Part shown: positions 1 through 36,600 of the stretch, piece after piece
Position numbering within the stretch: the stretch's first letter is position 1
Layout: each line of letters starts with the position of its first letter
NCBI GenBank assembly: GCA_028285705.1
Contig: JANQOS010000091.1
Coordinates: forward strand, 1-36,600
Direction of reading: 5' to 3'
Length of the DNA: 36,600 bases
Source: Altibacter sp.
GTDB lineage: Bacteria > Bacteroidota > Bacteroidia > Flavobacteriales > Flavobacteriaceae
The notes under the pieces: model-generated
The model's database searches: none
Told to the model about the DNA's origin: nothing
What the model saw: the letters and a program-made list of their open reading frames with translations, nothing else
Made by a program: the position numbers and the translations under genes

Positions 1-423
1 CCCAATATGCGCACCTGCTTTGCACATGGCGGTCAATTAGCTCAAATAAACTTAGGAAGGCGCATTCAAGGTTTTGATGGCCGGCCGGATCTTTTTGAAG
101 GAAAAGAACATCCACGAAAATCTGTGGCGCATAAAAATATATTCTTTGACACATTGGTACATGATACCGGGTCTTTAAAGTTGGTTGTAGAAAATCAAAC
201 CTCAAAACAAGTGGTTATGGGATTAGACGACCCTTACCCGTTAGGTGAAATGGAAAGCGAATCTCAGTCATCATACCCAGGAAAGATCTTGGATCTTGCC
301 ATGGAGCGAAACATTTTGACGAAAGAAGAATGTGATGCTATTTGGGAAGATAATGTGATACAATGGCTATGTGGTGATAATGAAGAAGCCAAACAGAAAT
401 TGATCAAACGAATACTTAGCTAA
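1..423 (+). CDS. ACMSD-like amidohydrolase, C-terminal part (5' end outside window)
   Basis: The frame is open from base 1, so the gene begins upstream and only about 140 C-terminal residues are visible. The visible part carries the late motifs of the amidohydrolase-2 / ACMSD family: FAHGG (metal or active-site His), GFDGRPDLF (conserved Arg) and GLDDPYPLGE, which matches the G-x-D-x-P-x-PLGE metal-ligand motif of 2-amino-3-carboxymuconate-6-semialdehyde decarboxylase. That enzyme removes CO2 from the kynurenine-pathway intermediate ACMS, steering tryptophan or aminophenol carbon to catabolism and away from quinolinate. The gene stops one base before the ATG of the next gene, so the two are probably co-transcribed. 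The family call is firm; the exact substrate depends on the missing N-terminal half and on upstream genes. Confidence 0.85.
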   Translation, partial: PNMRTCFAHGGQLAQINLGRRIQGFDGRPDLFEGKEHPRKSVAHKNIFFDTLVHDTGSLKLVVENQTSKQVVMGLDDPYPLGEMESESQSSYPGKILDLAMERNILTKEECDAIWEDNVIQWLCGDNEEAKQKLIKRILS

Positions 424-424
424 A

Positions 425-1564
425 ATGACTGAAGTTGCTAAGTTCTATATCTTATCACATATTTTCATTTCTTTCATTGGAGCCGTGCTGCTATTGGCCA
501 TATGGTATCATATAAGAAATCGATTTAAGCAACTTCTGGAAGAAAATGACTCTCAAAAACGCGTTGATAAAGGCTTATTATATCTAAGTTTTGCTATGTT
601 TATCTGGGTAATTGCCGGATGTTGGACCTATACCGGAACTGCTTTTTCCTTTACGGAATCCCAGGGTTTTCAGCTGGGTCTAAGTTTACTTTCCATAGTG
701 AACAATATGTTTTTACTATTGGCCCTTTTTTATTTTTATTACGCCCCTAAATTTATTTACAACAACGAAAAGAACATCAAAAAAATAGTAATTGTAATTA
801 TAGTTACTTCATTATTGGCTTTTATTATCTCGCCGCTTCTGGGAGAAAACAATATCGTGTATGGTATTAAAATAAGCAACATTCCGGAGTTGGTTCTATC
901 CGGCTTCCTCTGCTATCTTTTAGGAATTTCATTTTATAGGACGTTTGCCTTTAGAGGCCTAAAAATAATCGGGATTATCTCGGTTGTAGTTATTGTACTT
1001 ACATTTATTTCGCAACTTTCAGAAGTATTTTTAAACTTTGGAGATGACTTTACCAATAATTTCATTAGGATTTGTGCCAAGACTTCTTTGATCTCTATCT
1101 TCCTGGTTCTGGCTACAACCTGGGTTATTAGATTGGCCGGTATGCCTAAGCCCAATGAAATGTCAATCTCTTTTCTGGATTGGAGCTTAATTAAAATAAA
1201 TATCCCTACTAAAGGTATTTTTGACCAAACAATTGATTTTGGATCCAAAACAACCCAATACAAAAACTTATTGAAACTTGCGATCCGCCGTAAGTTTGGA
1301 GAAGGAATTTCGCAAAGCATTCTCGTGAATTTGGGCGGGGAAATTAAAAATCAAACTTACCTGACACGAATCATTGAAAACATGAATGATATTCTAAGTC
1401 TGGACGATTCTCAAAAACTGGAACGAAGAGATCTTTTTACTTTCATTGGAGAAAGCAGATACCGCTTAAGAATAATTCCGGAAAATATTACCATTGATAA
1501 GAACTTATTGGAAGAATTCTCGGAAAATATTGATAATGAAGAATATATGTCTATTTGTAATTAA
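425..1564 (+). CDS. 7-TM membrane protein with cytoplasmic C-terminal domain, unknown function
   Basis: I do not recognise this 379-aa protein. Seven hydrophobic segments lie at about residues 7-29, 50-70, 82-105, 119-140, 153-172, 179-203 and 213-238. They are followed by about 140 soluble residues that should face the cytoplasm and end in a basic/acidic stretch around LERRDLFTFIGESRYRLRI. The layout of seven helices plus a cytoplasmic domain resembles 7TM-type bacterial receptors, but I see no kinase, GGDEF or phosphatase motif. The ATG sits one base after the stop of the ACMSD-like gene, which argues for co-transcription and translational coupling. The following 112 bases before the peptide transporter are AT-rich and probably contain the next promoter. 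Function is unknown; a sensor role is only an analogy of shape. Confidence 0.75.
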   Translation: MTEVAKFYILSHIFISFIGAVLLLAIWYHIRNRFKQLLEENDSQKRVDKGLLYLSFAMFIWVIAGCWTYTGTAFSFTESQGFQLGLSLLSIVNNMFLLLALFYFYYAPKFIYNNEKNIKKIVIVIIVTSLLAFIISPLLGENNIVYGIKISNIPELVLSGFLCYLLGISFYRTFAFRGLKIIGIISVVVIVLTFISQLSEVFLNFGDDFTNNFIRICAKTSLISIFLVLATTWVIRLAGMPKPNEMSISFLDWSLIKINIPTKGIFDQTIDFGSKTTQYKNLLKLAIRRKFGEGISQSILVNLGGEIKNQTYLTRIIENMNDILSLDDSQKLERRDLFTFIGESRYRLRIIPENITIDKNLLEEFSENIDNEEYMSICN

Positions 1565-1676
1565 TTGTTACTACAAACACAAATAGTCACTTTATGTTAT
1601 TTTTTGTTATAATTTAAAACAGAGGTTCTACAACTCATCTCACACACATACCTTGCTCAAAAAAGTTTATATACTT

Positions 1677-3233
1677 ATGAGCATATCAAATTCTAAAACT
1701 CCGCCTTCAGAAATTTTTGGGCATCCTAAGGGTTTACTTTATCTATTCTTTGCTGAACTGTGGGAGCGTTTTTCCTTTTACGGAATGCGCGCACTGTTGG
1801 TACTTTACATGACCAAACATCTCTTATTTGATGATGATATGGCATTTGGTGTTTATGCCGCGTATATGTCGTTGGTATATGTAACGCCTATAATTGGAGG
1901 TATACTGGCAGATAAAGTCCTTGGTTTTAGAAAAGCGATTCTTCTGGGGGGAGTTCTAATGGCACTGGGGCATTTTTTTCTAACGATAGAACTGCCCGTA
2001 TTTTTTTATGGCTCCCTGGCCCTGATCATAGTTGGAAACGGTTTTTTTAAACCTAATATCTCATCTTTTGTAGGTGAATTGTACAAACAAGGGGATTCCA
2101 GACGGGATTCCGGTTTTACCATTTTTTATTTGGGAATAAATCTTGGAGCTGCTATTGCTCCGTTAGTTTGTGCATGGTTTGCTGAAACTTATGGATGGCA
2201 CTATGGTTTTGTTTTAGCGGGAATTGGGATGCTAATAGGACTCATTGTATTTAAAAAAGGGTTAAAAAGTAATGTATTTGAAGCAAAGGGACTCGTCCCA
2301 AATTCTGAATTATATCATCAAAAAACGATCGGATTAAATAAAGGGCAACTTGCAATACTTGGATCATTTTTAGCAGTCCCGCTATTCGCTACAATTGTAA
2401 GGTTCAACGAATTTGAGCACTACCTTGTGTGGATCGTTTCCACCTTTTTAATTGGGTACATAGTGTATGTTTTCACAAAAGTAAGTTCAATTGAAAAGAA
2501 GCGTTTATTGGTTGCTGTTTACTTCACTGTTCTGTACACTTTGTTTTCTGCCATATTCGAACAGGCCGGCAGTTCACTAACCTTATTTGCAGACAGAAAT
2601 GTAAACCTGGTGGGAATGGACGCTGCAGGAACCAATAGTATCAATGCCGGGTTTATCATTTTACTCGCGATCCCCTTTTCAATGTTATGGACATTCTTAA
2701 GTAAGAAAAAGAAGAATCCAAATTCTGCTGTTAAATTTGGTTTGGGATTACTTTTTTTGGGGTTAGGGTTCATTATTTTCGCTTTATCTGCCCATAGTGT
2801 GGATTCGTTTGCGAGGACATCTATGCTGTATTTGGTGCTTGGGTATTTAGTACTTACGGTTGGGGAATTGTTCTTATCTCCCATTGGACTTTCTAAAATG
2901 ACCGAACTGTCACCTTTAAAATATGTTGCCTTTATTATGGGGGTATGGTTTTCGGCAAACTTTTACGGCCACTTCTTCGCGGGTAAAATAGCAAAGTTAA
3001 CAACCGTTTCTAATGGAGAGGCCAATATCTTTTCAAGCGGGGTTTTTGGAGATATTGTAACATTTATTACCGGTTTAACACCAGATATCGCTACTCAAAG
3101 TAGTGAATCGTTTCAGCAGTTATTCTCATATGTTTCCGTATATGCAAGTTTTGGAGTAATAAGTTTAATTGTAGGTATATTTGCAATACTTATTTCGCCG
3201 GTTATTAAAAAGATGATGGCCGGTATCCATTAA
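1677..3233 (+). CDS. POT/PTR2-family proton-coupled oligopeptide transporter
   Basis: This inner-membrane transporter (518 aa from the chosen start) imports di- and tripeptides with protons. The first helix holds the POT signature ELWERFSFYG (ExxERFxYYG type, with the Glu and Arg used in proton coupling), and the PTR2 signature appears as FYLGINLGAAIAPL near helix 5. About 12-14 hydrophobic segments and the total length fit bacterial POT proteins. I chose ATG 1677 over the TTG at 1653 because homologues begin close to the SxxPP/GHPKGL segment and the eight extra residues look like leader. The stop lies 10 bases before the O-methyltransferase ATG, so the two genes are likely one transcript. 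Peptide uptake suits a bacterium that secretes several proteases, as this window shows. Confidence 0.93.
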   Translation: MSISNSKTPPSEIFGHPKGLLYLFFAELWERFSFYGMRALLVLYMTKHLLFDDDMAFGVYAAYMSLVYVTPIIGGILADKVLGFRKAILLGGVLMALGHFFLTIELPVFFYGSLALIIVGNGFFKPNISSFVGELYKQGDSRRDSGFTIFYLGINLGAAIAPLVCAWFAETYGWHYGFVLAGIGMLIGLIVFKKGLKSNVFEAKGLVPNSELYHQKTIGLNKGQLAILGSFLAVPLFATIVRFNEFEHYLVWIVSTFLIGYIVYVFTKVSSIEKKRLLVAVYFTVLYTLFSAIFEQAGSSLTLFADRNVNLVGMDAAGTNSINAGFIILLAIPFSMLWTFLSKKKKNPNSAVKFGLGLLFLGLGFIIFALSAHSVDSFARTSMLYLVLGYLVLTVGELFLSPIGLSKMTELSPLKYVAFIMGVWFSANFYGHFFAGKIAKLTTVSNGEANIFSSGVFGDIVTFITGLTPDIATQSSESFQQLFSYVSVYASFGVISLIVGIFAILISPVIKKMMAGIH

Positions 3234-3243
3234 CATAAATTAT

Positions 3244-3885
3244 ATGAATTTCATTTCAGATAAATTAGATGACTACGTAGTTGCTCACTCACAGCCCGAA
3301 CCTGAACTATTACAGGAATTAAATAGAGAGACCTGGCAAAAGGTCCTGGCTCCTCGTATGTTAAGTGGCCATTTCCAGGGAAGAGTGCTAAGTATGATCT
3401 CTAAACTGATCCGGCCAAAAAACATTCTGGAAATAGGAACCTATACTGGATATTCGGCTTTATGCCTGGCAGAAGGAATGAATCCTGAAGGAGAGTTGCA
3501 CACTATAGATATTAATGAAGAATTACACGACCTGCAACGAAAGTATTTTGATAAATCCGGACATGGTTCACATATCTTTCAACATACCGGAAACGCATTG
3601 GAGATTATCCCAACATTGAATATTCATTTTGACCTGGTATTTATAGATGCAGATAAAAATAATTATCCTAACTATCTGGAAATGATCCTTCCAAAATTAT
3701 CAAAAGGAGCTGTAATCTTGAGTGATAATGTTCTGTGGAGCGGTAAAGTAATAGAAGAGGTTAGCAAAGATGATGAAGACACCAGGGCTTTGATCATTTA
3801 CAATAAGTTGCTCAACGAACACCCCTTGCTGGAAACAGTTTTGCTCCCCATAAGAGACGGATTGACAATTTCCAGAGTAAAATAG
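3244..3885 (+). CDS. SAM-dependent O-methyltransferase (caffeoyl-CoA OMT-like, cation-dependent)
   Basis: This 213-aa cytoplasmic class I methyltransferase belongs to the O-methyltransferase family 3 (CCoAOMT/COMT-like), which usually needs a divalent metal. Motif I for SAM binding is ILEIGTYTGYSALCLAEG, the acidic loop after strand 2 is LHTIDINEE, and the metal/catalytic motif is LVFIDADKNNYPNY, followed by the conserved SDNVLWSGKV segment. Length matches the family (about 210-220 aa). It starts 10 bases after the peptide transporter and probably shares its mRNA. Its stop codon (3883-3885) directly abuts the stop of the convergent response regulator (3886-3888) with no spacer. The natural acceptor is not predictable; bacterial members act on catechol-like or CoA-linked phenolics. 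Confidence 0.92.
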   Translation: MNFISDKLDDYVVAHSQPEPELLQELNRETWQKVLAPRMLSGHFQGRVLSMISKLIRPKNILEIGTYTGYSALCLAEGMNPEGELHTIDINEELHDLQRKYFDKSGHGSHIFQHTGNALEIIPTLNIHFDLVFIDADKNNYPNYLEMILPKLSKGAVILSDNVLWSGKVIEEVSKDDEDTRALIIYNKLLNEHPLLETVLLPIRDGLTISRVK

Positions 3886-4524
3886 TTAAGGAACAAATAT
3901 CTTATTCTTTATGGCGTAAATAACTAACCCGGTTCTGTTTCTTAAATTCAATTTTTCAAACAATACGTTTCTGTACCCTTCAATAGTCTTATAGCTTAGA
4001 CACATATCGTCTGCTATTTCTTTATATGTTTTTTCAGTACAGGCGTGTTTTATAAATTCAATTTCGCGTTCTTTTAAAGAAGAAACACTTGTTTCCTTCT
4101 GCGCTAAGGAACCTACCAGAATTTTAGCTACTGTGTTTGTATGATAGTACCCCTTTTTAAGAACTTCTAATAATGCATTCTCAAGTTCGGTCTTTTTAAC
4201 ATCTTTCATTAAATACCCCTTTGCGCCGGCACGAAGCATTTTTAGGATTGTGTTTTCATCTTCTTCGATGGAAAGTGCCAATACATTTACTTGAGGAAAA
4301 TGCTGTCGCAAATGATCGGTCGTTTCAATACCATTTAGAATTGGCATATTAACGTCCATCAATACAATATCGGGGATGTTCCTTGGGTTTTTAAATTTTT
4401 CAATTAATTCCTGTCCATTGTTACACAGGTATAGTACTCTAAATTGTTCAAAATCCCCGATAAGGCTACCTATAGCCTGCGAGAGTAAATTATGATCATC
4501 TACAACAACAACTGAATACTTCAT
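3886..4524 (-). CDS. NarL/FixJ-family response regulator (REC + LuxR-type HTH)
   Basis: This 212-aa cytoplasmic transcription factor is the output of the two-component system encoded just upstream. The receiver domain spans about residues 3-120, with the acidic pair D9/D10, phospho-acceptor D57 (in VLMDVNMP), the switch Ser in LALSIEED, and the conserved Lys in GYLMKD. A LuxR-type DNA-binding domain follows at about 148-205 (LKEREIEFI...KEIADDMCLSYKTIEGYR). The start ATG is two bases after the histidine kinase stop, so the pair is translated from one mRNA. All key residues are intact, so the protein should be phosphorylation-responsive. Targets are unknown; the divergent control region at 6397-6765 and the regulator's own operon are the obvious candidates. 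The 3' end abuts the convergent methyltransferase gene without a gap. Confidence 0.95.
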   Translation of the reverse strand: MKYSVVVVDDHNLLSQAIGSLIGDFEQFRVLYLCNNGQELIEKFKNPRNIPDIVLMDVNMPILNGIETTDHLRQHFPQVNVLALSIEEDENTILKMLRAGAKGYLMKDVKKTELENALLEVLKKGYYHTNTVAKILVGSLAQKETSVSSLKEREIEFIKHACTEKTYKEIADDMCLSYKTIEGYRNVLFEKLNLRNRTGLVIYAIKNKIFVP

Positions 4525-4526
4525 AA

Positions 4527-5291
4527 TTAATCAATTTTATATGTGAGGGAAAATTGAGTGCCTTTATTTTTTTCAGATGTGATCTGTACTTTTGCACCAA
4601 TTAACTTAGCTCTGTTCTTGATATTACTTAAACCAATCCCCTTTTTCGTGTTTACTTTGGAAGTATCAAACCCTACTCCGTTATCTTCAGCATTAATTTT
4701 CAATACATTATCACTAAAGTCCACATTTACAAAGAGTTTTGATGCTTTTGAGTGTTTTACCGTATTTGTAAAAAACTCTTGAAGCATCCTAAAGATAATA
4801 ATCTCTTTCTTATTATCTATAGAGAATGAAGCTTTAGTGTATTGCATGGACGCTTCCAAATATTTTAACCTGTTAAAACGTTCCACTTCTTGTTGCAGGG
4901 CCTCTACCAATGAGAGGTTATTTAGTGAACTTGGATTAATAAGCTTGGAGAGGCTTCTTAATTCGTTCAAGCTTGTACCAATTGTACTTATAGCCTCTTC
5001 TATGGCTTCCGGACTACCTTTCGCGTTCTGCAATTGAATTTTTGCCAATGTTAGCAACTGTCCAATATTATCATGGAGTTCCCAGCTCACATTACGCAAG
5101 GTATCTTCCTTAATTTCAATTTGCGTTTCAATTATTTCTTCTTTAAACCTACTCTCGGCTTCCTGCTGTTCTTTTACCAATTTATTTTTTCTTTTCTGAA
5201 ACAAGGCAAAAAGAAGAATAACGGTAAGTGCTAAAAACAAAGCAATGACCGAAAAAATAATTAGAAACGATTGTACTTCTTTTTCGTCCAT
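4527..5291 (-). CDS. Membrane sensor histidine kinase (HisKA_3-type) with a single N-terminal TM helix
   Basis: This 254-aa kinase has one hydrophobic helix (about residues 9-31), a short coiled-coil-like linker rich in Glu/Lys (33-65), a dimerisation/phospho-acceptor box WELHDNIGQLL with H73, and a C-terminal HATPase_c domain with N-box FFTNTVKHS, G1 box DNGVGFD, G2 box GIGLSNI and a final GTQFSLTY strand. This is the NarL-partner kinase class, matching the regulator two bases downstream. There is essentially no extracytoplasmic or PAS sensory domain, so signal input must come from elsewhere. Its first 31 bases overlap the end of the upstream 7-TM gene, suggesting tight translational coupling and a physical partnership. 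The start at 5291 is preferred because a later start would cut into the TM helix. Confidence 0.94.
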   Translation of the reverse strand: MDEKEVQSFLIIFSVIALFLALTVILLFALFQKRKNKLVKEQQEAESRFKEEIIETQIEIKEDTLRNVSWELHDNIGQLLTLAKIQLQNAKGSPEAIEEAISTIGTSLNELRSLSKLINPSSLNNLSLVEALQQEVERFNRLKYLEASMQYTKASFSIDNKKEIIIFRMLQEFFTNTVKHSKASKLFVNVDFSDNVLKINAEDNGVGFDTSKVNTKKGIGLSNIKNRAKLIGAKVQITSEKNKGTQFSLTYKID

Positions 5292-5902
5292 ATAAATCCA
5301 ATAATATAACAGCCATATAAAATGATGTTCAGGCTTAACAGAATCAATAAATAACTTAAACCCCTAAATTTTATATACCCCGATAAAGAGAACAAAGGTA
5401 TTATTCCCATATAAAAAAGGAGTAGCGCCGTAGAGATCCAAAAGCTCAGTTTGTATTTTACAATGAGAACTTCGTCGCTATTCAACAATTGATAAAAATG
5501 GAATATGGTAAGTACTAATACAAATAAGGCTCCGGCTATTAGTGTATACATATGGTATTCTAACCAACTTTGGTACACTAAGTTCACAATTGCAATGACT
5601 GTGAAAATTATTGAAAAAACAATGACTATGTTTTTAAATATCTTCCGTTTTAATATGGTGTGATACCAATAAAAATAAAAGAGAAAGCTTGTTATCGTAA
5701 AAGCATTATACAACCAGATATTCTTAACCTCAAAGACATAACCTAAAATTGCTCCGGTAACTTCAAGTGCAAAGGTGTACCATAAAAAATACAGGAAAAA
5801 CTTTTCAGTAGAAAAACTATATTTTTTAAAGTGAACTGTTGCAATAATAGCTGCTAAAAGTTCAAGTCCTAAAGGAATTAAAGATAGAGGTTGTATTTCC
5901 AT
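5261..5902 (-). CDS. 7-TM integral membrane protein, putative sensory partner of the overlapping kinase
   Basis: This 213-aa protein is almost entirely hydrophobic. Helices lie at about residues 6-24, 35-57, 65-84, 92-112, 117-138, 154-174 and 182-205, with short charged loops and a basic C-terminus (WTKKKYNRF). No enzymatic motif is visible and I do not recognise a named family. Its 3' end overlaps the histidine kinase gene by 31 bases, and it starts 8 bases after the lipoprotein gene stop, so it is in the middle of a four-gene operon. Because the kinase has only one TM helix and no sensor domain, I infer that this 7-TM protein is the membrane input, a split version of a 7TM-histidine kinase. 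That is inference from gene order; a structural or transport role is possible. Confidence 0.8.
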   Translation of the reverse strand: MEIQPLSLIPLGLELLAAIIATVHFKKYSFSTEKFFLYFLWYTFALEVTGAILGYVFEVKNIWLYNAFTITSFLFYFYWYHTILKRKIFKNIVIVFSIIFTVIAIVNLVYQSWLEYHMYTLIAGALFVLVLTIFHFYQLLNSDEVLIVKYKLSFWISTALLLFYMGIIPLFSLSGYIKFRGLSYLLILLSLNIILYGCYIIGFIWTKKKYNRF

Positions 5903-5910
5903 TTAAAATA

Positions 5911-6396
5911 TTAATAACCTATTGGTGGCTGCCCTCCCTGCGAATAATTTAAGGCCTTAAGCCCATCAATATTTTCGTTTTCGGGCAATACCGGTAAAAA
6001 TCCTTGTCGCAATGGAGAAGTCTTCTTCCGAGTCGTTGGCACTAAAAATACAGTAGAATAGCCTGCATCCCTATAATTACTGTTTTTAGGGTATGCTGCA
6101 AAATAAACACGCATTCCCAAATTTTTGAGGTCTTGTTTTTTTGCTTCATATTCAACATATTCAATGTACTTTTTTAATGAATCCAGTGAGAACCAAAATT
6201 CTCTGGTATCATCATACCCGAGAGCATCATTGATAACTCTATATCTTGTGACTATATAATCCTCTTCCAGCGTATTAGCCTCATCATAGCTAATTACTTG
6301 TTGGGGAGGAGTCACCTGTGGGTCACAAGAAACATTGAAAAGAATAAGTAGTACAACTACACAAAATACTAAAGATGATACAATTTTTGATTTCAT
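5911..6396 (-). CDS. Small lipoprotein of unknown function, first gene of the two-component operon
   Basis: This 161-aa protein begins with a type II signal peptide: basic start, hydrophobic run, and lipobox FNVSC with the acylated Cys at residue 24, followed by a Pro/Gln-rich linker (DPQVTPPQQ). The mature domain of about 125 residues contains YIVTRYRVINDALGYDD, the central RVYFAAYPKNSNYRDAGYS and a Gly/Pro-rich tail ending QGGQPPIGY. I do not recognise the fold. It is the promoter-proximal gene of the minus-strand operon (lipoprotein, 7-TM, kinase, regulator) and diverges from the exported proteins at 6766 and 7273. A role as periplasmic or outer-membrane input or accessory protein for the sensor is inferred from position only. 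The Asp right after the Cys does not by itself tell whether it stays in the inner membrane in this phylum. Confidence 0.8.
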   Translation of the reverse strand: MKSKIVSSLVFCVVVLLILFNVSCDPQVTPPQQVISYDEANTLEEDYIVTRYRVINDALGYDDTREFWFSLDSLKKYIEYVEYEAKKQDLKNLGMRVYFAAYPKNSNYRDAGYSTVFLVPTTRKKTSPLRQGFLPVLPENENIDGLKALNYSQGGQPPIGY

Positions 6397-6765
6397 AATA
6401 CACTGGTTTTAAGGTTTGTGTAAAATTAAGTATTAAATGCTTATAAAAAGAATCTTATATTTGTATAGCAACAAAAATTAATTATAAATAATTGGTTTAT
6501 AATTAGTTAAACTTTCTACTTAAAAAAATAATAAGGCATTTTCCTTATCTGTATAGGGGTTTTTCCCTTTATTGATTTAGGGTATATCTTATGAAGCTCC
6601 GGAATCTACACTAATAAAATAAGGAGGTTTTACAATAGCTAAAAACAGCTTTTTAACTCTAGTCTCATTTCACATTGAACCTCATCTTTGTACCAGTTAT
6701 TTCGAAATACTGCATCAATTTTTGCAACGGTAAAAAACATTTTTAATCATTTAAAAAGAGCAATT
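6397..6765. promoter_or_regulatory. Divergent control region between sensor operon and exported-protein operon
   Basis: This 369-base stretch has no supported gene. An upstream in-frame extension of the next gene to 6688 exists but lacks signal-peptide character and is rejected. The region is very AT-rich. A TAnnTTTG match (TATATTTG) lies at 6456-6463 on the plus strand but without a good upstream box. Around 6551-6584 are two G-tracts, TATAGGGG and TTAGGGTATA, with a C-tract (TCCC) between them, which could be a regulator site. A run close to a Shine-Dalgarno core (AAGGAGG) at about 6623-6629 is not followed by a usable start codon. Control of both flanking operons by the neighbouring response regulator is plausible but unproven. 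Confidence 0.5.
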
Positions 6766-7260
6766 ATGAACAAATCAATTTACATCGCACTCTTTGCTTG
6801 CCTTACAATGAGTATGGGTTATGCACAGAGTTTAAGTCAAACAGTGATGGCAAACTCGGGCGAAACCATAACTGGAGCATCAAATACTTTGAGCTTTACC
6901 GCAGGAGAAACTATTATAGGTAATATAAGCAGTAGTTCTTCTTTGGGGCAAGGCTTTTGGTTAGGTGCCATTGTGGAACTGACGCTAAGCAGTGAAGATT
7001 TTACTTTTGAAGTAGAAGCCACTGTCTATCCAAACCCGGTAACCGACTATCTAAATCTTTATTTTAAAGATATGGCCGGCGAAGATTTTAAGGCTGTTGT
7101 GTATGACCTCAACGGAAAGCAGGTATTACATAAAGAGTTGCTTAAAAGCTCCGCAAATGAACTACTCAATTTTAGCACATTTAGCTCGGGTGTCTATATT
7201 TTAAAAATTGAACAGAGCACAACTAAAAAATCAAAAACTTTTAAAATTATCAAACAATAA
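6766..7260 (+). CDS. Minimal exported protein with T9SS type A sorting domain
   Basis: This 164-aa protein has a Sec signal peptide (MNKSIYIALFACLTMSMGYAQ), a short Ser/Thr/Gly-rich region (residues 22-80) with a GETITGASNTLSFTAGETI pattern ending in LGQGFWLG, and a C-terminal T9SS type A sorting domain (about 88-164) starting VYPNPVTDYLNLYF and ending GVYILKIEQ...TFKIIKQ. The Por secretion system should carry it across the outer membrane and cleave or anchor it. There is almost no cargo beyond the sorting domain. I chose ATG 6766 rather than 6688 because the signal peptide begins there. It is 12 bases upstream of the fibre-like gene at 7273 and probably co-transcribed. Small proteins of this layout often sit beside fibre-like exported proteins in flavobacteria (recollection, not checked). 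Confidence 0.88.
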   Translation: MNKSIYIALFACLTMSMGYAQSLSQTVMANSGETITGASNTLSFTAGETIIGNISSSSSLGQGFWLGAIVELTLSSEDFTFEVEATVYPNPVTDYLNLYFKDMAGEDFKAVVYDLNGKQVLHKELLKSSANELLNFSTFSSGVYILKIEQSTTKKSKTFKIIKQ

Positions 7261-7272
7261 AAACCAATTATT

Positions 7273-8310
7273 ATGAAAACTAAAATAACTTTTTTTGTAT
7301 TCGCTTCATTATTAATGACTTTCTCGACTACATTTGCACAAGATGGAGAAGGTTTTGTAAACAATTCAGATTATGCTAACCAAAGAGCATTGGATGAAGC
7401 CAAGAAGGTAGAGGCTAACTCTCAAACTACTATTAAAGCAACTGAAGTAACAAATACTTCTGTAAGATTAGCAGCTGCAGAACTTATCAACTACCAGGCA
7501 GTTGCAAGAAATGCCGGTGGAAATTTAATGACAAATGCCAATGTTACTATCGATTTTGAAATAAGAGATGGTGCCGGTGGAACTGCTGTTTTTAATGAAA
7601 CTCAAAACTTAGTAACTGATGCCAATGGTGTCTTCTCTGCCCAAATAGGTAGTGTAAGCCCTTTAGACGCAGTAAACTGGTTGGATATCGACGCTTATCT
7701 TGATGTTACTATGGATGGAACCAATGTAGGTGAAACTCAAATTGGAAGTGTTCCTACTGCTTTACATAGTAGAGAAAGTGGGCAAGTGATGATCTATGGA
7801 TCCGGAACTACAAATGCAGACAAAATGATCGCACAACACTCTCCCGGATTTCCAGGATGGGGAATTGGATACAGCGATGTTGGAGATGACGTAAATTTTA
7901 TGGCCGGAGGTACAACAAATCTAAGTGTTGATCTTGGAACTGGTAATATGACTACTGACGGAAATATAGAAATCACTCAGACTACGACCAGCCCTTCTGT
8001 AAATACAATTTACGGAAACTCCGTTGCAATTGCTTTTGGAAGTATAGATTCTCTTGGAGGAATTTCAACAGGATATGGTATTGCATCAGTTAACAACTCT
8101 GCAACAGGTGTATATGAGGTTACTTTAGACCTGGATTCAAATCCGGCCAACACTATTGTTACCATTACACCGTTTACCATTGGTTTTGGTATACCGGAAA
8201 TTTGTGGATATGAAACAACAGGTGCCAATACATTTACTGTTAGAATACAGGATGCTTCAGGAACAGCAAGAGACAGTGCTTTTACTTTCGTAGTTTACGG
8301 AAACCAATAA
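7273..8310 (+). CDS. Exported fibre-like protein with N-terminal beta domain and C-terminal knob-like domain
   Basis: This 345-aa protein has a Sec signal peptide (first ~23 residues ending TTFAQ), a charged Ala/Glu/Gln linker (24-65), a beta-rich domain beginning LINYQAVARNAGGNLMTN and ending around PTALHS (about 70-168) that is common in secreted Bacteroidetes proteins, a middle segment with glycine-rich turns, and a C-terminal domain (about 235-345) with the pattern VAIAFGSIDSLGGISTGYG ... FTFVVYGNQ. That last domain resembles C-terminal knobs of fibre-like proteins, so I expect a trimeric surface fibre; this is by pattern, not by alignment. It has no T9SS sorting domain. It follows the minimal T9SS protein by 12 bases and is closed by a hairpin at 8318-8357. 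Confidence 0.75.
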   Translation: MKTKITFFVFASLLMTFSTTFAQDGEGFVNNSDYANQRALDEAKKVEANSQTTIKATEVTNTSVRLAAAELINYQAVARNAGGNLMTNANVTIDFEIRDGAGGTAVFNETQNLVTDANGVFSAQIGSVSPLDAVNWLDIDAYLDVTMDGTNVGETQIGSVPTALHSRESGQVMIYGSGTTNADKMIAQHSPGFPGWGIGYSDVGDDVNFMAGGTTNLSVDLGTGNMTTDGNIEITQTTTSPSVNTIYGNSVAIAFGSIDSLGGISTGYGIASVNNSATGVYEVTLDLDSNPANTIVTITPFTIGFGIPEICGYETTGANTFTVRIQDASGTARDSAFTFVVYGNQ

Positions 8311-8317
8311 TATACTT

Positions 8318-8357
8318 AAAGCCCTCTTCAAGACGTAAGCAGCTTTGGGGAGGGTTT
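8318..8357 (+). terminator. Stem-loop terminator after the fibre-like gene
   Basis: AAA(G)CCCTCTTCAA pairs with TTGGGGAGGGTTT: 13 pairs including two G-T wobbles, one bulged G and a loop of about 13 nt. It starts 8 bases after the stop codon at 8310. The T-run downstream is broken (TTTAGTTC, later TTTTTTC). Confidence 0.6.
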
Positions 8358-8405
8358 AGTTCTTAGATTATAATTTTTTCATATGTACATGATTGCGGTG
8401 TACAA

Positions 8406-8439
8406 AAAAGGTTCGGGAGTATTTTCTTCCAAACCTTTT
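8406..8439. terminator. Bidirectional terminator between convergent genes
   Basis: AAAAGGTT (8406-8413) pairs with AACCTTTT (8432-8439), with additional inner pairs (GG.AG / CTTCC) around a TATTTT loop. A-tract on one side and T-tract on the other let it work on both strands. It lies between the plus-strand fibre gene (ends 8310) and the minus-strand PAP2 gene (ends 8501). Confidence 0.65.
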
Positions 8440-8500
8440 CCATTAAAGCTATTTCTTATCACATTCTTTTTATGCTACCAAGCAATTCAAAATATAAAAA

Positions 8501-9055
8501 CTAAGATCTCTTTAAAACTACTTTTAATATCCTATAAAATACAATAGCGAAGAGAACACCAACCAAAGCTCCAACTAAAATATCACTGGGATAATGGACT
8601 CCTGTATAAATTCGACTCATCGCAAAGAGGAAAGGCCACAGATAAGCAACCCAGATCCACCTATTGAATTTGCGTAATGCCAAAACCACAAAAGTTATAA
8701 TAGCAAAGCTTGAAGAAGCATGCCCCGAAAAAAAACTATAGGTAGCAGGTTCTTTTAACACCCTGATAAGGTCCGCGATCGCTTCTACATTGTTAGGTCG
8801 TAATCGGGCTACTAATTCTTTTGTAATATTAGTTGTAATGAATGTAAGCGTAAATGTAAGTAACACAAAACCAAAGACTATAGCTCCTTTTCTGCGTTTG
8901 TAATAGTAGAAGATCAGTAGGGTTAAAAAAATGAACAGTGGTATCCAAGATTCTATGTGAGTTACAAAGATCCAAAAACCGTCGTATGTTTCTACTCCAA
9001 GATTATTTAGAAAAATGAATAATTGACGATCCCATTCTTTAAGTACTTCGAACAT
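8501..9055 (-). CDS. PAP2-family membrane phosphatase
   Basis: This 184-aa integral membrane protein has the three PAP2 catalytic motifs in order: K79-x6-R86-P87 (KELVARLRP), a second motif SFFSGHASS with H112 (Ser-Gly-His; the usual Pro is Phe), and S147-R148-x5-H154-x3-D158 (SRIYTGVHYPSD). About six hydrophobic helices surround them, and the active site should face the periplasm. Such enzymes remove phosphate from lipid phosphates such as undecaprenyl diphosphate, phosphatidate or phosphatidylglycerol phosphate; which one cannot be told here. The start ATG directly abuts the stop of the tatA gene (9056), so the two are co-transcribed from the tatA promoter. All catalytic residues are present. 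Confidence 0.93.
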   Translation of the reverse strand: MFEVLKEWDRQLFIFLNNLGVETYDGFWIFVTHIESWIPLFIFLTLLIFYYYKRRKGAIVFGFVLLTFTLTFITTNITKELVARLRPNNVEAIADLIRVLKEPATYSFFSGHASSSFAIITFVVLALRKFNRWIWVAYLWPFLFAMSRIYTGVHYPSDILVGALVGVLFAIVFYRILKVVLKRS

Positions 9056-9343
9056 TTAGAATTTTCTTTTGATAGGCCCGCTAATGTCGTCTACATCTTC
9101 TTTTAGTTTGTCAATTTCTTTTCGTACATCTTTTGTAATATCAACATCAATTCCCTGCTTCTCGGCACTTTTGGTGATCTCACTCTTAATATCATTGGTA
9201 GCATCCTTGATCTGGCGCATCCCTTTCCCTAACCCACGTGCTATTTCCGGAACTTTATCTGCCCCAAACACCATTAGAATAATGAAGACAATAAAGGCAA
9301 TTTCCGCGCCACTAATAAATAGAAAGAAAGTGTTTGATATCAT
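9056..9343 (-). CDS. tatA: Twin-arginine translocase TatA/TatB-family subunit
   Basis: This 95-aa protein has the TatA/B layout: a short periplasmic N-terminus, one TM helix (residues ~9-26), the hinge Phe-Gly (VFGADKVPEIARGLGKG), an amphipathic helix (KGMRQIKDATNDIKSEI) and an acidic/basic C-terminal tail ending GPIKRKF. TatA oligomerises around TatC to export folded proteins with RR signal peptides. Bacteroidetes commonly encode several TatA-type proteins; TatC is not in the window. The gene begins four bases after a TATATTTG promoter box, so its mRNA is probably leaderless. The downstream PAP2 gene follows with no gap. TatA versus TatB cannot be settled by sequence alone; length and the FG hinge favour TatA/E. 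Confidence 0.9.
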   Translation of the reverse strand: MISNTFFLFISGAEIAFIVFIILMVFGADKVPEIARGLGKGMRQIKDATNDIKSEITKSAEKQGIDVDITKDVRKEIDKLKEDVDDISGPIKRKF

Positions 9344-9347
9344 ACCA

Positions 9348-9379
9348 CAAATATAAGGAAGTTTATATCCATAACTAAA
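9348..9379 (-). promoter_or_regulatory. Bacteroidetes-type promoter of tatA, leaderless arrangement
   Basis: On the minus strand, a TTTA box (9376-9379) lies 20 nt upstream of TATATTTG (9348-9355), fitting the Bacteroidetes TTTG-N19-TAnnTTTG promoter. Only four bases separate the box from the ATG at 9343, so transcription should start at or within a base or two of the start codon. Confidence 0.6.
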
Positions 9380-9382
9380 AAA

Positions 9383-9403
9383 GCCCCGTTAAAGTAACGG
9401 GGC
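9383..9403 (-). terminator. Rho-independent terminator after the M1 peptidase gene
   Basis: GCCCCGTTA / TAACGGGGC forms a perfect 9-bp stem with a 3-nt loop. Read on the minus strand it is followed by six T. It lies 23 bases downstream of the M1 stop codon and just upstream of the tatA promoter, insulating the two units. Confidence 0.9.
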
Positions 9404-9425
9404 CATCATTATAAATTAAGGAGTA

Positions 9426-11729
9426 TTACTGTCCTTTTACATTTTCTTTGAACTTATCAAACTCACCCAGCTCTTTACTTTTTGGCCAGTTGTTATTAGA
9501 AGTATCAATGTCTGCGGTTTCTTCATCGGGATCTACCACAATTTTGGTGATCTCTTTATCTGAAGCAATTACTTTACCAACAAACTTATCGTTCTTTCTC
9601 CAAATTTGAGCAGGATAGGTAATTCTTTCTGTAGTTCCATCGCTATAGGTATATTCTGCAATGATAGGCATTGGAATTCCTCCCGGTTTTTCGAAAGTTA
9701 CTTCATAGAAGTATTTCGGGTTTTTAAGTTTGGACCTTTCCTCAGCCGGAACATTATCCATAATATATTCCTGAAGTGTCGTTACATCAGATAGTGTTGA
9801 TGTACGCATACTCTCTTCAAAATCTTCACTTCCTTCTTCTACCAGGTATACCAATGGAGGTAGGTCACTTTCGGTCATTCCACGTTCTTTAAGCATCTCA
9901 CGAATTTCCGTGTTCATTTTTGAAGTAACATAGAATTTTTTCACCTCTTTTACACCTATATCCGTATAGTCCGTTGTATAGAACCAGGCTCTCCAAAACC
10001 AATCCAGGTCTACAGCTGATGCATCTTCCATACTACGGAAAAAGTCTTCCGGAGTTGGATGCTTAAACATCCAGCGCTGTGAGTAGGTTCTAAAAGCATA
10101 GTCAAAAAGGTCGCGTCCCATAACGGTTTCACGAAGAATATTCAATCCGGTCGCCGGTTTGGAATAAGCATTGGCTCCAAAGTTATAGGTATTTAACCCT
10201 TTGGTCATAATAGGTGCCAAAGAACTTTGGTCCCCTGCCATATAATCTACTATTTTATTTGCAGGCCCGCGACGTGACGGATATTTCTTATTAGGAGCAA
10301 TTGCATCCGGATACCATTCTCCAAAATCCTGTTCTGCTACATATTGTACAAATGTATTTAAACCTTCATCCATCCATGTCCATTGACGTTCGTCACTGTT
10401 TACGATCATAGGGAAATAGTTGTGCCCTACTTCGTGAATAATCACACTCATCATTCCGTACTTAGTGCGGTCACTGTAAGTACCGTCTTTCTCCGGCCTA
10501 CCATAGTTCCAGCATATCATAGGATATTCCATTCCCTGGTTCTTAGCATGTACGGAAATTGCTTTGTGGTATGGGTAATCAAACGCCATTCTTGAATAGG
10601 TCTTCAGTGTGCTGGCAACCACTATGGTAGAATAGTCTTCCCAAAGAGGATTTCCCTCCGGAGGATAAACAGATACTGCCATTACGTCTCTGTTACCTAT
10701 TTTTACAGCCATCATATCCCAAATATATCTTCGTGAAGTTGCAAATCCGTAATCACGTACGTTCTCTGCTCTAAATTTCCACGTTTTCTTTTGAGTTGAA
10801 AATCCTTTTGAAGCAGCTTCGGCTTCTTCCTGTGTTACAATAAGAACAGGCTTGTCATAAGACTTCTTAGCCTGATCATAGCGTTTCATCATATCCTTGG
10901 AAAAGACCTCTTTTCGGTTTAAGAGAACACCTGTAGCATCTAAAGTGTGATCCGCAGGTACCGTGATATTCACATCGAAATTTCCAAAAGGCAAAGCAAA
11001 CTCATCACGTCCCCAGAACTGACTATTTTGCCAACCTTCCACATCATTATAAACAGCCATACGAGGATAGAACTGTGCAATTACATAACCGCGGGTTCCA
11101 TCATCAAAAGTTTCATAACCACTTCGTGCGCGGTCAACGGTATGCTCCGGAATATTGTACCACCATTTTATAGAAAATGTAAACTTCTCTCCGGGTTTTA
11201 AGCTTTTAGGCATCTCTACACGCATCATGGTTCGGTTAATTGTATAAGGAAGGCTTCCTCCTTTGGTATTTTTAACCTCTTGAATGTTGAAACCTCCTTC
11301 AAAGGGGTCTTCCATATAATCTCCCACAAAACCGCTTACTCTTCTTGCAGGGCCTGCACCACCTCCATCAATCAGTGGAGTCTTTGAATCTTTAGAACGT
11401 ACATTTTGATCCAACTGCACCCAAAGATATTCCAATACATCCGGAGAGTTATTGGTATACGTTATGGTCTCATTACCATAGAGTTTTGCATTTTTGTCAT
11501 CCAACTCTATGTCCATCACATAGTCCGCCTGTTGTTGGTAGTATTGTGGCCCTGGGGCTCCACTGCCAGCTCTATACACATTAGGAGTTGAGAACTCTTC
11601 GTATAGTTGTTTAAAACGGTTATTATTGTAATGTCCGGGTTCGCGTTCTGTTTTTTCTTTTTCCTGTGCGTAACTCATTCCTGCAGTAAGAAACAATATC
11701 GCTAAAGAAAGGTACTTCACTAGTTTCAT
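9426..11729 (-). CDS. Exported M1-family zinc metallopeptidase (aminopeptidase N-like)
   Basis: This 767-aa protein has a Sec signal peptide (first ~22 residues ending MSYAQ), an N-terminal beta domain (about 60-290) and the M1 catalytic domain with zinc motif H432-E433-V-G-H436 and third ligand E455 in WMDEGLNTF, the normal 18-residue spacing. The exopeptidase motif usually written GxMEN reads GMEYPMI, a variant that occurs in part of this family and may alter N-terminus binding. A long C-terminal region (about 620-767) ends in Lys/Glu-rich sequence with no T9SS sorting domain, so a periplasmic location is most likely. It would trim N-terminal residues from peptides, feeding peptide uptake. 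The DUF6702 gene lies 57 bases upstream on the same strand. A strong terminator follows. Confidence 0.93.
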   Translation of the reverse strand: MKLVKYLSLAILFLTAGMSYAQEKEKTEREPGHYNNNRFKQLYEEFSTPNVYRAGSGAPGPQYYQQQADYVMDIELDDKNAKLYGNETITYTNNSPDVLEYLWVQLDQNVRSKDSKTPLIDGGGAGPARRVSGFVGDYMEDPFEGGFNIQEVKNTKGGSLPYTINRTMMRVEMPKSLKPGEKFTFSIKWWYNIPEHTVDRARSGYETFDDGTRGYVIAQFYPRMAVYNDVEGWQNSQFWGRDEFALPFGNFDVNITVPADHTLDATGVLLNRKEVFSKDMMKRYDQAKKSYDKPVLIVTQEEAEAASKGFSTQKKTWKFRAENVRDYGFATSRRYIWDMMAVKIGNRDVMAVSVYPPEGNPLWEDYSTIVVASTLKTYSRMAFDYPYHKAISVHAKNQGMEYPMICWNYGRPEKDGTYSDRTKYGMMSVIIHEVGHNYFPMIVNSDERQWTWMDEGLNTFVQYVAEQDFGEWYPDAIAPNKKYPSRRGPANKIVDYMAGDQSSLAPIMTKGLNTYNFGANAYSKPATGLNILRETVMGRDLFDYAFRTYSQRWMFKHPTPEDFFRSMEDASAVDLDWFWRAWFYTTDYTDIGVKEVKKFYVTSKMNTEIREMLKERGMTESDLPPLVYLVEEGSEDFEESMRTSTLSDVTTLQEYIMDNVPAEERSKLKNPKYFYEVTFEKPGGIPMPIIAEYTYSDGTTERITYPAQIWRKNDKFVGKVIASDKEITKIVVDPDEETADIDTSNNNWPKSKELGEFDKFKENVKGQ

Positions 11730-11786
11730 AATATTAATTTGATTGATTAAGGTTCTAAAAATAGTTCTTTATTGTCTTTATTTTAC

Positions 11787-12293
11787 TCATTCACCGAAGT
11801 TTAACAATCCTTTAGGATTATCTTTATCCAAAACTAGGCTTCTTCTGTTTTTTGGGGTTTTTAAATGAATAATATTTTGTTGTTCATCGAACATATCAAA
11901 TAAAATTTCATTTTCAATTTCCAAGGTCTTTAGATCTGCTATTCCTGTAATTTCAAGATATACTTTCATCACATCATTTTCATACGCTATTCCAACAAAA
12001 GTGAAAGTTTCCGGTTTACCATTTACATGTATCTGTAATTTCTGAAAAATATATTTCTTTAAATAAGCGACATCTGTAGCTGTTTCATTTTTGGTACCTA
12101 ATGAAATATCCGGACTGTACCTTTCCTGAAGCACATCTTCAATATCATCTGTAAAGATCTTTGTAATTATCTGAAGTGATTCTTTTTCCTGAACGTATTC
12201 AATCTTAGTAATACTTACATAAAATTTATGAGCTGTAGCAGCTGTAAATAAAGAAAAGAGCAGTAATAGAGTTGCTATTCTAAAAAACTTCAT
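11787..12293 (-). CDS. DUF6702-family exported protein
   Basis: This 168-aa protein starts with a Sec signal peptide (MKFFRIATLLLLFSLFTAATA) directly followed by HKFYVSITKIEY, the conserved start of the mature DUF6702 domain. The rest contains QIITKIFTDDIEDVL and the C-terminal pattern NIIHLKTPKNRRSLVLDK ... GLLNF. The fold looks beta-rich; no catalytic motif is visible and no function is established that I know of. It lies between the M1 peptidase (57 bases downstream) and a carboxypeptidase-regulatory-like protein (118 bases upstream), all on the minus strand; this trio is a familiar neighbourhood in flavobacteria (recollection). A helper role in envelope peptide processing is only a guess from that context. 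Confidence 0.85.
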   Translation of the reverse strand: MKFFRIATLLLLFSLFTAATAHKFYVSITKIEYVQEKESLQIITKIFTDDIEDVLQERYSPDISLGTKNETATDVAYLKKYIFQKLQIHVNGKPETFTFVGIAYENDVMKVYLEITGIADLKTLEIENEILFDMFDEQQNIIHLKTPKNRRSLVLDKDNPKGLLNFGE

Positions 12294-12411
12294 AAATAAA
12301 ACCGGTTCAAAGTATATAGGACGTGCCTTTTTTAGAAATGTTACATAATTTTATTTTTCTTTTTGAGAAATTCTTAAAACCTCAACATAATTTCCTTTTC
12401 AAAATATGCTT

Positions 12412-13221
12412 TTAATTCCCTCCTATTTCCTTTTTATAGAGAATACTTTGATAGGTAATAAAGTCTAAAAGAAGCAGTTCATTTTCTATTTTTAACAGAT
12501 CACTGTCAATACCTGCTTCCTCCATATAGTATATAAAATCGTTTACCCTGCTTTCAGGAATTCCAAATGTTTTGGTGAGATAGTCATTGCTAAAACGTTG
12601 TCGCATTGCATTGATAAGTACCACCTTATCAATTGGCTTTTCAACCGGATCTTTTTTCTTCTTCTTAAAAAGTAACCCTGCCAACCCAACAAAATTCAAA
12701 GAAGCTTGTTTTTGGCCGTTGTAAAATGCTTCTTCTGCTTTGTTACCATCAATAGAACTGTACTGGTCATCCGAGAATTCGTAACCAAACTCCAGGGTTG
12801 TATAGGACAGGTCCCATTGAGGGTTCATATTTGCTGTTTTAATCCTTTTAAGATCCGCAATGATATTTCCGGAAAGATCGTATGGGCTTACAACCACTTC
12901 TTCTAACTGATTCACAGTAGGGTTCAGATAGATCGCCATTCGTTTTTTATCGATAACTCCTTTATCGACAATGATCGTAAAACTCTGAAATTGTATGGCA
13001 GTAACCTGTATACGGTCATTTTCGGCAACATCCAGTTCAAAATCACCCGTAATATTTGTTATGGTGCCTTTCTGTGAAGAAATATTATACACATTCACAC
13101 TCTCCACATCTTCGCCTAGAGGAGCAGTGATCTTTCCCTGAATTTTAACACGTTCAATGTTCTGAGAAAAAACATACATTGGAAAAGAAAAAAACAATAT
13201 GACGAACAGAAATCTTTGCAT
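12412..13221 (-). CDS. Exported carboxypeptidase-regulatory-like (CarboxypepD_reg) domain protein
   Basis: This 269-aa protein has a Sec signal peptide (first ~20 residues ending YVFSQ) followed by a transthyretin-like beta-sandwich (about 24-105) of the CarboxypepD_reg-like family: VKIQGKITAPLGEDVESVNV, GTITNITGDFELDV and the LEEVVVSPYDLSG end that in TonB-dependent receptors leads into the plug. Here no receptor follows. The remaining ~155 residues are mostly helical, with a Lys-rich patch (LLFKKKKKDP) and a conserved-looking C-terminus (LLLLDFITYQSILYKK). It is probably periplasmic or at the outer membrane. It sits upstream of DUF6702 and M1 on the same strand, and diverges from pepE with an 83-base spacer. 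Specific function is unknown. Confidence 0.85.
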   Translation of the reverse strand: MQRFLFVILFFSFPMYVFSQNIERVKIQGKITAPLGEDVESVNVYNISSQKGTITNITGDFELDVAENDRIQVTAIQFQSFTIIVDKGVIDKKRMAIYLNPTVNQLEEVVVSPYDLSGNIIADLKRIKTANMNPQWDLSYTTLEFGYEFSDDQYSSIDGNKAEEAFYNGQKQASLNFVGLAGLLFKKKKKDPVEKPIDKVVLINAMRQRFSNDYLTKTFGIPESRVNDFIYYMEEAGIDSDLLKIENELLLLDFITYQSILYKKEIGGN

Positions 13222-13304
13222 AGTTTAAAAGTACTGTTTGTTTTCTTACTAAAGTCTTAAGGTTATGCTTCTATTTGTTAAATTTACACTTTATACATCT
13301 TTCT

Positions 13305-14015
13305 ATGAAGAACCTTATTGTTGCCAGTACCTCTACAGTTTATGGAGGGAGTCATCTCGATTATCTATTAGAAGAAATTTCACATTTGTTTTCTAATACT
13401 GAAGAAGTTCTCTTCATTCCTTATGCGCGCCCCGGTGGAATTTCTCATGACACATATACAGAAAAGGCAGCCGAGGCATTTTCACAAATAGGTAAAAAAC
13501 TCGTAGGAATTCATACCTTCGACAATGCCGAAACAGCAATAAAAAATGCAAAAGGAGTTTTTACCGGTGGAGGAAACACATTTGTATTGGTTTCACAACT
13601 GTACCAAAATGGCTTAATGCAACCTTTACGGGATGCTATTTTCAATGGGCTTCCCTATCTGGGTACCAGTGCGGGGAGCAATATTTGCGGTGTGACAATG
13701 CAAACCACGAATGATATGCCCATTGTATATCCTCCGTCTTTTAAAACATTAGGAGCCATACCATTTAATATCAACCCTCATTACCTGGATCCCGATCCAA
13801 CAAGTACACATATGGGCGAGACCCGGGAAACCCGAATAAAAGAATACCACACACAAAATAACATTCCGGTGGCTGGGCTTAGGGAAGGAAGTTGGTTACA
13901 AGTAACCGGAGATACTGTTATTTTGAAAGGAGAACATTCTGCCAGGATTTTCCAACAGGACAAAGAACCTTTTGAAATAGAACCAGGTACAGAACTTGGT
14001 GTGCTCCTTAGCTAA
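13305..14015 (+). CDS. pepE: Dipeptidase E (peptidase family S51)
   Basis: This 236-aa cytoplasmic serine peptidase belongs to the PepE family, which hydrolyses dipeptides with N-terminal Asp (Asp-X). The nucleophile S122 sits in GTSAGSN, after the FTGGGNTF strand-turn (residues 86-93), and H159 in NINPHYLDPD provides the second catalytic residue. These positions match Salmonella PepE (S120, H157) and the length fits. I chose ATG 13305 because the mature fold begins with KNLIVAST; the upstream ATG at 13275 adds ten residues outside the fold. The 3' end overlaps the convergent GNAT gene by four bases (interlocked stop codons in CTAA). It suits the peptide-uptake theme of the window. Confidence 0.93.
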   Translation: MKNLIVASTSTVYGGSHLDYLLEEISHLFSNTEEVLFIPYARPGGISHDTYTEKAAEAFSQIGKKLVGIHTFDNAETAIKNAKGVFTGGGNTFVLVSQLYQNGLMQPLRDAIFNGLPYLGTSAGSNICGVTMQTTNDMPIVYPPSFKTLGAIPFNINPHYLDPDPTSTHMGETRETRIKEYHTQNNIPVAGLREGSWLQVTGDTVILKGEHSARIFQQDKEPFEIEPGTELGVLLS

Positions 14016-14437
14016 AGCATCTTTATAAAATGATAGCCGCGTGCTATAAAACCTTGATTCGCATAAAATTTATGAGAAGGATAGTTATCTACATATGTGT
14101 TTAACTCTACCCAGTTACAATCTTTTTTTTGAGCGTATTCATAAACAAACTCCATCAAACTATTACCAATACCTTTACTTCTATGAGTATCGTCGATGAT
14201 CACATGGTCTACCTCCATGCTCTTACCCGCATAATGCCTCGTCTGAAACCACATCCCGCAAATTCCAATTAATTTTGCAGCATCATAGATTCCTATACAT
14301 TCATAATTCTGCTGTGACATTTCCAAAACACGCTCTTTTAAAACCGCTTCGGAAATACTTTTATTTCCTAGTTTTTGCAGTAACGGAACAATAATTAAAA
14401 TATCCTTGGGAGGAATAATGAGAAATTTAACGGTCAT
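14012..14437 (-). CDS. GNAT-family N-acetyltransferase
   Basis: This 141-aa cytoplasmic protein has the single-domain GNAT layout: beta strands with IGICGMWF, motif A VDHVIIDDTHRSKGIGNSL with the acetyl-CoA pyrophosphate loop R-S-K-G-I-G, and motif B with the Asn/Tyr pair in WVELNTYVDNYPSHKFYANQ followed by GFIARGYHF. It transfers an acetyl group from acetyl-CoA to an amine; the substrate cannot be predicted. The gene is convergent with pepE (4-base overlap) and divergent from the M15 peptidase at 14604, with a 166-base AT-rich spacer. There are no unusual features. Confidence 0.92.
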   Translation of the reverse strand: MTVKFLIIPPKDILIIVPLLQKLGNKSISEAVLKERVLEMSQQNYECIGIYDAAKLIGICGMWFQTRHYAGKSMEVDHVIIDDTHRSKGIGNSLMEFVYEYAQKKDCNWVELNTYVDNYPSHKFYANQGFIARGYHFIKML

Positions 14438-14603
14438 AGCTATTACTTTGATATCCTTGCATTTGGATTCAAATTCATTTTAAAATTTTATTCATCTCAA
14501 AAATAGGACAAAAAACCCACTTAAAATTGTATTGCAATAGTTACATTGAAATATAGTATCTTGATTGTCATAATTTTTTCTGTTACTCAATTTTAAAACA
14601 TAA

Positions 14604-15344
14604 ATGACCCGAGATACATTCATAAAAATTACAAGCATAGCTGTAGCCGGCTTTGGTATTCTTCCACAAATTTCATTCATGGCACTCCAGGAAAATTTTA
14701 CACGGGAACAACTCATTGGCAAAGGAAATCCGGACATTACCGGAGATTCTTATACTTCTACCATGCATATAGAAGTGAAGGCTGCATTTCAAAAAATGAA
14801 AGATGCAGCAGCCAAAGAGGGTATCAATATTGAAATCGTTTCGGCCTATAGAAGCTTTCAGAGGCAAAAAGAGATCTTTGAAGAAAAATACAGGCGGTTT
14901 ACCGGAGAAGGGTTAACTCCTATACAAGCCATTGAAAAGATCATTGAATATTCGACCATTCCCGGAACTTCCCGACACCATTGGGGGACCGACATCGACA
15001 TTATCGATGCAAACGCTCCTCGCCCCGAAAGTGTATTACAGGCGAAGCACTTTCATGGTGATGGTCCTTTTTGCAAACTGAAAGACTGGTTGAATGAAAA
15101 TGCCAATTCCTTTGGTTTCTTTGAAGTATATACCCACAATGCCAATCGAAAAGGTTTTAAATATGAGCCCTGGCACTTTAGTTATGCCCCTGTTTCAAAG
15201 CCAATGTTGCAAGCCTATAAAAAGCTGGACCTGAAACAAATCCTTTTGGAAGAAAAAATTATGGGTGCCGAACATTTTTCAGATGAATTTATTTCAAAAT
15301 ACCGTACAGAGAATATTTTGGATATTAATCCCAAATTACTTTAG
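14604..15344 (+). CDS. M15-family D-alanyl-D-alanine carboxypeptidase-like peptidase (VanY type)
   Basis: This 246-aa zinc peptidase acts on peptidoglycan peptides ending in D-Ala-D-Ala, or on related amide bonds. The M15B zinc motif S123-R-H125-H-W-G128-T-D130-I-D132 and the later E188-P-W-H191-F-S motif are complete; H125, D132 and H191 are the ligands. The upstream Arg motif VSAYRSFQRQ is present. The N-terminus, TRDTFIKITSIAVAGFGIL, looks like an export signal of the twin-arginine type with the second Arg changed to Asp, so the route (Sec, weak Tat, or a membrane anchor) is uncertain. Its stop is 26 bases before the M48 gene, so the two probably form an operon of envelope peptidases. Confidence 0.92.
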   Translation: MTRDTFIKITSIAVAGFGILPQISFMALQENFTREQLIGKGNPDITGDSYTSTMHIEVKAAFQKMKDAAAKEGINIEIVSAYRSFQRQKEIFEEKYRRFTGEGLTPIQAIEKIIEYSTIPGTSRHHWGTDIDIIDANAPRPESVLQAKHFHGDGPFCKLKDWLNENANSFGFFEVYTHNANRKGFKYEPWHFSYAPVSKPMLQAYKKLDLKQILLEEKIMGAEHFSDEFISKYRTENILDINPKLL

Positions 15345-15370
15345 TAACTTTAAGTCATTAAATTTTAACT

Positions 15371-16135
15371 ATGAGAAGAGGTAGCTGGAAAATAAGAATC
15401 TTTATAGGCCTTGCCATTGTGGCCTTTGCGTTTTTTAAAAAATGCTCCAATACAGAAGAAAACCCATATACGGGGAAGGAACAAGCCATATCATTGACCA
15501 CTGAAGAAGAGATCGCCATTGGACTGCAAAGTGCTCCCCAGATGGCGCGGGAATATGGCGGTTTACATCCCGACGAACGTATGCAGGCCTATGTCGATAT
15601 GGTAGGAAATAAGCTAGTGAATAGTAGTGTGGCAAGGGACACTCCTTATCAATATGACTTTCATTTACTGGCAGATCAAAATACCGTCAATGCCTTTGCC
15701 TTACCGGGAGGGCAGATATTCATTACCTATGCCCTACTTTCAAAACTGGAAAACGAAGACCAGTTAGCCGGTGTATTGGGCCATGAGATCGGACATGTTC
15801 TTGGGCGTCATTCGGCTGAACGAATAGCAAATAGCGAGTTTTGGCAAACCCTTGCCCAGGGAGCTTCTGTTGGTGCTGATGCCGGAGGATTGGTTTCGGG
15901 GATCGGGCAAAATGTATTGCTGGGTAATGGCCGGGGTGACGAATTGGAAAGTGATGACCTGGGAGTTCGGTTTATGATCAAAGCAGGGTACGAACCCCGG
16001 GAAATGATCGATGTGATGGAGATCTTAAAAGCTGCCGGCGGTTCAAACCGTGTACCTGAGTTTCAAAGTACCCACCCCGACCCGGACAACCGTATTCAAA
16101 AAATAAAAGAATCCATTGAAAAATATGGAGGATAG
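15371..16135 (+). CDS. M48-family metallopeptidase, membrane-anchored (BepA/LoiP-like)
   Basis: This 254-aa protein has an N-terminal hydrophobic segment (about residues 9-22) ending FFKKCSN, which has a Cys but a poor lipobox (Lys at -1), so a signal anchor is likelier than a lipoprotein. The peptidase domain carries FALPGGQIF, the zinc motif H138-E-I-G-H142, and the EXXXD motif E191-LES-D195 that supplies the third zinc ligand. The C-terminal STHPDPDNRIQKIK is typical of the periplasmic M48 group that checks outer-membrane protein quality (BepA/YggG, LoiP), but the TPR domain of BepA is absent. It lies 26 bases after the M15 gene and is closed by a palindromic terminator at 16158. Confidence 0.93.
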   Translation: MRRGSWKIRIFIGLAIVAFAFFKKCSNTEENPYTGKEQAISLTTEEEIAIGLQSAPQMAREYGGLHPDERMQAYVDMVGNKLVNSSVARDTPYQYDFHLLADQNTVNAFALPGGQIFITYALLSKLENEDQLAGVLGHEIGHVLGRHSAERIANSEFWQTLAQGASVGADAGGLVSGIGQNVLLGNGRGDELESDDLGVRFMIKAGYEPREMIDVMEILKAAGGSNRVPEFQSTHPDPDNRIQKIKESIEKYGG

Positions 16136-16157
16136 AATAATCATTAAATCACTGCTC

Positions 16158-16179
16158 AAATCCCGCTTAAGCGGGATTT
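16158..16179 (+). terminator. Rho-independent terminator after the M48 gene
   Basis: AAATCCCGCTT / AAGCGGGATTT is a perfect 22-nt palindrome 22 bases after the M48 stop, followed by TTGTTTTTATC. It stops the M15-M48 transcript immediately before the gpmI promoter box. Confidence 0.9.
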
Positions 16180-16185
16180 TGTTTT

Positions 16186-16193
16186 TATCTTTG
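16186..16193 (+). promoter_or_regulatory. TAnnTTTG promoter box of gpmI, leaderless arrangement
   Basis: TATCTTTG matches the Bacteroidetes -7 consensus exactly and ends four bases before the gpmI ATG (16198). No clear TTTG box is visible 19-20 nt upstream, where the M48 terminator lies, so it may be weak or overlap that hairpin. The spacing equals that of tatA. Confidence 0.5.
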
Positions 16194-16197
16194 CCGG

Positions 16198-17712
16198 ATG
16201 AATAAAAAAGTCCTTTTACTAATACTAGATGGCTGGGGAATCACTCAGGAGCCGGCTGTTTCTGCCATAGCTCAAGCTAATACCCCTTTTATAGATTCCT
16301 TATATTCAAAATACCCAAATACCCAATTACTCACCCATGGAATGAATGTAGGATTACCGGAAGGACAGATGGGAAACAGCGAAGTAGGTCATATGAATTT
16401 AGGTGCCGGGCGTATTGTATACCAGGATCTGGCAAAAGTGAATATGGCGATAGAAAACAATACCTTAAAAGATGAACCGGTTTTAAAGCAAGCTTTTGCA
16501 TATGCCAAAAAATATGATAAGAATATCCATTTCCTTGGATTGGTTTCGGACGGAGGTGTGCACTCACATATTGACCACTTAAAAGGTTTATTGACCACCG
16601 CAAATGATGAGGGCCTTAAAAAAGTATTTGTACACGCTTTTACAGATGGTAGGGATGTTGATCCAAGATCGGGAGTTGGACATATCGAGGATCTACAGGA
16701 ACATCTTTCAAGAACCACCGGAAAATTGGCTTCGGTAGTTGGGCGATACTACGCCATGGATCGTGATAAGCGATGGGAACGTGTAAAGAAAGCATATGAC
16801 CTTTTAGTCTTCGGAAAAGGAAAAGCTTCAGAGAATATCATTCAAACGATACAGGAAAGCTATGCCGAAGGAATTACCGATGAGTTCATCGAGCCAATAG
16901 TTCTAACCGAAGGAGGTAAACCCGTTGGAACTATCTCTGAAAATGATGTTATTATCTTTTTCAACTTTCGTACCGACCGTGGCCGTCAATTGACCGAAGT
17001 TTTAACGCAACGGGATCACGATGATTTTGGGATGAAAAAGATCCCTCTATATTATGTGACACTTACTAATTATGACGATTCGTACAAAGATGTTAAAACC
17101 GTTTATAACAAAGAGAATATAAAGGATACCCTGGGCGAAGTATTGGAGGAAAATGGAAAAACGCAAATACGTATCGCCGAGACCGAAAAATACCCTCATG
17201 TTACCTTCTTCTTCAATGGAGGGCGTGAAGAACCTTTTGAAAAGGAAAAGCGTATTCTTTGCCCTTCTCCTAAAGTAGCCACGTACGATATGCAGCCAGA
17301 AATGAGTGCCTATGATGTGAGAGACAAGATACTTCCCGAGATACGTTCGAAAGCAGCAGATTTTATCTGCCTGAATTTTGCCAATCCGGATATGGTAGGA
17401 CACACCGGTGTTTTTGAAGCAGCTGTAAAAGCATGTGAAACCGTAGACAAATGTGCTGAAGCAGTTGTTAATGCTGCCAGTGAAAATGGATATACAACCA
17501 TCATTTTAGCAGATCACGGTAACAGTGAGACAATGCGCAATCCGGATGGTTCACCCCATACGGCACACACAACAAATCCGGTTCCTTTAATAATTGTAGA
17601 TCATGATGTTACACAGGTAAAAGAAGGTATTTTAGGAGATATTGCACCAACAGTTTTAAAACTAATGGGTATAGAAAAACCTGATGCAATGACCCGGGGA
17701 TCTCTTATTTAA
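16198..17712 (+). CDS. gpmI: 2,3-bisphosphoglycerate-independent phosphoglycerate mutase
   Basis: This 504-aa cytoplasmic enzyme interconverts 3- and 2-phosphoglycerate in glycolysis and gluconeogenesis using two Mn ions. It belongs to the alkaline phosphatase superfamily. The metal-binding D11 in LILDGWG, the phospho-acceptor S61 in MGNSEVGH, the FTDGRDVDP segment, the YYAMDRDKRWERV substrate loop, and the late metal motifs NFANPDMVGHTG and ILADHGNSE are all present, and length matches the family (about 500-515). It has its own promoter box and is separated from the M48 gene by a terminator. It is followed by 78 bases that hold the promoter of the HAD gene. No anomalies. Confidence 0.97.
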   Translation: MNKKVLLLILDGWGITQEPAVSAIAQANTPFIDSLYSKYPNTQLLTHGMNVGLPEGQMGNSEVGHMNLGAGRIVYQDLAKVNMAIENNTLKDEPVLKQAFAYAKKYDKNIHFLGLVSDGGVHSHIDHLKGLLTTANDEGLKKVFVHAFTDGRDVDPRSGVGHIEDLQEHLSRTTGKLASVVGRYYAMDRDKRWERVKKAYDLLVFGKGKASENIIQTIQESYAEGITDEFIEPIVLTEGGKPVGTISENDVIIFFNFRTDRGRQLTEVLTQRDHDDFGMKKIPLYYVTLTNYDDSYKDVKTVYNKENIKDTLGEVLEENGKTQIRIAETEKYPHVTFFFNGGREEPFEKEKRILCPSPKVATYDMQPEMSAYDVRDKILPEIRSKAADFICLNFANPDMVGHTGVFEAAVKACETVDKCAEAVVNAASENGYTTIILADHGNSETMRNPDGSPHTAHTTNPVPLIIVDHDVTQVKEGILGDIAPTVLKLMGIEKPDAMTRGSLI

Positions 17713-17743
17713 CAGATGTACGCTTCCTCTGGTAATATTATAC

Positions 17744-17774
17744 TTTAAAAATGGTAATATTCTTCGTATTTTTG
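17744..17774 (+). promoter_or_regulatory. Bacteroidetes-type promoter of the HAD-map-methyltransferase unit
   Basis: TTTA (17744-17747), exactly 19 nt of spacer, then TATTTTTG (17767-17774), one base from the TTTG-N19-TAnnTTTG consensus. The ATG of the HAD gene is 16 bases downstream, leaving a leader of about 10 nt. Confidence 0.65.
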
Positions 17775-17790
17775 CGGTTTTAAATACCGT

Positions 17791-18198
17791 ATGGTACACG
17801 AAACATATACAATAGCAGTAGATTTTGACGGAACAATCGTTGAAGATGAATATCCAAGAATAGGCAAGCCTATGCTCTTCGCTTTTGATACCATGAAAAA
17901 ACTACAGGAAAAGGGACACAGATTGATTCTTTGGACCTATCGAAATGGCAAAGCCTTGGATGATGCAGTTCGGTTTTGCGAAAAGAATGGAATTACCTTT
18001 TATGCAGTAAATAAAAGTTTTCCTGAAGAAGAATTTGACCCCAAATACAGCCGGAAAATCAATGCCGACCTTTTTATTGATGATAGAAATGTTGGGGGAT
18101 TGAAAAGTTGGGGGGAAATACATCAAATTTTGATCGGTGAAGAAAAGCCTGCCGGTTCAGAATACAAAAAAAGAAAAAAAGGATGGTTTTCCTTTTAA
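17791..18198 (+). CDS. Small HAD-superfamily phosphatase (BT0820-like)
   Basis: This 135-aa protein has the HAD fold without a cap domain: motif I VDFDGTIVED with nucleophile D11 and acid D13, motif II in LILWTYRNG (Thr), and motif IV LFIDDRNVGG. It fits the short BT0820-type Bacteroidetes HAD phosphatases. The C-terminus is a Lys-rich tail (EYKKRKKGWFSF). The natural substrate is unknown; a small phosphorylated metabolite is likely. The gene has a good promoter and is 9 bases upstream of map, with the methyltransferase 11 bases after that, so the three form an operon. Confidence 0.9.
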   Translation: MVHETYTIAVDFDGTIVEDEYPRIGKPMLFAFDTMKKLQEKGHRLILWTYRNGKALDDAVRFCEKNGITFYAVNKSFPEEEFDPKYSRKINADLFIDDRNVGGLKSWGEIHQILIGEEKPAGSEYKKRKKGWFSF

Positions 18199-18207
18199 GC
18201 AAACAGT

Positions 18208-19026
18208 ATGATCATACCAAAGACCAGTGAAGAAATAGAATTAATGCGAGAAGCTGCTTTGATAGTTTCCAAAACATTGGGTATACTTGCCAAAGAAGTA
18301 AAACCAGGTGTTACAACACTTCATTTGGATAAATTGGCCGAAGAATTTATCCGTGACCACGGTGCAGTTCCCGGTTTTTTGGGATTATACGATTTTCCAA
18401 ATACACTTTGCATGAGCCCCAATGCGCAAGTAGTTCACGGAATCCCAAACAATACACCTCTTAAAGAAGGAGATATCATTTCTATTGATTGTGGTGCGAT
18501 TAAGAATGATTTTTATGGTGACCATGCGTATACGTTTAAAGTGGGTGAGGTTTCTTCTGAAGTTGAAAAGCTTCTCAAAATCACTAAAGAATCCTTATAT
18601 GTAGGTATTAGAGAATTTAAAGCCGGAAACAGGACTGGTGATGTAGGATACGCCATTCAACAATATTGTGAAGCACACGGTTATGGAGTTGTACGTGAAT
18701 TGGTAGGCCACGGCCTGGGAAGAAAAATGCATGAAGACCCTGAAATGCCCAACTACGGAAGACGAGGAAAAGGTAAAAAATTCGTAGAAGGAATGACTGT
18801 AGCCATTGAGCCTATGATCAATTTGGGAACCCGAAGAATAGAACAGCTCCAGGATGGTTGGACCATTCTTACTTTGGACCGGAAACCAAGTGCGCACTTT
18901 GAGCACAATGTTGCCCTGGTGAATGGAAAACCTGAGTTATTGTCCACATTTGCATATATCTACGAAGCTCTTGGAATTGAAAACGATGAAGAAAAAGAAT
19001 TCCGGCAGAAAGAATTGGTATTGTAA
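18208..19026 (+). CDS. map: Methionine aminopeptidase type I
   Basis: This 272-aa cytoplasmic metalloenzyme removes the initiator Met from nascent proteins. The five metal ligands are D94, D105, H168, E201 and E232, each offset by exactly three from E. coli MetAP (97, 108, 171, 204, 235), and the substrate-binding His is H77 (VVHGIPNN). Signature segments SIDCGAIKNDFYGDHAYTF, GHGLGRKMHEDP and VAIEPMINLG are complete. Length is typical of type Ia. A short extra C-terminal tail (YEALGIENDEEKEFRQ) follows the fold. It is co-transcribed with the HAD gene upstream (9 bases) and the methyltransferase downstream (11 bases). Confidence 0.97.
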   Translation: MIIPKTSEEIELMREAALIVSKTLGILAKEVKPGVTTLHLDKLAEEFIRDHGAVPGFLGLYDFPNTLCMSPNAQVVHGIPNNTPLKEGDIISIDCGAIKNDFYGDHAYTFKVGEVSSEVEKLLKITKESLYVGIREFKAGNRTGDVGYAIQQYCEAHGYGVVRELVGHGLGRKMHEDPEMPNYGRRGKGKKFVEGMTVAIEPMINLGTRRIEQLQDGWTILTLDRKPSAHFEHNVALVNGKPELLSTFAYIYEALGIENDEEKEFRQKELVL

Positions 19027-19037
19027 CTTACCACACA

Positions 19038-19814
19038 ATGCAAAAGCTTTTTAAATTTTTTCTGAATTTATTTCCGCGAACTTTACTGATACGAATCAGC
19101 TTTGCGGTTCGCCCTGTTGTGGCATTCTTCTTAAAAGGAACCAAATATACCGATCCCATCGACGGGAGGTCCTTCCGAAAGTTTTTGCCTTACGGTTATG
19201 AGAAAGTGCGTGAAAACGTATTGGCTCCCGGTACATTTTCTTTGGAGCGCCATAGATTATTCTGGCTGTACTTAAAAAATGAAACTCCTTTCTTTTCAGA
19301 AAAACAAAAAGTGCTTCATTTCGCTCCTGAACAGGCATTTTACAAACGTTTTCGTAAAATGAAAAACCTGGAATATACAACAACAGACCTAAACTCACCC
19401 ATTGCAGATGTAAAGGCGGATATTTGCAACCTACCTTTTGAGAACGATCTGTATGATTTTATAATATGCAACCATGTGTTGGAACATATTCCGGATGACA
19501 CAAAAGCCATGCAGGAGCTATACCGTGTATTGGCTCCCGGGGGAACTGCTATTTTACAGGTTCCGTATGAAGAGGGTAGAGAAATTACTTTTGAAGACAA
19601 TAGTATCACAGATCCAAAAGAACGTGCCAGGATATTTGGGCAATACGATCACGTACGCATCTACGGAATGGATTATTTTGAGAAATTAAAAAGTATTGGG
19701 TTTAATGTTGAAGCCGTTAATTATACGGAGACCTTTTCCGAAGAAGAAATCGAGAACTATCGCTTAGCCAAAGGAGAACTCCTTCCGGTTTGCAGAAAGT
19801 CAATCAACCAATAG
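19038..19814 (+). CDS. Class I SAM-dependent methyltransferase (Methyltransf_11 type)
   Basis: This 258-aa protein has an N-terminal basic/hydrophobic extension (residues 1-40, including LIRISFAVRPVVAFFL) that may lie at the membrane surface, then a Rossmann methyltransferase domain. SAM motif I is degenerate (VLHFAPEQAFYKRF instead of the usual Gly-rich loop); the acidic end of strand 2 is TTTDLN, and motif IV/post-motif is DFIICNHVLEHIPDD, followed by ELYRVLAPGGTAILQVP. The acceptor is unknown. It is last in the HAD-map operon, and its last 15 bases overlap the convergent apbE gene. The degenerate loop LHFAPE occurs in a known subset of this family, so activity is still expected. Confidence 0.88.
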   Translation: MQKLFKFFLNLFPRTLLIRISFAVRPVVAFFLKGTKYTDPIDGRSFRKFLPYGYEKVRENVLAPGTFSLERHRLFWLYLKNETPFFSEKQKVLHFAPEQAFYKRFRKMKNLEYTTTDLNSPIADVKADICNLPFENDLYDFIICNHVLEHIPDDTKAMQELYRVLAPGGTAILQVPYEEGREITFEDNSITDPKERARIFGQYDHVRIYGMDYFEKLKSIGFNVEAVNYTETFSEEEIENYRLAKGELLPVCRKSINQ

Positions 19815-20807
19815 TTTTTCAAAATCCTCTGTCATAAAAACCCTGGCATTTCCAAGTGAATCATTGTACGTAAGGTATGCGCTGATTCCGGAGGTTACTT
19901 CCAAAAGTTCTTTTGATCTATTAAGCCCCAATGCCATTAAAGCAGTTGCATAAGCATCTGCCTCTCCACACGAATTTGCTACCACAGTTGCACTTGTAAC
20001 ATCGCTTTGCTCTGCGGAGCCGGTAAGGGGGTTTAATGTGTGTACGTATTTTTTTCCGGTAATGGAATCGATCCTGTATTTACGATAATTCCCGGAAGAG
20101 GCCATAGCCATATCTTTCAAAGTAATAGTCGCTTGATAATTTCGGTTTTCCAATTGAGAATCTACTGTCTCGATGCCAACGATCCAAGGCTTCTCCCTGG
20201 AAAGATTCTTACCTCTTGTTAAAATTTCCCCTCCCAACTCAATTAGGTAATTAGTAATTCCCTGAGCTTCTAAATAACGTCCCAGGCAATCAATTCCGTA
20301 GCCTTTTGCCACCGCATTAAAATCGAAGTAAATCTCAGGATGTTCTTTCATTACCCTCCCGGAACTCAAAATAGTTACTTTATTGAAACCTACATATCGC
20401 ATTAACGAGTCGAGTACATGTGCATCTATCTCTTCAACAGGCTTTGTATCTCCAAATCCGTAGGCATTACGTAATACTCCGATAGTGGGGTCAAAATAAC
20501 CATGGGAATTTTTATGTACAGCCTCGGAAATACGAAATACTTCTTTAAAAATAGCATCTACAACAACCGTGGTATCTCCCCGGTTTATTTTTGAAATATC
20601 ACTATTTGGCATATAAGTACTTACCGATCTGTTTACTGCATGAAGAACCGAGTCAATACCTTTTTCGGCGTCAAATATTTCAGGGGCATAATATTGTATA
20701 GAATACGTAGTTCCAAAAGCATCACCCTGTAAAACAAAAGCCTGTGGAGTTTCTTCTTTACAAGAAAAAAATAAAGCTAAGACGGGAATGAAGTAAAGTA
20801 TTTTCAT
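19800..20807 (-). CDS. apbE: FAD:protein FMN transferase (ApbE), lipoprotein
   Basis: This 335-aa lipoprotein (lipobox LFFSC, Cys near residue 16) transfers FMN from FAD onto a Thr/Ser of target proteins, notably NqrB and NqrC of the sodium-pumping NADH:quinone reductase encoded at 33696-36600. Family motifs present: FGTTYSIQYY at the start of the mature domain, YFDFNAVAKGYGID, NYLIELGGEILTRG and EADAYATALMALG near the Mg/FAD site. Length matches. Its start is 133 bases after the stop of the 120-aa conserved protein. The residues after the Cys (KEET) are charged, as in surface-export signals of this phylum but one position out of register, so a periplasmic location is preferred. The 3' end overlaps the convergent methyltransferase by 15 bases. 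Confidence 0.95.
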   Translation of the reverse strand: MKILYFIPVLALFFSCKEETPQAFVLQGDAFGTTYSIQYYAPEIFDAEKGIDSVLHAVNRSVSTYMPNSDISKINRGDTTVVVDAIFKEVFRISEAVHKNSHGYFDPTIGVLRNAYGFGDTKPVEEIDAHVLDSLMRYVGFNKVTILSSGRVMKEHPEIYFDFNAVAKGYGIDCLGRYLEAQGITNYLIELGGEILTRGKNLSREKPWIVGIETVDSQLENRNYQATITLKDMAMASSGNYRKYRIDSITGKKYVHTLNPLTGSAEQSDVTSATVVANSCGEADAYATALMALGLNRSKELLEVTSGISAYLTYNDSLGNARVFMTEDFEKLLVD

Positions 20808-20940
20808 CTATTTAAAAATTTTTATTAATCTGAAAGTGAGCACAATAAAACTTTTCTGCTTAGATCAACCGCTGTGCTTTCACACAAAAAAATTAATTAT
20901 TTCAGTAGGTAAGCAAAAAATTAATTTGTTTATGTTCATT

Positions 20941-21303
20941 TCATAAAATCTCTTGTAAGCCATTGTATACCATTGTATAGGCTTCATTTTTAATGACCGG
21001 CTTTGCGTAATCACTACCATGCCCTAATCCTACTCCGGCATAATACATTTTCGCTTCAAATTTTAGTGCATGTTGTTTGATGGTTTGCATAAAGACAGGA
21101 TCGTACACATTGGCATCTTCAGGGTACGAAATGGCACGAACAATTACAAAATGTAAGTTCTTGTCCTTTAAAGCTACAAACTGCGGATCTTTCTTCAGCT
21201 TAGAATTTACGCCCAAAAACTCATAGCCCTTTTCTTCCAGATCCTTACCTACAATATTCATAGCCAGATTATGTAGTTCCTGCTCGGTAAGTTCTTCTTT
21301 CAT
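20941..21303 (-). CDS. Conserved 120-aa protein, unknown function, between DUF4846 and apbE
   Basis: This is a small soluble acidic/basic protein with no signal peptide. The pattern is ELHNLAMNIVGKDLEEKGY, EFLGVNSKLKKDPQFVAL, LHFVIVRAISYPEDANVYD and a C-terminal AKMYYAGVGLGHGSDYAKP. I recall relatives in flavobacteria being labelled 'NADH-quinone reductase subunit F', but it has no Fe-S cysteines, FAD or NADH motif, so that label is not supported by this sequence. The middle (DPQFV-x7-HFVIVRA) vaguely resembles the core strands of restriction-endonuclease-like folds with the catalytic EVK lost; this is speculative. Its ATG overlaps the DUF4846 stop by four bases (ATGA type), so they are translationally coupled, and apbE follows 133 bases later. 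Confidence 0.82.
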   Translation of the reverse strand: MKEELTEQELHNLAMNIVGKDLEEKGYEFLGVNSKLKKDPQFVALKDKNLHFVIVRAISYPEDANVYDPVFMQTIKQHALKFEAKMYYAGVGLGHGSDYAKPVIKNEAYTMVYNGLQEIL

Positions 21304-22172
21304 ATATCTTTGAATCGAATAAACTTTGTTTCATTAAAATAATAAGTAGGAATTTCAAGGTGTGCACCCATCTCCAGCTTGTACCACGGACTTATTCCGG
21401 GGTCATTCAGATTCTTTAAAACATGAACACTTTGTGCCGGTGTATTTCCCTGGGCTAAAATAAACAATTTTTCACCTTCAGAATTGGTAGCTTTATCTAC
21501 TACCATTACAACATGCCCGGGACTACCCGGATAGATAAGCATATCTCCTACCTCAACAGCATCTATAGAATTAATAGCTGGTAATTCGTCAAACAAGGAT
21601 TGAGTACCTGCATACATGTATATAAGGTTAAGATAATTGTAAAAATTTTTTTTTGAAGAATTCGCACCGGCAGTTTTCAAAAAAGTAACTTTATTACCGT
21701 TAATCTTAGGGCGGTACCCCTCGGCATACTTTTTCCATGAGCAGTAGTGACCAGATGTAAAATTAAAGCCGATCTTGTCTTTTTCGTTACGATCCCACAG
21801 ATATTCTGCCCGTATCCTTATCAATGCATCTGCGCACTGTTGTAACCCATTTTCAGGCACCGGGATCTCCAGAATTCCAACGTGACCCTTTTGGTATATG
21901 TATGCACTACCATCATAATTAATGATCTTTGCATCAAAAGGTTTTAGCGGATACTTCTGAATTGAATTCTTAAAAGTTCCTTCAGCGTATATTTCCCGTA
22001 TATACCCTTCAGGAACATTGATTCTTTCTGAAATAGTAGCCCCTTTCTCGTTTATATAATTAGGAGCAACTACATAGCTCAAAGCAATATTTTTAGCTTT
22101 TTTTCCTTTTTTTGAAAAGAAGAAAAGTCCAATTCCCAAAGCAATTATCACAAATACAATAACTCTCTTCAT
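21300..22172 (-). CDS. DUF4846-domain exported or membrane-anchored protein
   Basis: This 290-aa protein starts with an N-terminal hydrophobic helix (MKRVIVFVIIALGIGLFFF) followed by a Lys-rich stretch, so it is a signal anchor or signal peptide. The rest is a full DUF4846 domain: KYPLKPFDAKIINYDG, GLQQCADALIRIRAEYLW, IGFNFTSGHYCSWKKYAEG, YMYAGTQSLFDEL, GDMLIYPGSPGHVVMVVDKA and FILAQGNTPAQSVHVLKN. The paired Cys (LQQC and HYCSW) and His (GHVVMVVD) with Asp recall NlpC/P60-like cysteine peptidase cores, but this is my reading and not established. I chose ATG 22172 because the extra upstream residues (to 22262) run through the PL8 terminator. It is coupled to the 120-aa gene by a 4-base overlap. 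Confidence 0.88.
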   Translation of the reverse strand: MKRVIVFVIIALGIGLFFFSKKGKKAKNIALSYVVAPNYINEKGATISERINVPEGYIREIYAEGTFKNSIQKYPLKPFDAKIINYDGSAYIYQKGHVGILEIPVPENGLQQCADALIRIRAEYLWDRNEKDKIGFNFTSGHYCSWKKYAEGYRPKINGNKVTFLKTAGANSSKKNFYNYLNLIYMYAGTQSLFDELPAINSIDAVEVGDMLIYPGSPGHVVMVVDKATNSEGEKLFILAQGNTPAQSVHVLKNLNDPGISPWYKLEMGAHLEIPTYYFNETKFIRFKDI

Positions 22173-22222
22173 ACTCAAATAACAACTTAAAATGGAATGT
22201 TTTATTTCAAATATGAAATAAA

Positions 22223-22253
22223 AAAACGCCTTCAGTTTTCCTGAAGACGTTTT
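22223..22253 (-). terminator. Rho-independent terminator after the PL8 lyase gene
   Basis: AAAACG-C-CTTCAG pairs with CTGAAG-A-CGTTTT (one internal mismatch) around a short TTTTC loop. On the minus strand it is followed by a seven-T run. It lies 20 bases after the PL8 stop and separates it from DUF4846. Confidence 0.88.
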
Positions 22254-22272
22254 CTTTATCAATATTTTTTAA

Positions 22273-23952
22273 TTAATGTTTGACGATCCTTTTTGTGATC
22301 GAACCATTTTCGGTATGTATTTTCACAAAATACATGGCTGTCTCTAATGCCGAAATGTCCATCTGATAACTTCCTTCTCCTTTAACAGCAATCCGGTTCA
22401 CCACTCTACCTCTAACATCATACACTTCGACATCTGCAATTGGTGTTTGTGGAGATACAATATTCAAGATATTTTTTGCAGGATTTGGAAAGACAGCTAT
22501 TCTTTTCAGATTATTGTCATCGGTATCTAGGACCACCTCTTCTTCGAACATCAATGTAAACCTTTGATTGAAAGTTCCTTTTCCTGCCTTAAATTGGTAG
22601 TCTCCCTGACCGGTTAGATTATGGATGAAATTCTCCTGATTGTCAACCAGTAATATCTTGGTATTTGCAATATTGTTTCCTTCCAAAGAAGCAATGGATA
22701 TGGTGTAATAGGTATCTGCATCCACCTGAGATGCAAATCCCATGGATACTTTTATGGCAGAGTCAAAGGCTTCCCTGCTTTGAATACCTAATTGTTGTGT
22801 TCCATTTTCCAAATGAGAGTATAGAGAAATGGTCGTTGCTAATCTTTGTGCATCATATCTTTCGTCTAATCCTTGTGTTGCCAGGGGGTTGAATGCTATT
22901 AGTGCATGACTTCCTATTCCGTATTGTTCGTTTCGAACTTTCAGCAATACTTTTTCTATATCGACCGGGTTTCTTAAGGTTGTGTTACCGCTGGTCAATC
23001 GCATCGCGTTTGTAAAGGTTACATTTCCTGCACCAAAGGCCTTGATACCAAATCCCTGTCCGGTGGCGATCACTCCATTGGATTGTGTACTGGTACCGGG
23101 ATCGTTAGCTGCCGGTAGGGCACCTCCGTCTATATACATGGAGATATCATCCATAGAGAAGTTGATACTTCCCGCACCGGGCGTACTTGGGCTTGGTGGG
23201 GTCAAATGTTCCCAGAAATAGATCCTGTCCACCAGCGGATTGGCACTGATAAACTGAGAGGCCGATATGGCAGAAGCATACGGATTGGCCAATGCATTGG
23301 GTGTTCCATCTGGGTTAGGTCCGGCTCCATTGTAAACAATAGGCCTTGTGATGTCTCCGTTGTTAAGGGTTCCCTTGGTATAGGTCATATCAAAGGTGGT
23401 ATTGGCCGGATCGGTGTACCCGGATTGAGGCCTTACAATATATCCTTCTCCCACATTGATGGGTCCACTTGCAAAAGAAGTCCAGAAATCTCCATTGTCA
23501 TCGGCGAAGTTGGTTCCTCCTGCGAGTACGCCCGGGTGTGGTAAGAAGTTGGCCGGTGTATGTTCCAGAACCAAGAAAGCACTTCCAAATACATCGGTAC
23601 GTGTTTCACCACTCATAGGGCTTCCCAGCACCATAAAGTCACGGGTCTGTAAAACAGGGGTGGTGAGTTCTACATTGATGGTTCCGTTGTTGGTCACAGT
23701 AGCAGCACCATCTGTTTGAACGACGCTTCCCGTATGTTTTACGATCAGGCTTCCGTTTACAGCTATGTTTCCATTGATCTTCATATAATTACCAGCTTCA
23801 ACTGTCACGGTCTGTCCGGCCCTTACTTCACAGGTACATGCGTCTATGTTTCCACTTGAAGTATTATAATCTTCAGTGAATATTGCTTTTTTGGTCACAT
23901 CCGGATTTCCATTATCCCACGATCCGGACGAAAAAGTTGTTGTTGAAGCACA
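22273..23952 (-). repeat. Shared C-terminal module, copy 1 (in PL8 lyase)
   Basis: This is homologous to 28761-30458 over its full length. It encodes about 559 residues: a W-x-G-x-P type beta domain (FSSGSWDNGNPDV), a central region starting VLQTRDFMVLGSPMS, and the T9SS type A sorting domain. By eye, central protein identity with copy 2 is about 90%, with many synonymous DNA differences. Confidence 0.9.
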
Positions 23953-26850
23953 GGTTTCCGGCCCCTGTTCAAGAAGGACTTCATACGAAAGGCCATCAAC
24001 GGTTGTAAATTCGATCACAGTCTCGGTAGCATTGGCAGAGGTGATCTGAACAGCAGGATTGGTAGTTACAAAATGCCACTCTCCTTGTAAAGTAACTTCT
24101 TTTACTACTGTAATTGAAGCAGCATACGACCTGCTATCAAATCCTATATCCGGATTGCTTAAAGAAAGTAATAAGGTCTGGGCTGTACTATCGTATTCTG
24201 TCATCACCAAACATGAAGAATTTACATCCGTTACATAATCATAACTAAGGTTGGCGGCACTATTGAAAAAAGCATAACCCCAAATATTCTTTGACTCATG
24301 CTCTACAATATGTGCATTGGCATTCTGTTGATGTACGGTATAAGGTTTATTGCCTCCTTGTATATCTGTATCCAGGGATTGCATTTCAGAAATAGAAGAA
24401 TCCGGTTTTAAAATGTATTCGTAGCTTTCATTTGAAGGGCTCGTTCCATGGTCCAGATATCCTATATAATATGTGTCTGTAGCATTGCCACTATAATCTA
24501 CAGGCCATATCTGGTTATAATTAGGAGTTTGCTGTACAGCTTTACTAACTTTTAGACTATGTCCTCCCGAGAGTAAATAAAACCCTGTCCCATAGTTGCT
24601 CAAGACCCAATGATCTGTAGCACCACTGAAGCTCACTTCACTCAAAGAAGATTGACTACTTCCATCTACGGTAACTCCGTTTCCGGTATTATCTATACGC
24701 TGATACAAGGTTGTGATCGTTGGATTGGTAGTGTCATCATTAGAAATTCCGGATCCCAGACAAACAATAATGTCATCAAAATAAAAACTCGATTTTTTAA
24801 ATGTGAATGTATTATTGTGGTTATTGGTAGAATGGGTAGTTCCCCAACCCAGGCCTTCCTGTTCCTGAAAATCCATCGCAAACAGACCATAGTCTCCATG
24901 ATTGTTCAGTAACAATTCACTATTCTTTTTGTTAAGGGTCAATGCTCCTACAAATCGGTTTTGCTGTAACTCATCAATCCTGCCTCTCTCTCCGTGCAAT
25001 TCTGCCCAGGGTAATCTTATCACCGTAGCGCCGGGGCTATAGTTCCAATCCCAGGTATCTACATCATAGCCATTACCAGTCTCCAGATCACCGGGATATA
25101 AAACCTCTAAGGCTCCATAACTTTGGTAACGACCATATCTGTTTGCGGTAGTGTAGATCTCACTACCCCACATATTGTTAGAAAATCCTTTGTTGAATAC
25201 TACCCAGTTGTCCTTTCTGAAAGCACCTGCCGAAGCATGATTGAACTGAAAAAATCCTTCCGTAAATGGTAAGAGACTGCTATAATTGAACTCTGCATCT
25301 ACGCCATAGATTCGGTTATACATTCCCGCAAAAATCGGGTCGGCTGTTGGTAATCCTAAAATATCTCCACCTGCAATCGCTAAAAGTTTTAAGCTTGACT
25401 GGTTAAATTGCCTGATTCTTAATTCGGGTCTTCTACCATTTGTAGATAATGCTTGTATACCATCATCATTAGCTTGCATGTATTGATTATACACCGCATT
25501 TCTGAATACCTCATAACTCGCCTGATCTACCTGAAAACTGGTTCCTCTTAAATAATACAGCAAACTTGCAGCCGTCTTATAAGCGTACAAATAATTGTTA
25601 TAGGCGGTCCAGTGATGAAAACCGGAACCATCTGCTTTTATTCCATCTGTTGTGCCAACTGTATAGGAGAAAAAACGCTCCAAATACCTTTTAAAGCCTC
25701 GCATATACCGATAGCGTTCATCGGCAGTGTCATACCACAAGCTATAAGCCATCATAGCATCTAATATATTGTAGACCAGATCGGTATTAATACTACCATT
25801 TGCAGTTTGATAGGCAGTATCATAGGTAGCGACCCAGTAATGTTCAAACTCAACTGAGTGTTCATATAAAGTATAAGCGAACAGGTCCTTGACATCCGTG
25901 TCAAGAAAATCTTTCAGTAAAGAAGCGGGCCTGGCAAAATCTTCATAAGAATACATCTGGCTATCCAATGACAGGGAACCCGAACAAAATTGTTTTGCTA
26001 CCCACCATACCGTATTGTTTGCCTTTTCCTGAATGGCAGTATCACCGGGGTTGAATTTTAAATGCTGAGCAAATGTTTTTAAAAAGGAAGCTGTGCTGAA
26101 TGAGCTCATAGCGTCACCGGATATTACACCACCCGTTACACTTATATTCAAAGCAGCATACGAGCTTTCTGCAGAAGACAATGTTCCTGCCGAAGGTGCA
26201 CTGGTACCTAAATAACTATCTGAAAACCGGTCAACTGCCAGATTTATTTCAGCTTCTATGGTTGCATTAGAAGAAATTAGGGATAGGTCCGGAGTTAATG
26301 TAAAAGGACAGGTCTGGGCCAGGCTTAAAGAAACATAACTTCCATTGAGCGAAAGGTTATCTATTGCCAAATTACGATATGTATCCCCGGGATCATTTCT
26401 AATATATCTAACCTGTAAGGTATCTCCAACATCACTGGCAACTGCCGTGTAATTCAATGTGGTTAATACCGGAGGTGAACTACTGTTCGAAATTAATACG
26501 GGTGAAGCTGTTGAAGCCAGAACAGTATTATCTGTAACATTATAAAGTTCTACATTGAAACGAACATAAGAGACATTGACATTGTAAGTATAGGTATTTA
26601 TTACAATGGACTCTCCTAAAGTCATGGCTCCACCGAAAGTGTGAGTAACTCCTTGCCCGACAACCGCAGACTGTCCATCAACAAAAATAGCTCCGTCACC
26701 TACTCCATCACCATTATCACCATCTGAAGTAACAATACTCAAATTCACATCGCCGATCTCGGTCCAATAACCCGAAGTGCTTACTACCTGTGCATTGGTT
26801 GTAAAGGTTAAAAATATAACTAAAAGTGTAAATAGGTAAGAGGTTTTCAT
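22273..26850 (-). CDS. Secreted polysaccharide lyase family 8 (chondroitinase-ABC type) with T9SS sorting domain
   Basis: This 1525-aa protein has a Sec signal peptide (residues 1-21), an N-terminal beta-sandwich domain (about 22-165) resembling the lyase's carbohydrate-binding domain, an alpha/alpha toroid (about 180-510), anti-parallel beta-sandwich domains (about 540-960) and a C-terminal module (967-1525) ending in a T9SS type A sorting domain (VFPNPAKNILNIV...). All four catalytic residues of Proteus chondroitinase ABC are found in context: H413 and Y420 (GFHHWTAYNNY; reference H501/Y508), R473 (NGRRPE; R560) and E564 (WGSEIYTTANRYGRYQS; E653). Spacing H-R is 60 versus 59, and R-E is 91 versus 93. 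Substrate is probably a uronate-containing polysaccharide such as chondroitin or hyaluronan; no susCD genes are nearby. I chose ATG 26850 because it begins the signal peptide. Confidence 0.93.
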   Translation of the reverse strand: MKTSYLFTLLVIFLTFTTNAQVVSTSGYWTEIGDVNLSIVTSDGDNGDGVGDGAIFVDGQSAVVGQGVTHTFGGAMTLGESIVINTYTYNVNVSYVRFNVELYNVTDNTVLASTASPVLISNSSSPPVLTTLNYTAVASDVGDTLQVRYIRNDPGDTYRNLAIDNLSLNGSYVSLSLAQTCPFTLTPDLSLISSNATIEAEINLAVDRFSDSYLGTSAPSAGTLSSAESSYAALNISVTGGVISGDAMSSFSTASFLKTFAQHLKFNPGDTAIQEKANNTVWWVAKQFCSGSLSLDSQMYSYEDFARPASLLKDFLDTDVKDLFAYTLYEHSVEFEHYWVATYDTAYQTANGSINTDLVYNILDAMMAYSLWYDTADERYRYMRGFKRYLERFFSYTVGTTDGIKADGSGFHHWTAYNNYLYAYKTAASLLYYLRGTSFQVDQASYEVFRNAVYNQYMQANDDGIQALSTNGRRPELRIRQFNQSSLKLLAIAGGDILGLPTADPIFAGMYNRIYGVDAEFNYSSLLPFTEGFFQFNHASAGAFRKDNWVVFNKGFSNNMWGSEIYTTANRYGRYQSYGALEVLYPGDLETGNGYDVDTWDWNYSPGATVIRLPWAELHGERGRIDELQQNRFVGALTLNKKNSELLLNNHGDYGLFAMDFQEQEGLGWGTTHSTNNHNNTFTFKKSSFYFDDIIVCLGSGISNDDTTNPTITTLYQRIDNTGNGVTVDGSSQSSLSEVSFSGATDHWVLSNYGTGFYLLSGGHSLKVSKAVQQTPNYNQIWPVDYSGNATDTYYIGYLDHGTSPSNESYEYILKPDSSISEMQSLDTDIQGGNKPYTVHQQNANAHIVEHESKNIWGYAFFNSAANLSYDYVTDVNSSCLVMTEYDSTAQTLLLSLSNPDIGFDSRSYAASITVVKEVTLQGEWHFVTTNPAVQITSANATETVIEFTTVDGLSYEVLLEQGPETCASTTTFSSGSWDNGNPDVTKKAIFTEDYNTSSGNIDACTCEVRAGQTVTVEAGNYMKINGNIAVNGSLIVKHTGSVVQTDGAATVTNNGTINVELTTPVLQTRDFMVLGSPMSGETRTDVFGSAFLVLEHTPANFLPHPGVLAGGTNFADDNGDFWTSFASGPINVGEGYIVRPQSGYTDPANTTFDMTYTKGTLNNGDITRPIVYNGAGPNPDGTPNALANPYASAISASQFISANPLVDRIYFWEHLTPPSPSTPGAGSINFSMDDISMYIDGGALPAANDPGTSTQSNGVIATGQGFGIKAFGAGNVTFTNAMRLTSGNTTLRNPVDIEKVLLKVRNEQYGIGSHALIAFNPLATQGLDERYDAQRLATTISLYSHLENGTQQLGIQSREAFDSAIKVSMGFASQVDADTYYTISIASLEGNNIANTKILLVDNQENFIHNLTGQGDYQFKAGKGTFNQRFTLMFEEEVVLDTDDNNLKRIAVFPNPAKNILNIVSPQTPIADVEVYDVRGRVVNRIAVKGEGSYQMDISALETAMYFVKIHTENGSITKRIVKH

Positions 26851-26901
26851 CTTGTATGATATGTTTAAATCGGGGAAACTTATCTTCAATTCTTCTATAT
26901 A

Positions 26902-26958
26902 AGAATTGTTGTTTTGGTTTTATCACTTTTTTAAGCTGAAGACCAAAACAACAATTCT
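26902..26958. repeat. 17-bp perfect inverted repeat (large hairpin) between fibre gene and PL8 gene
   Basis: AGAATTGTTGTTTTGGT (26902-26918) and its exact complement ACCAAAACAACAATTCT (26942-26958), separated by 23 nt. It starts 26 bases after the fibre gene stop on the minus strand and ends about 50 bases before the PL8 ATG. There is no T-run after it on the minus strand, so it is either an unusual 3'-end hairpin of the fibre mRNA or a control element in the PL8 leader. Confidence 0.8.
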
Positions 26959-26984
26959 ATGCTAACTTATATGAAAAGTAATCA

Positions 26985-28592
26985 TTATGATTTCTTTTCC
27001 AGTTCACTTAATCTTTTGTTTAGTGCTTCAATAGCGTCTACAGCTTTATCAAGTTGTTCTTTTAGCTGGTTATTTTCGATTTCCAGTGTTTCAATTTTTT
27101 TGGAAGCTTCAATATTATGTAAAAATAACTCCTCCACTTTTTCAAGGTTATCACGAATTCCTTCAGTAACATTCCATCCATTATCCATAACTTCTTTTCT
27201 GCTCTGAACATTAGGTAAGTGATTGTTCTTCATTAAAAACGCTTCGACTTCTTTTAGGCTCTTCAGGCTATACGTCTTATTATATTCTGAAAATCCGGCG
27301 TAATACGTTTCGAATACATAATCAGGATAGGTGTAAGCTCCTCCTGTATTTCTCAGGGTACCTGTTAGGTTAATATCTCCGGCTACATCCAGTGTATATC
27401 CTGGTGTTGCCGTACCAATTCCTACTCTATCTGTACTGGCATCAGCAAAAAATAAATTTGCATCGGTCTGCCCTTCAATCCTGAAGTCAAAATCTCCACT
27501 TGCTTCGTTAGCAACTACATGCCCTCTGTTAAATACTGCAGCATAATAAGTACCGCCGGTTCCATATGAATCAAACCAACCTGCATAATTGGTTCCAGTA
27601 GCACTATTGATATCATTAAAAGTACCGTAACCATTTTTACCGGCCTCTGTATTATTTATATCATTATAGGTACCATATTGATCTCCATTTCCTCCTAATT
27701 GATTTTGAATTCCATACTTGTCTCCTGTTCCGGATCCATCTACATCGTTGATAATACCGGAATGTGTACCGTTCCCTGCGGCTCCATCGTCTCCAATATC
27801 ATTATAAACTCCCGTTCTGGTTCCGTCTTCCGTACCTTTTAGGTTATTATAAACTCCCCACCTGGTTCCGGCCCCGGTATTAATTTTATTATATATACCT
27901 GCAAGCTGCCTGGTGCTTCCTGCAGTTGCATTTAAATTATTGTATAGGCCGTATCGCCTTCCCGATCCTGATCCGCCTCTTACATAAGTACTGATTGCAT
28001 ATTGATCTGTACTACCGGAATCATTATTAACATAATCTACATATAAACCGCGAGATGTTCCGGAATTCGATCCGGAAACCTTAACACTAAGCGCATTTGT
28101 AGAACCAGTTGTTGCAATACTTGCAGCATTAGCAGAAGTATTATCCTGAACATCTAAAGCAGAACTGGCTGTTGTTTTTCCTATGGCAACTTTACCGGTT
28201 CTAAAAACATCGTCTGTGATCGCATCCGGAGGAAGTGAAGTACCTACCTCATGAAAGTCACCATCTTTAAAAGTAATAACAACCCATTGGCTTCCATCCC
28301 AATAATAATATCCCGGAGCAACTGCAGTACTCCCGGATCCTGCCGTGGCAGTATTATAGACCAACAAACTAGTTGCAGGAGCAGGAGTTATAGGTGTACT
28401 GGCATTTGTTGCAGTAAGTGCTACATTGGGGATCAATATACCTTTATCTGTACTGGTAATATCTAACATGGCACCATTTCCCGGAGAAGTAGTATTGATT
28501 CCCACCTGGGCAGTTAGATCTGTTGAAAAACTAAAAATGATACATAAAACCCAGATAAGGGTATAGGCTTGAGGCTGTAAGTATTTCTTCAT
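26985..28592 (-). CDS. Exported repeat-rich fibre protein with C-terminal coiled coil
   Basis: This 535-aa protein has a signal peptide (about 1-29, ending DLTAQ) followed by VGINTTSPGNGAMLDI, a frequent N-terminal motif of Bacteroidetes surface proteins. A region at about 180-341 holds around ten tandem units of 13-18 residues with consensus (Y/T/S)-G-(I/V/T/L)-(Y/F/I)-N-(D/N/K)-(I/L), for example WGVYNNLKG, TGVYNDIGD, YGTYNDINN, YGTFNDINS. After it come VGIGTATPGYTLDVAGDI (tail-fibre-type motif, ~393-410), a conserved domain DYVFETYYAGFSEYNKTYSL...HLPNV (about 424-500) and a heptad-like coiled coil to the end. It has no T9SS domain. I expect a trimeric beta-helical fibre with a C-terminal trimerisation coil; this is structural inference. 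It sits between the two genes that share the C-terminal module. Confidence 0.85.
   Translation of the reverse strand: MKKYLQPQAYTLIWVLCIIFSFSTDLTAQVGINTTSPGNGAMLDITSTDKGILIPNVALTATNASTPITPAPATSLLVYNTATAGSGSTAVAPGYYYWDGSQWVVITFKDGDFHEVGTSLPPDAITDDVFRTGKVAIGKTTASSALDVQDNTSANAASIATTGSTNALSVKVSGSNSGTSRGLYVDYVNNDSGSTDQYAISTYVRGGSGSGRRYGLYNNLNATAGSTRQLAGIYNKINTGAGTRWGVYNNLKGTEDGTRTGVYNDIGDDGAAGNGTHSGIINDVDGSGTGDKYGIQNQLGGNGDQYGTYNDINNTEAGKNGYGTFNDINSATGTNYAGWFDSYGTGGTYYAAVFNRGHVVANEASGDFDFRIEGQTDANLFFADASTDRVGIGTATPGYTLDVAGDINLTGTLRNTGGAYTYPDYVFETYYAGFSEYNKTYSLKSLKEVEAFLMKNNHLPNVQSRKEVMDNGWNVTEGIRDNLEKVEELFLHNIEASKKIETLEIENNQLKEQLDKAVDAIEALNKRLSELEKKS
27569..28056 (-). repeat. Tandem degenerate repeats (13-18 codons each) within the fibre gene
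   Basis: About ten units with the core G-(I/V/L/T)-(Y/F/I)-N-(D/N/K)-(I/L) separated by Gly/Thr/Ser/Asp-rich turns. Unit length varies by several codons and the units are diverged at DNA level, so it is a protein-fold repeat and not a recent tandem duplication. Confidence 0.8.
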
Positions 28593-28710
28593 AATAATTG
28601 GTTATATCAGAAACAATAATAAACAAATTATTAGACAAAAAGCATTAAAAAACGATTAAATACTATTTTTTTTAACAAATTAAAGAAAAAGACTACATTT
28701 AAGAATAAGA

Positions 28711-28740
28711 AAAGCACTTCCAGTATGTTGAAAGTGCTTT
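28711..28740 (-). terminator. Terminator after the S8 protease gene
   Basis: AAAGCACTT (28711-28719) pairs perfectly with AAGTGCTTT (28732-28740). On the minus strand it is followed by TTCTTATTCTT. It lies 20 bases after the S8 stop codon and separates it from the fibre gene. Confidence 0.8.
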
Positions 28741-28760
28741 AAATTTCTGATCTTTTGATG

Positions 28761-30458
28761 TTAATACTTCACAACCCTTTTTGTGATCGTACCATTTTCG
28801 GTATGTATTTTCACAAAATAAATAGCAGTTTCTAAAGCGGAAATATCCATCTGATAACTTCCTTCTCCTTTAACTACAACACGGTTCACTACTCTACCTC
28901 CAACATCATACATCTCAACACTTGTAATAGGACTTTGTGGAGATACAATATTCAGGATATTTTTCGCAGGGTTTGGGAAAACAACTATTCTTTTCAGATT
29001 AGTATCATCGGTATCCAAGACCACCTCTTCTTCGAACATCAATGTAAATCTTTGATTGAAAGTTCCTTTACCACTCTTAAATTCATAATTGCCGGTACTT
29101 AAATTATGGATCACGTTTTCCTGATTATCCACTAAGAATACGGTAGCGTTACTTATATTGATTCCCTCTATTTCAGCAATAGAAATTGTATAAAGAGTCT
29201 CCGCATCCACCTGACTGGCAAAACCCATAGAAATCTTCATGCTACTATCAAAGGTTTCTCTACTCTGAATCCCAAGCTGCTTTGTTTCATTCTCTATCTG
29301 GGAGTATAATGAAATTGTTGTAGCTAATCGCTCAGCATCATATTTTGAATCCAGTCCGGAAGTTGCCAATGGGTTAAACGCAACCAAAGCATAGCTACCA
29401 ATACCATAGTTCTCGTTTCGTACTTTCAACAATATTCTTTCAATATCTACAGAGTTTCTTAAAGTTGTATTTCCTGTAGTTAAGCGCATACTATTTTTAA
29501 AAGTAACTGTAGAAGTAAGGTTTGATTTGATCTTTACTCCAAATCCTTGTCCGGTAGCAATAACCCCATTAGGAGTTGTTGTCCCTCCTCCATCATTAGC
29601 TGCCGGTAAGGCACCTCCATCTATATACATAGAAATATCATCCATAGAAAAATTGATACTTCCGGCACCTGGGGTACTTGGGCTGGGAGGGGTTAAATGC
29701 TCCCAGAAATAGATCCTGTCTACCAAAGCATTATCACTTATGAATTGAGAGGCCGAGATCGCAGAAGCGTATGGATTGGCCAATGCGTTTGGTGTTCCGT
29801 CCGGATTGGTCCCTGCTCCATTATAAACGACCGTTCTCATTACATCCCCATTATTTAAGGTTCCTTGAGTGTAGGTCATATCAAAGGTTGTATTAGCAGG
29901 ATCTGTATATCCGGATTGTGGGCGCACAATATATCCTTCCCCCACATTAATAGGCCCGCTTGCAAAAGAGGTCCAGAAATCATTATTGTCATCTGCAAAA
30001 TTAGTTCCTCCTGCCGGTACTCCCGGATGGGGCAAAAAGCTGGCAGGAGTATGTTCCAGTACCAGGAATGCGCTATTGTACACACCGGTACGGGTCTCGG
30101 CGCTCATTGGGCTTCCCAGTACCATAAAGTCCCGAGTTTGTAAAACTGGAGTCGTTAGCTCTACATTAATGTTGGCACTTCCTCCTTTAGTTACTAATGC
30201 ATTGGAATTAGTCTGCACAACACTTCCCTGATGCTCTACCACTAAGTTTCCGTTTACAGTAATGTTTCCATATATGTCTATAAAACTATTGGCAGGAATG
30301 GTAAGTGTTGCCCCTAAATTAATTGTAAGGTCACAGGCAACAATGTCTCCGTCCGTATCTGTGTTATAGGGCCCTGCAATCACCACAGAATTTGTAATAT
30401 CCGGTACTCCTGTTGGACTCCATGAAGAACCGTTCCAGGTCTTAACACTTCCCGGACA
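28761..30458 (-). repeat. Shared C-terminal module, copy 2 (in S8 protease)
   Basis: About 565 residues from C1011 to the C-terminus, homologous to 22273-23952. It begins with KTWNGSSWSPTGVPDITN, continues with VLQTRDFMVLGSPMS and ends with the T9SS type A sorting domain. The catalytic parts of the two proteins are unrelated, so this is domain shuffling or intragenomic duplication of the 3' part. Confidence 0.9.
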
Positions 30459-33400
30459 GGATACAAACGCGCCGGCCGGGCCAAATAAATAGGTTCCCTC
30501 CAGTCCTGTAAATGTTCCTGTTAAAGTAACATTAGAAGCAAAAGAACCGATCGTTAATGTAGATGTTTCATTCAGTGCTCCTCCCGTATATCTTCCGGAA
30601 GTTAAAACGTTTCTTGATAAGCCTGTTGCTGCCTCCCATCCTGCAATTTCAGCTTCAGTGAAATAAAATGTAATACTTGTACTACCCGATCCGGTCACAA
30701 ATGTTGGAGTAATATCAAATGTCTTATCCATCACTAAATTAGGAGAAGAACTACCATTGTTAGATTGTGCTCCGGTTCCCGCCCTGGAAACCGAAACGTC
30801 TACACAACCAAAATCATGTGTATTGCTATTGGTAATATCCAGCATTACATCTCCAGAAGCACTATCTGAAGTATACATTGTTCCTGTACCAGGCAGGTCG
30901 ATCTGGTCATTTGTAGTTCCGGTATTTACTGCAGTTTGTACTGGGCTTTCAATAGTTACTGTAATGTCAAGAGCATCAAAAAACAGAAGTCCGTTATTTG
31001 CCGCGGAATTATAGTGCCTGATCACAAAATAACCTGTTTGCCCTGCCAGGGTTGTATTATTTACTGTTCTGACATCCCCTACATTTGCAGTTGCATCACG
31101 TTCTTCAAGTATGGTTCCCGCATCAATTGCTGCATATGATGAGATGTCCGTTGTCCACTGAAGCCTATAATGCTCTATATCATTATATCCGGCTATAGAA
31201 AAAGTAAATGCGGTATTGGTAGCACCAGCCGGTATAGTCATTTGCGGACTAATAAGATAGTTATCGGCATTTGCTGAGCCTGATCCTCCTAATACGGTAA
31301 GGTCTGTTTCTGATGCCGCAAACTGTCCTGAGAATCCTGTTAAACCTCCCGAAGTAAAAGAAATTGACTTCCATCCTTCTCCGTCACCATCTCTGTCCGC
31401 ATTTAACCAACCGGTCCAATCTTCAAAATCTTCGGTCAATAGGGTAATATCTTGCGTACTTGCCGGAGCAACATCATCGCTATTAATAGTAATTTTAAGT
31501 GAATCTGCATTTGTATTTGCTGTTGCATCTCCTCCATTAGCATTAACTGTAAAGTCAATAATTATTGTTTCCGGGCTTTCAACAAAACCGTCATGATAAA
31601 CACGTACTGTTATATTTTGGGAAGTTGTCTGACCTTGTAAAAAGGTTACTGAGTTTGTCATAAGATCAAAATCCACTCCATTAGTTGCTGTTCCTCCAGC
31701 TACTGTAAAAGTAACGTCCGCATCTTGAGATGGAGCCATAGCAATATTAACAGGCATAACTACATCTGTGAAACTACAATTGGTTTGTTCGGTAGCAATT
31801 GCGGTAATGGAATTATAAGAGATCTCCGGGGAAGTAACTGAAATAATTCCTCCGGTCACTATCAAAGAAAAGTTCTGTGATCCACCCGAAAGAGTCCCTT
31901 TATGTGTTACTGAAAGCGTATACTGGCCAGAAGCACTACTAATATCAATTCTTTCATAAGGATCCACTATGTTATCACCTGTACCATTTGTGGTAACTCC
32001 TGTAAGTCTCCATGGAGTAAAAGAAGTTCCATTATCCAATCTAATATCTAAGTCGTTTACCAATGCCGGAGTATTACTATTTGTTCCATTATTAATCGTT
32101 CCGGCCGGATCTGTCCAGGAAATGGAAGCCATTAATGGGTTTACACCGTCTGCCTGGATAGTAACCTGGTAGGTTTGTCCCTGGGAAAGTGTCAATTCAG
32201 AAATTACAGCATTAGTTGGCGCGGCTGCAATTGTTTCGGCTGCTGCCTTTGCATTCATCAAACCCCATCCGGTTTGGGCATCGGGCCCAGTTGGAGAAAC
32301 ATCATCTGCAGTGTGTAGTGCAAGGCCTTTAAGGGTTGCGGCTCTCATAAATGCCCCATGAACATCAAAATAATAATCCTGAAGTAGTAAAAGCGTTCCC
32401 GTTACATTAGGAGCAGACATTGATGTTCCCGATATGGTCCCATATGCACTATCACTTCCATGAAAAGTAGAAGTTAGTAAAGTACCATTTCCCATAATGT
32501 CTGGTTTAATACGGTAATCATCTGTTGGTCCTTCACTACTGCCAGAATTTCTTGTTACTGATACCAAATTTCCACTTCCGTCAATATTTGCATCCTGACC
32601 GTTAGCAATTACAAGATTATTCTTGGCACAAGCATCTCCATTCAATTTATCATAAGATGACTGGCCGTCCAATGGATTCCCATTAGAAGCATTATCGTCT
32701 CCATCATTACCAGCCGATTTAATCTGTAAATAGTAAGGTGCGTTGTACATTATTTCGTCCCATTCCCGTGCATCGGAACCATATTGTCCAAACCATGAAT
32801 TGGGAATCAATGTAGCATCAAAACCATACGAGTGATTTGATAAAAGCATTCCCGATGAGGCAGCTGTCGTGGCTTCTGTTACATCATTATCCCAATCATA
32901 TGTTAAAGCATCTGCTTTCCATGCCATTCCTTTGGCTGCTGCCGAAAACCCTGATGCTACTATAGTACCTGTAACGTGTTGTGCGTGAAAACTATTAGAA
33001 TTAAGAGTTGTAACTCCATCATTGATAGTCACTCTATTGGTCCCTCCTGCGCCATCAAATTCCTGATGCGTAGGCCTTGTAGGCCCACCATCCCACACAT
33101 AAGCTGTTAAACCATCACCATCTATTGTTAAACCAAGACCTCCTCCGGTATTCAAGTAGTTAGCCCGTGTTGAGATTGCAGCATTCACATTATGTAATGT
33201 GTAATATATCGGAGAACCGTCCGGAGCTATTTTCTGAAGCTCATCGAAAGAACCATCTTCGTTATATTTTTTTACTGGTATATTGTGGATCAACGCATAG
33301 GCAACAGCCGCTTCCTTTTCCGCTATTTGTTTTGCGCTATAACGATTGTACAATTCTGTCAATTTTATTTGATCATAGCTATCAACAATTGTCTGAATCT

Positions 33401-33488
33401 GTTCCGAATACTTAGTAGTACTTTCTTCTTTTTGGGCATTACCCATAAAAAAAGACAATAGAAACAAGGATAAAATAATTTTTTTCAT
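28761..33488 (-). CDS. Secreted S8 (subtilisin-like) protease with Calx-beta, adhesin-type and T9SS domains
   Basis: This 1575-aa protein has a signal peptide (1-19), a propeptide (to about 105) and an S8 domain (about 110-418) with catalytic D133 (AYVWDGG), H168 (FHAQHVTGT) and S356 (SGTSMSAPNVTG); the oxyanion Asn is in KSAGNDGDD. Then follow a beta domain (424-545), a Calx-beta repeat (556-670), a choice-of-anchor-J / cleaved-adhesin-like domain (680-850, LLTEDFEDWTGW), further beta sequence, and the shared module (1011-1575) with a W-x-G-x-P beta domain and T9SS type A sorting domain. It should be exported to or beyond the cell surface and digest proteins there. A clear promoter lies upstream (33545-33574) and a terminator downstream. 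The substrate is unknown. Confidence 0.95.
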   Translation of the reverse strand: MKKIILSLFLLSFFMGNAQKEESTTKYSEQIQTIVDSYDQIKLTELYNRYSAKQIAEKEAAVAYALIHNIPVKKYNEDGSFDELQKIAPDGSPIYYTLHNVNAAISTRANYLNTGGGLGLTIDGDGLTAYVWDGGPTRPTHQEFDGAGGTNRVTINDGVTTLNSNSFHAQHVTGTIVASGFSAAAKGMAWKADALTYDWDNDVTEATTAASSGMLLSNHSYGFDATLIPNSWFGQYGSDAREWDEIMYNAPYYLQIKSAGNDGDDNASNGNPLDGQSSYDKLNGDACAKNNLVIANGQDANIDGSGNLVSVTRNSGSSEGPTDDYRIKPDIMGNGTLLTSTFHGSDSAYGTISGTSMSAPNVTGTLLLLQDYYFDVHGAFMRAATLKGLALHTADDVSPTGPDAQTGWGLMNAKAAAETIAAAPTNAVISELTLSQGQTYQVTIQADGVNPLMASISWTDPAGTINNGTNSNTPALVNDLDIRLDNGTSFTPWRLTGVTTNGTGDNIVDPYERIDISSASGQYTLSVTHKGTLSGGSQNFSLIVTGGIISVTSPEISYNSITAIATEQTNCSFTDVVMPVNIAMAPSQDADVTFTVAGGTATNGVDFDLMTNSVTFLQGQTTSQNITVRVYHDGFVESPETIIIDFTVNANGGDATANTNADSLKITINSDDVAPASTQDITLLTEDFEDWTGWLNADRDGDGEGWKSISFTSGGLTGFSGQFAASETDLTVLGGSGSANADNYLISPQMTIPAGATNTAFTFSIAGYNDIEHYRLQWTTDISSYAAIDAGTILEERDATANVGDVRTVNNTTLAGQTGYFVIRHYNSAANNGLLFFDALDITVTIESPVQTAVNTGTTNDQIDLPGTGTMYTSDSASGDVMLDITNSNTHDFGCVDVSVSRAGTGAQSNNGSSSPNLVMDKTFDITPTFVTGSGSTSITFYFTEAEIAGWEAATGLSRNVLTSGRYTGGALNETSTLTIGSFASNVTLTGTFTGLEGTYLFGPAGAFVSCPGSVKTWNGSSWSPTGVPDITNSVVIAGPYNTDTDGDIVACDLTINLGATLTIPANSFIDIYGNITVNGNLVVEHQGSVVQTNSNALVTKGGSANINVELTTPVLQTRDFMVLGSPMSAETRTGVYNSAFLVLEHTPASFLPHPGVPAGGTNFADDNNDFWTSFASGPINVGEGYIVRPQSGYTDPANTTFDMTYTQGTLNNGDVMRTVVYNGAGTNPDGTPNALANPYASAISASQFISDNALVDRIYFWEHLTPPSPSTPGAGSINFSMDDISMYIDGGALPAANDGGGTTTPNGVIATGQGFGVKIKSNLTSTVTFKNSMRLTTGNTTLRNSVDIERILLKVRNENYGIGSYALVAFNPLATSGLDSKYDAERLATTISLYSQIENETKQLGIQSRETFDSSMKISMGFASQVDAETLYTISIAEIEGINISNATVFLVDNQENVIHNLSTGNYEFKSGKGTFNQRFTLMFEEEVVLDTDDTNLKRIVVFPNPAKNILNIVSPQSPITSVEMYDVGGRVVNRVVVKGEGSYQMDISALETAIYFVKIHTENGTITKRVVKY

Positions 33489-33544
33489 AAGATTAAAGAA
33501 TGTCGCGGGGTTTACTATTATATGATAAATACTATATAATTGAT

Positions 33545-33574
33545 CAAAAATAGCATTTTATCGGAAAAATGCAA
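33545..33574 (-). promoter_or_regulatory. Promoter of the S8 protease gene with an inverted repeat in the spacer
   Basis: On the minus strand GTTG (TTG at 33572-33574), exactly 19 nt, then TATTTTTG (33545-33552), close to the Bacteroidetes TTTG-N19-TAnnTTTG consensus. The spacer itself contains the inverted repeat GCATTTT-N6-AAAATGC (33553-33572), a possible operator that touches both promoter boxes. The leader to the ATG is about 50 nt. Confidence 0.7.
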
Positions 33575-33644
33575 CATTTAATCGATAAAAACAATAATTT
33601 TACCGACCAAAGACACTTAACCATCTATAAAAATACAGAATAAA

Positions 33645-33674
33645 AAAGCCGTTTCAAAGTATTGAAACGGCTTT
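33645..33674 (-). terminator. Rho-independent terminator of the nqr operon
   Basis: AAAGCCGTTTCAA (33645-33657) pairs perfectly over 13 bp with TTGAAACGGCTTT (33662-33674), loop of four nt. On the minus strand it is followed by a T-run. It lies 21 bases after the nqrF stop and shows that apbE is not in this operon. Confidence 0.92.
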
Positions 33675-33695
33675 AAGAATTTTGTAATAAATAAA

Positions 33696-35003
33696 TTACC
33701 CTCCGAAATCGTCGAAACGTATATTTTCATCAGGGATACCAAAGTCTTCACCCATTTTCTGAACCGCCTGATTCATTAACGGTGGCCCACAGAAATACAA
33801 TTCTATATCTTCCGGTGCTTCATGATGATTTAAATAGTTATCTATCACTACTTGGTGAATAAAACCTACAAAACCGTCCCCTTCATCATTGATATCCTTC
33901 TTCACCTTCCAGTTATCTTCTTCCATAGGTTCGGAAAGTGCCATATAGAATTTGAAATTAGGGAAGTCTTTTTCCAAATTACGGAAATGATCTATATAAA
34001 ATAATTCTCTTTTAGAACGCCCTCCATACCAATAGGTCACTTTACGTCCAGTTTTTAAGGTTCTGAATAAATGATACAAATGTGAACGCATAGGTGCCAT
34101 TCCGGCTCCTCCTCCAACATATAGCATCTCAGCTTCCGAAGGGTTAATGAAAAACTCCCCATAAGGTCCGGAAATGGTTACTTTATCTCCTTTTTTACAG
34201 TTGAAGATATACGAAGATGCAATACCCGGATTTACACTCATCCATTGATTTTTTGCACGGTCCCAAGGCGGAGTTGCCACACGGACATTCAACATAATCT
34301 CACGCCCTTCTGCAGGGTAAGAAGCCATAGAGTAGGCTCTTTCTACCGTTTCGGTATTCTTCATTACCAATGGCCAAAGTCCAAATTTGTCCCATTCGGC
34401 TTTAAACTTATCCGGTGTATCGTGCTCTTCAGGGTGTGCAGTGATATCCATGTCTTCAAACTTCACTTCACACGGTGGAATCTCTATTTGAATGTATCCT
34501 CCGGCCTTGTAATTCATATCCTCCGGAATTTCAACTACAAACTCTTTAATAAATGATGCCACATTATAGTTCCTTACAACAGTTGCCTCCCACTTTTTAA
34601 TTCCGAAGACTTCTTCAGGAATATGAATATTCATATCCTGTTTTACTTTTACCTGGCACGATAATCGTGCTCCTTCTTTCAACTCTTTACGTGTAAAGTG
34701 TGGCGTTTCTGTAGGTAGGGCTTCTCCCCCTCCTTCCAATACATGGCATTCACACTGAATACATGTTCCACCTCCACCACAAGCAGACGGTAGAAATATT
34801 TTTTGATTTCCTAAAGTTGAAAGCAATGTCCCTCCGGATTCTACCTCAATTACTTTTTCATCATTGATGGTGATCTTTACAGGTCCCGAAGGCGATAATT
34901 TTTGTTTCGTAAAAAGTAATAGCGCAACCAAAAGCAAGGTTAAAACCAAAAAGGCCACTACTGTTGCAATTATGACGCCAAGTGTGCTCGCTGCTAAAAA
35001 CAT
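33696..35003 (-). CDS. nqrF: Na+-translocating NADH:quinone reductase subunit F
   Basis: This 435-aa subunit is the NADH dehydrogenase entry of the Na+-NQR complex. One N-terminal TM helix (about 5-31) anchors it, followed by a 2Fe-2S ferredoxin domain with C75, C81, C84 and C116 ([11 protein letters not shown]...RLSC), a flavodoxin-reductase FAD domain with RAYSMASYP (RxYS type), and an NADH-binding domain with [13 protein letters not shown] and [13 protein letters not shown]. It takes electrons from NADH to FAD and the Fe-S centre, then onward to NqrD/E and NqrC. Length is slightly above the Vibrio protein (~408), because of inserted charged loops around residues 185-215. It starts one base after the nqrE stop, and is last in the operon, before the terminator. 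Confidence 0.97.
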
Positions 35004-35004
35004 A

Positions 35005-35742
35005 TTATTCTTGTGTTATTTCTGAAACTTCTACCGTTTCGTTTGATGCTATATTTTCTGTGTTACTTTCTGAAGAATTTTCTACATGAGCTGTTTTCAC
35101 TTCAGAAACCTGAGCCTCTTCATCTCCTCCGGTTAGCATTCCACCAAAGCTCATGAATCCAATCGCCATTAAACCGGTAATAATAAAAGTGATCCCTAAA
35201 CCACGTAATGGTGGTGGAACATTGCTATATCTGATTTTCTCACGTATCGCTGCAATGGCCACGATTGCTAAAAACCATCCTATTCCGGAACTAAAACCGT
35301 AATTAAGCGCTAAAGTGAAACTTTCTATATCTCTGGATTGCATAAAGAGTGAACCTCCCAAAATAGCACAGTTTACAGCAATTAACGGAAGAAAGATTCC
35401 TAAGGAATTGTATAGTGCCGGTGAAAACTTCTCTACAATGATCTCTACCAATTGTACCATTGTTGCAATGGTAGCAATAAATAGAATAAAAGACAGGAAA
35501 CTAAGGTCGTAATCCGCATAGCCTTCGCCCAACCATACCAGTGCTCCTTCACGTAATATGTATTGGTCCAATAACCAGTTTAACGGTACCGTTACCGTTA
35601 ATACAAAGATCACAGCAGCTCCTAAACCAACTGCAGTGCTCACTTTTTTGGAAACAGCCAGGTAAGAACACATTCCAAGGAAATATGCAAATACCATGTT
35701 ATCTACAAAAACCGATTTAAAAAATAATTCTAAATGCTCCAT
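35005..35742 (-). CDS. nqrE: Na+-translocating NADH:quinone reductase subunit E, with acidic C-terminal tail
   Basis: This 245-aa integral membrane subunit with six helices pairs with NqrD to hold an Fe centre between membrane halves and conduct Na+. The core (about residues 1-202) carries the conserved N-terminal [19 protein letters not shown] and [12 protein letters not shown], each with the Cys that binds the intramembrane Fe. Beyond the core, about 43 residues form a Ser/Asn/Glu-rich tail (10 Glu and 1 Asp, 1 Lys) ending SEITQE that is not in the Vibrio protein (about 198 aa). The gene lies one base before nqrF and 64 bases after the nqrD stop. The tail is the only odd feature. Confidence 0.96.
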
Positions 35743-35776
35743 AAATTTTTAGTATTCTGTATTTACTATTCAGTTA

Positions 35777-35793
35777 CTTTCGCTAACCGAAAG
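35777..35793. other. Small hairpin in the nqrD-nqrE gap
   Basis: CTTTCG-CTAAC-CGAAAG, a perfect 6-bp stem with a 5-nt loop in the 64-base gap. No T-run follows on the minus strand, so an mRNA processing or stability element is more likely than a terminator; it may also be fortuitous. Confidence 0.35.
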
Positions 35794-35806
35794 CTGTCAA
35801 CTGCTA

Positions 35807-36454
35807 TTAGTTTTCTTCAATTAAATCTTTATTCTTACTACGTTGTACCCAGATAATCAATCCTACCACGATCAAAGCCATAGGCGGTAATACCATAAAC
35901 CCGTTATTCTCATAGCCAATTGCATATAATCCGGATTTTTCAACAGGGTCCCCCAATACTTTAAAGCCAAATAAGGTTCCCGAGCCTAGCAACTCTCTAA
36001 AGAATCCAACAATTATCAATATAATACCATATCCGGCTGCGTTTCCAATTCCATCTAAGAAAGATCTCCAGGGACCATTACCTAACGCAAAGGCTTCAAA
36101 GCGTCCCATAATGATACAGTTTGTAATAATCAAACCAATAAATACCGAGAGTTCTTTACTTAATTCATAAGCGAAAGCTTTCAGTACCTGGTCCACAATG
36201 ATAACCAAGGTCGCAACTACAATAAGTTGAACGATAATTCTAATCTTTGACGGGATGATATTTCGCATAAGAGAAATAACTACGTTCCCAACTCCCAATA
36301 CAAACACTACCGAAATGGCCATTACTATAGATGGCTTTAGTTGTGCGGTAATAGCCAGTGCTGAACAAATACCCAATACCTGGATGGTAATTGGATTGTT
36401 ATCTGCTAAAGGGTCTAATATTAATTTACTGTCTTTCTTTGATAATAGTCCCAT
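35807..36454 (-). CDS. nqrD: Na+-translocating NADH:quinone reductase subunit D
   Basis: This 215-aa integral membrane subunit is the paralogue and partner of NqrE. Conserved features visible: LADNNPITIQVLGICSALAIT at the N-terminus with its Cys, FIGLIITNCIIMGRFEAFA with the second Cys (the pair ligating Fe with NqrE), the GNGPWRSFLDGIGNAAGYG loop and GFFRELLGSGTLFGF. Six helices and length match the family. The C-terminus is a short charged tail (QRSKNKDLIEEN). It starts three bases after the nqrC stop, so it is in the operon; nqrE follows after 64 bases, a longer gap than elsewhere in this operon. Confidence 0.97.
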   Translation of the reverse strand: MGLLSKKDSKLILDPLADNNPITIQVLGICSALAITAQLKPSIVMAISVVFVLGVGNVVISLMRNIIPSKIRIIVQLIVVATLVIIVDQVLKAFAYELSKELSVFIGLIITNCIIMGRFEAFALGNGPWRSFLDGIGNAAGYGIILIIVGFFRELLGSGTLFGFKVLGDPVEKSGLYAIGYENNGFMVLPPMALIVVGLIIWVQRSKNKDLIEEN

Positions 36455-36457
36455 AGC

Positions 36458-36600
36458 TTATTGGTTTAATTTTTTAAAGTAAGGCACGTACATTCTAATA
36501 TCTTTTTTGAGCATTGCCGAAACACCATCACCCGTAATCGTGGCTCCGGCTAAAGCATCTACTTCATTATCGCTTGTATCTGTATTTTTGGGGTCGTTAT
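36458..36600 (-). CDS. nqrC: Na+-translocating NADH:quinone reductase subunit C, C-terminal 46 residues (5' end outside window)
   Basis: The frame is open to the window edge; the stop is at 36458-36460. The visible C-terminus contains DALAGATITGDGVSAML, the flavinylation motif in which the Thr of GAT (codon 36539-36541) carries covalent FMN attached by ApbE, and ends in DIRMYVPYFKKLNQ as in Flavobacteria NqrC. The usual Ser of the SGAT signature is Ala here (AGAT), which still leaves the acceptor Thr. NqrC is an inner-membrane protein whose periplasmic domain passes electrons in the complex. It precedes nqrD by three bases. Confidence 0.95.
   Translation of the reverse strand, partial: NDPKNTDTSDNEVDALAGATITGDGVSAMLKKDIRMYVPYFKKLNQ

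Follow-up and report, generated by a model that had tools for sequence, protein, structure and literature searches.

Comparative evidence for a four-gene signalling module of marine Flavobacteriaceae and for a predicted double-dyad operator that it may share with a divergent pair of exported-protein genes

Comparison of gene order and sequence supports the interpretation of four adjacent minus-strand genes of an Altibacter sp. contig as one conserved signalling module that is widespread in marine Flavobacteriaceae. We are moderately confident of a model in which the module has four components: a lipoprotein and a 7-TM protein that would serve as the input, a sensor-less kinase (HK), and a NarL-type response regulator (RR) that would bind paired dyads and thereby regulate both its own operon and a divergent pair of genes for exported proteins, T9SSp and FIB. 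The window is the whole stretch of DNA that was analysed, 36,600 nucleotides in length (contig JANQOS010000091.1 of assembly GCA_028285705.1); numbers prefixed with L, G and C designate loci, genomes and contigs, respectively.

The six genes of interest, their strands, the spacings within the minus-strand operon (8 bases for lipoprotein/7-TM, -31 for 7-TM/HK and 2 for HK/RR) and the 369-base length of the control region had been given in the initial annotation, and all were found to be exact on re-reading. The features are as follows.

3886-4524, minus strand: RR, a NarL/LuxR-type response regulator of 212 aa with receiver and GerE domains
4527-5291, minus strand: HK, a HisKA_3 and HATPase_c kinase of 254 aa with one apparent TM helix
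5261-5902, minus strand: the 7-TM protein, 213 aa, of an unnamed family, with a 31-base overlap with HK
5911-6396, minus strand: the lipoprotein, 161 aa, of an unnamed family
6397-6765: the control region of 369 bases between the divergent units
6421-6428, minus strand: probable -7 box of the signalling-operon promoter, TAATTTTA, read from sequence
6535-6567, no strand: predicted regulator operator consisting of two dyads, from comparative evidence
6683-6690, plus strand: probable -7 box of the T9SSp-FIB promoter, CATCTTTG, from the control-region alignment
6766-7260, plus strand: T9SSp, a minimal T9SS type A cargo protein of 164 aa with a signal peptide and a sorting domain
7273-8310, plus strand: FIB, an exported fibre-like protein of 345 aa, directly 3' of T9SSp

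Pfam agrees with the initial calls of a NarL-type regulator, a kinase with no sensor domain and a T9SS protein. RR consists of a receiver domain (Response_reg, 1e-24) and a GerE domain (1e-10), in which the motifs VDDH, LMDV and KTIEGYR were located, while HK consists of HisKA_3 and HATPase_c domains with the H, N and G boxes intact (ELHD at residue 71, NTVKH, DNGVGF and GIGLSNI), an architecture that fits a NarL-type two-component system. The closest NCBIfam model of HK is UhpB (3e-28), and its match to the LiaS model (3e-20, 73 bits) is below the cut-off of 450. Across modules, kinase and regulator diverge closely in step (correlation of sequence distances 0.91, partly due to mixed regulator classes), and the distances of the lipoprotein and the 7-TM protein track those of the kinase and regulator less (0.34-0.51).

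A search of 201 Flavobacteriaceae genomes found a relative of the 7-TM protein in 120, almost always in the order lipoprotein/7-TM/kinase/regulator, and the order lipoprotein-like/7-TM/kinase/regulator is conserved across approximately 60 mapped loci. Because this order recurs in dozens of genomes, the four-gene arrangement is far beyond chance. Two paralogous modules are present in many genomes, including that of the window, where the second four-gene copy is located on contig C106 (L003, G000:C106, 4386-6842); its lipoprotein-like protein has no signal peptide, and the products of the genes divergent from this module are a PG-binding/CHAP protein and a patatin-like protein. More than one 7-TM gene, in tandem or otherwise repeated, is present in the modules at L047, L071, L074, L078, L087, L088 and L091.

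Neither the 7-TM protein nor the lipoprotein matched any family of Pfam or NCBIfam. The AlphaFold2 model of the 7-TM protein, made with six input sequences (pLDDT 73, pTM 0.73), has exactly seven long helices, as the initial annotation had it, and comparison of this fold with the PDB returned nothing below E=1; a weak resemblance to rhodopsin was set aside. A signal peptide with a lipobox-like end, S23-C24, is present in the lipoprotein, and these two residues are invariant in all six aligned members of the window type. Its family is recognizable by the core LGxRxYFAAYP...TVFLVPT (LGxRxYFxAYP in a wider alignment) and by a C-terminal GGxPP, which is GGxPPxxY in many of the aligned members. The AlphaFold2 model of the lipoprotein was poor (pLDDT 48) and unusable, and a distant search with a 22-member alignment yielded no usable pattern. 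A signal peptide is missing from some members of the family, the paralogue in the window genome among them, which means that an envelope location does not hold for every copy of the domain.

Almost every locus, also where the partner is a LytTR regulator, has the lipoprotein gene next to the 7-TM gene. At L049 and L057, a LytTR regulator takes the place of the GerE type after the lipoprotein/7-TM pair, and a domain scan identified the L049 kinase as His_kinase (PF06580), not HisKA_3; L048, L052, L059 and L063 resemble these two loci as judged by regulator length alone. Since the lipoprotein and the 7-TM protein recur together with two unrelated classes of kinase and regulator, we infer that they may be the input stage of the module, and the His_kinase/LytTR swap is the best evidence for this. 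An earlier proposal that the two proteins sense an envelope signal survives as to the input role, on account of the two partner classes, but gains no support as to the envelope origin of the signal, because in paralogous modules this lipoprotein domain comes with no signal peptide. The lipoprotein could instead be an enzyme or a structural protein that travels with the operon and takes no part in sensing, to which its poor model and the members with no signal peptide would be congenial; its adjacency to the 7-TM gene even where the partner is a LytTR regulator makes this unlikely. More tentatively, and with slightly less conviction than doubt, we propose that the lipoprotein and the 7-TM protein constitute a portable sensory cassette, not described before, that Flavobacteriaceae combine with two or more unrelated classes of kinase and regulator (HisKA_3/NarL and His_kinase/LytTR). 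In its NarL form, the cassette would govern a regulon of envelope and surface proteins by way of a GGN(A/T)4NCC double-dyad operator.

On the other side of the control region, T9SSp has the attributes of a T9SS type A cargo protein: a signal peptide, read from sequence, and a sorting domain recognized by Pfam (Por_Secre_tail, 1e-15, 58 bits against a cut-off of 27) and by TIGR04183 (1e-13). FIB matched no Pfam family, and its N-domain match to the NCBIfam fibre model NF053851, over residues 63-128, has 28 bits and does not reach the cut-off of 60. Twelve orthologues of FIB were found in a collection of approximately 85,000 species, and T9SSp is directly upstream in all 12. Excluding L120, where the pair locus stops at a contig edge, 11 loci could be judged: five have the module in divergent orientation to the pair (L115, L116, L119 of Aureisphaera galaxeae, L125 of Ulvibacter litoralis, and L129) and six have no adjacent module (L117, L118 of Gilvibacter sediminis, L121, L122, L123 and L124), among which L122 and L123 have the same genes flanking the pair, with the module missing. 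Gene maps also contain many modules with no T9SSp-FIB alongside. The notion of a fixed six-gene unit in the initial annotation thus failed the neighbourhood check both ways; by these comparisons T9SSp-FIB is a separate two-gene unit, not part of one inherited unit and probably linked to the module by the operator.

Six genomes have an unlinked pair: four of them contain a full module elsewhere (L118, L121, L122 and L124), the L123 genome has partial module genes on short contigs, and in the L117 genome nothing beyond a 32% regulator homologue turned up. The L120 genome has a closely similar regulator on another contig. The module being common (60% of genomes), its co-occurrence with T9SSp-FIB is by itself weak evidence. 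At L124 (Aequorivita lipolytica, 2759-5327), a TPR-containing kinase and a LuxR-type regulator are divergent from T9SSp-FIB in the place of the module. Elsewhere in the window, two large T9SS-type proteins (22273-26889 and 28761-33488) have a long, nearly identical C-terminal segment in common, which suggests a recent segmental duplication, and the gene between them (26985-28592) encodes an exported tail-fibre-like protein of 535 aa (VGINTTSPGNGAMLDI...).

Upstream of the lipoprotein gene in orthologous loci is a dyad, GGN(A/T)4NCC, usually paired with another 21-24 bp away. The dyads of the window, GGCATTTTCC at 6535-6544 and GGGTTTTTCCC at 6557-6567, are 22 bp apart; the distances to the probable -7 boxes, which were read from sequence, are approximately 107 bp for the operon promoter and 115 bp for the pair promoter. 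The -7 consensus of flavobacteria is TAnnTTTG (PMC9723704); a box similar to TAATTTTA is at the same place in lipoprotein orthologues, and the CATCTTTG box is conserved in L116, L119 and L129. The core dyad is upstream of 36 of 49 NarL-type modules (missing in 13) and in 17 of 742 control upstream regions, compared with one of six LytTR modules and one of 12 modules with no nearby regulator (2/18 jointly; Fisher p=9e-6 against the NarL type); independence in this count holds for the LytTR comparison and for the other NarL-type modules, but not for the close relatives of the window, in which the motif was first spotted.

Alternatively, the dyads could be RNA hairpins that act as an attenuator or a terminator, and indeed a terminator scan flags AGGGGTTTTTCCCT at 6555-6568. 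However, the arms are always GG and CC around an A/T core, meaning that sequence is conserved and not pairing; the sites are paired at 21-24 bp; and the dyads track the DNA-binding type of the regulator. Because the arms do not covary, a DNA site is the more likely interpretation and a hairpin very improbable. A second alternative, that the dyads are read by some other regulator (an L124-like LuxR-type TPR system or a paralogous module) and that the site of this RR is different, draws on the two modules per genome in the species of the window and on the arrangement at L124, where such a system is beside the pair; it is quite unlikely, given that the dyad is best conserved upstream of modules and nearly absent if the regulator is of the LytTR type or missing.

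The module might also regulate only itself, with T9SSp-FIB an uninvolved neighbour across the intergenic region in some genomes, as the prevalence of modules with no pair and the six of 11 judgeable pair loci with no module alongside would allow. Against this, the dyad is retained upstream of T9SSp in five of the six loci where the module is not adjacent (loci that share descent and are not fully independent), the dyad not being found upstream of the pair at L124. Furthermore, a PWM trained solely on pair-less modules ranks the module-less T9SSp promoters above controls (Mann-Whitney p=0.001) and places five of six in the top 5%. Autoregulation alone is therefore rather unlikely, and RR probably controls the divergent T9SSp-FIB pair through the predicted operator, because an operator-like dyad stays upstream of the pair when the module is not adjacent. 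The initial annotation had the regulator switching the surface fibre on; control of the pair is upheld by the shared dyad and the five module-less loci, but activation rather than repression is not borne out.

Genome-wide, double dyads with a spacing of 22 numbered 45 in 33 genomes versus 15 for a reversed-pattern control, and those with a spacing of 23 numbered 27 in 12 genomes versus two for the reversed pattern. Single dyads in the window are at chance level (12 found, 12.35 expected), and single occurrences of the looser pattern GGGWWWWWCCC genome-wide were overall not above their reversed control; only paired dyads and their position are informative.

In the genome of the window, double dyads are also found at C108:4905 and 5113, where a DUF1801 gene is on one side and an operon that encodes a 202-aa membrane protein, HTH_34 and CreD on the other, and at C106:17289, between genes for an M16 peptidase and an eCIS_core protein (L222). 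The 202-aa/CreD operon has dyad pairs a short way upstream in G027, G055, G039, G064, G079, G115, G075, G119, G158 and G106, and further upstream in G000, G091 and G200. The CreD operon was rejected as a universal target, as no dyad pair is there in 15 further genomes, many of which have a NarL-type module; the predicted link is limited to the clade of the window. Curlin genes have a double dyad approximately 345 bp upstream only in the Aequorivita-like genomes G027, G246 and G244, the curlin-repeat genes with such a site being L180 1341-2810, L185 3983-4840 and L231 1502-2950. A role as general curli regulator was likewise discarded, since the other examined curlin clusters, including those of the window genome and a sister genome, have no double dyad. 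The CreD and curlin sites being restricted to some genomes, the regulon would be lineage-variable. A survey in 2012 noted that the curli systems of Bacteroidetes, Spirosoma excepted, are without csgD (PMC3521004). Some modules have, on the other side of the dyads, a divergent gene of the Pvc16 type, an eCIS component (L205 1625-2215, L209 3405-4049 and L058 6900-7496), identified by a Pfam match for L205 and by likeness of the first residues for L209 and L058.

In the proposed mechanism, the lipoprotein and the 7-TM protein would form the input stage and act on the membrane-anchored, sensor-less kinase, which would phosphorylate its NarL-type partner as is typical of the family. A dimer of phosphorylated RR is predicted by the comparative evidence to bind paired GGN(A/T)4NCC dyads, here at 6535-6567 between the divergent promoters, from which it would regulate the signalling operon itself as well as the T9SSp-FIB surface pair. 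RR or its paralogue probably also regulates the CreD envelope operon in the clade of the window.

To our knowledge, sensor-less kinases are common in Flavobacteriaceae, and few response regulators of the family have a defined operator. The two unnamed families are a plausible missing sensor; a defined DNA site makes the regulon testable, and the swap between NarL and LytTR regulators serves as an internal control. Predicted targets include T9SS-exported proteins, the fibre-like protein and the CreD envelope operon, with curlin genes only in Aequorivita-like genomes.

Several known systems invite comparison. NarL-type regulators bind inverted repeats as dimers. The module resembles NarX/NarL in its HisKA_3 kinase and receiver-GerE regulator, but its kinase has no periplasmic sensor domain and its predicted operator is GGN(A/T)4NCC, not the NarL heptamers. 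T9SSp shares the C-terminal type A sorting domain of T9SS type A cargo, but is otherwise little more than a short conserved N-terminal stretch, and FIB differs from the mosaic adhesive trimer fibres of NF053851 in being below the cut-off and having no predator context. In UhpABC, the signal enters through a separate membrane protein, the 12-TM transporter-like receptor UhpC, and is passed to the kinase UhpB and the regulator UhpA; UhpB is the closest NCBIfam model of HK, but UhpABC has no lipoprotein and its targets differ. LiaFSR (PMC3543457) comprises the accessory membrane protein LiaF, the kinase LiaS and the regulator LiaR. There as here, a separate membrane accessory protein is encoded beside the kinase and regulator. 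The kinase and regulator of LiaFSR are of the same general classes as HK and RR; in contrast, the module belongs to Bacteroidota, has a different operator and no known envelope-antibiotic signal, and includes two unrelated accessory proteins, the 7-TM protein and the lipoprotein, neither of which matches a LiaF family. In open-access papers, neither the module, its accessory pair nor the dyad site was found described; as for the kinase and regulator, they are NarL-type proteins of the ordinary kind. The module is comparable in logic to LiaFSR or UhpABC and is a member of neither.
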